Source: Auricularia sp. M13
Taxonomy: Eukaryota > Basidiomycota > Agaricomycetes > Auriculariales > Auriculariaceae
DNA length: 64,000 nucleotides
Assembly (NCBI GenBank): GCA_037042915.1
Contig: CM073194.1
Location: 5,022,001-5,086,000 of the forward strand
Direction: 5' to 3'
This document shows, piece after piece, positions 1 through 64,000 of this stretch; within the stretch, counting starts at the first letter, position 1, and each line of letters begins with the position of its first letter. The translations under genes and the position numbers were made by a program. The notes beneath the pieces are model-generated. The model did not search any database. It worked only from the letters and a program-made list of their open reading frames with translations, and had not been told where the DNA came from.

Positions 1-1612
1 TGGGCACACCGCGACGTCGCATTGATGCAGGAGTCCGCGTTCTTTCATCTGCACTCTGGATGGTCCAGCTTCACCAACTACCTGAATGCTTGTAGACCTG
101 GAGAACGCATTGTCACAGTGCGCCAGGTCCGCCGCCTCTTTGTCGAACATTTTTCACGTCGCATGCTAGCTGCTCATGGGCTACTTGAGGGCTTTTCCTG
201 CCCAACAGACCCAAATACCGACGATCTCATGTCCACTGTTGTTGATGCTATTGGAAAAGGCGGCGGCAGAGCTCCGGGTGCTTTTGACCACCACTGCGAC
301 GAATGTACACACCCCAAACGCTATCGAGCTGCTCAACTGGATCCCAATGCCAATCCGAACACAGTCGTCGGTGTAGACGACGACGAGGTGAGATCACTGT
401 CGGTGCTCTGCTCCTGTCCCATGCTGACTGGTCAAGGTGGCTGCCGGTGCAGGCGCTCCCCTCCCAGAGCAAGTAGCTCCAGAGAATGGCGATCAGCTCT
501 TTGTGAATATGACGGTAATGGATGGAAAGGTCATCCAACATGCGGTGAGCCCACTGAATTATGTGTCGACTCCTGGACTCATAACAAATGGTGAGATTTG
601 TGCGATCGACAACTGCAACAATGCACTTTCCAACTACAAGGATGGACGCTTCTGTGCACTCCACTGCGAACAAGGTTGGAACGAAAAGTGTGGCATTATT
701 CCCTGTGGACGACCGCGTGCAGCAGCGCTTGGCAGGAAATTCCTTGCCTGCGACGCCGATGAGCACAAGGCTTTCTTCCTTGCGTATCAACGTCGCTTTG
801 GTCGTCTCAACTTTGCGGGCGTGCAGCGTGTTATCCGCCAGCAGGTGCATGCGGAAGACGAAGGACAACCTGGTCTACAGCTTCGTCCCACTGCACTGCC
901 TGCTGTTGATGGTCTAGCGGGCAATCAGGTGATTCACACCTTTCGCCCTCGGTCGACATACTGCATCCAGACCATTCAATGGGCTTGCGGCTACCCGATT
1001 GCATGGACGAAGCTGTATGGCTCAGAGAATGCGGGCAATGTTGCCAACTTTCTCTTCTCGACTTGGGATATTCCAGCGGACACACCGCAGGCACATCCTT
1101 CCTTCGTGGCATACGACAAGGCGTGTGTTCTTCTGGCTCATCTGCAAACTTCGCATCGTGACAGTCCCTGGATCGAGACGACTCGCTTCATTGTTAACGC
1201 TTGGCACTACATTGGGCACCGGGCTGACGACGAACTCTGCCGCACTCTGTGTAACCCAGCACCAGGAGATGGCTCTCAGCCAGATCTGGTTCTGGAACGC
1301 ACTGACGACGAAGGCCGGGTCCACCGAACACGTGCGTTTAATCTCGAAACTGCTGAGCAGTTCAACTCGTGGCTGGATCGCTACAAGGCATTGCTCGAAC
1401 AGATGTCGGCCTCGTCTTACGATTTTGTTGTGCATGTTCTTTTCTTTCTATATGCCGAGGAGGTGAAGAAGCGCATCGCGAAGCGAGAAGCACGAGCAGC
1501 GCAGGAACAGCAGGACAACGCGTCGAATAATTCTTCTGACACTGGTACGCCCAATCACAGTCAACACACATGCAATTCGTCTAACTTGAGATCGAACATA
1601 AGGCTAGGATGA
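1..1612 (+). CDS. CxC5/CxC6-type, KDZ transposon-associated protein (5' partial)
   Basis: The frame is open at the left edge of the window, so the start lies outside it. Two exons are visible, 1-387 and 437-1612, joined by a 49-nt GT-AG intron (GTGAGA donor, CTGAC branch point, CAAG acceptor) that keeps the frame. The first exon ends in a HHCDEC cysteine/histidine cluster of the kind called CxC5. The second has a CxC6-like cluster (CAIDNC, FCALHC, CGIIPCGRP). In Agaricomycetes these clusters occur in genes that travel with Kyakuja-Dileera-Zisupton (KDZ) transposons. The C-terminal tail is low-complexity, rich in Gln, Asn and Ser. The molecular role is unknown; zinc binding by the clusters is an inference. 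The gene is not part of the KDZ element at 25.5-42.6 kb, so it may belong to another element to the left. Confidence 0.75.
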
Positions 1613-1711
1613 GCGTCTTCTCTGTCCTTCTGAAATTTGTCGAGATGTGCTATTTCGATTTGCAATCCCTACAGCGTTTATGTACCCACATATAGTTTCG
1701 AAGCACCGGTG

Positions 1712-1859
1712 TCGGCCGGTCTACTACTCCGAGTTTCAGAGCAGTACTCCTCCACCCTCAGAGTGCCGAGCTTCTTGAAACTCGGTAAGAGTACTCTTAT
1801 ATACCTTACCAATGAAATGGTAGATAGTTTGAAGCTTACCTTTGCATCCCGACCTGGGG
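1712..1859 (+). repeat. 148-bp direct repeat, copy 1
   Basis: This stretch is repeated in the same orientation at 2322-2469, with equal length and scattered substitutions. Both start at TCGGCCGGTCT and end at GACCTGGG. The arrangement could be the long terminal repeats of a small decayed element, or a simple duplication. No target-site duplication was identified. Confidence 0.75.
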
Positions 1860-2321
1860 TAGGTTGAGCACGATGTTCGAAGCACCGGAATCGGTGTAAG
1901 CTACGGAAACGGTGAGGTTTGAAGTAGCTTGCGAAATAAGAGTCTTTTGCTTTCGGTAGAGCTAAAGCTCGAGTCGTGAGTTGCTCAAAGTCTCCAATTG
2001 CAAAAGAGCTGCCCTACAATGGCTCACTCTTGAGTCCTTTAAATACATCTGAGAAGCCTCTGAGTCATGAACTATCTAAGTCATCCCGGAATCACTCTCA
2101 AGTCACTTACAAGTCAGTATAGGTTCCCGGCAGGGAGTGAGTAGGTGAATGACTCAAGGCATCTCAGGTGCTATTTCCAGAACCAAGGGCGAATTACAAG
2201 GTGGGGCAATGTGTGTTAAGGTGAATTAAAAGGGAAGTATCTTGTCTGCCGCAGCGGGACGAGCCCGGTCGCGGACAGAGGCTGACGCGGTGGGGCGAGT
2301 CAGCGCTTGCGCGCATGACAA

Positions 2322-2469
2322 TCGGCCGGTCTGCTACTCCGAGTTTCAGAGTGGCATTCCTCCACCCTCAGAGTGCCGAGCTTCTTGAAACTCGGTCAGA
2401 GTACTTTTAGATACTCTACCGATGCAATGGTAAGCAGTCCTAAGCTTACATTTGCGTCCCGACCTGGGT
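2322..2469 (+). repeat. 148-bp direct repeat, copy 2
   Basis: This is the second copy of the repeat at 1712-1859. No indel is needed to align the two, but there are many substitutions, so the pair is old. The 460 bases between the copies contain short GAGTCA/AAGTCA-like repeats and no gene. Confidence 0.75.
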
Positions 2470-3256
2470 TGGGGCAGATCCTTTGGAGCTTGTCACCTCC
2501 AAAGTCGTCCATGAACCCACTGTGTTATACACAATGGTACAGCAGGCTTCAGCAGCAATTACACTGAAGTACAGGCAACACCGAAAGTTATGTCGTAATA
2601 CAGTGTATCCCCCAATGTCCGGTAATGTACTTCTGTGGATAACGCTGCAGAGTACACTATCCTGTGGTAAACAGCAGCGTATTAGCCATTGACTTCCGGT
2701 GTTGTCCACCGTGCCTTACATCGAGGTTCAGAGTGTCATTTAGTGTCACATACACTGTCCCACATAACATGACACCGTCCAACCACATCCATGACTCTGT
2801 ATCTCGCTGTCGACCACTATGGGATGCAGCGTCTATCACTGTGGACCCCAGTGTTCTGCGCAGAAAAAAGCGGTGTATTACATTGCAGGACGGCGGTAAC
2901 ATCGGCAAAAAATACAACATCACCCGGCGCACAACCCTGTCCCCCAGCGCATAGTCCAGTGAAATCCAGTGAGTACCCACACCCGTTTGCTGTACTACAG
3001 TGCAATGTTCAGCCATCCACAACGTAATATACCTACACATACAGTGTCCGAGTCCATACAGGACATTATCGGACGGTGTATCCAACACTGCTTGCCGCTA
3101 CAATAATCACTGTACCTCGATGCTAGGCAGAGCCATACAGAGACATTTACTGTGACATTTGGTGCTATGCTCGCCAGCAGATGCCATAATACAGTGTAAT
3201 TTTGCTCGAAGTCCGTGCAGAATTTAGTAACAGCAACCTGCCGATTTTAACCAGAA
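2470..3256. other. Gene-free stretch rich in ACACTGT/ACAGTGT words
   Basis: No convincing gene was found. Words of the type ACACTGT, ACAGTGT and TACACT occur on both strands roughly every 40-60 bases, for example near 2520, 2600, 2650, 2755, 2840, 3040 and 3190. This is more than a random stretch would give and suggests a decayed repeat. A reading frame of about 140 codons on the minus strand has no recognisable domain and is probably chance. Confidence 0.4.
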
Positions 3257-6029
3257 CTAGGAGGAATCTACATACTGCGAGTCACTTTCTGATGTGTCAA
3301 ATGCATCTGAGTCATGATACTCGGAATCCTGAGAGGTAAGGGCAGCATCTCCGTCGTCAGGTTCTGAGAGCAGGTCCGCAGCGTCTACATCATCGTCGCC
3401 GCAGTTCTCCTCTTCAAGGATAGCACGTCCCGACGACGAATATACTGGATGCTCAGGCAGAGCATCCGCGACCAAACGAGGCGACGAAGGTGTCGATGGA
3501 CGAGGGGATTCCAATGGCACAAAAGCGTCGGCATCGATGTGATCTTCTGCATGCTGAGAACTGTGCTGAGCAATGCTGGGAATAGATCCCCCTGCCTCGA
3601 GAATAAGGCGAGCATCTGCGCTAACACGACGCCTTGGTTGCGAGTCCTTGGGAGTTGCAATGGGTGGAGGGGGAGTACTGTCGAATCCTGAGAGTGCGGC
3701 GACGGTCGAACGAGCCTTGGAAAGAGCGCGGATTTGCGGATTAACCTTGGAAACGAGGTCTGCTGGTGTTGGAACTCCAGATAGATGAGGATTCTGCGCT
3801 ACAAAACGGCGCCGCTCCCGACCGCGCATGAACTTGATGAAGGCATCTGACTGGCTCGCAGCTGGAAACACCACTGGGTCTGCCTGGCATGTAGCGATGA
3901 AGATTCTAGAGTATAAAGTGATTGAGCAATGGGGGATGGGGGATGGGGTATAATTACAAGCGAGACAACTCACTTTTTGCCATTGCGAACATAAATCCCG
4001 TTACCAAAGAATTCCAGTGGGCCAACTACGACTTGCTTGGTCTGAGTAACCACCGTCTCGAACGTTGCCGCAACCATCTCGGCATGAGACAGCATCCTAC
4101 GAGTTAAACAAGGTGTTAGCACTGTAATACATACCGCAGCCAATTATGCAACGCACTTTAGGCGGTGGAAATGTGCATTACTTGGATGCGGCGGAATGAT
4201 CGTCCAGACAACACCGCGAACATACCGCACTCTGGCAGGCTGCGCATCAGACAGCACCACAGAAGGCAGAGATGGTATATCTGGGGCAGCGCTCGTGGTG
4301 GTTGAGGGTGCAGGAGCATTTGTCCGGACACGGAATGCGTAATGGTTCATCTTAGCGGCGGTAAGGTTGAGATCTTTGGGAAAGGCAGGCTGATATTCCT
4401 CAGCACATAAATGCGTGGGAGCGTCAATCAGCCCTGCAGGTATTGAGATATAGACAAGGAGAGCGAGGATGCATTACGCACCGAGATCGGTATAAGTAGC
4501 TTCAAGTGGGCCAGTCGCAGCAGCCGATGGCTTGATACCCGTTTTGTCAAATAGCTCGCGTCCGAAGATGAGACTACCAAGATGCACATCCTTGTCGAAG
4601 GCTGATGCGATGAGGGCTGGCTCAAAGACGTCGTAACGAACTGGTCTTCCATTCTCAATGTCGTCCTGAAAGATGTTTATCGCAAGGAAATAAACAAGGC
4701 TCAGGTGGCGCACCAAATACATCTGCTGCAGTCTACGCATACGCTGCGTGACGCGAGATGCTACCTTGGCAAAAACATGGAAGGCACCCATGCCGCAGCG
4801 AATGCGCTGTTCTTGTGTGGGAGCCAGAATCGTGCCGTCGCCGTGGAGCGCGGGTCGTACATACGTCTTGAACATGTTGTCATACGCGTCCTTCATGAGA
4901 GAGAACGTTGCTTCGAGCAAGCGTGCAGCCATCGACGGACAATCGAAGAGCTCAGCTTCCGTTATATACGGTGACAGGCCTGGGCGCAAATTCAATGCAA
5001 ATATACAGTGCAAGCACAGCAAGCTTACCAGCTTTCTTCCAGACTTCACACGTCGTATAAACACCTTCTCCTGGGAAGACCCGCTCGAACTTTCTCACAA
5101 CCAGTATAGCCAGCTCGTTTCGCGGGGATGACTTTCGGCGGCTCATCATCCAGTCGCGGACATTGAGCTCCGCTTTGAGGGAGAGCGGCAGGTGCTGCGG
5201 TGGGTTCCTGGATAAATGAAGTTTCATGTCGTCTGCAGTGGTTGGAATCTTGCATGGAAAGGCAAAGTCGGGCGGGGGTTCGCGGTGGTGCATGTCTTCT
5301 ATACAGTCGTACCAATGAGGCTGGTAGGAATCAGGTTTGAATCAGGTTCGAACCAGCATGTACGACTTTACATACCTCAAACACGAGGTCGGCAGAGACA
5401 AATGCAATCACAAATTCGGAAAACTCGAGCGCTATTGCAATCTTGAACTGACGTGCGCTCTGAAACAGTATTAACCACAAGATTACAAAACCATAGAATC
5501 TACGAACCTTATGTGCTGGCACGTCTCGCACCGATGATTCCCATTGAGATTTGCGGTACACCTGGGCCGAAGTATGGTTTATGAGCCGAACCTATAAGAG
5601 CATTTCAGTATATACTCATGAAGGCGAATCTGGTTTGCGCACAGTAAGAATCCGGGGTCCAAAATCAAGAATGATAGAGCGTGCGGTGAAATCAACACCG
5701 ATTAGACGGAGCGAGCGCAGAGACGAGATTCCCTCGGGCCACACTTTGCTACGACCACTAGCCGCACTTGAACCACGAGTGAGTTTTGAGCCTGACCGCA
5801 AACGATACGGTTGGTGGCGGAGAATTCGTGTCCGCTGCTCCAACGCGTCCGGGGAGAGCTTCTGCTCATCAACCTCGCGTTCCTCCTCAGCCTCAACCTC
5901 GGCAAGCGTAGCGTCCACCCAGATGTTAATGAGCAGCAACATCTCGCTTCCGAACTCGAGTCCAAGCTGGATTAAAATAATGAACGCAATGGTGAAGGCC
6001 GTAATGAGGTGTTCTCGCCACTCCGGCAT
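3257..6029 (-). CDS. Unrecognised nine-exon protein, about 781 aa
   Basis: Nine exons fit canonical GT-AG introns of roughly 45-65 nt with frame kept at every junction: 6029-5643, 5591-5508, 5459-5376, 5320-5029, 4979-4714, 4665-4482, 4433-4157, 4096-3974 and 3905-3257. The sum is 2346 nt, or 782 codons with the stop. The N-terminus has a hydrophobic stretch of about 25 residues after MPEWREHL that may be a membrane segment, then an acidic Glu-rich patch. The middle is compact and globular-looking, and the C-terminal 150 residues are acidic, rich in Ser and Asp, and probably disordered. I recognise no domain. Possible further 5' exons lie at 6236-6427 and 6469-6669, with plausible splice sites. 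Preservation of so many junctions argues that the gene is functional. It could be transposon cargo or a lineage-specific host gene. Confidence 0.7.
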
Positions 6030-7342
6030 CGTGAAGATACACTGCTATGTATATGTGTTCAGAGCGCTCAAAACAGAGTGGGAATGAGTGTACCAGTACA
6101 AGCGAGATGCTAATGGAAGATGCGAGCCAGTAGCCTTAGCAGACAAGCTGGTGTGAGGGCCAGTGATTGTCTTGACCATCAACGACACGCACCTATGTTC
6201 GATCCCAATGCACAACAGGTAAAGATGTTTCGCCTCTAGGCGACGATTATTAATATGTATACAATTCTCCTCGACGAAACCATCTTACCTGTGATAGGAA
6301 GTCGTGCTTGAACACCGCCGAAAGACCTCAAACGAAATGCTATTGAAGTATGGGTGAGAAACTGCGTGCGTGCAGCAAGAACCTGCCTACTTACAGTGTT
6401 ATCGGACGAGATCAGCTGCAATGACATTGAGTGAGCTCAAAGACCTTACAGTACTAATTGGAAGGCACTCACACCAATGCCAAAGCTATAGGGGAACCAG
6501 GTGAGTCCACAGGACAGCAGAGGACTACAGAGCCGCAAATGAGCTCGATGCGCGCGAAGGGAGAGGATGGTGTAAACAGTAACAAAGCCCGGTAGCTGTC
6601 TGAGGTTACGAGCGTCTGTTCAAAAGTGCCGAACATCTGTTCAAACAAACACATTTTACGGTCCTTCAAGCACGGCTCAGACCATAGCTGGCCACCAGAA
6701 ACTCATGTTAATACTATTGCATATGTACTGTATCTGTATGCTGGATTGAAACCTGTGATATCGGAGTTCTGAGCCTTCGGCTCTCGTGCGCACGGATCAC
6801 GTGACCATGCGCTGTGCGTTGAACCCCCACCGAAAATGAAAGACAGACACAACTACAGTGAACATGTATACAATCCACCGCATTTGCCTGATTCAATTGA
6901 GGTTTAGAGCCCACCGGCGGGCTTTAATGTTCCGCTCAGTTATCAATGGATGCCTTGCCCGGCCAACGTGAATTGCCACTTAGCTTTTCGCCACAAATGC
7001 TCTGGTATATCATCAACATGCCGAAGTAAGTCTTTGAAGCAGGGTTTTTACTTGTACACTTGAGCTACAGTGTACCTGACGTCGGCCGGCAGCGGCGGAC
7101 TGCGGTGTACGGCGGTGTACAAAGTACACTCCGCCGGCGGGTATACAACTCGTTGTACGCGTCGCGACCGCTCTCTGGAAGCGCAAGCAGCTTCGCGCCG
7201 TTACAATGCGCACATTGTACTTATCTCCTGCGAGCGCGCGGCTTTCGTGTGTACAATCCGCGCCATAGCAACGTTCGCGAACGACTATAAAAGGTGTGTA
7301 TGTACTCCGTGTCGTGTGGGCCAACTTTGCACGACGCTCACA
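6030..7342. promoter_or_regulatory. Divergent intergenic region with GTGTAC cluster and TATA box
   Basis: This region lies between two divergently transcribed genes. A TATA box, TATAAAAGG, is at 7286-7294, about 50 bases before the start codon of the plus-strand gene. Between 7045 and 7310 the word GTAC, often as GTGTAC or GTACAA, recurs about nine times, partly as an imperfect inverted repeat around 7103-7136. Such density suggests binding sites for a regulator, but which one is unknown. The left half, 6030-6700, may contain additional 5' exons of the minus-strand gene. Confidence 0.45.
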
Positions 7343-8491
7343 ATGACCAAGAGCTCCCAGAGTCCTCTTGGCCGATTTACACGACGGCTGCTTGCTGTAT
7401 TCTCCACCAACGGGCATTCACATCCTGAAGACACGCCGCGTCCATGGCGTGAGCATTTATATCCTCCCCATTTGGGTGAGCTATGCATGCTTTCGCATCG
7501 CTGCCAAAGTCTCATGACGCCTCTCCGTGCCTTCTAGCAGCGTTCCAAACCTCTTCCAATTCTGGGGCGGCCTTCCCAGCCCCGGTGTACATCCCCCCTC
7601 GAGCGCGCTCGCCGCCCTCGCAACAGTTGCAGTCGTCAACATCGTCCAGGTGAGCTACGTCGTAGTTTTGCGGCACTGTAGGTCTTACTTGATTACAGCT
7701 CAGGTGCCCGTCGCCAGCGCAACTTCAGACCACACATTATCCAGCCCGACACTCCGGCATTTATGTCGTCGTTCGACGTCCAGGACGTCTTGGACCGCTT
7801 CCCATCCGTCAGAGACGTTCACATCTCGCCTTCTGGCGTCCGCAGCCCGCCGTATCCGACGCCTCCGCCGACAGTGACGCCGCCGTCCCCTGGCCAGGCT
7901 CATTATTGGCAAAGCCCCGCCGGCGCGAACTACCTGATCCATAACGACCTGAAGCTGCATTCCGGCGGGCGCCGCTCTACAGTCCTGTACAACTTCGCCT
8001 CGGGCACCTGCCAGCGCGCGCGCGGCCGACGGCGAAGCGCAATAGCGCCGGAATGCCTCACGGAGCCCGCGACGCAGCCGCACACGCGCGCGCTGCGTAT
8101 TGTCAGCCGACAGCTGCCCTGGCGCACCGAGGTGCTCGCTTCGAACCAGCTGTACGTAACGGTTGGCGACGTCCTGCGCGCCGTGCAGGTCACCGCGTCG
8201 CTGCCTGTCAACGAGCCGGAGTTCAATATCGTCTCTTCGCCGCGGCGGCGCGGTATCCGCGCGACATTTCGTCGGCGATGCGGATGCGGCGAAGATGCAT
8301 CGCAGCGATACCTCCTGCGCGTGGATGCGCTGGGGGAGTGCATCTGGCTGGGTGGCATGACGCAGGACGACGCGTTCGTCGCGCGATTCCACAATGGCTT
8401 CCTGCGACCAGACGAGCCGCCCGTGTTCGTGATGAAGTTTGTCGACCACAGTGCTGCATTGCGGAGGGTCGGTGTGCACGACGAAGCGTGA
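7343..8491 (+). CDS. DUF6699 domain protein
   Basis: Three exons, 7343-7448, 7538-7649 and 7699-8491, join in frame through GT-AG introns of 89 and 49 nt. The start codon follows the TATA box at 7286 at a typical distance. The first 120 residues are Pro/Ser-rich and probably disordered. The C-terminal 150 residues match the basidiomycete DUF6699 pattern: a segment ending in PWRTEV, then YVTVGDVLRAVQ, a region with RRRG and FRRRC, and finally LLRVDALGECIWLGG. The biochemical role of DUF6699 is not known. A second member is at 60.8-61.7 kb in this window. The coding strand is very GC-rich, which creates long antisense frames that I treat as shadows. Confidence 0.8.
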
Positions 8492-8680
8492 GCGCGATGC
8501 CGCTGAACGCGCTTTCTTTCGGGCGGGCAGCAATAATTTGCTTTACCCGCCATTCATGACAGCCCTTTATTCGTATTCGGATGATTCTGTGACGCTAACG
8601 AATCTGCCTGAGCAATGATAGATGGCGACTCGTATTTCCAATGTGGCGACGTGAACAGACCAGGTTTCTCTCTTCAAGCA

Positions 8681-8740
8681 CTTGTGGCGAGGCGACAGTT
8701 ATTGCGAGCAAGCTTCACATGACTATCGCCTCGCCACAAG
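8681..8740. repeat. Perfect 15-bp inverted repeat with 30-nt loop
   Basis: CTTGTGGCGAGGCGA at 8681-8695 is the exact reverse complement of 8726-8740. The hairpin lies between the convergent ends of the DUF6699 gene and the aldo-keto reductase gene, starting 19 bases beyond the latter's stop codon. It may shape 3' ends of the transcripts or be the remnant of a small inverted-repeat element. Confidence 0.7.
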
Positions 8741-8758
8741 GACAACGTGTGCGAGTGC

Positions 8759-9986
8759 TTACAATGGACGCGTATCGACCAGCAAGGTCTGGAGCATCAT
8801 ACCAGGAATGGCCCTATGCCCACTCACGCCCTCCAGAATCTTGCGGACCTCTTTGGCTTCCTGCTCGGTAATCTGCACCTTCAAAGCGCCTACATTTTCC
8901 TCGAGGCGCTCAACGTGGGTAGTCCTACAAGAGCAAAGTCAAAATACGACATGGCAGGCAGAAGAAAGAAAACGCACGATGGGATGGGGATGATGTCGTC
9001 GCCCTGCGCCATGACCCACGCGAGGGTGAGCTGGCTGATGGTGACGCCCTTGCTCTCAGCGAGACTCCCGAGTTTCTCAATGAGCTCCACGTTCTTCGGG
9101 AAGTTCTCCTCGGAGTAGCGCGGGAAGAGCAGGCGCTGGTCGTTGGGGTCGAGGTCCGCACGCGAGCGAATCTTGCCGCCGAGCATGCCGCGGCCGAGCG
9201 GGCTGTACGCGACGACGGGGATGCCGAGCTCGCGGCAGGTGCTAAGCAGGCCGACCTGCGGATCCTCGATGTCAAGCGAGAAGGGCGAGTACTCGACCTG
9301 GACGGCGGAGATGGGGTGCACGGCGTGCGCGCGGCGGAGAGTGGCCGCTGAGCATTCGCAGATGCCAATGTACCGCGCCTTGCCCTCCTTGACGAGCTCC
9401 ACTAGGGCCGCGATGGAGTGCTCAATGGGCACCGCAGCGTCCAGGCGGTGAAGATAGAGTAGGTCAACGAACGGCAGCCCCAGGCGCTGAAGAAGCTTGT
9501 CCGTGGCAGAGCGAATGCTGCATGAGAGTGAAACAAGTTAGACGTTAGATTGATCAAGACTTCGTGTTCTTACTATTCTGGGTCAGAACGAGCGCGGGGT
9601 ACGCCTCCCTCGCGCGAAATGCCAATCTTAGATCCAAGGAACTCCACAATACAGCGTTAGCCAGTATCCGGCAATGAAGTGTGCATGCATTGAACTCACC
9701 ACTTTATCGCGGTTTCCCCGCAACTCAAAGTAGCTCTTCAAGGTTTCAGAATTATTGCCATACGCATCCGCGCTATCCCAGAATGTGCATCCCAGCTCAA
9801 TGGACTTGTCGAGGAGCTGGAAAGCTTTCTCCTCGGGAAGCGGTTGTCCGTACGCGTAAGAGATGGCCTGATAGAGCGACCAGTCAGTAGTGCGGCACAA
9901 CGACATCATTACGAAAGAGCTACCCCAAGACCAAATCCAAGAGCGGAGACGGTAGGGCCGTTGCGTCCAAGAGTGATGGTCTTCAT
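8759..9986 (-). CDS. Aldo-keto reductase (AKR13 / pyridoxal-reductase-like)
   Basis: The predicted enzyme reduces carbonyl substrates with NADPH in the cytosol. Five exons join with good GT-AG introns. The start at 9986 gives MKTITLGRNG, the usual N-terminus of the family, and the stop is at 8759-8761. The catalytic tetrad is visible in order: Asp and Tyr in WDSADAYG, Lys in FLGSKIG, and His in LLYLHR. Further family marks are EYSPFSLDIE, VVAYSPLGRGMLGG and IPIPSTT followed by HVERLEENVGAL, which contributes to cofactor binding. The length, about 340 residues, is normal. It resembles the S. pombe Plr1/YakC group, sometimes annotated as auxin-induced or perakine-reductase-like. The substrate cannot be deduced. 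No break was seen. Confidence 0.9.
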
Positions 9987-10455
9987 TTCTCAGTGCAGGG
10001 CAGGACCTCCCTTTGCTCGTCCTCAAATACTGTTCGCGTGCCGCGTTAGCTACCCAGACAGCGGAGACTTACAAGCAGCGGAGAGCCAAGCGGCCAATAG
10101 CAAGGCGACAGGCGAACATCGCGTCATCCTCCGCCAGTCCTCCGTGTTGGAGCAATGCTCTGTAAGCAAAACTTTCATAAGCCTGCTGACGCAAAGCGCG
10201 GAATATTATGTAAGCAGTCACAACGCGTTCGGAGTAGATGCCAAGACAGCCGCAAGAGGCAAGCTGCTCTGGGGTTGCAGCTTCGTTGAAGCAGAAGGGA
10301 AGATAGTAAGCTCAATTCGAATGCGTAATAAAGATAAAAACGAGGAAGTACAATTACGAGCTTTACACTGCCAGGCCAAAAGCGACGTTTCTTCGCTGCA
10401 TGGAGAAATTAATCAACAAAAATACGGAGCTTGACACCCACAGCTTACCTTTAAG
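9987..10455. other. Intergenic region upstream of the aldo-keto reductase
   Basis: No gene was recognised. An open frame on the plus strand runs through the promoter area but has no domain and no plausible splice context. The region probably holds the promoter of the reductase gene and the 3' end of the membrane protein gene to its right. Confidence 0.4.
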
Positions 10456-11004
10456 TCACAGGAATTGCTTTATACCGTCTGGTGTGGTGCACTCGTATAT
10501 CACCGCAGGCTCTCGCAACTTCAGGTGTGGAGGATACACCAGAGTTGACCGAACACTGCTCGCGATGCTTGGCGTCCATACACCCAGACTGGATAGACCA
10601 GGAGTATGCAGTCGATTCTCATGCTCCGATGCGAATAAATGTTGAGCCTCCGCGTCGTGTTCGGCTGGTGTAACATCGACCCTGAGATTGCCAGCGCGCC
10701 TTGATTGAATGGATGGGTCGCGAGACACGCCCCACGACGAGTGCGAGCTCCGCAGGCGCAGGCGGGGTGAGTTCCTCTTCCGTTTTCTCCGTTCCTGACG
10801 CAGTCGTAGGTGCACGAAGAGTAATGGAATCATGATGATGCAGACGAAAATGAAGCAGCCTCCGCAGACTAATGCGGCCATATTTGGCATGGACATCCAG
10901 TCCGATGCTGAATGAGCCTGGCATTGACAGTTCGCCAGCACCGTCGTTGGCAGGATGAGAAGCCAGTATGGTGAATAACAGAACGGCGGCTGGTAAGGGC
11001 GCAT
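10456..11004 (-). CDS. Small single-pass membrane protein
   Basis: This single-exon frame of 182 residues starts at 11004. The first 26 residues look like a signal peptide, with a hydrophobic core and a likely cut after TTVLA. A short extracellular part with the motif NCQCQ follows. Next comes one membrane helix (roughly residues 43-67, ALVCGGCFIFVCIIMIPLLF) and a basic stop-transfer patch, RLRQERRKRKR. The remaining 110 residues are probably cytosolic and disordered. The topology suggests a type I membrane protein. No family was recognised. An alternative start 50 bases upstream opens another frame, also with a hydrophobic N-terminus, but that frame ends soon. Confidence 0.6.
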   Translation of the reverse strand: MRPYQPPFCYSPYWLLILPTTVLANCQCQAHSASDWMSMPNMAALVCGGCFIFVCIIMIPLLFVHLRLRQERRKRKRNSPRLRLRSSHSSWGVSRDPSIQSRRAGNLRVDVTPAEHDAEAQHLFASEHENRLHTPGLSSLGVWTPSIASSVRSTLVYPPHLKLREPAVIYECTTPDGIKQFL

Positions 11005-12037
11005 CGCTGGGACGCGGGGAGAATGAGAAGGGAAACGGCCAAGGGGACCAGCATCAGCGTCCGTCGCCCCTTCAGCAGCGCACTGGCTAGTTATAGCCAG
11101 AGGTGGCTGCGTCCATCATCTTCTAGTGCTGAATGGAAGCTGTTCATGGATCAATGGAAGATTAAAGACTCCTGGATCGGGTCTTATTAGTATTGGTCCC
11201 CTTGTTGCCCATTTGAGACACTACGTTGAGGAATATCTAATGTCGGCATAGAAGAAATTCAGGAAATCTTCGGGAATATACTCCACGGATGAGCTTTTTT
11301 AAGTTTTCACCAACTCCTAAAAGGTTAGACGATAGTCTATGCCTTTTTAGGTAGTTGGTTTTCCTGGGGGGGGGGGGGGGTCTTTGAAACGATAAAAATC
11401 GCCGGGCCGATGGGCTCCGCTCCAATGAAAAAATTTGGTGTAAACCTCCGTGGACTCACAATATTGTCCCTCTCCGGTCGTTGACAGCCACGTAGTGTGC
11501 AGCTCTTACTCTCACCAAAGTTTACTGCCCCTGCTACTCATGGCTGCTCATTTGTTGCCTGTCTCCTGCATTTTTTTCATGCTCCTCATAGATACCGGGC
11601 CTGCAGCGAGTGAGAGGGTCAGATTCGCAGCTTCTGGACGGTTCGGACATCTTTGGATCCGGCCGGAGCCGGAAGTATCGTGGTTTCCCGCTCATTTGCT
11701 CTCGACCACCATGGCGCTTGATCCGCATTGTGCGAACTGTCCGGTACGCACTTACGCTTATTGTCATCAGCTGCATGCTGACCTGCTTTGTTCTCTCTTT
11801 TTCTACTACTACTTGTCGTCCTCGCTGCCGTGCTGCGCGACCTTATATCCGCTATCCGTCCGGCCTGCCCTCGATGGCCATAATCTACCATGCCCTCGTC
11901 GGCCATAATCCATCATGCCCTTGTTGGCTTTATCCATCAATCCATTTTATCAGGCCGAGCCCTGCTGCATCAGAATTGAGACGCCCGCTGTGGTATCGTC
12001 TCGATTCGATTCTGTCCACTCAGCCAAACTTCGCACC
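11005..12037. other. Gene-free region upstream of the Helitron gene
   Basis: No gene was recognised. An imperfect inverted repeat lies at about 11309-11357 (CCAACTCCTAAAAGG against a near reverse complement), followed by a homopolymer of about 15 G at 11366-11380. A short tandem repeat of about 27 bp, with CATAATC and CATGCCC words, lies at 11878-11925, just before the long reading frame. The 5' end of the Helitron should fall in this region, but I could not fix it. Confidence 0.4.
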
Positions 12038-15000
12038 ATGTGTTACGCAATCAACGTATCTTATCCCGTTGGTTTGACTAAGGCCGTGCTTGCTAGTCGC
12101 GTTGTTCTTCGCGCGGAAGCTCTCTTGGACGATATAAAGGACGCAGATTGCGTCGACGCACAGCGCTCTTTTGCTTCAGCACTGGGGCCACTCGCCGTTC
12201 TCGTTATGCGGTCTGCAGATGATGACCTGCTCGACCTGATCGTTCCGTGGTGCGAAAGGCCCGTGTGCATCACAGTCTTGAAGTCTTGTCTCGACCGTTT
12301 TACTCTGCCGACTTTGCGTGCGTTTGCTCGCACGTTCGATACCGAGGAAAAGACGTCCAGTTACCGAAAGGACAGACTCATAACACACCTCGTCGCCTGC
12401 TTTGAGATACTGCTTGGTCGGGCAACACGTCTTAACCACCTTCAGCTTCGGGACTCTCTGTTTCAGGTGTATCAGCACGACGTGCCGCAAGACATGTCGT
12501 ACTCCGATACTGTGATCTGCTGGCTGGATACTCAGCTTCCGGAGAATCTTCTCACTGCTCTAATGACCGGTAACGATTCTCCTAACTTGCGTATCACGGA
12601 AAAGATCTGGCAGAATGCCATCGCGGTTCAGCGTCACCGTCTTCGCATTCTTCGGGACGCCGTGCTCGACGCGAAACTCAACTTTCAGTGGCCTCGAAAA
12701 ATCGATGGCATGCTTAAAATATCTGCAATGTCCGACTACGTGAAAGCTTCTGCTTTCGAATTTCCTCGTCCCTGTGCCGCGTGCGGTCGACGACGCATCG
12801 GGCACAAACTCGTTACCTACCGAGCAGCTGATGTCAATCTTGACTGTCTACGATGCACTGGAAAGGATCCTTGGTTGGCCGCGCGCGCTCTTGAACTGTT
12901 CCGCTATCCAGAAGACCCTACTCTCGATGGGATCATGCTGACGCGGGAGGGTATGCGGTTCGTCGACTCAGGTACCGAGATCGACTTCTGTCAAGATTGC
13001 CATGCCTCTGTGAAAAACCGATCTGTTCCCAAGTTTTCCTTTGCCAATGGTCTGTATCGGGGCACATTGCCGGACGATCTCCAGGATTTGACTTGGGTCG
13101 AAGAACAAGTGTGTGCTCTTTACGTCGGACTGACGAATGTCACCCGGCTTTTTAGTAGCAACGACCCGAAGAATCCATTTGTCTTCTATGGCAATACCTG
13201 TGCGCATCCTCAGAACATCGTCGAGACTATGAAAGTGCTTCCTCGTACGGTCGGCCATGTTACGGATCACATCGCGGTCATCTTCGTCGGTCCCGGCAAG
13301 TATAAGCCCAAGGTGTTTGAGAAGACATTCCGTGTGCGTCGGCACAAGATTCTGACTTTCTTGAAGTGGCTGAAGCTCAACAACAAGCTGTATCAGAACA
13401 TCCAGATTGACGACAGTCGACTCATGGATTACCCAGAGGACGGCGCTCTCCCGGGGATTGAGACTCGTGTTGTGCACGATGCTACTTCTCGACCGGAACA
13501 GCGACTTGCTCAAGAGACTGCCGCATTTGATGAGCATCCAGCTTTTGCAAAGGAAGGATTACAGGATGACCAGGAGTTCGTGTTCATGGAGGCTCTGGGT
13601 CTCACTGATGCCGCAACCGACGAGATTGGCCCTCGTACGTTCGACGGTGCGGCGTTGCTGAACCTGCTCCCGAATAGCTTTCGCCCCCCTGATGTTACTC
13701 TGCATCGTGGTAGTAGACCAGTTGGAGAGTACAATAACCCGGATTACTTTCCGGGCCTGTTTCCCACTTTGTTTCCATTGGGGATTGGAGGATTAGAAGA
13801 CCATTCAGCTCAGACGCATCGCGTTGGATTTCGGGCACACGCGAGCTATCTACTGGACCTCGGCGATCGCAGCTTTGCGTACCATAGATCCTTCGTTTTT
13901 CTAGTGGTCAACATCCTGCAGCGTCGAAAGGTCCATCTCGAAACCCGTTTCCGGGTGAAATCTTCATACATTGCCGCCGTTGAGCATGAGCTGTCTTCTG
14001 TAACTTCAGAGCAGATCCGAGAGGTCGGTCTCCACATCAGCACGCGAGGGAACTATGAGGGCATATCTCCGGAGAACCAAAGCGTTTTGAAGCTGCTCAA
14101 GCTCGTAGAAGCAGTCGCTGCGAAGGTGCCTGGCTCGCATGCTACAAAATCAGCTCTCCGACGCGATATGTACACATTCATGCGACACTTTGGCATCCCA
14201 CATGTCTTTCTCACTCTTAATCCAAATCCTGTTCACAATCCAATCTTCCAGGTCATTTTCGGAGACCACACTGTCGACCTCGCGCAGCGCTATCCCAAGG
14301 TCGTTGGCTCTGTTACTCGCTCGATTCGCGTTGCCAAAGACCCTGCCGCGGCCGCCGACTTCTTCGACCTGTCTATTCGCCTTATATTCGAACATCTGCT
14401 TGGATGGGACTTCGACAGATGCCAGAGTACCGAGCGTGGTGGCATTCTCGGGCATATCGAGTGCTTTGCAGGTTCAGTCGAAATGACAAATAGACACGTC
14501 CCTCACGGTCACTTTGTGATTCGACTGAAGGGCGGACTCAACCCAGCTGATTTCCATCGTCGCATGGACGGTGACGTAGACTTCCAAACGAGGTTTTTCG
14601 ACCTCTTTGAGGGCATGATCCGACACCACCTTCCTCGAGTGTTCCATGAGCCTGACCCATCCGTGAATCCAAGACAGCAGCGACCTCCTGTTCCTCCAGC
14701 CTTTACGCACGATCTCACTTCGACCCGTCCGGATTCTCACCCTCCGCGACTTGCTACTCGTGAGGAACAACTTGAATTGAAAGAATGGGACCTCGAGTTC
14801 GAAAGCGAAGTGAAGATCATGGGCGAGCACGTTCAGCGACACGTTCATCGCGATGTATGCAAAGCGTATGATTACAAAGGTCTCTGTCGATTCTTGTTCC
14901 CGCACGAGATAGTACCTCGCTCGTTCTATGACTCAAAGACGAAGTCGGTGGCTATGCAGTGTTTGGAGGAGGACGTGAATTATTTCAATCCTGAGATCCT

Positions 15001-18000
15001 GGTCGCATGTCGCTGCAACCACGATATCAAGAACATTCTTTCCGGCAGATCAGCACAGGCAGCTGTGTGCTACATTGCAGGGTACGTTACGAAGCTTGAC
15101 GTGAATACTACCCAGGTATTGAACATGATGAACGTCGCCGCGTCCAGTCTTGAGGAAAGGCCTCTCCCTGACGGTCAAGCGGTCCCGCTCAGCACGTTGA
15201 TCCAGAAATGTCTGTCTCAATTCAGTCGTAATCAGCAACTGCATGCTCAGCGGGCCGTTAGGTACATACGCGGCCTTGACGATTTTTTCTTGTCACACGA
15301 GGTGGTTTCTGTAATGTCCAACTTATTGATGCAATACGTCAAAAAAGTCTATGGGTTGCACGATGTAGAGCATTGTCCTATTGCCAATGCTCGAGACGAT
15401 GGTGTCGACGACCCTGACGCAACACTGGAAGACGAGAACGAGCGCGTTGATACAGCCCCCGCGGACGAGTCACCTGGAGACGATGAGATTGATCCCTTCG
15501 TGCAGATTTATTCCGATAAGGAAGGCAGCTTACGCTACAACAATCAGGTCGAGGATTACATCTATCGCGACCCGGCACTCGCGAAGTATAATTTTTATGA
15601 TTTCGTGCGCACGTTCACACTGTCCAGCGCGCGATATGCGCCTACTCTCCGCTTTGTCCTACTTCCGGGCCACTCGCGCTCTGAAACTCACGTCATTCGA
15701 TATAGGCACTCCGATGGACATGGGCCGGATGCTAAGGAGTTTGTGCCGTCGTTTGTAGGATGTGCAGTACCTCGAAGAGGCGAGAGCACGTACTACAAGC
15801 TCTTCTGCTTGTCTCACTTCAAGCCTTTTGGTCTCGGCACTCCGCTTCTCGCCCGGGGACGCTCGGTGCAAGAAACGTTTGAAACCTACAAGTTCTCAGA
15901 GTCTGCCCAACGGCGAATGTCCAACTGGGAAGCGTTGTATGAATGCGAGGACGAGCGCGATGCTGACCGACTGCGCGTGCATTCCAGGAAGGGTCGTGAT
16001 TACGCGTCTGTCCCGGACATTGACAAACAATGTGACCCTGACGGCACAGTTGTTATCGATCCGTCGTTGGTTCCCGATCAGGGTTATCATCCGGAGGCTT
16101 TCGATTTCTGGTCGGCTTTGCACGGAGCCGGGTGGTTTCGCAGAGATCAATCGGCTGAACATGTTTCGCAGTCGTCGACATCCAAACCTTTGGTGGACCC
16201 CAAAATCACAGACACCGTCCTTCGAGAGAACTGGAAAGAATGGCACGCGCAGCTTCGCAGTCAAGAAAGTGTGGCAGTCAATGTGGGGTCGAAGCGTGCT
16301 TCTCAGCTCGTGGATATCAGCGGTGCACGAACTGTTCTTCCAGGTGCTTCATCACAAGTTGAGGCCACCGAACCTGCAACGGTTGCTGCGACACAGGTTC
16401 AGCCCGCTTTGACCATGGAGCTGGCTGAGACTTTCGCGAAAAAGTACACTTTGAACGAAGAACAATCTCGCGCATACTTTTTGATGGTCTCCTCCATAAT
16501 TGCAAAGCTTCGGGGCGATGTGAGTGAGCCATTGCGTATGATCTTGCATGGTCCCGGTGGGACGGGAAAAACTCACAGCCTGAAGCCGTTACAAGACTTG
16601 CTCGATGCTGTTGGTCTGCCCGAACTGATTGTCAGAGTAGCGCCCACTGGAACGGCCGCATCTTTGATTGAAGGAAGAACGTTGCACAGTGCGCTGAAGC
16701 TCAAGGTCCGCAAAAAAAATGGTGCTGGTGATAGTCAGGTTCTCGAGGTCAATTGGACGCCGGGTGATCGCAAGCATATTCAGGAAATCTTTGAACCAGC
16801 ACACCTAGTCTTGCTTGATGAGTTCTCCATGGCATCCCTAAAACTAATCGGTCAGTTGGATGCGGGGACGCGCATGGCCAAACAGAACTTCGACGAATTT
16901 TTCGGTGGCCTCTGCGTTGTCTTGTCTGGTGACCTGTGCCAATACGCTCCGGTGACAGACAAGGCTGTGTATGGTATCCTCAATAACGCTGAGACGGACG
17001 CAACTATGATGAGTCTGAATAGAATGGGAAAGTTGGCATACCGCACCTTCACGACTGTGATAGAGTTTACGCAGCAGCAGCGCATGAAAGACGATCCTAT
17101 TTTTGGTGCCGCGGTTACTAGGTTAAGGACAAGGGAATGCATTCAGGATGACGTTGACTTGTTCAACACTCGTGTCCTAAAAAGTGCCGCTCGGCCGGAC
17201 GGCGTAGACATGAGCTCCAAGGAGATGCAGACCGCCTGTGTTATCAGCACCACCAATAAGACGCGTAACCAGATCAATGCAACCAAGACGAAAGCTATGG
17301 GAGGTAGCCTTCCGTCTTACGTTGAGATTTCCGCGCGCGATACACTGAAGGGTGACAGTTCCGTGTCGAGCATGACTGCTGATATTCGAGACAAGCTTCT
17401 GGCGGTGCAACTTCCGGTCGACTATCTGCCTGGAAAACTAAACTACTACGACGGTATGCCTGTGATCCTGCGCCGCAAGAACCTTTCTGTCGGTCTCAAG
17501 GCTACGAATGGTGCTCAGGGTACTCTCCGCCAAGTATTGTTCCATACTGACGCTTTCGGAAAGAAAGTCCCAAAACTGGCTCTCGTTCAGCTTCCAGGGA
17601 GTTCCGTCAACGTGTCTCGCTTGGAGCCTGGAGTGTTCCCTATAGCTCCTCAAACATGCAGTTTCCCTTTGCTTTTGAAGGACACCGGCGGGGGCAAAGA
17701 CCATAGGCTCAGCGTATCTCGATCTCAGTTCGCCATCGAACCCGCCTTCTGCGTTACAGGTCATATAGCTCAAGGACGAACCTTGCCAAAGGTGGTCGCG
17801 GATCCCGTGTCGAGTGCTTCTGGCTTCTACACCTACGTCAGTATTTCGAGAGCACGGACCATAGGAGATATCGCTTTCGTTCGACCGATGACTCTACAGC
17901 ATTTGAATGAGCCCTTGCCACAGCCGCTGCGGTTCGAGCTTCGCCGTTTAGCGGCCCTGTCCCATAATACTGCAGTGCAATGCGGGGATTCAGACGGACC

Positions 18001-19102
18001 CCTGGTTCCCGTACCAACGCATGAGTCTGACAAAACCTTGAAATCGAAACTTATTTTGCGCGAGTCCGCCACCGGCAAGCGAGGTCGACCGGCTCAGTCT
18101 TCCGACGGTCCTCCGGCTAAGCGCGCTCACACCGCCACTCGGAAGAAAGCGAGCGACGCTCGCGTTCGTGCGTCGCAGATCAAGACTGTGCTTACTCTGA
18201 ACCAGCAGTCTGCGAGTGCTGCTTTTCCGTACGGTCCTGGACCAGTTTGGGACTCTGCGCATTGGTCGTGTGCGTACGATTCCGTACTTATGGCTCTACT
18301 CACTTCCTGGATGCAATGTTGGTCTGCGGCACAACAGCAATGGGCACTTGGCTCAGCCATAGCCGCGCAGCTGCACTTAGGCTTCTTGCGCGTCCAAGAT
18401 CCTAGCCAGCGCTCGGCCGACACCATTCATTCTCTGCGCGATTTGCTCCGGTCCAATCTGCTTAGAGCCGATCCCATCGCCTTTCCCAGTCAGCCTAACC
18501 AACAGGCCGACATTTTCCAGCTCCTGCGCGTCTGCTCCCGAATTACAGCCGATGCCGGTATGGCTGCTCACATTGTGGAGGCTCAGCTTTGCTGCGGGTC
18601 CTGCCACACGCTGCTCGCCGAGTCCGAGTATTACTTTTCACCGTACATTGACAGACTGAATGAGTGCCCCGACTTTGACTTTGCCGACTGGCTCGCAGCT
18701 CGTTTTCTTCAGGCATCGCAAGACTCACTGCCAAAGGATCTGGCGTGCTGCGGACCTGCTCGGATCGATCTCTCCCTCGACCGGCCTCCCCTCTTTCTCT
18801 GCTTTTATATTTATCCGGACACTGTCGTGCACCCCTGCAAGCAGTTTGTTATGCCTACACAGTCCGGTCCTCGCACCTATGCTCTCGGCAGCGTTCTCTA
18901 CACCTCTCCCGCTGAGGGCATTCGACATTTCTCTTCCGCTCTCATCGTGGCGGACGAAGTCTGGCTGTACGATGGCCAGATCGGTAACGGCGCCCCTCAG
19001 CGCCGGCATCGCACCTGTGTCACTTCGTCTGATTACTCCGATCTAGCTATCCACAACGGAAAATCGGCGTGCGCCTTTGTTTATTATATGACAGCACCAT
19101 AG
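12038..19102 (+). CDS. Helitron Rep-helicase with C-terminal deubiquitinase-like peptidase domain
   Basis: This uninterrupted frame codes for about 2354 residues from the ATG at 12038; the frame stays open up to an earlier ATG at 11915. Residues about 240-430 look like DUF6570 with CAACG and CQDC pairs. Residues about 620-840 are the Helitron-like N-terminal (Rep) region. The HUH motif is in RHVPHGHF (His823, His825), and the paired tyrosines are in CYIAGYVTK (Tyr1012, Tyr1016). A PIF1-like helicase follows, with Walker A GPGGTGKT (Lys1511), Walker B LVLLDEFS, LSGDLCQ, and a final YVSISRA motif. Residues about 2060-2350 hold a cysteine-peptidase-like domain: SCAYDS (Cys2078) and RHFSS (His2297) with YDG (Asp2312). 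Rep nicks and joins single strands and the helicase unwinds DNA for rolling-circle transposition. All core residues are present, so the gene looks intact. Confidence 0.9.
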   Translation: MCYAINVSYPVGLTKAVLASRVVLRAEALLDDIKDADCVDAQRSFASALGPLAVLVMRSADDDLLDLIVPWCERPVCITVLKSCLDRFTLPTLRAFARTFDTEEKTSSYRKDRLITHLVACFEILLGRATRLNHLQLRDSLFQVYQHDVPQDMSYSDTVICWLDTQLPENLLTALMTGNDSPNLRITEKIWQNAIAVQRHRLRILRDAVLDAKLNFQWPRKIDGMLKISAMSDYVKASAFEFPRPCAACGRRRIGHKLVTYRAADVNLDCLRCTGKDPWLAARALELFRYPEDPTLDGIMLTREGMRFVDSGTEIDFCQDCHASVKNRSVPKFSFANGLYRGTLPDDLQDLTWVEEQVCALYVGLTNVTRLFSSNDPKNPFVFYGNTCAHPQNIVETMKVLPRTVGHVTDHIAVIFVGPGKYKPKVFEKTFRVRRHKILTFLKWLKLNNKLYQNIQIDDSRLMDYPEDGALPGIETRVVHDATSRPEQRLAQETAAFDEHPAFAKEGLQDDQEFVFMEALGLTDAATDEIGPRTFDGAALLNLLPNSFRPPDVTLHRGSRPVGEYNNPDYFPGLFPTLFPLGIGGLEDHSAQTHRVGFRAHASYLLDLGDRSFAYHRSFVFLVVNILQRRKVHLETRFRVKSSYIAAVEHELSSVTSEQIREVGLHISTRGNYEGISPENQSVLKLLKLVEAVAAKVPGSHATKSALRRDMYTFMRHFGIPHVFLTLNPNPVHNPIFQVIFGDHTVDLAQRYPKVVGSVTRSIRVAKDPAAAADFFDLSIRLIFEHLLGWDFDRCQSTERGGILGHIECFAGSVEMTNRHVPHGHFVIRLKGGLNPADFHRRMDGDVDFQTRFFDLFEGMIRHHLPRVFHEPDPSVNPRQQRPPVPPAFTHDLTSTRPDSHPPRLATREEQLELKEWDLEFESEVKIMGEHVQRHVHRDVCKAYDYKGLCRFLFPHEIVPRSFYDSKTKSVAMQCLEEDVNYFNPEILVACRCNHDIKNILSGRSAQAAVCYIAGYVTKLDVNTTQVLNMMNVAASSLEERPLPDGQAVPLSTLIQKCLSQFSRNQQLHAQRAVRYIRGLDDFFLSHEVVSVMSNLLMQYVKKVYGLHDVEHCPIANARDDGVDDPDATLEDENERVDTAPADESPGDDEIDPFVQIYSDKEGSLRYNNQVEDYIYRDPALAKYNFYDFVRTFTLSSARYAPTLRFVLLPGHSRSETHVIRYRHSDGHGPDAKEFVPSFVGCAVPRRGESTYYKLFCLSHFKPFGLGTPLLARGRSVQETFETYKFSESAQRRMSNWEALYECEDERDADRLRVHSRKGRDYASVPDIDKQCDPDGTVVIDPSLVPDQGYHPEAFDFWSALHGAGWFRRDQSAEHVSQSSTSKPLVDPKITDTVLRENWKEWHAQLRSQESVAVNVGSKRASQLVDISGARTVLPGASSQVEATEPATVAATQVQPALTMELAETFAKKYTLNEEQSRAYFLMVSSIIAKLRGDVSEPLRMILHGPGGTGKTHSLKPLQDLLDAVGLPELIVRVAPTGTAASLIEGRTLHSALKLKVRKKNGAGDSQVLEVNWTPGDRKHIQEIFEPAHLVLLDEFSMASLKLIGQLDAGTRMAKQNFDEFFGGLCVVLSGDLCQYAPVTDKAVYGILNNAETDATMMSLNRMGKLAYRTFTTVIEFTQQQRMKDDPIFGAAVTRLRTRECIQDDVDLFNTRVLKSAARPDGVDMSSKEMQTACVISTTNKTRNQINATKTKAMGGSLPSYVEISARDTLKGDSSVSSMTADIRDKLLAVQLPVDYLPGKLNYYDGMPVILRRKNLSVGLKATNGAQGTLRQVLFHTDAFGKKVPKLALVQLPGSSVNVSRLEPGVFPIAPQTCSFPLLLKDTGGGKDHRLSVSRSQFAIEPAFCVTGHIAQGRTLPKVVADPVSSASGFYTYVSISRARTIGDIAFVRPMTLQHLNEPLPQPLRFELRRLAALSHNTAVQCGDSDGPLVPVPTHESDKTLKSKLILRESATGKRGRPAQSSDGPPAKRAHTATRKKASDARVRASQIKTVLTLNQQSASAAFPYGPGPVWDSAHWSCAYDSVLMALLTSWMQCWSAAQQQWALGSAIAAQLHLGFLRVQDPSQRSADTIHSLRDLLRSNLLRADPIAFPSQPNQQADIFQLLRVCSRITADAGMAAHIVEAQLCCGSCHTLLAESEYYFSPYIDRLNECPDFDFADWLAARFLQASQDSLPKDLACCGPARIDLSLDRPPLFLCFYIYPDTVVHPCKQFVMPTQSGPRTYALGSVLYTSPAEGIRHFSSALIVADEVWLYDGQIGNGAPQRRHRTCVTSSDYSDLAIHNGKSACAFVYYMTAP
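12038..19102 (+). mobile_element. Helitron, outer boundaries unresolved
   Basis: The Rep-helicase gene defines a Helitron. Helitrons start with TC, end with CTRR after a short hairpin, insert at AT and make no target duplication. I could not identify either end with confidence, so only the coding core is marked. The element could extend right over one or both paralogous genes at 19.3-24.8 kb, since Helitrons often capture flanking genes. Confidence 0.7.
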
Positions 19103-19295
19103 GCGTGCGCGCGGCCTCGCGCTGGAAGGAAGGTAGTAAGGTTTCATAGCAGGCTCACGAGTTGCTCGAGTCTGAATAAATTATTATCCCTGCTTCACTC
19201 CTGAGGCCTGGACCTTGCGGTTGGGGATCACTGGCTACTTAAGGTGATATTGTTTTGCCCATGGGCTGTCGACTTCCCCGCCCTCGTATCGCGTC

Positions 19296-20535
19296 ATGTC
19301 TACTGTCGCTTTGGCTTTGTCTCAATTTGACGTGGTATACTTGGTCACTCTCAAGATGGGCCCCGCGCATGTTGTCCGGTTCGCAGCTCTCATCCTTGAC
19401 TTCGCTTCGCACGGCTCATTAATTTCTAGAATGAGACGCGTGTGTCGCCTCTGGGCGGATGTATGCGACACTCGACTACGTATTGCCTTCAACCCTGCCC
19501 GAGTTCTGCGCGGGTTCGTAGACGACGCTGATGATTTCCGATACCTCATGGCCTTTCGGGATGCCATCGTCACCGGGCCGTGGGCACTGGAACTTTTCGA
19601 GCCGCACGATCGCGCACTTGTTGCACCCAGTACACCACTGCAGGTTTCTGTGGAACAGGCTATGGGTCGCGATATTTGCGGTTACCTCGTCGTCCAAGGC
19701 TATCGCGTCGCTGTCGATAGTCGCAAACCCTACGTCGATTTCCATCCTATCGCAGGCGCTGATGCTCACGTCGATGTCGTGACCCTCCTCAACCAGCCCT
19801 ATCTGATGCGCATTGTGAGGCTCCGCAAGGGCGACCGTACCATCGACGTTGCTTTCACCATCGGCACCCCACTCGTCGCTCTATTCAAAATTCCGTGCAG
19901 TAAGCGGTTTATTGCTATACGCAACGTTCGAATCTGATTGTACCCAAGCGGCTGCACTCAACTTCTTTACTTGGGATCGCGCTTTTTGCATGTTCCCACT
20001 GAGCACCCTATGCGACTATCGCGGATTCCTTGCCAAGTTTACCGAGGATGTCGCTGACTCACTTTGCGCCGGCATCGGCTTCGACGGCGTTCGCTGGCGC
20101 GATGCCGATACGCATTATTCGCAGGATCCACTTCCTATGACTTATCGCTGGTTAGGGGACGGCCGGTCATGGATCCAGTCTTTCCCGCGCGTTACTTCCA
20201 TCCAGCAGCCGCCAAGCCTCTTCGACTGGTTGTCGAACGGAATATCGGTGCATAGCTCTCTTGCTAACGGTCCTAGCTTGGTGCCTGGAGCCCAACTTCT
20301 GTCCGTGGAGTATGATTGCTTTATGTTAGAGCACGAGTCACTTCTCGGGTCGTCATACGCCGTGCCATTCGGTCTGCGAGATTATTTCGTGCGCGAGATA
20401 GAGTCACAGCGACTGACCCACGGCGCATTCTGGAGGTACACGTCGCTTGGCAGGAGTGCACACGCTAGCATGCCTTCTGTTCTTAAATCTTTTCTAGACG
20501 ACCATCCTGAACTTCCAGAACTGGCTTTATTGTAA
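19296..20535 (+). CDS. F-box-like / divergent NTase-like family protein, member 1
   Basis: Exons 19296-19899 and 19949-20535 join through a 49-nt intron in phase 1 and give 396 residues. The N-terminus (FDVVYLVTLKM, then VCRLWADVC) resembles an F-box helix set. The central segment is DDFRYLMAFRDAIVTGPWAL. It aligns with the GS-containing start of the nucleotidyltransferase-like segment in member 6, but the DxD pair is missing. The second exon starts with NFFTWDRAFCMFP and contains RWLGDGRSWI, the hallmark of the family. The product's role is unknown. If the F-box is real, it could recruit a target to an SCF ubiquitin ligase. Member 2 at 23.5 kb is its closest relative here. Confidence 0.75.
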
Positions 20536-20599
20536 TTACGACTTCGTTCTAGGCACTTTGTTGATTTCGGCAGAAACACGACAGTGGAGAAAACAGAAT

Positions 20600-21180
20600 C
20601 TACAAACGCGTGGACCGAGAAGAAGATCGCGTAACTCTACCTCCGTCATGTGACGCGATTATGAGCGCGTCGCGTTGCTCGCGCGCGACTTTCAGCTCCT
20701 TTCTAGTTTTCGCCAACACACACCTTAGGCTACGGATCTCCCGACGCAAATCCTCAATCAAATTCTGCATCTGAATCTCGTTCTGGTGAGGCATAAGTGT
20801 GGTTGCGAGATCTAAACCTCGATACTACACTCACCGTAGGTCTGTGGTCTTCTCCGGCGTGTCTTGAATCTACACGCACTGCTCGCCCCGCGCGCGGCGC
20901 CGGCGCGAAATCAACATGAGCTGGCAGGATGTCAGCTCCTGATACTATACGACTGAGCGTACCGCTCGCCTCCCTCCTCGGCAGCGATTACGCCTCCATT
21001 TTTGCCGGGGACGTTCCCCTCTTCGCCTGTCGTGCTGTGCTCGCTGGACGTGTCGTCGTCCGGTGCAGTTTCGTACGTCACTTCGTAGCCTTCTGCCTCC
21101 AGCGACTCCGTACTGCGCGACACGAGATTTGGCAGCCTCGGGCTGGTGCGAATGAGCAGAGCCATTGATGAAAACGCGTG
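20600..21180 (-). CDS. Possible small coiled-coil protein (uncertain model)
   Basis: The minus strand shows two coding-looking pieces. One, at about 21180-20940, encodes a Ser/Glu/Asp-rich acidic segment. The other, 20784-20600, encodes a charged coiled-coil segment (NLIEDLRREIRSLRCVLAKT). They are linked by an apparent GTGAGT...CACCAG intron near 20830-20785. The acidic piece needs another intron near 20950 for which I found no good fit, so the model is weak. No family was recognised. Confidence 0.3.
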
Positions 21181-21208
21181 CATCGGTTAAACCCGGGATC
21201 GACATCAC

Positions 21209-23525
21209 TCAGACGGTGTCGGACGGCCGGCCCTGATAGTTTCGACGACTCAACGTGAATGGCGACGCAGCACGACCATTATGCGTACAGAAACTTGACG
21301 TTCCGCCGGAGAACGCTCGTAATGTAAGTATGCTACATCCTCGAGCTTCAGGTTTACAATTCTCATCGTCCGTCCTTTTCGTCACCGACGTCGCCGGCAC
21401 ATGTCCTCTCGCCGAGCCTGTCCCGCGCCCTACGCTCCCATTCCAGCCCCCATCGCCGACGTCTGCATTTCATTTTTTCTAGTTCGCCGTGCTTTCCGCT
21501 GACCACATTGCGATAGGACGTCTTTCCGCGCTCTCGCGATCGGACGCAGCGAGGTATGCACGCTGTGCGTTCGATGTCTGCGCCACGCTCATGTATTTCC
21601 GTTCGTCACCGCGGTCCTGACGCGCAGCGCTGACCGCAGCCTTAGGTCGTTCCGTCTGGCATTCACACGCGCGATGGATGGATGGGCAAAACGTCGTTAT
21701 ATTGCCGATCGTACGTACTCTGCATCCCGCGCGCCTTGACGGTCCTGACATCGTCTAGGCAGCACGAACGCGCATGCGCCGAGCGTATGCGTCATAGCGC
21801 GGGATGCGACCTGTCTGCGCGCGTCCTCCGAGTCGGCGGAGCGTATACCGTCCGCGCGCGGCGGTCGACTCGATCCATGCCTCGCGCACCCTCGGACACG
21901 GCCCGCTGCAGTCCGCGCCGACGAACGGCCGTGCCACGCTGTCTAAATACGTGAGTAGCGCGTCACCCTGGCTCGACGCACCGCGATGCTGACGTCCGCG
22001 TATCCAGAAACCTCGCCCGCGCCGTTCCACGCGTCGACAAAACTCTGCTCAAAATCGTCAGCACAGCGGCTGGCGCAGGAATTCACGACGCGGACACACC
22101 CACCGACCATCGTGCGTTGCGGCCGGCCGTTTTCTTGCAGCCCGCGCGAGTCGACCTCGCCGTTGGATCCCGCACGCCGTGAGTAAGCGTTATTGCCTGG
22201 AGGTGTCGCGCAATGCTGACGTCGACGATGGCAGTAACTCGTTCGCGCTATTGCCCGCGCTGACGACGCGAAGATCTATTTGTCGACGTGAGCAACTCTG
22301 AGTTCGACACCACGCGCGCGCTCACCGTCTATCGCAACATCGGCGCCTCCTCGCGCAGAACCGTCGTCAATGTCGTGAGTCCGTTGCCACGGGCCATGTT
22401 TTTTGACCATGACGCGCGCAGGAACTCTGCTCACGCTCTTGTCAGGCGCGGACGAAGATCTGGCCGACAACGTCAGCGGTGATGGCAAAGGGTGCGCACG
22501 ATTTACCTTTGACGTCCTGATGATCGTCCGCGGTTGACAGACGATTTGCAGGCCGTTCGGCGGGGATCGTGCCTGGCAGCGCGCTCGACGGGGAGCTCGT
22601 CTTGCAGGCATCGAGCTGCACAGGCGTTGCTCGAACAGCCCGGGAACGGCCAAGCCGGTGAGCACGCATGCTCGCGCGCGCGTTGACATGTTGCTGATGA
22701 TCGCGCGCCAGAATTGTTTGACGGCGCAGACGTCTACTCGAGGTCAACGACGAGCAAAGGTGCGCGGATTACGCACCCTGGTGATACCCATGTGATTGAC
22801 TGACGTCTTGCGGTACTAGTCGCAGGCTGCGCCGGAATCGGCGGCGGCGATGCCTTGAGTCGGACGGCGAGTCTGGGTCACTCGACGACGAGGTCCATGC
22901 TGGCCTTGTCGAGATCGCCGTGTGCGTTTGGTGGCAATGGCGACGCCGCGAGTCGAGCGCGCGATGGGCGCGCGGCACGAAAGACCGCGGGAGACGATGG
23001 AACCGGGGGAACTTGACGCGGTCGCGGACGCCGTGTCAAGTCCTCGAGCTCGAGCTCGGTGGTGCTGTCGATGAGCAACAGATGCTGAGGGTCGTCAGAC
23101 GCGATGAGCTTGTCAGACTCGAAGTTACAAATGAAATCTGCGCCAGCTCGTCGTCAGCCGCGATGAGCAAGAACGTTGAGTTGGTCGTACCTATGAGACC
23201 AGAATCCCACGCGGAGGCTTGATACCGATCGACAGTTCTGGATAGTGCAGAGCTTGCTGAGGTCGACGGCGGCCATCAGCGTCGCCGTAGCCAACGTCGA
23301 GCAGCACGGCGCGGGCTGCGACGGAGTGTTCGCATGGGACCGCCGAGCGCGAGGTGGGCGGGGCCCGCCGATCCCCGCGCTACGCTGGCGCTCATTCGCC
23401 GGTCGAGCCCAGCGATTAAGGCCGCTAGAGTCGATGGCAGACTCCTCTCGCGGCCCAGACGTCGGCCAGCGACTATAAGGCCAAATCGCAACCTCCTCGG
23501 ATTAGCCAAACTCTGAGTACCCGCC
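21209..23525. other. GC-rich stretch without recognised gene
   Basis: About 2.3 kb with many short frames on both strands and several GTGAGT-like words (for example near 21951 and 22371), but no chain of exons or domain that I can defend. CGCG words are frequent. It separates members 1 and 2 of the paralogous family and could be a decayed third copy, though no family signature such as RW-x-GD is visible. Confidence 0.35.
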
Positions 23526-24766
23526 ATGTCTGCTCGAGCCACTGCTTTATCCCAGTTTGACGTCCTCTATATGATCTCGAAGCAATTGACGCTCATAGAC
23601 GTTCTCCTGTACGCTGTTTGTCTCTCTGATGCGCTCCACGTGCTAATGAACATCTCTAGACCTATCCGCGTTTCCAGGTTGTGGGCGGACGTTTTTGAAG
23701 CTCGCTTGCGTGCCGCCTTCAATCCCGCCCACTGCTATCGAGGCTTTGTGCGCGACCCCGATGACTTCCGGCAGTTCATGGCCTATCGCGACATCATCGT
23801 CGGCGGACTACGGGCCTTGGACATGTTCGAGCCTTACGGGCACAGCATCGTCGATTGCAAGACGCCGCTGGAGGTTTACGCGCGGGACACACTAGGAGAC
23901 GAGGTATGCTCGTATTTCGTGCGACAGGGCTATAAAGTGGCACACGACAGCCGACTGCCGCGCTGGAGGCCGGCACCCGTCCCCGGCGCGTCGATTCATA
24001 GCCTAATCGTGTTCCCGACGCATGCCGGTTGGCCATACGTGAAGTATCTTGTGAGACTTGTGCTCGGTCACCGCACGGTTGAGATCTCGCTCGTGGTTGG
24101 GACGCCTCTCGTGGCTTTATTCAACTCTCCATGCAGTGCGTCTGTCCCTCATTGATATGCCATATCATTGTCTTACGAGTCTGCCTGTCAGCTGTTTCCC
24201 TGAATTTCTTCACATGGGACAGGGCATTTTGCATGTTTCCGATTGCTACGCTGCGTGAGCACCGTGGGATCTCTCGGAAGCACCATCGTGATCGCTCCGA
24301 ATTCTACTACGGTCTCGGCTTCGAATCTCTCCAGTGGCGCGAGCTAGACGGTCTTTACTTCAAAGACTCCCTGCCGACAGGGTACCGATGGGTTGGCGAC
24401 GGTCGCAGCTGGATAGCCCGCTTTCCTTCGCTACCCTCGATTCTGGAGCCTCCGACCCAATTCGATTGGCTCAGCAACGGGATTTCGCTACATTCTTCTC
24501 CTGTGCTAGGCCCCAGTCTCACGCCGGGAGCCATGCTGCTTACGGCTGACTACGGCTGCACGTTGCTGGACGAAGAGGCTTTAGGCGGCGATGCCTATGC
24601 TGTGCCCCCGTCCTTCGAGCAGCACGTCCGCTACCTTCTCCGACTCGAGGCGCGTGATAAGAAGGACGAAAAAACGCCGTCCTCGCGCTCGGACCGGCTA
24701 AACGCTTTAATCGATGGTTTCATGGAGGAAATGAGCGAAATTCCAGAGCTCATTTGGGGCGTTTAA
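23526..24766 (+). CDS. F-box-like / divergent NTase-like family protein, member 2
   Basis: Exons 23526-24135 and 24192-24766 with a 56-nt phase-1 intron give 394 residues. Its layout matches member 1 closely. An F-box-like start (FDVLYMISKQLTLIDVL, RVSRLWADVF) leads to DDFRQFMAYRDIIVGG, and VVGTPLVALF precedes the intron. After it come NFFTWDRAFCMFP, RWVGDGRSWIARFP and FDWLSNGISLHSS. The DxD pair is absent. The C-terminus is charged. Members 1 and 2 probably arose by tandem duplication. The function is unknown. The gene is intact and lies 280 bases upstream of the gene interrupted by the KDZ element. Confidence 0.75.
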
Positions 24767-25044
24767 CGCAAACTTCATGTTCGGTTTAACTCGGTGTACT
24801 GTTCTGTAATTACTTTCGGTCTTTGATCCTATAAAAGCTGTGGTTACAGCTCACGTTTGACGGTTCTGCGGCCGCTGAGATCCGCGAGCTCCGACTCTAT
24901 CGGAGATGAAACCTCGTGACTCGTGTAAACTCCGATTCTTGCCGCGTTTGCCTCTGATCTTCCCGCTCACGCGTCACTGGGCAACGTACGCTTCGGGACT
25001 TTACGCGCCTCGCTTCTACACTGCGACGGGGGCCCCCAGCGCAG

Positions 25045-25462
25045 ATGGTCTCGACCGAGTCTGCCGCGCTTGACGCGCAGCGACGTGACAGCGCCGGACT
25101 CGGGCCTGTGCCATCTACTCAAGTCATGGTCAGGCGCACAGAAACGTTTTCGCGCGACGATCTCGACGCGGATGACGCAGAGCTTGCAGCTGCGAATGCA
25201 TCTGCTCAAAGTCTTGCAAATTTGTGGGACTTACTTATTTTTATTTTTTTTTGGCCTGCTAATCGTCGACCAGATTTCCCGCCATTCGTGCTACATCACC
25301 CGTTGAAGACGTTATACAAGTGTCAAACGTGGACATTGCATGCGTCATCGTGGCGCGCGGCCTCAGTATCTTCGACGACGACTTGGACCCTGACCCAGAG
25401 CTTGTGGTGCCGGCGCGCGTCGCCCGTCGCGTCGTCACCCGCTCAATGATGGCCTCCGCTCG
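25045..25462 (+). pseudogene. 5' exons of the TET/JBP-like gene, cut off by the KDZ insertion
   Basis: An ATG at 25045 opens exon 25045-25223, followed by a 50-nt intron (GTGGGA donor, GCTAAT branch point, CCAG acceptor). Exon 25274-25462 then runs straight into the KDZ terminal repeat. The encoded part is acidic and Asp-rich (SIFDDDLDPDPEL), then basic near the break. Skipping the element and one copy of the 8-bp duplication, the frame continues exactly at 42572 into the gene at 42594-44698. The combined spliced length is 2349 nt, 783 codons with no stop inside. As it stands this stub reads about 17 codons into the transposon and stops. Confidence 0.8.
25455..25462. repeat. 8-bp target-site duplication (left)
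   Basis: TCCGCTCG directly precedes the left terminal inverted repeat and recurs exactly after the right one at 42564-42571. Eight bases is the duplication length known for Zisupton-type KDZ elements. Confidence 0.95.
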
Positions 25463-25688
25463 CACCCCAGGCAATCTGTTTGGGACCCCTCGGGCCCGTA
25501 GCCGAGACCAGTGATGGCTGACCCAAGGCCTCCATCAAATGACATCACCGTGTTACAAACAACATCAGCGGTCGCCGATAGAGCCCTGCACATCATTCTG
25601 GGATCGATACAGCGTCGCAGCGGTCGCCGCGAGCAGAATACTAGTGCAAGCAGTGGCGACACATATAGCCGCAATTGCACACGGGAAA
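25463..25688 (+). repeat. Left terminal inverted repeat of the KDZ element
   Basis: These 226 bases start with CACCCCAGGCAATCTG and are the reverse complement of 42338-42563 except for one base (25605). They contain two copies of the CGGTCGCCG palindrome core at about 25567 and 25619. Confidence 0.95.
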
Positions 25689-26004
25689 CGCACTGCTAGA
25701 AGACGGAAGCACTCTGGGAGTTGCATCACGGCAAGTTGACTACATACTTCAGCACACCGCCCGACATTTCGCGGTCGCCGCTCATGTCAGGATATATACC
25801 AAATCCTTGCATACAGTGCATCGTCTGTGTATGCTAGCAAAAATATAAAATCCAACGGGCGATGGGAGCGGCATGTCAATGCCACATAATGTATCTACTG
25901 TTGGATGTCAATCCCTAATGGCTTACTGCACATGTGTACTGAGACATAGTCCGGCACGGTGAAAAGACCAGAAAGGGTGGAACTACAAATAACACTGGAC
26001 ATAT

Positions 26005-26075
26005 GGATGGATAGCCTAGAGGTTAGGCACTCCGAGTACCAATGGAGAGACCCAGGTTCGATTCCTGGTCCAACC
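26005..26075 (+). ncRNA. tRNA-like sequence in the nested element, copy 1
   Basis: The 71 bases fold like a tRNA. The acceptor arm pairs GGATGGA with TCCAACC (one mismatch), the D stem pairs GCCT with AGGC, and the T arm is perfect (CCAGG, loop TTCGATT, CCTGG), giving a consensus B box GGTTCGATTCC. The anticodon arm has a G-U pair and an 8-base loop, one base too long, so I do not call it a working tRNA. It probably serves as an internal Pol III promoter. Confidence 0.55.
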
Positions 26076-26265
26076 AGACTTTTGAGACGTTCAATAGGTT
26101 ATGAGCCCCGTTAGCGCGTTGGTCTGGTCCCTTCAATAAGCCATTGGCTTGAGGGGGTGTGTTGGATGTCAATCCCTAATGGCTTACTGCACATGTGTAC
26201 TGAGACATAGTCCGGCACGGTGAAAAGACCAGAAAGGGTGGAACTACAAATAACACTGGACATAT

Positions 26266-26336
26266 GGATGGATAGCCTAGAGGTTAGGCACTCCGAGTAC
26301 CAATGGAGAGACCCAGGTTCGATTCCTGGTCCAACC
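26266..26336 (+). ncRNA. tRNA-like sequence in the nested element, copy 2
   Basis: This is identical to the copy at 26005-26075, 261 bases further on, in the second direct repeat of the nested element. It has the same defect in the anticodon loop. Confidence 0.55.
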
Positions 26337-27264
26337 AGACTTTTGAGACGTTCAATATCTACGTCGAGATTGGGCATTTGCGGTCACCGCGGATTGTAAA
26401 TGACATTAATCGCCTCACTGCCAAGCCCTAATCTACTCTCACCATCACCGCTGCGGACCATGCCCGAGGTAATGGTGAGCATGCAGAATGTATTTCCAGC
26501 ACTACACATCGTTCAATAAGCGACAGTAAGCACTTACTTGCACTGAGTAGATCGAACTCCAGATTGGCCTCACGGAACTTGCCTGCAATTCATGGCATAA
26601 CTTTCTGTGGTCCCGTGGTGGCGTATATGCGTTGTGATGCGGTACCACAACTTCATCGTGATGTTCTTGAATCACAATGTGCACAGCGGCGGCCGCGACT
26701 CCGCGAGTGTCTCGGGACTAGCCGATGACCTCATTCGCGGCGGCCGCGATGCATATCGGGCATCATCGTACGCTGTACCCCCCCGTGTTATCTAGTGTTA
26801 AAGCAATATAAAGAGCCGTTTCCTCGTACCTGCTGCATTCTTGCTACCCAGAGAGCTCCAAAACCCCAACAAACAGCGCCGCCTCCAGCCGCAACCACAT
26901 ATATGCCGGGACCGCTTCTTCGGTGCGCGTAGTCGTGGTGATTTTGCATTATCAAGGCCTTTTTACATCTCCGTTTGTAGCGGCCGTCCGCAGTCTGTTT
27001 GACGGACAAGCAGTGACTGGAATATGGCGGCCAGATTCGTCTCTTAATTCTCTCTCTGTCTGGACTTTCCAGTCGTCGCGCCGCCTACTGCTTCTACTCT
27101 TCTAATGCCTTTATGTGCACTCCACATATACATCGTGTGCAGCAGCAGCCCCAAGATACTTGTTACGGGCATAAAATAACAACAACAAAAGTTTCAGGAT
27201 TCATCGCTACCCTCTTACACTGTCCTGTCTCAGCCATTGTCGCGCCGTCGCCTGCTACCACATT

Positions 27265-27725
27265 CACAGGTGTGCAGGTCCCGTCGCCTACAGAGCCAGC
27301 TTTGGCAAACTTTATCGCACAAGCATTGCACAGAACTCGACTGCACTCTTGTGTCATGTTCGCCGCCTGGCTTCAGTACCTTCGAATGCGCGTGTCCACT
27401 GCTCGAGGGTCTTCAGGGTACCGGCCATCTCTCTCTGTCTTTCTGTCTGCAACGTTATGTATTCAAACAGGACATGCAGTGTCGTCGGCCGTGGGATGTT
27501 CTCCTTGCGGGAGACTAACTAGATGAAATAGGGGATGTGTTTTTATCGGCAGTGGATGCTCAACTACGTCCCATCTGCGCTGGCTGAGACCAAGGTCAAG
27601 GCACGACCAGGATACAATCCGTGTCGCGCAGCCATCGTCAAATACCACGGAACTGGCCCTGGATTGTCTCCCCACTCTTCGTAGCACTCGGTCGCACTCG
27701 CAGTCTCACGGGCACCTCAGCCAGC
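27265..27725 (+). pseudogene. Captured cyclin (PCL/PHO80-like) gene fragment, left copy
   Basis: The plus strand encodes a recognisable fungal cyclin box. First comes ALANFIAQALHRTRLHSCV with FAA, a region with RMRVSTARGSSGYR, and then CNVMYSNRT and VVGRGMFSLRE in another frame. In-frame stops and frame changes show that it is dead. From about 27460 on it is similar, with many substitutions, to 40930-41230 on the opposite strand. PCL-type cyclins bind Pho85-like kinases. Here a host gene piece appears to have been captured by the transposon. Confidence 0.65.
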
Positions 27726-28205
27726 ATTTCAGCGGTCGCCGCCAATCGTACGGAAAGACACGATCTTTGTCTCGCGGCGGCCGCGACGCATATCGTTGAA
27801 TGAAGTGTTTGTTAGCGGCGACCGCGTCCTCAATGTTCTACACCGGAGAACGGACTAAACTGCGTGTGTGTAACGCCTGGTAAACCACAACGTGAAAGGA
27901 AGGCTGATAGAAGTAATGGGGTCGCTTAAACGAGCCTGACGTTGAGCTCATAGACTCTAGCGGTCGCCGCGAGGGTAGCTTCTAGTTTTCACAAAGACCT
28001 GCGGCGGCCGCGCGCGACTTTTGCGTAACGAGACCAAATGATGATCATCATGTTGGTTGGAGAAGCTTGTTCACCGGAATGAACATTGCTAGAAAGGTAT
28101 CTTTACAAATGAAAAGCAAGTATTATTGGCTCAATCCAAGGATAAAAATCTACAAGCAAAGTTTCAACTGGTGTGCGCGGGGTCAGACAAAGAGAGCGTC
28201 GAAGT

Positions 28206-30319
28206 TCATGCAGTGTCAGGGGGGCGGCTGGACACTTTTTCGTAGAGATCGTCGAGGTCCTGAGGGAACTCGACACTCGAGGGCCAGGCGACCGCGAGGT
28301 CCTCGATGACCTTGCAATAGTTCTCGTTCAGTCGGCGGTTGGGGCGCTTGACATCGACGCTCAGTCTATTGAAGGCCGTTTGCACGGCCTCGGGCGCGAA
28401 CTGCTCGGGTACGAAGCGGAGCCATGCAGGTGGTTGGCCAAACGGCCTCTCCGTCATCTCGAGGGCAAAGCGCCTGTCTGCAGGGGGCAGGGAAGGAGCA
28501 CGCGCGGGTGTAGCAGCGCGGGAGGGGACCGCGACTTCCACAATGCGCTTGCCTGGCTTGCTCGGCGAGCGCGTGACGGAACGACCACGCTCTTGTGGCG
28601 CAGGCGTCAGGCCCGACTGAGCGGGTGCAACTGCCTCGGGTCGAGGCGTCAGGCCCGTTCCTGGCCTGGTATTTGCGTGTGGGCGTGGGGTAAGGCCCGT
28701 CGAATCGGCCTGAGCATTTCGGCCACGCGGCGTCGTCGGGTTTGCCTGTCCTTGCATGCGGGCCGACTTGCGCGCCGTGATGAAAGCAGCCTCGAATTCG
28801 TCCTCGTCGTCGTTGTCGCGGGGTCGTTTCGACGACGAAGATGCGGCACCGGCAGCGGACTGCGGCGCCGTCGCATCCTTACGGGCATGCGATGGCGCAG
28901 TTGCGGACCCGCGAGCAGCAGCCGAAGTGGGAGGCCGGGCGGGGGATGACGCCAGGGGGCGCGTGGGCGACTCAGCTGCCGCACGAGATGCCGCAGTGGC
29001 ACGGCGCGTCGCAGGTGCGGTGCTTGGCTCAGGCGGCGGCGCTGGTACGACTGTAGCTGCACCTTTCTTGCGCTTCGATGAGCTCGCAACGGGGGCGGCG
29101 GCAACGTCGTCTTCAGCAGGCATATCCACCTGCTTGCCCTTGCCCTTCGTCTTGCGCGAGTTTTTCTTCTTGGGTGCGCCAGGTGGAATGGCTTCGGGTG
29201 CGGGCGGGCGTTCATCGACCTCCATGGCTTCCTCGTCGCGCGCCTTGGCAGCTGCGGCCTCCTCCTTCGCGCGCTTCGCGCGCTCAGCAAGGATCTTTTT
29301 GCCCTCTGCGATCCGTGCCTTCGTCAATCGGTTCTTGTACTGTGCTTGCTCCGACTTTGACATCAGGCGTGCGTCCACGCAGAACTTGGGCCAGAAGCTG
29401 TCAGGGACGCCACCAGGAAAGCCCGGTGTGTCGCGGCCAGACGGGGGAGCCACAGCGCTGCAAAATCAAAGTTAGCTTGATTAGCACTGGATGAAAAATA
29501 TAACATACCGTCATCATCACCGTCAGGCTCAGGGCCAAGGTGATGCTCGACGCTGCGAGCACGGCTCACCGTTCGTGCCTCAGGCTTGCGCAGAATCGAC
29601 TGAAGAGGCGCCTTCGCAGGAGCTGGCTCGGGGGTCGCAGCGCGCGAATCGTCGCTCCCGCCAGCCTCGTAGCGCGTCCCGGTCTCGCTCGCGGCGGCAG
29701 CGGGCTCGCGGTCGACAGGGTCGTTGTCCTCCTGGTTGTCCTCCTCGTCGCTGCTGATCAGCTCGCGGTACTGCTTTGAGGTACGCCTTTTCCGCGGCTT
29801 GCTAGTGGCCTCACCAGGCTGTCGTGGCTCGGGTCCAGCGATCTTGAACTTGTAGACGTCCTTCATGACCTGTGAGCTTTCACGCATTGCGCGCAGCTCC
29901 TGTAGCGTGGGCGAGACGATGAGGTGGTCCTGCAGCGAGTAGGAAAGCATTCGCCCATGCCACGGCGAGTCTTGGTGGTCCACAGCCGTAGTGCGAAGAA
30001 CCGGGAGCGGTGTTGTGGGCACTGTGCGTTCTCCAGCAAAGAATAAGCGAGGGCCGAGCGGGTGAGGGCGCGTGGGGTCCGCGGGGTCGCGCATAGACAG
30101 CCACTGGACGACGTAGCTGGTCTCGAGCTTGCCGTAGCAAAGTAGACCCTTGTCGGTGTTGAGGCCGGGCGTGTAAGGCAGAGGAATTGCCCATGGGAAA
30201 TTTCCAATGCACAGGTCGTTGCGGTCGCACACAGCCAGGTGTGCGACAAATTGACATTCGCCCGGCCTGTTCTTAATGGGCGGGAGCGTGGGGTGTGCCG
30301 CTGCGAGAGAATAAGTCAT
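28206..30319 (-). CDS. KDZ-element gene, unrecognised Ala/Pro/Ser-rich protein
   Basis: The start at 30319 (MTYSLAAAHPTLPP) opens a first exon with a globular-looking N-terminal 150 residues (NFPWAIPLPYTPGLN, SYVVQWLSMRDP), then a basic and acidic disordered part (SSDEEDNQEDND). A second segment, 29457-28206, continues with FWPKFCVDARLMSKSEQAQY, a Lys/Ala-rich helix, and a long low-complexity region. It ends in LDDLYEKVSSRPPDTA. The obvious intron between them (GTATGT...TTTGCAG, 29508-29458) leaves the second segment one base out of frame, so there is either a non-canonical junction, a sequence error or a frameshift. A CGCGG-N3-CCGCG palindrome begins 4 bases upstream of the start. No domain was recognised. 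Confidence 0.55.
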
Positions 30320-30340
30320 CGTTCGCGGCGACCGCGAATG

Positions 30341-33300
30341 TCACGGACCTTCAAGGAGGGCGTTGATGACGTCGTTCCATATGGCCCCCAGCTCCCAGCC
30401 TTCATATTTTGCTGGGTCGGTGAGTCGAGGCTCGCTGTCGAGGTCGAGAAGCGCGCGCTCGATGGGCTGCCCGAGGAGCTCGGCGATCTCGACGAGATCT
30501 GCTTTGGACCTGTGTCGAGTCAGCTCGAACGACAGCAAATGGTTGTGGGCCTTTACATACTGGCAGTAGTTTGCGTAGGACCGCAAAAAGGTGTCCTCTG
30601 GAATCCTGAACATGTTCAGGAAACCGCGGGCCATTGGGGCCCAATCGGCAGCGATGAAACCATTGTCGGTGGTTGAGTTCTGTCCTGCGATGACGAAGGA
30701 GACCTGCAAGCCATAGCATGCCGCAAGATGGCTCTGCTACAGAGACGTGTTAATTACAACTGCATATGAACGACGAGTATGGCTTACAATGTCATGAAGT
30801 TGCTCCGTGACAGACCGAAAGTACTTGTCCATTTGGGCTACGGTTTTAATGGCCACGCCATCGGGAAATGCGTACGCGAAGCGCAGCAGGATGTGCTCAT
30901 AGTTTGCCATCGACTTGAATAGCTTCCACGCGTCGACTCGCGTCTGGCCATTAAAGTCGAACTCGTCCCGAACGTGCCAGTCTATGTTACCGTTAGCAAA
31001 GGACAATAAAAGTTAGTTAGAATACTCACGACCTGGCGGCATGCTGTAAAACTGCTGGAAGAGATTCCAGAAGCTCTCAGCAATACCGGTGCCCATGACT
31101 GCTTCGCGCAAGAAGCATTCGGGATCCTCTCCGAGCTCACGCGCGAAAGCCAAAATCTCCTCGCGGATTCGGCAGAAGAATTCGAAGATGCGGTTGGCAT
31201 CCTCCTCGTCGTGGCGGCGACGTCGCGCGACTCGTGCACGGGGGTTGAGTGGGTACAGCGGGTGCATGCCGTCCAGGATCCCGTCCTCCTCCGGGTTGCC
31301 GCTGCGCAAAGCTGCGGCCTGAACGCGGGAGCGCGCTTTGCCCGTTGCGTCGGCGAACTTGGCCCGAGGAGGTTGCGGCGAGCTTGGCCGCGCGGTCGCC
31401 GCTCCTGCAGACGTCGACGCGGCGTTGGCCGCTGCGGCATTGGGTGTACTGCCTGACGCCGCCGGTAGCGTTGGCAGAACGGCGGCGGTGGCAGCAGGCG
31501 GCTGGACGATGTCTCCGCTGTCCTGGACATCGTCGAAGTCGTTGTGGGTGTCGTCATGTTCGTATCCCACAGGCTCGTCGCGATGCTGTCCGACTGACGT
31601 GAGCGGCGCTTGGGCGCCAGGCTGCACGAGCACTGTATCGCGCGGGTTGACTGTGCGTGTGCTCGGAGAAGGCGGGGGCGCGCTCTGCGTCCATACCGCG
31701 CCGGACGACGCGGCAGGTGCAGCCCGCGGCGACCGCGCGTTACGCAACATGTTGAATTTTTCCGCAAAGTTCGCGACCGCGCCAGCCACCATCTCCCGGG
31801 GCTTCATTGGCGCCGCCTGCTCAGCCTCGCGGTGTTGGAACATCGTCCGAGAAGCTGTAAGATTGTCAGTGTCTGGCAATACAGCGTCCTATACACGATC
31901 CACTCACGATCGGGAAGATACTGCCCAGCATCGTGATTGAGCCACTCAGGGTGGCCGCTTGGTCCATGTTGCTGGGGCGTTGGCTGGAAGACGCGGTGCG
32001 CGTAGTCTCCATTGGCCGCCGGTGGGACTGTGCAGAGCGGGGGCGTTTTGACCCGGACGTCGAGTGGGCGAATCAGAGCGGCAGCGTCGGGAACCCAGCG
32101 ACGCAGGTCATTTTCAATGGCCTCCAGCTGGCCGACGGTGATACCCTCTACAATGTCCTTAAGGCGTGCAGAGACCATGGCGCGCAGCCGCTCGTCTGGA
32201 ATGCCGCCTGAGCGGACGATTGTGTTGTGCCACAGCTGGTAGCGAACAGAAGCATCCCCGCCTGGGCAAACGCCGGAATTGGTGAGGGTGCCCGTGGTTC
32301 CAAAGGGCGTGGATGCGCGGGCACGTTGTAAAAGTGACCACCGGGCGCAAGCGCATCCGAGTCGTGCAGGCCGACGCGGGCAGACGCTCCGGGCGGATAC
32401 CGCATATGCGCAGGCACCTGCGCAGAGACAGCTTGCGCAGGGCCGGCTGTCGAGGCCTGGGCATACGCGTGTGCGTTTCCGCCCGTGTCAGGCACTGGTT
32501 GATGCCCCGGGTATGCCTGCGCGATTGGGGCGTTGCCAGGGAGGAAGGCCCCGCCCTGCGCGTTGTGGGTGCCTGCCACCGAGCCGCGAACTGGGTGTGA
32601 GCGCTCTGGGGCATTCGGCGGCGCCTCACGCTCATATGTCGACGTGGCCTGTGGCTGCATGCTGATGTGGGCGGTGGCAGACTGTCCCAGTGCATTCTGG
32701 ATCGGTGCCAAACCAGGCGGCATGGCCGGCGGCGCGTACATGACAGGCTGGTTGTGTTGCATCGGCGCCGGCGTCCCAGGGCCATGAACAGCCTGGGCGG
32801 CAAAGGGTGGGTACGCATGGGAAGCGGTGGGTGCAGCACCCATAGGCGGGCCCATAGCGGTATGCTGCACTGAGGCCTGTTGGTCGTATTGGGCGGCTGG
32901 TGCAGTTTGCGTGGTGTGCGCCACGCTGACCGGCGCGTTATGCTGCGCCGGCGTCGAGGCGACCGCATGTAGCATTGGCGCCGGGCCGGTACGTGAGTAC
33001 GGGACATCGGCGCGAGCACTGTGCGCCGCTCCAGAGCCCCAGGACGCGCCAGGAGGCGGTGCTGTGGGTGCACGCTTGGCGTGTGCCGAGTTGAAGCCCG
33101 GTGCGGATGGCGGAGGGGCGGTATCGGGACGCGACCTGCGCACAGGACCGTTTGGCGGGGCTGAACCGGGCGCGGTGTCAGTCGCAGCGGGCGGTTGAGT
33201 GAGGCCCAAGGGAGGTGCTTGTGCTGACGACATCTGCGCGCGATGCGCCTGAAGCGCGGTGTCGGCGCGCGGAATGGCCGCGTCGTGTACTGCGCGCATT

Positions 33301-33403
33301 GCCAGAGGCTGCCCTACGGCCTGACTGGTGTCTGGAGCTGCATCTGGACGTCAATGTATGGCGATAGCAAGAGTGTATCACGAAACGTACCAGGCTGAGC
33401 CAT
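30341..33403 (-). CDS. KDZ-element gene, unrecognised protein with Pro/Ala-rich N-terminus
   Basis: The start at 33403 (MAQP) is followed by a 40-50-nt intron and a long Pro/Ala/Gln-rich exon. An intron of about 80 nt near 32330-32250 leads to DASVRYQLWHNTIVRSGG. Further exons carry GQLEAIENDLRRWVP, RTMFQHREAEQAAPM, FEFFCRIREEILAFARELG, FWNLFQQFYSMPPG, HVRDEFDFNGQTRVDAWK, LLRFAYAFPDGVAIK and finally FVIAGQNSTTDNGFIAADWA, ending at 30341. Junctions near 31880, 31010 and 30735 are canonical and in frame. The C-terminal half is helical and conserved-looking but unknown to me. It starts 15 bases downstream of a palindrome copy. It is likely element cargo needed for transposition or regulation. 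Confidence 0.6.
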
Positions 33404-34852
33404 CTGCGCATTTTCGTTCGCGGTCGCCGCGACGAGTCCATACGGCGCCTAATCGTCGCTGAAATCATTTTGGGAGCTCTGCGACGGTCTGTATTAGGCA
33501 ATACCGTTGGGCGGTGCGTGCCTACTCACAGCCATATCTTGCGGTTGGATGCTGTTAAGCGCGAAGCAATTGAGCAAGGTACGGAAGAAGATCGTGTTGC
33601 GGACTTGCAAACCGTGGCGCGCGCACAACAATGTGATCTAGGACAATAACACTCTGTTCCTTTGTTGCTCTGGGGCGTCGATCTCCAGGAAAAACTCTTA
33701 TAAAACCGCTCGAAGGTAACACAGAATTGCAATTCATTACAGGGCTTCGCATTGTGGTCTCATAGCATCTGAGTGGTCGCGAAGATAGCAACCTTTTGCT
33801 AGTCGTTTCCTCTGATATGCGAACAGTACTCCCATCTCCCTATACAAGTAAAGTGCTCTACATTAATTATAAACTCAGTGTTATTTCTGAAGTGCAACGA
33901 GCTCACAACTCCTGTAGCGCGTAGTAGCATTACACACTCGCACATGAACTTTTCCTCAGCCTGGCACACCTATTCCCAGGTAATACCCGTTTGGATAAGG
34001 CTTGTAAGGCCGCTTTATACGTATGGAAAGCTGTCTGTCGCACGCCAAGTCCAAGGATGAGCAGCGTGAGGCCGTCTCAATGCGCGTGCGTAGGAGGCGT
34101 CGCAAATGCGTTGCAGACCAAACCACCTTTCCCTTCACCAAGCGGGCCTTTCGCACTGCTCAAAATGCTAAGCATGCTTTGAGCTCTTCATATCCTACAG
34201 TATGTTGCCGCGACCACAGAACGTCGTACAGTGTTCATTGGTAGCTGGGGGAACACCTTGGGCAAAGGTGGCTATGGTCTACATCTTGTAAGGACCTCAA
34301 TGTAGTGAGGGCTGCATGTCACTTTGCTCAGGAGGTGCTCCAAGTATTATCACCCTGCGGGCATTTAAGGCCTGCAGATGAATGGATGTATGGAATGGTG
34401 GATGGTTTCAGTTTTGACGGCGACTTGCGTGACCTCACTGGTTGGCGCAGCGTGTTCACCGTCAGTGAACGTTCTCAAACGCTCGGACGTGCTTTGCACT
34501 GTACAAATGGCGCATGGCTCTCTATCTGAGGTGCAAGCAAAGGGCTGACGCAGAGTGGGAAATAGTCGCAGAGACTACATCCTGGTGTTCGTGCGACGGG
34601 CATTCAATCGAGGTCACTCAGTCTCCGTGTCGCCCACTTTCATTACAGTGCATTCACAGCTACCTCATACAAGCCGCCGGCACAGCACAGTACTCCCAGG
34701 ACCTCGTAAAATGGAGGCCAGCACGATTCGGTTCAAGCAACGAGGTCAATTTGTCGAGGCAGGCCAATGTATTCATTATCATGTCGTTCACCTGCTTGAT
34801 TGCGCGTGTTCTCCAGTGTGCAGACTGAAATAATGGAAAGATCGAAACAGGA
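33404..34852. other. Stretch of the KDZ element without a supported gene
   Basis: Short plus-strand frames at 34023-34244, 34305-34529 and 34555-34833 have some basic, coding-like composition. They share no clear splice chain or domain, so I do not call a gene. One palindrome copy lies at 33418, just before the neighbouring start codon. Confidence 0.35.
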
Positions 34853-36148
34853 CTAGTCATTTGGGCCGTGGACAGCATACTTGAGAGCTAAAGTACAAAG
34901 GCCGCGACGGACACGCGGCATATCGTCTTCGACGAGCGATGTAACGCGTTTTCCGCTGAGCAGCGCGGCTATGCACGTTAAGACCCACAGCCCACAGTCA
35001 GAGCCATTGCTCTGGCTCGCATCCGCCTGTTTTCTGTGAGCAGGACACCGCAGACCATGGCGAGCATAACTCACAATCATTGGGCGTGTTTTCCATTGCG
35101 TGGGAAGCGACGGAATGCTGGGATCCCGCATGTGCGCGTATGCCGTTATCGACCGAAAATATCGAAACACTGTCTACAGAAACAGTCAGTAACAGCGTGC
35201 AAAAACGGAACACATGTGACCTACCAACGCGAGGGCACGGACACGATGCGGGCGAGCAAGACTATCGAAGATCTCCACATATCCGTGCCTTGGCCAAACG
35301 AGTGCGAGAACCCAGTGCGTGTTTTGCTCATTCATGGGAACGATCACAGCCTCGCGATCCCAGATGCGAAGGCTTGCGACACGCCGATACTGCTCGGCTA
35401 CACTCATGCCATCTTGGTAGCACGTCATCTCGTACGAGCTGAGCATGCAGAAGCGATGCAGTCGCAAGGGATACTCGCGCGCAATCGCGGACGCGGCGAA
35501 GTTGAGTGCCTCGTCGTTAAGCCACCGCCCGGGCGTCCTCAATCGCGCCCACGATTCACTGGACAGCATTATGCGCGGCAGATGCATTGTGCGCTGTAGC
35601 CAAAGGCTGCCGGTGATGGGCGATTCGTTCGCGGCGCCGCGATGGCGCATCCAACTCGGGCCAATGGAACACATGCTTAGGGTCGGTCTGACTTACATGA
35701 GTACAAAGACAATAGGTGGTACCACTTGTGCGCACCTCGACATACTCAAGGCTCTCGAGCTCGCAGGACGACGCTCTGGGAGGCAATGGACCTTGGACTG
35801 GGTTGCTGTTGAACGGTGTGCCATCCTCGATGTCATCGTCTTCACTGCAAGTCGTCTCGTCGTCCGAATCGTCGGAAATCTCGATAATGTCGTCCTGATC
35901 GTACGGCTTGCGTGGGCTGGCAGTGCGCGCCATTTCCTCGAGATCGTCGTCTTCGTCGCCGAAATCCTCGCAGTCTGTGTCGCCTGGTGACACGGTCTCG
36001 AACTCGCGATTTCGTTGGCCTCCGCAAATCGAACGCGTCGGGTGCGCGAAGGAGACTGCGGTGGCGTCGGCTGACCAGAAACGTCGAAATCGAGGCCAAG
36101 CGGCGTCGGCGGACTCCGAATGGATTCGCGGCAGCCGCGGAGATCCAT
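34853..36148 (-). CDS. Ulp1-type (C48) SUMO peptidase-like protein of the KDZ element
   Basis: Several exons join in frame. The N-terminal part carries PTPPQSPSRTRRVRFAEAN, then a strongly acidic piece with DDIIEISDDSDDE, a textbook SUMO-interacting motif. The peptidase domain begins at about 35560 with RLRTPGRWLNDEALN. It contains the catalytic His in NTHWVLALVW, Asp in EIFDSL, and after two more introns the Gln and Cys in QSNGSDCGLWVL. The stop is at 34853. All catalytic residues are present, so the peptidase looks intact. The same minus-strand frame is open from 36352 down through the start at 36148. It joins the degenerate tail of the KDZ transposase, so the two may form one fused protein. 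Ulp1-like domains often accompany KDZ elements. Confidence 0.75.
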
Positions 36149-36273
36149 GCGAGCGAGTCGATCCCGCTCCTTTAAAAGAAATGGCAGATATAGCTTATCT
36201 GACCGTATGTAAGCACAGGATGTAAGTTGAATGAAGGAATACAACGCACAGCTTGGGTCTGCGCAGGCTGCGT

Positions 36274-39200
36274 TTAACGCAGCCAGCTCGCTTCGTGCCA
36301 ACGCAGTAGGTTTCCGGTCTCTCGGTCGAGCCGTTTGACCTCCTCCGCACAACGCTCGAGGGTCATAACAGCTCGAATGCCCTTGCGGACCGTGTCATCA
36401 ATGAGCCAGGCAGGCGCTGGACCTTCGTTTCCTGAAATATAAACGTCTTGCATGAGCGTCGTTATTTTTGAGATGCTTCAGCTCGGTGGAAAGCGGCTGC
36501 GGCAGTGGAAAATTGCTGTCCATAGGTCGCAGTCTGGTGAGCCGCTCGCAAAGCTCGTTGTACGTCTTTATTGCGCGTTGGATCGTCGGGGTACGCTTTT
36601 TCATTGCAGCAATGGTCCGTGTATGGATGCTAGTTCCTGAAAAACAGTCACGCCTTCACAAAGAGCTGATTACAAGATCATGGCGTACCAACGGGCATTC
36701 CCCTGCCTCCCTGAGCGCTATCAATTATCCGCCACTCCTGAAAGCGCCGCTGCAATAGCAGGCGGCACGTTCTTTTGGCATCGTAAGCCTGCAGAAGCAC
36801 TGCAGTAAACTGCAGGCCCATGCCCCGTATCTCCTCAAACTCCTGGTCAATGTGGAGTGTCGCGTATAAGGCCTGAGCCTCGCTGAGTAACTCTGCCTGC
36901 GAATTGCGAAGCTTGCGTATGCACCGATTGGCTGCCATAGTTGCCTTGCGCGATCCGCCACCGACAGTAGCTTCGGCGCCCGCAATTGCATCCTCGAGCG
37001 CATCCGCCTGCTCCTGCAACGTCAGAACGGCTTTCAATGAGTTCTTCAGCTTGGTTGTGGGATCTGAAAGCAAGTTATGCACAAGGAAAGCAGATAAGTA
37101 CGGTTCGTGCGCGTACGGTTACGAATAGATAGTTCAGCTGTCCGCTGATCCTGCCATTGCGCTGCAAGGTATTCCCGCGAGTGCCCGCTCGCTGCAAGCT
37201 GTTCAGAGGCAGTCGCGACCTTTTTTGCGATCGCGCCCCGTCGCCGGCGAAGCCATTTGCCCTGATCGTGTCTCATCCGCTTTGCTAAACGTTGTAGTTG
37301 TCGGTCCAGAAGAACAAGGCGCCGTCGTCGCTATGATGGAATCTCCATCAGTACAGGCATAAGGCGTCCTACAATGTGCAACATACCGAAACTGCGCGCA
37401 ATTTTGAGATCATCATCCGTAGCGCGGACCACAGGCGCTCGACGCCTTCACCGTCTGTTAGACCCATCCCTCTTTTCATGCGCGGACTGTAGACGAGCTG
37501 GCAGGTCCACTGGTGCGCGTACGAGTGCATGGCCGACGTGACGAAGACAACTCTGTCACTGAAGCCGGCTGGAAGAACGTCATACTGCGGGGGATGTTAG
37601 TCGCGGTCGCCGCTAAACTGTAATTTCACGAACGAGCTGCCTGGTACGGTCTGTGATGCAGCCCACGTCGTAGTATGCTGCTACAGTGGCCATTGGAGGA
37701 AGATGCTCCGAGAGCCAGTCCAGCGGTTAGCATGAACTTCTGGCCCTCGCCCGCATCCGTGATGTTCATGAAACATAGCGGGACGCCGTGACGGCATATC
37801 AGCGCAAAGACGCCAGTGTCGTCAAACCGCTCGCCATTCGCCTTTGCCTTTGATGCTGTTCCGGCTGTGTGCGCGTCTTCGCAAGCGTCCAGGTCTTCCT
37901 CCGGGACGCCACCTGTGTATCGACCACGGGGGCGCTTTCCTGCGTCCTCCAAACGGGCTTCCATGGTGGCCACACGCTCAGGCGACAGCTGATAGACGCC
38001 ACGATACTTGAATGGCGGGCAGTCGCCGGCTTTGAAGTCGTGACGCTGTGAAAAATTCGCATCGCCGCCAACGTGAAAGTCGCATCCTCTGCATCAGATG
38101 AGCGACCATAAATGCTAAATGGAGGCCACATACTCATCCAACCCACGTCCAAAGTGCTCCTCGTCAAAGCACAACGCGCAGCATGACACAAGATACTCGC
38201 TACAGCGGTTTCTGTTCGGGTTTGGACCGCCATATGCAGGCCGTTCTACGCGAGGTTTTGTATCGTCTGTTGCTGGAAGAGGAGTGTCCCCGGATGCCGC
38301 TCTGCCGGCCCCTGGTCCATGGGGTGAATCGGGTGGGGAACGTAAGCCCGTGGGCGCTTCATGAGGTGGGTGAACACGATCTGCTTCCAGTGCCGCCCAG
38401 GATTCCGCCCATCGTCGTTTAGCGCTCACGATGTCCTCGATGTCGTTCTCGATATGACTGCGAAGAATGTCGTACCATTGGATTGCGTACTGCATTGGCC
38501 TCCGGTAGCCTTCGTGAATGAGTCTGCCCTGTGTCCTGTTAATAATGGGCCTCAGCAACAGAACTACACTCACCTTAGAATCTTTTAGGATGAACCCTAG
38601 GTCTTCATGGAAACCGTGAAGCGCTGCAGCGGCAGCCATGGCAGAATCGGCGGAATGAAACCACAGGTGGTAGTAAAAGTCGAGGAGCTTTAGCGAGAAG
38701 GCGTAGGGAGGGAGGTCCGGGGCGGATGGGAAGAAGCCTCGCGCGACAAGCTGCTCTGCCAGGCCATTGTGCGGGCAGCAGAGGAAGTGCTGCTCAGTGT
38801 AGCCTGCACCTTTGTGAGTCACAAAAACAATCATTGCAGGAAATGAGACTCACGGTCCCAGTCCACACATAGGACGCGGCGGAGGCTCTCCCGACAGCCT
38901 GGAACGCTGCAGCGGCAGTATTGAGGGGGTTCCTGTCCGGCCATGAAGGCGAGCAAGGGCTTGCGCAGGTTGGGTATAAGGTCGTCCCAGCGCATGTATA
39001 GACGTTCCTTCTTGGCTGTTGGGACGCGCTTGACGCGTTTAATACGTCGGGGCGGTGGTAGGTGCAGTTTGAAAACCGTTTGCGCTGTTGGAGGTGGCAT
39101 TTCGCATTCGTCGGCCATAAAGATATCGTCGTCGACGACCGCAGAAGAAGCGGGCCGGCTTTGCGCATTGCTGGGTACGGCCTTGCTTGGGCCAGAATTT

Positions 39201-39373
39201 TCGAGCGCAGCGATGGGCCCACGTCGTTGCCCTGGCATTGGTCGTGCAATTTTATTCTTGAACTGAAGGACGCGGCGACTTGGAGGAACAATGTAGACGC
39301 CAGCTGGGGCAGCCTTTCGAGCGTACGGTGCGCGGCGGCGGTAAAACGGAATAACAGATGGGGCCTGGTGCAT
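36274..39373 (-). CDS. KDZ transposase (probably frame-broken)
   Basis: The start at 39373 gives a basic N-terminus, then the CxC1-type region (YCRCSVPGCRESLRRVLCVDWD, then FLCCPHN and GFFPSAPDLPPYAFSL). Downstream are CSEYLVSCCALCF, the first catalytic block GGDANFS, then FDDTGVFALICRHGVPL, YYDVGC, HSYAHQWTCQLVY, and GLTDGEGVERLWSAL with the catalytic Glu. It ends with a helical tail (YNELCERLTRLRP, AWLIDDTVRKGIRA). These are the family's usual blocks in order, and introns of 45-60 nt fit. Three places seem to need a frame change: about 37720-37727, about 36450 and about 36290. They may be real mutations, making this copy dependent on a helper, or sequencing errors. The RNase-H-like transposase would cut and join the element's ends. 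Confidence 0.85.
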
Positions 39374-39640
39374 GACGAGAGCGCTGGAGGGAAAGCGAGG
39401 CGGTCAAGATTGCCGGACGCAGCGACGAAAATTGTAAAGAAGCGCTCCGAGGAACGGAAGAATCCATCAAGTCCTTCTCCGCGGCCGCCGCGAACGATGC
39501 GTCAGTGATCCGAGGCTAGTGTCGCTCGCGGTCGCCGCGACCATGACAAGCATGCGACTCAGTATGTTGCAGCGCATACCGCACAGGTTAAACACTCCTG
39601 GTAATACCGATGGCTAGGTGCAAACGATGATAGCTTCGTT
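39374..39640 (-). promoter_or_regulatory. Upstream region of the KDZ transposase with two palindromes
   Basis: Two copies of the CGCGG-N3-CCGCG palindrome lie at 39480 and 39526, within 160 bases of the transposase start codon at 39373. No clear TATA box is seen. Together with similar placing before two other genes of the element, this suggests a common control element. Confidence 0.4.
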
Positions 39641-39675
39641 CGGAGCTGGTAACTGTAAAGAGCGAACGTGACCTT

Positions 39676-40470
39676 GTCCACGAAAACTGTTGATAATATG
39701 AGATGGTTGTTCCGAGGGGATGCAACGGGAGGTGTGTGTGGTATGGGAATATCAAGTCTGAATTGAAATGCAGTAGCCAAGAAGGGTAAGAAGTAAAGTT
39801 AGGAACAGCAAAGAGTTGGGTCTCACACCGAGAGCCGCTGGGGGGGGGGGCGGGGGCAGTAGAATGTCTGAATCGCACCACGAACGGTGACGCCTGTGGC
39901 TCAGGCGCAAGCATCGTTTGAACAACGCACCTTTCAGCGGATGGATACACGGCGCGGTCGCCGCTTTCTCACGAATGATGTCCGTCGCGGCCGCCGCGGA
40001 CAACGTCCCTATGAGAGCTTGCAATCAGCGGCGACCGCTAGAAAGGGCCTTGGCGTCAGCACGTTGAGTCGCACTGCTCATCGTCGGACCCGGATTGGCA
40101 ACAGCAACCCTATGCACGTTTGCGATTGTATTGACAGTCGCTGGGCGGAGAGAACGAAAGAATATAAGCACCTCTTGACGAGATGCTGCAGAACGCGACG
40201 AGACGATGGAAAGGGTACGACATGGCGTGGATAGGCAGGTAAGGGGGAGGGTCGTGGTGGCGTGACTTGATTTCTTCCATGAAGAATTGTTGACGATATG
40301 AGATGGTCGTTCCGAGCAGAGTAAGCGGAAGGAGGAGCGATACAAAGGTAGGTAGGTGTGCGCGGTATGGGAATAGAAAGTCTGAAGGTAAATGCAGTTG
40401 CCAAGAAGGGTATGAATGAAGATATGAATAGCAGAAAGCGTTGGGTCTCGCGCCGAGAGCCGCGTGTCGC
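39676..40470. repeat. Diverged duplication within the right arm of the KDZ element
   Basis: About 165 bases at 39676-39842 (ACTGTTGATAATATGAGATGG to GGGTCTCACACCGAGAGCCG) recur in altered form at 40282-40470, with small insertions. Both lie downstream of the cyclin piece and suggest repeated internal duplication. Confidence 0.6.
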
Positions 40471-41285
40471 ACCGCGTCGACGAAAGCGCCGCTCGTCCTC
40501 CAGAATGCAACCAGGGCACCGTGTCCGCTGGTTGACGAGGCGAGAGAAGTCGCGCCCGTGGATGGGCTGGCGGACGAGAACATCGCCGAGGCCGTCTTCT
40601 TCGAGCTGGCGATCGAAGTCGTGTCATCGTTTGACGGCGGGGTGACAATGACGGCAGAATGAAGCGACGCCGTTGAGGAATGAGAAGAAGCGGGCGTGTT
40701 GGGCGAATCTGGCGGCGACGACCGTGCTGCCGAGAGAAGTCGCGCCCGTGGATGGGCTGGCGGACGAGAACATCGCCGAGGCCGTCTTCTTCGAGCTGGC
40801 GATCTAAGTCGTGTCGTCGTTTGACGGCGGGGTGACGATGACGGCAGAATGAGGCGACGCCGTTGAGGAATGAGAAGAAGCGGGCGTGTTGGGCGAATCT
40901 GGCGGCGACGACCGTGCTGCTGTCCCTGAGACTGTGAATGCGAGTGCGAGGGCGTATGCGACGACGAGGGAGAAGACGAAGCAGAGCCAGTTCCGTGAGG
41001 CGCGCTGACGATCGGGGGGACGACGGGTGCGCGACGCGGGTTGTATTCTTGCCGCACCTTGACCTCGAATTCCGCGAGCTCGGATGGGACGACGAAGTTC
41101 ATCTTCCACTCCAGATAAGAACACATTTCTCGTTCCATCTGCTTGATCTCCTTCAAGGGGAACATGCCCTGGCCGACGACACACCAGGACCTGTTCGAAT
41201 ATGTGTCGTTGCAGACCATCAGAACATGGTTCGCAGGGCTTCGACGCTCCAGCAAGACCGCGCGTTCGGTGCAGCATAAAGACAA
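40110..41285 (-). pseudogene. Captured cyclin (PCL/PHO80-like) gene fragment, right copy
   Basis: On the minus strand, CNDTYSNRSWCVVGQGMFPLKE followed by MEREMCSYLEWKMNF is the second half of a fungal PCL-type cyclin box. It is followed by a Ser/Pro-rich tail typical of these cyclins. The first half of the cyclin box is missing, so the piece cannot be functional. A 190-bp tandem duplication lies in the tail. It is the inverted counterpart of the more decayed copy at 27265-27725 near the other end of the element. Confidence 0.65.
40541..40920. repeat. Tandem duplication of 190 bp
   Basis: The unit 40541-40730 is repeated at 40731-40920 with only a handful of substitutions. It begins CGAGAGAAGTCGCGCCCGTG. 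It lies inside the captured cyclin tail and is a recent duplication. Confidence 0.9.
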
Positions 41286-42337
41286 CCGGGCTCTGTAAAA
41301 CTCAGATGCAATGCGGCCCGCTCAGTGGAGGCGCTGTTCACAGTGTTCGGAGAGCAAACGAACGTTAATATGAATCCTGCCGACATCCTGTGACCATAAA
41401 ACACATTTGCGGACTGCTGCTGCATCCAGAAATGATTGAAGAGTATTGAAATGGCATATCCTACATGTCCGTACGCGCACAAGAAGAAGGTCGCGCCATT
41501 TCCGTGGGGTCTTGGACCCTATCCTGTCCAAGAACTTGCCGGCTGGGGAGGATCGCGGCCACCGCGAAAGGCAGAACCGCCTTTTTCCGACAAGAACGCG
41601 GTCGCCGCGAAAGACAAAACCGGCTGTTTCCGACGGGATCGCGGTCGCCGCTGATTACGTCGTGATTCACAGACACCACGATGCGGTTGCCGCGCTGCTT
41701 CAAGTGGTGCCCATCTCGTACGGCGCCTCAAGCATATTCTTTATTCGCTCTTTAGACGAGCTTCACAAATAGAATTTGGTTTGGTTCTGGAAAATCTGGA
41801 GTTCGATCATGTCGATATCTTTGTGTTCGCTTTCCAAGTAACGTCGTGGTATACTAATGGGACATATAGGAGTTAATCTCATGTATCCCATGGATGCATT
41901 TTGGTGTGTCCAACCGACAATAGAAGACGTCATTGCTTCCACCACAACGTACCTTCCGATACCAATGCCACAAAATGCGTGGCTATCCTTATGAGTCAAC
42001 GTGTGGGATATGCATATCTGACCAATATATGGATGAAATGGCGATGTGAACAAGGCTTACAATAAGGCGATTACGTCGATTTACCATCTGCGGTGACCGC
42101 AATTGCAGGGTTTCGACGAGCCTACATCATAATCGAATTGGCCTGCCTTCCGTTGGCTTGTGGATTCTCAAATGCTTGCAACCATGAGCGCACAATGATA
42201 CATATAAAACGATTTCTAACATATAAGCGCTTCAGCGGCGACCGCGAAGGCCCAGCCGTCGCACTGAATTATAAACACGGGCTACCTCAATACTATCACC
42301 AGTGTGCTCTCGTCGTATCGTGAGCTATTTGGCGGTA

Positions 42338-42563
42338 TTTCCCGTGTGCAATTGCGGCTATATGTGTCGCCACTGCTTGCACTAGTATTCTGCTCGCGGC
42401 GACCGCTGCGACGCTGTATCAATCCCAGAATGATGTGCAGGGCTCTATCGGCGACCGCTGATGTTGTTTGTAACACGGTGATGTCATTTGATGGAGGCCT
42501 TGGGTCAGCCATCACTGGTCTCGGCTACGGGCCCGAGGGGTCCCAAACAGATTGCCTGGGGTG
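42338..42563 (-). repeat. Right terminal inverted repeat of the KDZ element
   Basis: This is the reverse complement of 25463-25688 with one mismatch in 226 bases. It contains two palindrome copies, at about 42394 and 42448. Confidence 0.95.
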
Positions 42564-42571
42564 TCCGCTCG
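42564..42571. repeat. 8-bp target-site duplication (right)
   Basis: TCCGCTCG follows the right end of the KDZ element and equals the eight bases before its left end (25455-25462). Confidence 0.95.
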
Positions 42572-42593
42572 CAAGAGCCTGAAACGACCGTTA

Positions 42594-44698
42594 ATGCCAA
42601 CGCCACGACGCAGCTCTCGAATTTCTGGCCATGCTGCTGAGTCCGCGAGCGTGCTCGAGAGTCCTACGCCTAAACGCCAACGCACGGCCCGAGCACCACA
42701 GACATTGTTGATTCCCAGATGGGAGTTTCATCACCGTGTGCACCCGTCACCGCTTGCAGGAGCGCCCAATCCGTCATCTTCTACACTTCCGCCGTCCTCT
42801 CCGCCTTCTCTCGACTTCATCAGCCCGCCGCCGCTTATAGCTACCTCGGGCTCGCAGGCCGACGCTCCGTTCAGCGCAGCTTCGTTATCTTCAGCTGTTT
42901 CCGGTCCTCCGACTCGCGGCGGCAGAACGAGCAGGCGGAACGCTGCAAGGCGTAGGCGCGCTGCAGCCAGCATGCCAGTTTCGACGGCAGCATCCTCGTC
43001 TTTATCAGCGCCCCCGTCGTTCGGCTCGCCCCAAATGCGGTCGCCCAAGTTGACGCACTCGACGCCCTGTGGTTCCGATACTGCCCTCGCCGCGCCTCGC
43101 CTGCCGGACATTCAGTCGCGCAGCTTGTCGAATTTTGCGTTCACTTTCGAGATCATGCCCGTTGTCAACGACCGCAAGCGGCAGAAAATGTCGAAAACGG
43201 CAGCTCGTCTGCGCGGCAAGCAGTGCAACAACGCAATACCGTCCACGCTGCTCTCGCCCGATTCATCGACATCGGTGCCGACTGCCCATTCCACAGGCCC
43301 TGAAGTGCAAGTAGAAGAGGTTCAGGACTTCGGCACGAAGGCGCGCGGTCGATACCATCACAACGAGCAGTATTACAATCAGCGGCGCCGCAAGTACTAT
43401 GCGACTCTTGTGGTCGAGTCTTTCGTTCCGTCAGCGGTCCCCAACGCATCCGGCGACTCTTATGCATTGACCATAAACCAACTGAACCGTAGCAAACCGG
43501 GCTGGCAGGGTGCAGTCCCTCGTAAAACAATTCGCGACGTTATAGCGGTCTGGGACACGCCGCGCCTTCCGGAACTGCTAAAGGACCTGCTTCTTGTTCC
43601 TTTTCATGGCCTGAACACGATTGTGTGCGACATGCACGGCCGTGCTGTTGTCTTTCGCTCTACTCCAGTGTCAGATCACGGAGACGAGGACTTGGTCGAC
43701 CTCTTCAGCCAGGACTGCTTAGACTTCGCAAGCAGCTGCCCAGTGCCTGATCGCGACCGCGAGATGAACAGCCGAGGACAGCACTGGGCTTGCATTTGCG
43801 GTGCTCATCGTCAGTTCGCCAAGGTACGTTTCTGCCCTTCCGATGCTACAGTACTGAATGCAATGCCTTAGAAAGCATACCGTACAAAATTCCAGACGAA
43901 GTACAACGACCGCATATGTGCTTTATTCCGACGTGGCGGTCCTGCTTTCCGCCTTACGTGAGAGTGCAGTCAAGCGAGCTGTTGCGTCTGTCTGATCTTA
44001 TTTGCAGCCAATATCTTACCTCCTTGCTGCGCGAATGTTTCCCTGCCATTGTGGCACGCATGGAAGCGAACCATCGATGGCATCGGCAAAACACAAAGAA
44101 CGACGCTCTCCCGCTCGAGCCATTGTTCGGTCTGTTCTGGAACTTCTGCGTCAATGTACCGACCCCCAGTTCTGGCGTGAAACGCGTGTTCTGCGGACCT
44201 CATGCAGACCAGAAAAACGTCGCCGTGCTCTTGTGCGCCATATTCGTGTTTTGGCCAAAAGGTGCGTTTCAGGTTGTGTGGCTGTCGTACGAGCCACTCA
44301 TACGCGCAGACGCGGTCGGCGAAGACGAGTGGTCCTGGCTAGTCATCTGGGAGCTAGGCATAATTCTGCAGTGCCCCCGAGGCTCTTTTATTATCTATCC
44401 TTCGGCGCTGCTGTTCCACTTCAACGTTCGCATTGTGAAGTGCAAGAAAGGCTCGCGCCCAACCCCGGATAACTCGGAGGAGATTGCTCTGGGCGACGCG
44501 GCCGGTCGCGGAAGTGCCGTCTGGTTTACGCAGGCATCCATGCACTCCGTTACTGATGAGCGCGATCCTGCAACAGGCCACCTACCCAACTACGACCGAC
44601 TTGCGCGCGAATGCTTCCCCGTAATTGTGCCCGCGTCGCCTTTGCCTGATGATGCACTAGAGCCATGCCCTGAATCATCTCTTCTAGACGAATTGTAG
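42594..44698 (+). CDS. 2OG-Fe(II) dioxygenase-like protein, fungal TET/JBP type (5' end lost to KDZ insertion)
   Basis: Exons 42594-43823, 43872-43957, 44008-44261 and 44310-44698 join in frame and give 652 residues from the first ATG after the transposon. The N-terminal half is basic and Pro/Ser-rich, perhaps DNA-binding (PTPRRSSRISG). The C-terminal half matches the Agaricomycete TET/JBP-like family. It has the iron-binding His-x-Asp in CGPHADQKNVAVLLCAI, then WLVIWELGIILQCPRGSF, the distal His in PSALLFHFNV, and the Arg-containing strand GRGSAVWFTQASM. TET/JBP enzymes oxidise methylated or thymine bases in DNA; whether this one does is unknown. The original frame extended 5' to 25045. The dioxygenase core is untouched, so expression from a promoter in the terminal repeat would still give the enzyme part. 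Confidence 0.7.
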
Positions 44699-44785
44699 CG
44701 GCGAGTCGATTTTGATGAACATGATTCTGCTCTGTTCGGCTACCAGACACAAAATGCTATTGGACTGAATGCATCGATATACAAT

Positions 44786-46039
44786 CTACACTCCCAAAGG
44801 ATATATAACAGTTATCACGCTGTCGTATGGAGGAGAAGGGCATGCAAACGATTGTGAAATCAGTGTCGATTGATACGGAGTATGCTGCGTGAAATTCTTG
44901 CGCATCCCGAGCAGTTCTTCGTCCATGCTTGAGCGCGTTAGACGAGATGCACCCAGTGCACCATATAAACTCACCTGACGCATTCCACTGTGCCCGCATC
45001 GACTGCGGCTTGTACAGCGTTGAGTACGGTCGTCGTGAACGTCAGGAAAGCGGTCGGGGCGACGTATACGGTGGTGAGTAAGGGGTGACGAAGAGGCTGG
45101 CATTGCGCGTTAAACCAGCAGTGATCGTGAAGCTCCCCGAGTTTGGTCGAAACGGTGAGCGTCCATCCATTCGCTGAAAGACGCCCAAAGCCTGTGTTGC
45201 GAGGGATTATCCAGCTCTGTCCGTCCCCAATCCACCGTTGAACAATTATTGTGCCATTTTTCGGCGCTGCAATCCCAGACGCTCGAGCACTGGCCGGTAT
45301 AAAGGCTGGGATATCGTTGTATGTCAGCCGCCTGAAGTCCGTGCGCCCGACGCAGCTGGCGGGGCCAAAAGCTCCAAGAGCAGGGTAGAGATCAATGAAG
45401 CAATGGCCATCGTACGCCTGCATGTTGGATACTGCAGAAGTTGAGCCACCCGCTAATTTCCACCATAACTGTAGACTCACGCAACGGCGACCGGATTACG
45501 AAATAAATTGGACTCACGTCCGCAACGATGACCCATACCACACTGCCGCCAGAATGGTTGAACCTCAATGCCAGTTTCTGAACCCCGTGGATAGACCTGA
45601 CGATGTTGTCTCTCGTGGCAACGTGCTGGTCGAGTTGATAGCCGTAATCGCAGAGCATCGTCGTTGCGTCATTGACACTGCGCTCGTCCACGACGAGCTC
45701 ACACTCAGTGAGCGGGTCTTCCACCGCGTGCATGTAGAATCGAATGCTCATGCCTGTCAGCAGCGAGCCCGAGTCCTTCAGAAAAGCAATAACGCGATCG
45801 ACCCCTTCAAAGAACGAAGTGAGGAATCGTTCGGCCTTGTAGAGTCTTGTGATACGAAAGTCGTATAGAGCCTTAAAGTCGCGAGATACCCGACGTAGTC
45901 TGAAGAGCTTCTTAATTGTAATCCCCAGTGTGTGTAAAAAAATTACGGACGAGCACATTGCTGATGGTGATTGTAAGCAGTCGAAAATCTCGTCCCGAAG
46001 GTGCGGTATACGCATCGTCGTCTTGAATGGCACAGACAT
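44786..46039 (-). CDS. F-box-like / divergent NTase-like family protein, member 3
   Basis: Exons 46039-45481, 45431-44975 and 44927-44786 join in phase 1 and phase 2 and give 385 residues. The start MSVPF at 46039 is preferred over an upstream Met because MRIPHLRDEIFDCL then stands near the N-terminus, as an F-box would. RRVSRDFKALYDFRI follows. The NTase-like segment is SGSLLTGMSIRFYM with ECELVVDE in place of the DxD strand, so catalysis is unlikely. After the conserved intron come MQAYDGHCFIDLYP and RWIGDGQSWIIP. The last exon has MDEELLGMRKNF, matching the ends of members 4 and 5. The function is unknown and the gene is intact. Confidence 0.75.
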
Positions 46040-46489
46040 GGTGGTAGAGTGCTTTCCTTCCCTGCTGCTGTAGTTATACGACCATGACTGTATGAGCCGC
46101 GACGGCCCGCGATCGAAACGCTTTTCCACCGGCTTGGACTTCGAGCGCGATCTAAGCAGCTTCCGCGCCACGCTGGCCTGTCAGACATGGCCTCTGAACA
46201 GAAGCGAATGGGTGTAGGTGGAGAGCGCGTTTGTATCCAAGAGTCCGATTTCGTCCATCTATCCGGCCTCATTACGCGTCCACGCTCGCTATACTGCGAC
46301 AGAACCTGCGTAACTGCTCAGTATTACCTCGCGGGTGTTTGTGTTTTCATGCAGACTGTATTACGTGGACTAAACGACCATCCAGCGCAATATACATCGT
46401 GAGTGTCTACTACATTTTCTCTGTCTCACCGATACTCGCAAATTCGCCGCTAAAAATGGAAAAATAAAAACAGAACCTCTTAACGAGCA

Positions 46490-47814
46490 TCACTGCTTCA
46501 ACTTCTTGCTAGGTTCCGGGTTCTGAGTGCTCGGCGATCCTGAACGCTTCGCGCCCACTCCTGACCCTTCGGAGCTCGCTGAGGACAGCGTGTCGGGCGA
46601 AGACGCCGCTTCCCCGTCCTTGCCCTTGGTCTTCTCGGTTTTATCGGCTTTTCCGAACGCACCGAGCTCCTTCTCGCCTTTATCGGCTTTGCTAGACGCA
46701 CCAAGCTCCTTGTCACTGAACTTGGGGGCCCGCGGGTAGACAGTCATCTTGTCGACGGCGAGCTGGAACGTGCGAACGGGTCCTGAGTCGTCGAACATAT
46801 TCCACCTACGGATCTGTAAGCCCTAGATGCACACACGCTAGGAGTGAACTCACACGATGAGCTCGCAGTCCGCCCGAATGTATCGCCCGGCGAGAGCGTT
46901 ACTGAGCTCTTCCGCCGTACGCCCGACGCGCGAACCGTCCATATGGAAAATCGGGAGCGTATCGTTGTGCTTGAGAGTGTTCCTGCCCTCAGTGACCGCG
47001 AGATGATACTTGGGGTCATAGACGATGTTCGCCTGCACATGTGTAGCCGGTGTAAGCTGAGCCTTGGTCGGGCTGTGCTCTACAATTGGTGAGCTTATGT
47101 CTCAGAAAACGGGCTAACGTGTCGCGTACTGAGAAGCTCCTTCGCAGACGACTGCTTAGTGCTGGGGACGAATACGAGACCCAGCGTAGTCATGATGCTG
47201 CCAGCCTCGACGCCGTCTGTCTGCGTAAAGCGAACGCAGTTGTTGTAGCGCGTCGCTAGCAAGGCATTGTGTCAGCTGCATAACGAGAACATGTTTGACT
47301 CACGTGGCTGGACCTTGCCGTTAACCTCGTTCTGAAGCGCTTCCAAGCACACCATCTGATTAATAATAGCGTCGGTCACGTCGGCGTCGGGGTGCCCAAC
47401 GCCAAAGGATGGGAACTTCAGTGCGACGATAAACTTGCTTTTCTTCAGGGACTTGAGATTTGGCTGAATAACACGGTCAGCACATATTCGAATCACCGAA
47501 CAGGCCACTGCACGTCTCACCGTGCGCTCCTTATCCAGATTGCCGTAGTCGAGTATCTTCGAGTTGACGGGGTCGAACAAGCCGAACAACGGTATAAGGA
47601 GACGATGGCCAGCCGAATCGCGCCACACGCCGCGCACAGTGACCGTCGGGTTGGGCTTGGGCATCTCGACGCTGCCGCCGGCGAATTCGGGACAGTAGAA
47701 GCGAAGGTGTCCGAGATCGTCCGCGCGCGCGGCCAAGAGAGAGTTGACATTGGCGCGAATGTCATCGAATGCTTCCCGAGCCGGCTTAGAGAGAGCGGGG
47801 GCGTTGAAAGCCAT
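46490..47814 (-). CDS. Unrecognised protein, paralog of the gene at 49.3 kb
   Basis: Four exons with canonical introns start at 47814 (MAFNAPALSKPAREAF). The middle carries RGVWRDSAGHRLLIPLFGLF, then RYNNCVRFTQTDGVEAG, YDPKYHLAVTEGRNTL and FHMDGSRVGRTAEELSNAL. The last exon starts in a conserved place, giving CELIVVWNMFDDSGPVRTF followed by QLAV, and ends in a Lys/Ser-rich tail with SKKLKQ, possibly nuclear. The block IVVW...VR[ST]FQLA and the phase-2 intron inside the Val codon recur in the gene at 49310-50444, so the two are related. The tail contains two imperfect KADK(G/T)EK repeats. No known domain was recognised. Confidence 0.65.
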
Positions 47815-47882
47815 GGTTGAGAACCAACCTCAGTGGCCACTCCTTTTATACCACGATCTCTAAGTCGCGACCAAATCGCACC

Positions 47883-49229
47883 ATGATTCCCCCCCTCGAG
47901 GAAGAAATCGCTGCCGTCCTGCGCGTTTTCCGCGTTCAAGAGCTGGCAAATCTCATCATTCTGCACACCGCATGCTGTATAACATTACACCGGTGAGTTC
48001 TCAGCCCCTGCGAGAAGCTTCGGTTGACTCGGTAAAGTTTGCAGCGTGTATGCTCCGTCTTTCGTTGCTCTGCCCGTTGCGCAAAGCCCTATGTGCACTC
48101 ACCTTTCCCTCTCCTGCGAAGCTTCTTCCCGGACGCAATGGGAGCGCTTGGAATGATTTCGCTCTCGAAATATCTTCTGGGTGGAACCCCTGTACTCGAC
48201 TACATGCAGCGCTTCGCCGTTCCTGACGCACAGTCCGCTGGATCGTCCCGCTCGCTGCTGATTTTCGTCGGCCAGGCCTCGGCAGAGTCTGTCTTCCTGT
48301 GGCTGTCCAACGCTGGATACTACCTGATTCCCCACGGACGATCTACGGCCGAAACGTTGGAGCTCCTTCGGAACGCCGACAACACCGTGGCTAGTGCTGA
48401 TCCGGACCCTACGCCATACAGCGCTATGGTTCGCTTGGGAAACGTCCATGAGATGCGGATCCTCCTAGTAGTCTCGCGTGGTTCCCCTTTCTATGGACTA
48501 CTCATGCAGCATACCAGTCAGTTCATTCTTCGCTGCGTAGTTTATCACTCTGACCTTCGGCAGCTCTGACAATGAACGCAATGTCGGGAACATGCTTCTT
48601 CTCGCTTTACGCTCGACCAACGTTCAAACTACACCGCGGCTTCGTGACGAACGCTACTATGGCAAATTGTGCTACCGTAGTCAGACAACTGGCTCAACAC
48701 GGTCTCGACGCAGCCGATCCAATCACCGGCATCCCTTACATCTGCCCAGCGCTATTACCGGGTCTGCGCTGGTTTGGAGACTCTCACACCTGGGTCGCTC
48801 CTTTTCGGCCGGACCCAACTAGCGGGTCTTTGGGCGGAAATACTTGGAGTCTTTGCATGCAGTCCGTCCGAATGACCAGTACTAGCGCTTCTATCGATGC
48901 TATCTTCGTCTCCGCGCGCGTTATTCGCTCGCCTCTCATGGAGAACTTTTACACCTCGTCCGCTCTCCCCGCCGCATTTGTCAGACGCATTATGCTCATC
49001 GTGGAAACCGCTGCTTATGCCGACGGTGCTCCTCTGGATTCCAAAAATCGAATCATCCTAAAGTGAGCGTTTCAGGGAATTTTATCTTCTCTTCTGCTGA
49101 TGTTTTCGCAGCTGGGATTACGAACTGCTGCGCATCCTGCGCCACATTCTCTCACATACTCCCTACAAGCTGTCGTTGGGAGGAGCAGTGTATACAATTC
49201 CAGCCTACTGCAAGCGGGCAGGCTGGTAG
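47883..49229 (+). CDS. F-box-like / divergent NTase-like family protein, member 4
   Basis: Exons 47883-47992, 48038-48516, 48564-49062 and 49112-49229 give 1206 nt, 401 residues. The short first exon (MIPPLEEEIAAVLRVFRVQELANLI) is F-box-like, followed by RVCSVFRCSARCAK. The NTase-like segment is LSKYLLGGTPVLDYMQRF with RSLLIFVGQ where a DxD strand would be. After the conserved phase-1 intron stand NAMSGTCFFSLY and LRWFGDSHTWVAPFR. The final exon has NWDYELLRILRHIL, the counterpart of the ends of members 3 and 5. It starts 69 bases from the divergent gene at 46490-47814, so they may share a promoter. Confidence 0.75.
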
Positions 49230-49309
49230 GGGCCGATTGCGCATGCGATCGACTCCTGAGAGACGCGATTTGTACGTTTAATCAGCCAGCTTTTCCCCAA
49301 ACATAGACC

Positions 49310-50444
49310 GTGTCTACGCCTCCCCATTCATGTCCAGCATTCCCGACGTCGTCGCCTAATTTCAATCAGGACGTCCTGACCTACCACCAGCCACATGCAG
49401 CGTTTGGTGAACCTCAGACAGGCCTATGGGCACTCAACGGAGACGAATTCGGCTTCAGTATCATCGCGCAGCTTTCGGCGCATCATACGTTCCTCGGAGA
49501 GCACGGAGATCTGGTGCGCGCGTCGTTCTGACTTATGCTTCTCGATTGTGACTTGCCTCTCCAGCATGCCTTTGTCAAGGAGGGAGCTCCAATCACGTTG
49601 GCGGCTCTGAAGCACGCAAAATGGAAGCTTACGCTCGCTCTTCCCAAACTTCTTGAGGGGTCCGACATAGGTTTACTCTTGAAGCGTCAATTCGACGTCC
49701 TGAAGGAGATACAAGCTGCTTGCTGCGATCAGTTCCCCATCACACGTCAGTTGCTTTCTGCAGGCTCGCTTTCAAGCTCGACAGCTAACCACAAATTGCA
49801 GGGGGGACGGTTCTTGGTAGCTCATTTATTCACAAGACAAGGCACGGCTGCAGCCGAGCCTCCGTTTTCTCGGAGAGTATCTTCCGTTCGGCGTTGGAGC
49901 TGGAGGAGTCCGACGTCGACGCCAGAGATTGGCCTGATAGCGACGGCGCGTTCGCTGCGGTGGACGATGACCGCAAAGCGGGACTTATGGTCAGGCCCTT
50001 GATGCTCTACGCTCCGGACGATTCTCCGGTATCGATGGCTGACGCCCCTACCGTCTTTTCCGCGGGTTCTTGGGTTCAGGTCGTGTGTTCTATGAAGATG
50101 TGCGTTCGCCGTGCTGAGCTTGCCGGATGCCGACTCACCGTTTCAGGTGGGACACTACCGAGCTTCCTATGCAGTCTCGCAAGCGTGCGGAAAGGCGCGC
50201 TCCCGTTCGTTCTTTCCAGCTGGCATTCGTCTCGGCACAGAAGTTGTGCGATGGCAGGCTCAATGAAGGAGCTTTGACCACGAAACCCGGGGCTCTGAAG
50301 ATGAAGAGGCCCTTCTCTGCTGTGGAGCCGGCAAGCGCGGTCGTCGTCGCCAAGGTTCCAAAGATAACTGCGGACTCCTCAGCGACATCGACTGAGAAAC
50401 AGGCTGCTCCGACGGTGTCGAACGATGTGACCATGAGCGGGTGA
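49310..50444 (+). CDS. Unrecognised protein, paralog of the gene at 46.5 kb (start uncertain)
   Basis: Exons run 49310 to about 49513, then about 49564-49750, 49800-50086 and 50148-50444, with GT-AG introns. One has a clear GCTAAC branch point. An ATG is not found in the first exon, which follows a TAG at 49304; a short upstream coding exon near 49243 or a sequence problem is possible. The second exon has ITLAALKHAKWKLTLALPKL, the third SESIFRSALELEESDVD and SMADAPTVFSAGSWVQVVW. After the last intron come RRAPVRSFQLAF and a Ala/Val/Ser/Thr-rich tail. The VQVVW...VRSFQLA block and the intron inside it match the gene at 46490-47814. No known domain was recognised. Confidence 0.6.
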
Positions 50445-50573
50445 AACGTCCTTCAGACGGTTGTGTACTTAAGAATGTTCTTGTGAAGGCTCTATCGGTT
50501 TGACACACTCTCATACAGATACTTGATACTGGTTACAAAGTAATACAAGGTTTCTCAACTCGGGACTCAGAAT

Positions 50574-51446
50574 TCAGCGTCCGTTCCGAAACCTGACTTG
50601 CTCGCGACACGACGAGAGTCGCTGGGCGCAATGACGACGGCTGTGCGTCATAAGCTCGGAGTGACTTGAATGAACGCTTACGTACTCTTGCCGCGAATCA
50701 GGAAGCTGGCGATCGTGCACTCCGTCAGCCGGCTGACAAAGGTTGTCTCCTGTTAATACGTGAGGTCAACGACCCACTTTCATACATGATGATGGCGCAC
50801 CTTCAGAATACCTCGGCATTGCTCTATGTACTCCTCCACAACGTTCTGCAGTGGTGGCGTCGCGACAAGGAGCGCAAAAGCAAAGTCGAGGCAGCTGTCC
50901 AGATCTTGTCCTACCTTACCCGCTGCCAGCGTCAAACGCCCATTGTCGGCCGGTCGCCGGATAACGTGCTCGATACCTTGACGGTATAAGAACAGGACTA
51001 TCGCGTAGCGCAGCGACAGGTCCTGCACATCCCGCGGTCCGTGACTAAGGAACGCGGTGACGAGATTCTCGACATCGTCGGCAATGCCATCCTCCGCGTC
51101 CGTGGAGTTTTCGTGCTGAAAACCGGCCGTTTCGAATGCATTACAGCGAAGAATTATGCTCAGTGTCTCAATGTGAACCTGCTCGCTGCTTCTGCTCAGT
51201 CTTCAATTCGGTGGTAGGCTGTGCGACTCACAGGCAGACCGCGAACCCCAAGAAGCTGCCTATCTCCGGCGAGTCCACCGCGCCACTGATTCGTTCCGCG
51301 ATGCGTGATGCTCGTAGACCCGTCGCAATAGCGAGGAGGCTCCGAGCGTCGAGTCTATCCTCAGTGTGAACGATGTCGTACGGCCCGATGTTGATGCTCT
51401 CTGCGGTCCAGACGTGCGTTGCAAGTTCCTTATACCGGGCCCACAT
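50574..51446 (-). CDS. Unrecognised helical protein (model uncertain)
   Basis: A minus-strand chain begins with MWARYKELATHVWTAESINI (51446). After an intron with a CAGAAGCAG acceptor it continues with EQVHIETLSIILRCNAFETAG, DAEDGIADDVENLVTAFL, DLSLRYAIVLFLYRQGIEHV and VVEEYIEQCRGILK. Further exons after introns near 50800-50750 and 50680-50640 add TFVSRLTECTIASFLIRGKS and a basic end at 50574. The first exon is preceded by an acceptor-like CGCAG, so an upstream exon may exist. The composition is helical and soluble. No family was recognised. It lies head-to-tail with member 5. Confidence 0.5.
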
Positions 51447-51681
51447 CTGCGCGTCGATTAATTATGCTCTTTACAACAGCCCTGCACATACGCCGGAATC
51501 TTGAATGGGAAACAATACGTAGCGACGAGCAGGTGTGGTCATGGAGCTGATAGACGGACCACGTATCCGTCTCCTATATCTGCAAGCAGCGGGTACGAGC
51601 GGGAGCCACCCTACCCGCCGTGTCCGACGCTCGCCATGTAAACAAAATCCAATCAGATTGCAAGGAGAAATCCAACGTGAA

Positions 51682-52978
51682 TCAGAGATCGGCGCAAGTA
51701 CAGAGTGCACGATCTACCGAAAAGGAACTTTCTGCTGAGCGGAAAACGTAGTCCTTGCCGGTGCGAATAGCCTGCATAATGTGATAAAGCTCGTCGTCGA
51801 AACTGCTAAGAATCAGTCACTGGGTGGCATATGATGTTGCGCTTACCTCTGTATCACTGAGCCGTTCGCGTCCGCTACGATGCCGCCTACACGAGATCCT
51901 AGCACGTCCTGAATCGAATCGAGGACCCGTTTCGCATACGCAGCAGCCGGTAGAGGCGCGACGTAGTCGGATTGAAGGAGCGAATGGCGAAGACAGCGAC
52001 TGTGAGTATCAGTCCAACAGTGAAAGTAGGGCTGCGCGGTCTGGCGACGAGCGTGAAACCTGACCGTCCAACCGTGTGTTTCGAGTCGGGCGGGCGAATC
52101 GGTAACGCTCGCGCGCGGGACGACCCAAGATCCGCTGTCGCCAATCCAGCGCTCGATGTAAACTAGCCCTTGAGTGTTCGCGCCTGGCTGCAAGTTGAAC
52201 ACGTCGCGTGGGAGATATTTGAGGCACTCGGTAGGATCGAGCAGATGGGCGTGTCGTCCGTTGCAGACCTGGGGTGACGGTCCCTCCGTTCCGAGTCGCG
52301 CATAAAGATCGAAAAACTGCCAGCCGTCGCACGCCTGAAGGGAATAAGCTGCGCGTGTATGAGCAGTGGAATAGAAAAAAGAAATCCACGGACCTCGCAC
52401 GGTAGCGAGAACGATCCTGAGGGGCTCGTGCAAAGCGACTTGCACTGAAACCAGAAACTTCGTGCCGGCGGCGTCACTTCGCTCGTAGCGCAAATATTCC
52501 GATGGGGCACTACACATCTGACTGCGTCCAACGTGCAATGAGGCACGCTCGTAAAGTTGGTAGCCTTCTCGCTCAAGGAATTCGTTAAAGCGGTTTAGGA
52601 ACTGGCGTTTGGTGACAATGACGAGCCGGTTACTGTGCACCTGCAGTGTGTAGATGAATTCGCGAACGCTGGAGCCGCACATCAACGATCGAGTCGACTG
52701 AACGAGCTGAATGGCCTCCGGCGCATTGTAGAAAAAGGTCGCTGCGAAAAAAACCGGGCGATAGAGACTTGCGGTGACGTCCCGGTAATAGCCGTCGAAC
52801 TCGTGCGACGCTGCGCGCATCCTATGTTCTTGTTACTACGCCTGCCAACCGACTCGATAGAGCATGCTTACCTGCATAAGCTCCGACCGCATGCCATACG
52901 CTTGAAGACCGTGTCTCGGAGCTCTGGAATGAGAAACAGCCGTCGGCGGGCACATTTGTTGTCCTCTGCAGCGCTCAT
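51682..52978 (-). CDS. F-box-like / divergent NTase-like family protein, member 5
   Basis: Exons 52978-52872, 52821-52394, 52348-51847 and 51805-51682 give 1161 nt, 386 residues. The first exon encodes LFLIPELRDTVFKRMACGRSL, F-box-like. The NTase-like segment is MCGSSVREFIYTLQV followed by NRLVIVTK instead of a DxD strand. After the conserved phase-1 intron come LQACDGWQFFDLYARLG and ERWIGDSGSWVVPR, and then HCWTDTHSRCLRH, also seen in member 3 as HCWFNAQCQPLRH. The last exon has SSFDDELYHIMQAIRTGKDY. Members 3 and 5 are the closest pair on the minus strand. The gene is intact and its function unknown. Confidence 0.75.
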
Positions 52979-53153
52979 GCGTGGTCAATCGCGCTCTGCC
53001 CGACACTTGCACAGTAGCCAGGTTTTTGTCTCGCGCTTTGAATGACCCAGGCTCATGCTCCGCACCGAATGGCCGCGACCGCGACAGGAGACCTCCTCTC
53101 GCTGGATGTATGTGACCAGGATTAACGATTCACCCTCATAGCCTGCGCGGGCA

Positions 53154-53708
53154 CACACGCTGGAGCTAGCGTAGCTCTTTCACCAATTTTGAACGTGCCG
53201 TTCCGATGGTTCTCAGTGCTACGGTCTGCTAGGGATGTGGCGTCGGCCGACTCTCCCAAAGGAATATTTGCTCTCGTCGGATGGTTCTCAATGCTACGGT
53301 CTGCTAGGGATGTGTCGTCGGCCGACTCTCCCAAAGGAAGATCTGCTCTCGTCGTCGTAAACACACTGGACCTAGCGTAGCTCTTTCACCGATTTACGTG
53401 CCGTTCCGATGGTTCTCCGTGCTACGATCTGCTAGAGATGTGTAGTCTGGAGACCTCGTCCTAGTCTGGAATATGTGTCGCCCTGTCTGGCCGGATTTTC
53501 GAGTCAGGAGGATCTGCCCTCGAACCGGTCTTGGAGTACGCGCGACTGATAAGGTGCATCGTCCTCACCGCACACGATCATCACTCCTGAATTGATAATC
53601 CTACGGTGCGTCGTCCTGTTTCAAGTCAGGAGGATCTGCCCTCGGGCTGGTCTTGGGGTACGAGCGCCTGCTAAGGTGCTCCGTCCGTCACTCCTGAGTT
53701 AATAATCA
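53154..53708. repeat. Tandem and direct repeats between members 5 and 6
   Basis: A 76-bp unit (GATGGTTCTCAGTGCTACGG...) occurs at 53204 and 53280, with a partial third copy at 53408. A 50-bp segment (CTAGCGTAGCTCTTTCACC) brackets it, at 53166 and 53373. Further right, an 85-100-bp unit starting GTCAGGAGGATCTGCCCTCG occurs at 53503 and 53625. No gene is seen here. Confidence 0.8.
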
Positions 53709-53841
53709 TACCGTCCCCTGATCTAGAAAGTATACACTTCTTGGCACCAACACTACTGCCGGCCACCGTCGCTGTATCAGTAGGTGCAGCTGAACTGAAA
53801 TATCGCACCTGTGTTGCACTGACGCTTTGTCTTCATTGAAT

Positions 53842-55178
53842 ATGCCCACACCTTCTCTCCCGCTCTCTTCGCCGCACTTGCGTAACCGCGACAGGCGGAA
53901 CCCGGCAGCGTTCGCGATGACTTTGCCTGAGATTGCCGGAATGGTCATTATTCACTTGCCGAACGCGGGCATCATCGCTCGGTGCGCGTTCCTCTCCCCA
54001 GTTCAAAGATGAGGGTCTGACTACCGGATCAGCTTACGCGCTGTCGCCCGAGCTTGGTGGGGTGAGGGTACTTCGATCCTCAAACGCATGTTCAATGTCG
54101 ACGACGGGCTCGCGTTTTATTTCGACGACGTCGTGTCTTTCCGGAGGTTCCAGTGCGAGCACGACATGCTCATCTCGGGTTCCTTTGCGCTCCGCATGTT
54201 TCGGGACCGCGCCTTCAATGGTGCTCCGACGTTGACCGGCAATTCTGACCTGGACCTGTACCTCGAATGCAACTTCGAGGACGACGCTAAGGAGCTGATG
54301 GAGTCCGAAGCGTACACTCTCCTGGGTCGCTGGGACAATTTCACGCCAGTCGCTAGAGACCTCGGGGCTTCGATTCCGGACTGGTCGTTCGTGTGCGTTC
54401 TCCGCTTCGAGCGCGGGGACCGTCACGTGGACATCATTCTCACGCGAGACGCCCCGATGTATTGCATTCTCTCATTCCATTCGAGTGCGTACCCCGTCTC
54501 AGATTACCAGGATCAATATTGACAGTAAATTTCGCAGCCGTCGTGATGAACTTCATCACATGGGACAGAGCTGTCTGCTTGTTCCCGCGTCTCACCTTAC
54601 TCGAGCATACCGGGCACGTTCTCCGTGTGAACAACGACCGTACCAGACGGGCGATCGAGAAATACGAAGCGCGCGGCTTTGACATGTTACACTGGCTCGA
54701 GCTGACCGGCAGGGCGGCCCTCAAGTATCGCAAGCCTATACATCGCTGGATCGGCGACGCGAGATGCTTGACGATGCGCCTGGAGACGAAGCATATCCAG
54801 TTCGGCGTGGATCCGAACACCGGCGGCGTCGTGCAGATGGCGATGCCGTCCTCGTACCGGTGGAACGCTAACGGATTCACTCTCATATATCCGAAGGCAG
54901 ACGGTCCTCCGATTTCCCGCGACAAAAATATCGGTCTGTGGCTGCCGACGATGCACTGCCAGACGATGACGCACCCGGCTCTACTCTACCCGTATGCCGG
55001 CTCCCCCCATTTTGTGCATCAGGTCGGTAGATTTATTGTCCGTCGCCTGGTCACGCACGGCCAGTTCTGGGCGTTCCCGCAGCATGCTACTATAGATCAC
55101 AAGTTGCCGAGGCTCAAGGCGGAGCGGATCCGATGCGATTCTGACCGCTCCGCTGTGCCAGACGATCTCTATGGGTAG
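53842..55178 (+). CDS. F-box-like / nucleotidyltransferase-like family protein, member 6 (canonical DxD)
   Basis: Exons 53842-53981, 54033-54484 and 54538-55178 give 1233 nt, 410 residues. The F-box-like start is MTLPEIAGMVIIHLPNAGII and RLRAVARAWW. Residues 93-121 carry LISGSFALRMF and, 11 residues on, NSDLDLYLE. This is the Gly-Ser and Asp-x-Asp (Asp119, Asp121) signature of the nucleotidyltransferase fold. DRHVDIILT follows as a candidate third strand. After the conserved phase-1 intron come MNFITWDRAVCLFP, RWIGDARCL and CQTMTHPALLYPY. In other members the DxD is lost, so this one is probably closest to the ancestral form. The substrate is unknown; nucleotide transfer to RNA or protein is possible but unproven. 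Confidence 0.8.
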
Positions 55179-55396
55179 TTTTCAGAGACTCCGTTTATTT
55201 TCTCAATTAACTTGGGTGTCATTCGCGTCTCAGAATTAGTAGTGCAATCAGGTCAACTTTACAGAGAGTTAATCCTTCGGAGTTGGTGAATGCCGCTAGC
55301 GGCGCTACGATAACACAGCTTGCAATGGGCCCTGAGCCGGAATTCTCATAGGCCAAGCTCGTTTTATACCAGTACTCCCGCAACAACCACCGACAC

Positions 55397-55699
55397 TCAT
55401 TCATCAAGTTTGGGCCCGCGCGCCTTGCGGTGATGCGGGTGAACGAGGGCGCAGAGCCCTGAACGGAAGAGGCACAGCATTCTGTCAAGATTCGCTCGTG
55501 CCAGATCGTCCAGGGTCAAGATTGGCCACCAGCCACAGCTTGTATTGCAGCTGCACCGGGCACAATAGGCGTGAGCGCGTTGGGGGATGAGATTGAGTGC
55601 CTGTCGATCGCACTTTGAGCACGCCTCGAACATCATTGGAACGCGAAGTTCGGTATTCAGAAACGCGACATGCATACGATTGCCACAAATCCATTGCAC
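55397..55699 (-). CDS. Possible small cysteine-rich protein exon
   Basis: This minus-strand frame has two CxxC-type pairs (EACSKCDRQ and YCARCSCNTSC) in a zinc-ribbon-like spacing and a basic C-terminus. There is no clear start context or partner exon, and low-complexity composition is absent. It may be one exon of an undetected gene or chance. Confidence 0.25.
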   Translation of the reverse strand: MQWICGNRMHVAFLNTELRVPMMFEACSKCDRQALNLIPQRAHAYCARCSCNTSCGWWPILTLDDLARANLDRMLCLFRSGLCALVHPHHRKARGPKLDE

Positions 55700-56940
55700 T
55701 GGATCCAGCCCACGGTCACGGTGCGCGTGTCCTCCTCCCCTCCCCCGGCTTAGGGGTCACCCCGCACGCGACTCTCTTCGCTGCTCTGACATCTTCGAGC
55801 AGATCATACTAGACGCCTGGGTTATGCCCTGTGGGTCGTCTTCATAGGCGCTGCAGTGGCCGAAGCCAACGTGAACCGCTCGAGTGCTGCGGGGTGCTGC
55901 CACTGGCAGACTGCTGTGAAACAGAATTCCAATCCTTGCTGTCACCTGATCCCGAGAGGGGGAGACTGCAATGTGGGTGAGATAGTGTGGAAAACGAGTT
56001 CGACTACCCGGGATGGTGACTGTGCCACTGCAGGTCCATCTCGACTCGTAAGTAGCACAAGAAGTGAGATGCCACTTTCGCTGAGCGAATAAACGAATGA
56101 ATCAATGCAGCATCTGTGAGCCTGCAGTCGCGGGCCTGGACGTGTGAAAGAGGGGCGGGCCAAGGTCCGAGCCAGTGATGTCGTGCATGTCGTGCATGTC
56201 GTGCATGTCGGTCTGTGATTCAAGCCAATTCAGCGGGCCGCGAATGCGCACTTCCTACCCGACCCAATCGCAAGCTCGAGCGGACCATCGCCTGCCCGGG
56301 CCTCGTGTTTCCACTGCCCGACGAGTCGGACGGAAGCGCCGGGGGAAACGTGGGAACGAGGCATTCGAAGCGCCGGGGGAAACGTGGGAACGACGCGGAA
56401 GGCGCGCGAAAACGTGCCGGCCATGCGACCGACGTGTTACGGCACGCGCAATTTCCGGCCGCGGTGCGCGTCTTCTATTACTGCATGGAGTATCCCGCAC
56501 GCGGGATCGAGCAAGCGTGGATCCCGGAGGTTCGGATGGTCTGCGGGAGGAGAAGCAGAGAAGGCGCGTGGGTGATTCGTGACGGAGGGTGGCCTGTTCT
56601 ACTCGTCGAAGTTCCCCAGCGCTGGGCAGACGAGATCATTGCCAGAAGTTGAGATTCAGCTGACGCTGCTGAGATGCAGTGTCATTGAAAGGTTGCCTAC
56701 GTATATGCACAGAGCATCGGAACCACTGGCAGCGGGAGTAGGAGTGCTCTGGAGAACGGGTGCGCGTTCAATGCACTCCCGATCTCAGGCTACGTCGTAA
56801 ATCGAATGCAGAGGCGCGGGAGAACCATCCGCGACGAGGCATCTGACGCCGCAGCCTGCGATCTCACCTGCGCTCGGGGTGACCATGTGAACGGGTGCGC
56901 GGTCGCGTCGCGGAGGCACAAGAATGCGAGTTAGCTGCTA
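55700..56940. repeat. Gene-poor stretch with short tandem repeats
   Basis: No gene was recognised. The 9-bp unit TCGTGCATG is repeated at 56179-56210. A 27-bp unit beginning GAAGCGCCGGGGGAAACG at 56333-56359 recurs at 56367-56393. A 145-codon plus-strand frame spanning 56215-56652 has no domain. Confidence 0.6.
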
Positions 56941-56945
56941 TTGGG

Positions 56946-57150
56946 ATATGCAAAAGCAGCTGTCGGGCAAGTTTGCAAAAGCAACCGGCGAGCAAGTTTG
57001 CAAAAGCAACCGGGGAGCAAGTATGCAAAAGCAGCCGTTGAGCACATATGCAGAAACTGCCTTCGAGCACATTCGCAGAAGCTGCCTGCGAGCACATTTG
57101 CAGAAGCAAGAAGCTGCCCTCGAGCACATTGCAGAAGCAGAAGCAGCCGT
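56946..57150. repeat. Degenerate minisatellite, unit about 22-24 bp
   Basis: Variants of a unit like GCAAAAGCAGCCGTTGAGCA follow one another about nine times, changing gradually from CAAAAGCA to CAGAAGCT. The repeat leaves frames open on both strands (KQP/AEA-rich on plus, CFCM-rich on minus), so open frames here are not evidence for genes. Confidence 0.75.
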
Positions 57151-60100
57151 GGAGTAATGTTTGCACTGTGCAGAGTCTGAGACGGCTCCGAGTCGTGTTG
57201 CGGTGGTATGTTTTATGTATTAGAACGTTGCGAGGCCCCTCTCCCTGTCTCAACTGCCAATCGAGATCGGCAAGCAGAGAAGACCATATACGGTCACTGG
57301 GAGAACGGTCGATTCGACGTCAAGCGCAATGCAGCTCAGGTCGCAGACTTCGATGTCAATCAAGCACCTCGGTAAACTTGAGCGCATTTGCGGACATTGA
57401 CACAGACTGAGAGAGAGGGGGTTCAGCGACCAAATGCGTAAGGTACAGTAGATCCCAAACGCATCCGCCGCTTAAATTATTTCGCGGCAAGCGATGTTGA
57501 GCGCAAGGTTCGCAGTTCCCCAGATGAACCACCCGTTCGCAGGCCAATATGATGCATTGCTCCAAATACTGTATCAGCATTCAAACACCCAAGCGCCAAA
57601 TATGAGATGAGCTGCGCGACGGGTCCAAATACAGCACCAGAGCGTAGTGATGGGCCACACAGAGCTGGTTTTGAACGGGCTGTGAGCTGATATGAGTGGT
57701 ACGGGGCAGTGGGTTGAAATGCAGTGAGCTAAACAAAGCGCGCCCAGTGAGCTAAGTTGAGCGGGGAGAGTGCAGGGAACTGATCCAGGACAGTGAGACG
57801 TGCAGCTGATAACTTGTGGAGAGAGCGGGCGTGGCAGTGGCAGTGACATTCGCCTGCCGATGTGCGAGTGGCAACCGATCAAACGGGCGCAGTTCCAGCT
57901 CCTCTGCGCCGGGTCAGCGATATTTAATGCAAAGCGCAGTTGCGTTGCGAGGGAGTTGTAGTACAGTGCCTCCTCTTCTCCGAGTCAACAACGAGCCCGA
58001 ATGTGTAAACTGAAGAAGTGCAGCTGCTGAAGTGACCGCATTTATGAATATGACAGGAAGGACTGGCTTCCAAATTCCAGTGCCCGGGCGAGCGCACAGC
58101 CGGCCGTCGCGTTGGGTGCACGGGCAAAAGTGGGAGGACTGAAAGCGTAATCGGCGCCGATAGGTGCAGCGCGTCATCGAAGCGGGCGAATATTTTACGC
58201 AGTTTCCATGATGAGGACGAACGAAAAAAAAAAAAAACCATGGCGGGCGACGACGCGGGGGAATGGGAGCTGAGGTGGACGAGCACGAAAGAGCCAACTC
58301 GGAGGCCGCAGATAAGCGCAGCTGCAAGTATGCCGCGCTCCAGCATGACCTGCACAGAGCAACGAGAAAGACGTGTCTGAGCGCGCGCGGCTCGCCTTTG
58401 CCCAGTAAAGAGCACGATGCTCGCGCTGAGCGTAACATCTGTATGCGCGCGAGCCGGGCGTCGTAGAGTCCACCATGGCAAGGTCGAGGTTGGAGCAGGA
58501 GGAGGACAAGAGAAGAGAAGTTGATCCCGATTCGGCCGATGAGATCCGCAGCTCTGAACTCAACCCTTGCCTCCTCGCCGCCTCCCACGCGGAATTCTCA
58601 ACGGCAAGTCTCTACGAGCCGCTCTCATCGTCTAAAATTGATAATGCCAAGTGTCTCAGTAAATTCTCAGCTCTGCAGTTGTCGTTCCGCGGCAATTTCG
58701 AGCGAACGCTGCGATCGAATGCCGTTCCCTGCCCCAAGAATTATTCTGAGTTCTCCCGCTTTGTACTTACTGTACATGCTGGAAGACGACTATGTAGTAA
58801 TTACTCTACCGGTGAATCAGGTTTGGAACAACGCTATAGTGAAGAACAACCCTAGTCCGGCGATTCACCTTTCATCCGTATGCCGGTGAACCTCCGAGTC
58901 ATCAATTTGAACAACAATTACAGTAAACGGCCGGAGGAATGACTGCTGCTGCTGTGAGAACAAGAGCTAGAGCTAGAGAATGGCCACTCCAAACGCCATT
59001 CAATCGGATGTAAACGGTTTCGGCAACTTCCTGCGGGCGGGTCTCCCGCCTCTTATAATAAGTCCCACACTTGAGTTTCCGTTCTCAAATGTACCTAGAA
59101 TTGCTTATATCTACATGATACATCTATTCTAGGTCCAAAAACCTCGGCCGGGTGCGTCCTCTGAGTTCCATGGCCGAATCAAGTCTGCCGGCCGATTCTC
59201 ACCCACTCAGCAAAACTCTCGAAAGGCTCAATTTCGCCAAGATAGGCATTCCCAATATAATATGGCATGTATATGTGTCTTTCCTATTAGTTTGGAGCCT
59301 CAGAATGCCATTCTCAGCTCTCACCGGACGGGCAAAGTCTTAGAGGTTGGGTTTACAAACTCTGGAATTTCTTCATATTCTGAATCCGAAGAAGAAACGG
59401 AGCAGTTTGACATAGAAATGGGGGCGTTTGATTGAGAATTGGCGGCGCAATCCAAGATTCATTGTTCCGGAGGGTTGTCTACAATGGGGATCGGGAACTC
59501 CCGGTCCCTTCGGTTTGGACTGGCCATAGAGAACAACACCCGCCGCGGCCGGAGTCCGACTCTGCGTAGAACAAGCAGGCCTCGACTGCCACTGAAGAAC
59601 GGCATCTACAGTACTGTACTGTAGATTGATCCAGGATAGCTCATTACTGTACTCGACTCCGGGAGCCCGCGACTCGGAACAAGTGTAAACTAATCACACA
59701 ACCCCCGCGAACTCGACGATTCAACACCTTTTACACGTACTTGTACTGTGTTGCGTGAGGAATCTCGATGAGAGCATAACCCTGGACCCCTCCGCCTCCG
59801 AGTCTGAGTCTGAGTCTCACCGCCATCGCCATCTACTATACAGAGGCGGCGGCGGCGACACCGCCCCGATTTTCATTTTTCATTTTTCATCACGGTGTCG
59901 CTCGCGGGAGCAGATCCCCCCGACGCGGCGACGCGGCAATCCCGACCCTACCGGTACTTACACACCGCATATATGTACTTAGGCAGAATTCAGGCACAGC
60001 ACATACAGGCAGAATGCAGGCACCAAGTAGCGCCGGACTCAGACTTGATGTTTCGCCGACGTCGGCGTCGGCGTCCCTCACTTACTTGTGAGGTTTAGTT

Positions 60101-60816
60101 TGAGAGTTCGGGAACCGAAGAAAGAACTTGGGAGAACGGTTTGATATCTTTTCTTCTACCATCTTCATTTGGTCAACACAAACCCAGATCAGATCAGAGA
60201 GATAGGTACGAAATACATGCGGGGGCGGGTGTAGAGTGTAGGAGCGGGTGCGTGAGAGCCGGGGACGTAACGTCGTCAGAACGTGAGCGTGAAGCGTAAA
60301 GGTGGACGGCGGGCGGCGTTAAGAAGCGAAACAGACGTAACGTCATGAGCGTAAGGGTAAAGCGAGACGGGACGAGGCGGAGGTCATGAAGACGACACCA
60401 ACAGGGCGCGCGTCGGTCCAGACGATGCGGAGGGGGTATGACGGCGGGGATACAGGGCGAGGGCAAGGGGACAGTTGTTCTACTTCTACGAAGCGAAGCC
60501 GAAGCCGAAGGAATTTTTGTGCAGTCCGATGAACGAGAACCAGAGCGAATACCGAAAGCGACCAGAGGACCGGGGACAGGGAGACAAAGCGAAGCAATAT
60601 GTGCTAGAAATAAACAGAGCCGCGAGCGGGGCGTGGCGGTATAGATAGATTGGGGGTCGGGGCGGCGGTGGGCGGTGGGTGGAGGCGGTGGGTGGTGGGT
60701 GGATGCGGGGGGCGAGGAAACCGGTGATGGGAGGTGATGATGCCGGTGACGGTGACGGTTCGCCGACGTTCGACGGGCCATCGCTGGCGCTCGCCGGCCT
60801 CGCTAATGCTCGGCCC
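57151..60816. other. Long stretch without recognised gene
   Basis: I see no supported gene in these 3.7 kb. GTGAGCT/AGTGAGC words are frequent at 57620-57780, and GAGTCT is repeated at 59799-59818. G-rich tandem words (GGTGGG) lie at 60660-60710. A 224-codon minus-strand frame at 57914-58588 contains a phenylalanine run from a homopolymer and looks random. Another minus-strand frame at 60194-60781 is low-complexity. Confidence 0.45.
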
Positions 60817-61653
60817 TCAGAGCGCGACGACGCGCAGCACAAACTCGCCGGGCGCCTCGCCGCGCACAAGCCCAGCGTACGCCGCGCCCTCGCCGAGCAG
60901 ATCGACTCTCCGCACGCCCTTGGCAAGCTGCGCCTGGTCCGCGCCGCACCGCACGCGGTACGCGCGCGCCGCGGCGGGCTGGTTGCACGCCGCCCACTCT
61001 GCGCGCGTCGCCGGCGCGTGCAGCAGGTCGTACAGCGCGTCGAGCAGCGCGCCGAGCGTCGGGCCCGGCACGATGCGCAGCGGGCCCGCTGCGCCCGGCA
61101 GCGCGACGAGGATCGCAAGGGCGTGGGTGGTGGAGGTGTGGGAGGGCTGGGCGCGGTGGGTGTAGGTGAGCGGGCCGGGCGTGCTGAGGTGCGAGAGACG
61201 GATCTTGATGTACGACGGCGGGAGGCGCAGCGGCCAGAGCAGCGCGCCGGACGTCAGCAGCGGGTTGAGGCCGTGCGGCCAGCTTGCCGGCGACGAGCGG
61301 GCGCTGCTTGATGAGGACGCGGATGATTGGCTGCTGGAGGGCAGGGTCGCGCTTCGCGTCAACGGCGGGCCGCGCTGGGCCTGGGCGGAGGGTACGGCGA
61401 TGGACGAGGTGCGCGGCCGGTTGGTCGCGTTGGAGAGCGGGGCGTGCACGACGGGCGGCAGGTGGGTCGGCCACGGCGTCTGGCCCGGCGCCGGGCGCGC
61501 GGGCAGGGCGATCTTGTAGGCGTACCCCGCAGGCTGGAACACCGGCGTGTACGGCTCCGGCGCCCGCTGCTGTTCCTTGTGTTGCTGCTGGGAGCGCGAG
61601 CCGCGGCGGGGGCGCGCCAGGAAGTTCGACGAGGAGGAGGAGGAGGAGGACAT
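60817..61653 (-). CDS. DUF6699 domain protein (second copy)
   Basis: The ATG at 61653 begins a run of serines, then basic and Pro/Ser-rich sequence; an earlier in-frame ATG at 61794 is possible. The C-terminal 140 residues fit DUF6699. PSYIKIRLSHLSTPG is followed by ALAILVALPGAAGPLRIVPG, then LGALLDALYDLLH, a Tyr-Arg-Val-Arg-Cys segment, and finally GVRRVDLLGEGAAYAGLV and the end FVLRVV. The gene appears to have one exon, and length and domain position are normal. The GC content is extreme, giving long open antisense frames that I reject. The role of DUF6699 is unknown. It is a distant relative of the gene at 7.3-8.5 kb. Confidence 0.75.
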   Translation of the reverse strand: MSSSSSSSSNFLARPRRGSRSQQQHKEQQRAPEPYTPVFQPAGYAYKIALPARPAPGQTPWPTHLPPVVHAPLSNATNRPRTSSIAVPSAQAQRGPPLTRSATLPSSSQSSASSSSSARSSPASWPHGLNPLLTSGALLWPLRLPPSYIKIRLSHLSTPGPLTYTHRAQPSHTSTTHALAILVALPGAAGPLRIVPGPTLGALLDALYDLLHAPATRAEWAACNQPAAARAYRVRCGADQAQLAKGVRRVDLLGEGAAYAGLVRGEAPGEFVLRVVAL

Positions 61654-61799
61654 GTTGAGCGAGTCGATGAGCAGCTGTATGCGTCTAGCGCACTGGGCGA
61701 ATGTGGACGTCGGGGAGGGCGCAAAGGACGTGTGCGGGCGCGGGGGCGGCGACGGCGGGCGAGGGCGGAAGTGGTTAGGGGTGACGCTGCGCATATTGA

Positions 61800-64000
61800 G
61801 CCCTCCTCTTTTGTACTCGCTCGCTCGCTGGTCGCCAGGCAACACCCCGAGCGCGGCAAGCCCCGACCTCGGTGCACACTGCCACCACCCAACTTGTTCT
61901 TCTTCCTTCCGGACCGCCACACACGCACCCTCTGTCCGCCCTTGCACCAAACAATGCCGATGAATGGGATACTCGCCTCGTGCTCGTGCGCCCTCCACTT
62001 ACTGTACCACCCACGAACGAGTACAAGAGTGCATAGCACCCGGCCTCACTAAATGATGTCGGCACCGCCTTGCGCGCCCGACCTGCTGCACCGCTGCGCT
62101 ATTTGGCCCTCTGAATCGCCTTCTCAGGGGTGCACTGTCGCTCTTTGGCAGTTCTGTTTGGGAGCAACGCAGCTCTGACAGTCGCGCATCTGGGGAACTG
62201 CCTGCCATCGGACACTGGTACAGCTCCCGGCGTCGGTGACCGCGCAACTGCGGGCCAATGGGTGTCAGGGCATTGTGTGGTATGCGAAGCTGTTAGGACC
62301 CTCTCTGGTTGTCGTTCAGCTTCTGTGACTACGACTGCGACGGCTGCTCAAATTGGACGCCGACTCGACGGCTGCTTCTCATGGCCAGTTCAATGTGTGC
62401 GTGGGTGCGGTTCCTGTCAATGGCTTCGCGTTCACACTCTCGCGCCCCCCTAGCTTCTGTGTCACCGCGACGCGCCGGATCGACATCCACATCCACATTA
62501 CATGACATTACATTAAACGCGACCTCGCACGCGCACCCGTTCACGTTGTCACTCCGAGTCGCAGAGTATGGCGCGACTTTTGGTTATTGCGATTTGCGAA
62601 CTTTTTTGGCCGGGCGCTCTCTCCAGGTGCTTCGGCGCTCAGTTGGATATTGCGGGGTGGGTTTCTATGAGGCGCTGACGTCGACCACGACGAAGGACTG
62701 GGACTGCACCCTCCGTCACGCGTCACCCTGGGCAAAGCGCGTTCACATTCCTCGTCCGAGCCCGAGCCCGAGCCCGAGCCCGAGGTTGTCAATTTGGAGT
62801 CGCATTCCACGCGTCGCATTTTCGATACTACTGTATCCCGCGGCGTGCGTCCAGTCTACTCTCGTCCGACGTCATCCCGCCCGCCACACCGTACCTCACG
62901 CTGCGCCGGGATGCATCCCAGGGCCGGGATCCTCGGTTAATAAGTACTATGCACAGTGCGCGATATGTGCCTTGCCGTTACCGTAACCGGGCGTCGGGAG
63001 CTCGGCCTGAGTGGCGTGCAACGTGGGCGACGCGTTCGCGTTGCGTGTGGGCCCGACTCCCGAGCCGAGGTGCGGGCTGCCGGGGAATGTCAACGTGTGC
63101 GCCACGCCCGCCGGTCGCGGTCGAGTGGTAGATGTGCCGCGCTTCCACCTAATGTCGGTTCGCGAGCCCGCCGCTACTCGTTTTCGTTCTCGTGCCCGTG
63201 CTGCGCTTCCTCACCCGCTCTCAATTCTGCTCCTTGCCGCTCGCTCTTCTTTCAGGTGTTAGTGGAGCGGGATCTGCGTAGCCACCGAATCATCTTCATT
63301 CCCTGCAATGCAAGTCGCCCGCTCGCTCGTATTCATTACCACACCCGCACTTGCTCTCGCTCTCTACTTGTCCGTGTCCTCGCGCCTGGGACAGCGCGGT
63401 ATTGATACCAACTACGTCGTTCTCTCCCGCCACCTCCGACTCTTCGACGTCCAACCTCCAACCTGCACCTCTCGTCGCCACGACGCCACTCAGCACTGTC
63501 GATCCGTCGATGCGGATGTCGATCGCAATCTGTGAGTCTGCACTGCCTGGTAGGGCGGTGGTCGCGGCATGAACTTCGAGTGCCTCGCTCCGAGTCATCA
63601 TGCATATCTGATTCTCCTGGCGGTGCGGTGCGGCCGTTCGTTCTCAGCCTGAATCGAATCTGCGACGGAATTCCACCATACAGTCCTGGCGGTGTATCTC
63701 CTTCTCCTCTCCTCTGCATGTCTGCATGGATGACGGTCGTGCATTCCCTTCGAAGGCTGAGACTCTGTGATCAGCACGGTCGGTGTGCTGGATAGTTTAT
63801 GGCTGCGCGTGTTGCGCGATCGCGGTGTCAAGGGCTAGCTCGGCCTCGGAGGCGGGATGCACGTTCTCTCGGAGACGGGATGCACTTTCCCGCGGAGGCG
63901 TTGCGTGATGCACCTTCCCTCGTAGGCGTTGCGTGGTGCACCTTCCTGCGAAGGCGTTGCGTGGTGCACCTTCCTGCGAAGGCGTGGCGTGATGCGTCTT
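61800..64000. other. Right-end stretch without recognised gene
   Basis: No supported gene was seen. A hexamer repeat of GAGCCC lies at 62756-62784. At 63850-64000 a unit of about 33 bp (GGCGTTGCGTG with TGCACCTTCC) is repeated four or five times and continues past the window edge. Confidence 0.45.

Follow-up and report, generated by a model that had tools for sequence, protein, structure and literature searches.

In Auricularia sp. M13, a gene carried as cargo by a resident Helitron2-like transposon has very probably been interrupted in exon 2 by a Zisupton-like KDZ transposon. The interrupted gene spans 25045-44698 of the window, by which we mean the whole 64,000-nucleotide stretch that was analysed and to which all positions refer (Table 1). 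We assign it to the Helitron, as cargo, rather than to the host because the two closest Helitrons carry its closest copies, and one mobile element would therefore be nested in another. What was supposed to be the disruption of a host gene would then resolve cleanly into nested mobile elements.

Table 1. Positions of the two elements, their ends and their genes in the window.
Feature	Position	Strand	Basis or remark
Helitron2-like element	11307-55310	+	similarity to C10 copy, paired terminal repeats
Helitron 5' end TCACCAACTCC with terminal hairpin	11307-11359	+	paired bases 11309-11359
2397-aa Rep-helicase ORF without internal stops	11909-19102	+	Pfam domain matches
Cargo gene, first copy, two overlapping open frames	19248-20535	+	46% and 44% aa to C10 Helitron
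Cargo gene, second copy, same family	23517-24766	+	first frame 48% aa to first copy
Interrupted gene, exon 1	25045-25223	+	five-exon model; break after residue 60 also in C10 paralog
Interrupted gene, 5' part of exon 2, preceding insertion	25274-25462	+	
Target-site duplications TCCGCTCG, perfect 8 bp	left 25455-25462, right 42564-42571	+	
KDZ transposon, 17,101 bp	25463-42563	transposase genes on -	TIRs, TSD, Pfam domains
KDZ left terminal inverted repeat	25463-25688	+	226 bp
KDZ second gene region, several conserved open frames	28206-32487	-	matches to relative C1a
Ulp1 (C48) peptidase domain, two open frames	34856-35692	-	Pfam 3.9e-9 and 6.3e-5
KDZ transposase domain	37372-38093	-	Pfam PF18758 5.5e-14, 52.8 bits vs cut-off 26.6
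CxC1 cysteine cluster of KDZ transposase	38118-38849	-	Pfam 9.3e-8, above cut-off
Cyclin-like gene remnant carried by KDZ element	40113-41321	-	homologous to cyclin of C1a
KDZ right terminal inverted repeat	42338-42563	-	226 bp
Interrupted gene, exon 2, 3' part	42572-43823	+	in-frame ATG at 42594
Interrupted gene, exon 3	43872-43957	+	
Interrupted gene, last exon	44008-44698	+	PHADQKN (HxD), later H
Further Helitron cargo gene	46725-47829	-	C10 similarity
Further cargo frames	48036-49066, 51843-52832, 54013-55178	+, -, +	collinear stretch with C10
Helitron 3' end	55279-55310	+	inverted repeat GGAGTTGGTGA, stem GCCGC/GCGGC, terminus CTACGA

Ends, genes and family of the KDZ transposon

The terminal inverted repeats of the KDZ transposon have one mismatch over their 226 bp and, together with their 8-bp outer flanks, lie exactly where the sequence-only reading had placed them. 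They form the only inverted pair of at least 40 bp in the window (14-bp seeds), and the flanking octamer is absent from the rest of its + strand. Related KDZ ends were present at seven loci of the genome; both ends were readable at six of these, and the termini were set as CACCCCAGG...CCTGGGGTG because each of the six is flanked by its own perfect 8-bp duplication. For the seventh end (C1:2336096), the ~17 kb read contained no partner. The six target duplications are GC-rich (35/48 bases), a weak bias (P 0.011, uncorrected). A preference for coding targets was considered and rejected: four of the six sites lie in stop-to-stop ORFs of at least 250 aa, which is no evidence because such ORFs take up 33% of the window when the element is left aside. 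GCGGTCGCCG or its complement occurs 19 times in the window, always within the KDZ element; 200 Markov shuffles of that element average 0.1 occurrences.

The Pfam matches to the KDZ and CxC1 domains agree with the earlier identification of a KDZ transposon; the second half of the transposase domain lies at 37387-37560. The best matches of the frames in the second gene region are to the relative C1a (67-100% aa, with one stretch at 40%), and the four frames scanned gave no Pfam match. The Cyclin_N match of the cyclin-like remnant is weak (0.023, below cut-off). By its domains, terminal inverted repeats and 8-bp duplication, the element is provisionally classed as a Zisupton-like KDZ transposon. 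A Kyakuja identity was ruled out by the inverted repeats and the 8-bp duplication; Kyakuja families are described in PMC12730594 as having 7-bp duplications and no TIR.

The interrupted gene and the TET/JBP question

The sequence-only reading took the interrupted gene for a host TET/JBP gene and saw in its disruption a conflict between transposon and DNA demethylation, or a reuse. The insertion and the continuity of the gene are real, the genome has genuine Tet_JBP genes (4 of its 27 matches exceed the cut-off) and many KDZ matches (149 pieces), and the HxD...H...R pattern of the protein is compatible with a 2OG dioxygenase. However, neither the interrupted gene nor any paralog is among the 27 Tet_JBP matches, and an alignment of the catalytic region from five members (A1) gave nothing to support the name: 0/5 members matched the Tet_JBP profile PF12851 at E up to 10, no match was obtained in Pfam or among PDB sequences, NCBIfam returned one chance match only, and comparison with the genuine TETs of the genome yielded no profile match (hhalign probability 0.09%, from shallow alignments). 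Paralogs L031, from which the intron was not cleanly removed, and L033, which is missing most of the catalytic region, were omitted from A1. The Tet_JBP and PDB searches worked on the genuine TETs of that comparison, with 6/6 matching Tet_JBP and their alignment (A2) matching the solved CcTet (1.3e-13). The interrupted gene also lies between Helitron ends, as Helitron cargo, and two further members of the KDZ family likewise sit in putative mobile-element ORFs (resembling LTR-retrotransposon polyproteins), which argues against a conflict between KDZ and host gene. We consider the disruption of a host TET/JBP gene unlikely.

A distant TET relation can be missed by sequence, since PE-type TETs are reported to give E 1.4 in HHpred (PMC12730594). 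Residues H250, D252, H322 and R352, a pattern assigned by eye, are invariant in 5/5 members of A1, all of which have PHAD or PHSD at the motif and none the HxE hallmark of PE-type TETs. The generic HxD...H pattern alone is compatible with a 2OG-Fe(II) dioxygenase. Structure prediction of the last exon from the single sequence gave a pLDDT of 38.5, too low to inform on the double-stranded beta-helix fold of that superfamily. Comparison of the interrupted gene with its C10 paralog (pN 0.328, pS 0.756, 726 codons) points to a cargo gene family under purifying selection, dioxygenase-like by pattern.

The Helitron2-like element and its cargo

The Helitron2-like element is 44,004 bp long as present and 26,895 bp without the KDZ transposon and one target duplication. 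DNA similarity to the C10 copy begins at 11306 and stops at 55309; the blocks between are collinear, the terminal repeats of the two copies match, and the last block, at the 3' end, is weak alone (E 0.011). The 5' end has 12 matches in the genome, including itself, and in 12/12 a 3' end lies downstream in the same orientation (a pairing of our own making). The 5' hairpin is stable (-14.1 kcal/mol, z -4.4); the 3' stem is present, yet its folding is no stabler than that of shuffles (z 0.85 and 0.43). The terminal repeats, TCACC(R)ACTCC and GGAGT(Y)GGTGA, make an asymmetric terminal inverted repeat. For eight elements both ends were read, and in every one the 3' repeat has the base that matches the variable base of the 5' repeat (three elements with A/T, five with G/C), an agreement that reflects few independent changes because there are only two base states. 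All 13 of the 3' ends read are CTACGR followed by T, differing from the CTRR terminus of Helitron1 type, and T precedes five of the seven 5' ends beginning with TCACC. Of the twelve elements with paired ends, ten measure only 1.4-4.1 kb, and the ends therefore appear to move on their own.

This mobility of the ends, their agreement within each element (8/8), the start and stop of C10 similarity at the terminal repeats and the helicase inside the block make it highly improbable that 11307-55310 arose by duplication of a host segment between chromosomes and that Helitron ends flank it by chance, despite the length of the block (27 kb without KDZ), its several genes of no assigned function and the presence elsewhere of four paralogs of the interrupted gene. 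The helicase of the Helitron2-like element matches DUF6570 (6e-38), Helitron_like_N (4e-27) and PIF1 (2e-19) in Pfam. Its closest relatives by identity, with 26 of 59 candidates scored, are in C10 (68%) and C9 (57-70%), followed by a group at 45-47%. The C10 and C9 Helitrons carry the two closest paralogs of the interrupted gene (64% and 59%), which lie between helicase and Helitron 3' end; that in C9 is inverted relative to its helicase, and the C9 Helitron yielded no 5' end. The three helicases at 45-47% had no copy of the gene nearby among the matches listed. For the other four of the six paralogs (C3, C4 and two on C6), no listed Helitron match or 3' end lies nearby, and thus the gene family exists also outside recognised Helitrons.

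Among the other cargo, the first frame of the second gene copy is 42% aa identical to C10; that copy matched no Pfam family, and the first copy none over the cut-off. Positions 46725-47703 have 67% DNA identity to C10 and two shorter blocks in C9, the stretch 47275-47829 gave no Pfam match, and some blocks of C10 collinearity over 48036-55178 are short and weak.

With the KDZ element omitted, the predicted five-exon model of the interrupted gene is one frame of 798 aa plus stop. The exons at 25045-25462 do continue in frame at 42572, as first read, but the six exons and 783 codons of that reading become five and 798, both counts being predictions. The insertion had also been called frame-preserving, which is true but uninformative, because omitting the element and one duplication restores any target. 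A single tblastn segment spans the insertion point (residue 123) in 6/6 paralog loci of the genome, and we conclude that the exons on either side of it belong to a single gene; the proposed check for homologs lacking the upstream exons was run, all six loci keep both parts joined, and the transposon has disrupted a real multi-exon gene. In the C3 paralog ~2.3 kb separates the matched parts, where ~0.7 kb is expected; a search there for a second insertion gave one weak 16-nt inverted pair only. That exons 25045-25462 came from another gene and met the downstream frame by chance is barely credible: conservation is poor around the junction and such a match has a chance of one in three, but the unbroken similarity across the site in every paralog locus and the same break after residue 60 in C10 both oppose it.

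Staggered cuts by the transposase would produce the 8-bp duplication, as expected for a KDZ insertion, and the event is probably recent. Translation from the original start would stop after 139 codons, inside the left KDZ inverted repeat, so the interrupted copy would not yield the full-length protein; beyond the element the frame stays open, and that part could be produced only from a new start at ATG 42594. The cargo protein may have served the Helitron as a 2-oxoglutarate/iron dioxygenase-like enzyme. A further reading, possible but doubtful, is that it belongs to an HxD-type lineage of DNA-modifying dioxygenases on transposons, a fourth beside PU, AG and PE, which selection maintained for protecting the Helitron from silencing and which the KDZ element disabled in this copy; if so, one transposon would have disarmed the anti-silencing gene of another.

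Comparison with known elements

In the literature searched (mainly non-subscription journals), no paper uniting Helitron, KDZ, nesting and basidiomycetes was found; three papers combine Helitron, Zisupton and nested insertion, none of them fungal by title, and Helitron, dioxygenase and KDZ occurred together in PMC12730594 only. In the present case the two ends of a 27-kb Helitron2-like element that carries several conserved cargo genes are defined. The case also brings forward an unannotated dioxygenase-like cargo family under apparent purifying selection, whose activity on DNA is open to assay. Published elements allow the following comparisons.

The KDZ and CxC domains, TIRs and 8-bp target duplications are common to our element and the Zisupton/KDZ transposons of PMC12730594. 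The Dileera family Zisupton-1_PGr likewise has 8-bp duplications. Our element and its relatives differ from those in PMC12730594 in carrying a cyclin-like gene, and ours contains none of the genome's Tet_JBP matches.

The Helitron shares with the fungal Helitron2/Helentron elements of PMC5148889 a Rep-helicase ORF, asymmetric terminal inverted repeats, a 5' hairpin and a 3' repeat ~21-27 bp inside the 3' end. It is much longer than FoHeli1 and 2 (26.9 kb without KDZ, with several cargo genes, against 5-6 kb) and ends in CTACGR, whereas the Fusarium terminus is ATTTT. One to several cargo genes lie 3' of the helicase in HELPO1 of Pleurotus ostreatus, as here, and these 'captured' genes have no assigned function (PMC4289320); P. 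ostreatus Helitrons differ in their Helitron1-type ends (CTRR or CTTG).

Fungal transposon-carried TET/JBP genes fall into types PU, AG and PE and include one on a Helitron2 of Agaricus bisporus (PMC12730594). Likewise, the dioxygenase-like gene described here sits on a Helitron2-like element of a fungus. It has HxD where PE-type TETs have the HxE hallmark, and a comparison with AG-type TETs gave no sequence match. If the cargo acts on DNA, the range of base-modifying enzymes on transposons would extend beyond the three types of PMC12730594.

The KDZ element and its family

Re-reading bore out the positions that the sequence-only reading had given to the terminal inverted repeats of the KDZ element (226 bp, one mismatch) and to its 8-bp TCCGCTCG duplication, and the repeats are the sole inverted pair of at least 40 bp within the window (14-bp seeds). 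Pfam matches to the KDZ, CxC1, and Ulp1 peptidase families lie in its minus-strand frames, and all 19 occurrences of GCGGTCGCCG or its complement in the window fall within it. Two tRNA-Arg(ccg)-like genes close to its left end belong to a duplicated unit, possibly a tRNA-derived SINE. A CxC6 cluster belonging to a second KDZ transposase occupies the window's left end.

Relatives were read directly in the same genome (52.1 Mb, 14 contigs), where the window occupies C2:5022001-5086000. A search with one KDZ end gave 13 matches, two from the element itself and eleven from six other loci; both ends were readable at five of these, giving six elements with that of the window, each flanked by its own perfect 8-bp duplication. 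The two 16.2-kb copies on contig C1 (C1a and C1b) have different duplications and, because their DNA is 99.83% identical, their branch must have moved recently. C1a shares DNA blocks of 69-88% identity with the window element, mostly in opposite orientation; at protein level the KDZ stretches of the two agree at 97% identity. The two shortest members are fold-back elements with 2,373-bp inverted arms (99.2% and 96.8% identical for L038 and L039, respectively). The inverted repeats of the 10.8-kb member are identical for the first 400 bp and nearly so to ∼750 bp, with just 66 bp at each end in common with the window element (E 1e-5).

A Pho80/PCL-like cyclin gene lies near one end of C1a and C1b (C1a copy: Cyclin_N, 5.3e-10; PDB PHO80, 3.8e-4). 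In the window element, cyclin-related and apparently broken pieces lie close to each end, oppositely oriented, and its cyclin-like region includes a tandem duplication. Judged by titles, no paper on cyclin capture by a KDZ transposon was found.

Coordinates of KDZ family members and associated features
Feature	Location	Size	Remarks
KDZ element	window 25463-42563	17,101 bp	both ends, own perfect 8-bp duplication
C1a and C1b	C1	16,196 and 16,203 bp	both ends, own perfect 8-bp duplications
10.8-kb member (L040, L041)	C1:2153068-2163881	10,814 bp	both ends, own perfect 8-bp duplication
Fold-back member (L038)	C7:2876949-2881838	4,890 bp	both ends, own perfect 8-bp duplication
Fold-back member (L039)	C8:3319494-3324384	4,891 bp	both ends, own perfect 8-bp duplication
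Seventh locus	C1:2336096		single KDZ end
tRNA-Arg(ccg)-like genes	window 26004-26077, 26265-26338		261 bp apart
Cyclin-related pieces	window 27017-27523 (+), 40113-41321 (-)
Tandem duplication	window 40541-40920	190 bp	97%
Cyclin gene of C1a	L034:1844-2746
CxC6 transposase	window 428-1609		8.4e-12
Helitron Rep-helicase ORF	window 11909-19102	2,397 aa
C10 helicase	C10:3386852-3392269		68% identity
C9 helicase	C9:1488895-1494067		57-70% identity
Protease-like part	window 18000-19099		C-terminal in Helitron protein

The interrupted gene as Helitron cargo

Once the KDZ element and one duplication are removed, five stop-free exons join into an open frame of 798 aa. A genome search found six paralogous loci besides the window, and in all six a tblastn segment crosses residue 123, the insertion point, upholding the earlier proposal that the upstream and downstream exons form one gene. 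The junction lies in a stretch poorly conserved among paralogs. The C10 paralog has the same break after residue 60, where its intron is about as long. Most of the catalytic region is missing from paralog L033, and paralog L030 has ∼1.6 kb extra farther along. Read from its original start, the window gene now stops after 139 codons, at 25512 within the left repeat. Two diverged paralogs, L031 (C6) and L032 (C4), have KDZ matches at most 7 kb away and may themselves be cargo of further KDZ elements.

The gene is enclosed by a Helitron2-like element. Among the 26 of 59 candidates scored, the helicases closest to its Rep-helicase are those on C10 and C9, followed by a group at 45-47% identity; these two adjoin the paralogs most similar to the interrupted gene (64% and 59% in the catalytic region), which are located between helicase and 3' end, with the C9 gene inverted. 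Collinearity of the window with C10 extends from 11306 to 55309, broken up into blocks of which some are short and weak, and similarity ends at both limits. The 5' limit reads TCACCAACTCC in the window and TCACCGACTCC in C10; the 3' limit reads GGAGTTGGTGA and GGAGTCGGTGA, respectively, after which come a GCCGC/GCGGC stem and CTACGR. Genome matches number 12 for the 5' end, itself among them, and 34 for the 3'-end pattern, whose reversed control gave none. When the two lists were paired, all 12 5' ends had a same-orientation 3' end 1.4-44 kb downstream, and the other 22 3' ends had no partner among the 12. In all eight elements read at both ends, one of which starts TAACC instead of TCACC, the base that varies in the 5' repeat, with just two states, is mirrored in the 3' repeat, and T directly follows CTACGR in 13 of 13. 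No 5' end was found for the C9 Helitron, nor any recognised Helitron near the four remaining paralogs (helicase and 3'-end matches). Toward its C terminus the Helitron protein resembles, by eye, a cysteine-protease (deubiquitinase-like) domain; this part has no Pfam match.

We conclude that the interrupted gene is Helitron cargo. Compared with C10 over 726 codons (pN 0.328; pS 0.756, saturated), it is under purifying selection. Homologues of the ORFs interrupted by C1a and C1b recur side by side within single ORFs, up to 2,945 aa long, across several contigs, and one of the interrupted ORFs matched gag-protease weakly (0.0029, under the cut-off). We read them as one LTR-retrotransposon polyprotein family, and thus each of the three elements longer than 16 kb with both ends interrupts an ORF belonging to another mobile element. 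With three cases, and with long ORFs making up one third of the sequence, this pattern is descriptive and proves no preference.

Comparison with TET proteins and known KDZ transposons

A catalytic-region alignment of the window gene and four of its six paralogs matched nothing in Pfam (E up to 10) or among PDB sequences, and its one NCBIfam match was judged to be chance. The 27 Tet_JBP matches in the genome, four of them over the cut-off, include none of this family. All six of these that we aligned as a control matched Tet_JBP, and their alignment hit CcTet at 1.3e-13, and therefore the test works; hhalign gave a probability of 0.09% between the two alignments, which are shallow. The TET/JBP-like identity is thus unsupported. 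An HxD...H...R pattern, invariant in all five members, is compatible with a 2OG dioxygenase, and single-sequence structure prediction of the last exon was unusable (pLDDT 38.5). We therefore call the protein dioxygenase-like by its pattern.

The KDZ insertion is real and well resolved. The proposed blow to a host TET/JBP gene is not demonstrated, since the gene is Helitron cargo of unsupported TET/JBP identity; one transposon is nested within the cargo of another. What is new is the Helitron2-like element, which is large and whose conserved cargo is unannotated.

PMC12730594 shows that a TET relation can escape searches by sequence (for PE-type TETs, HHpred gave E 1.4), and the PE-type TET has HxE, whereas the interrupted-gene family has HxD. 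The Kyakuja families described there have a 7-bp duplication and lack TIRs, which rules them out for the KDZ element; its terminal repeats and 8-bp duplications fit the Zisupton or Dileera type.
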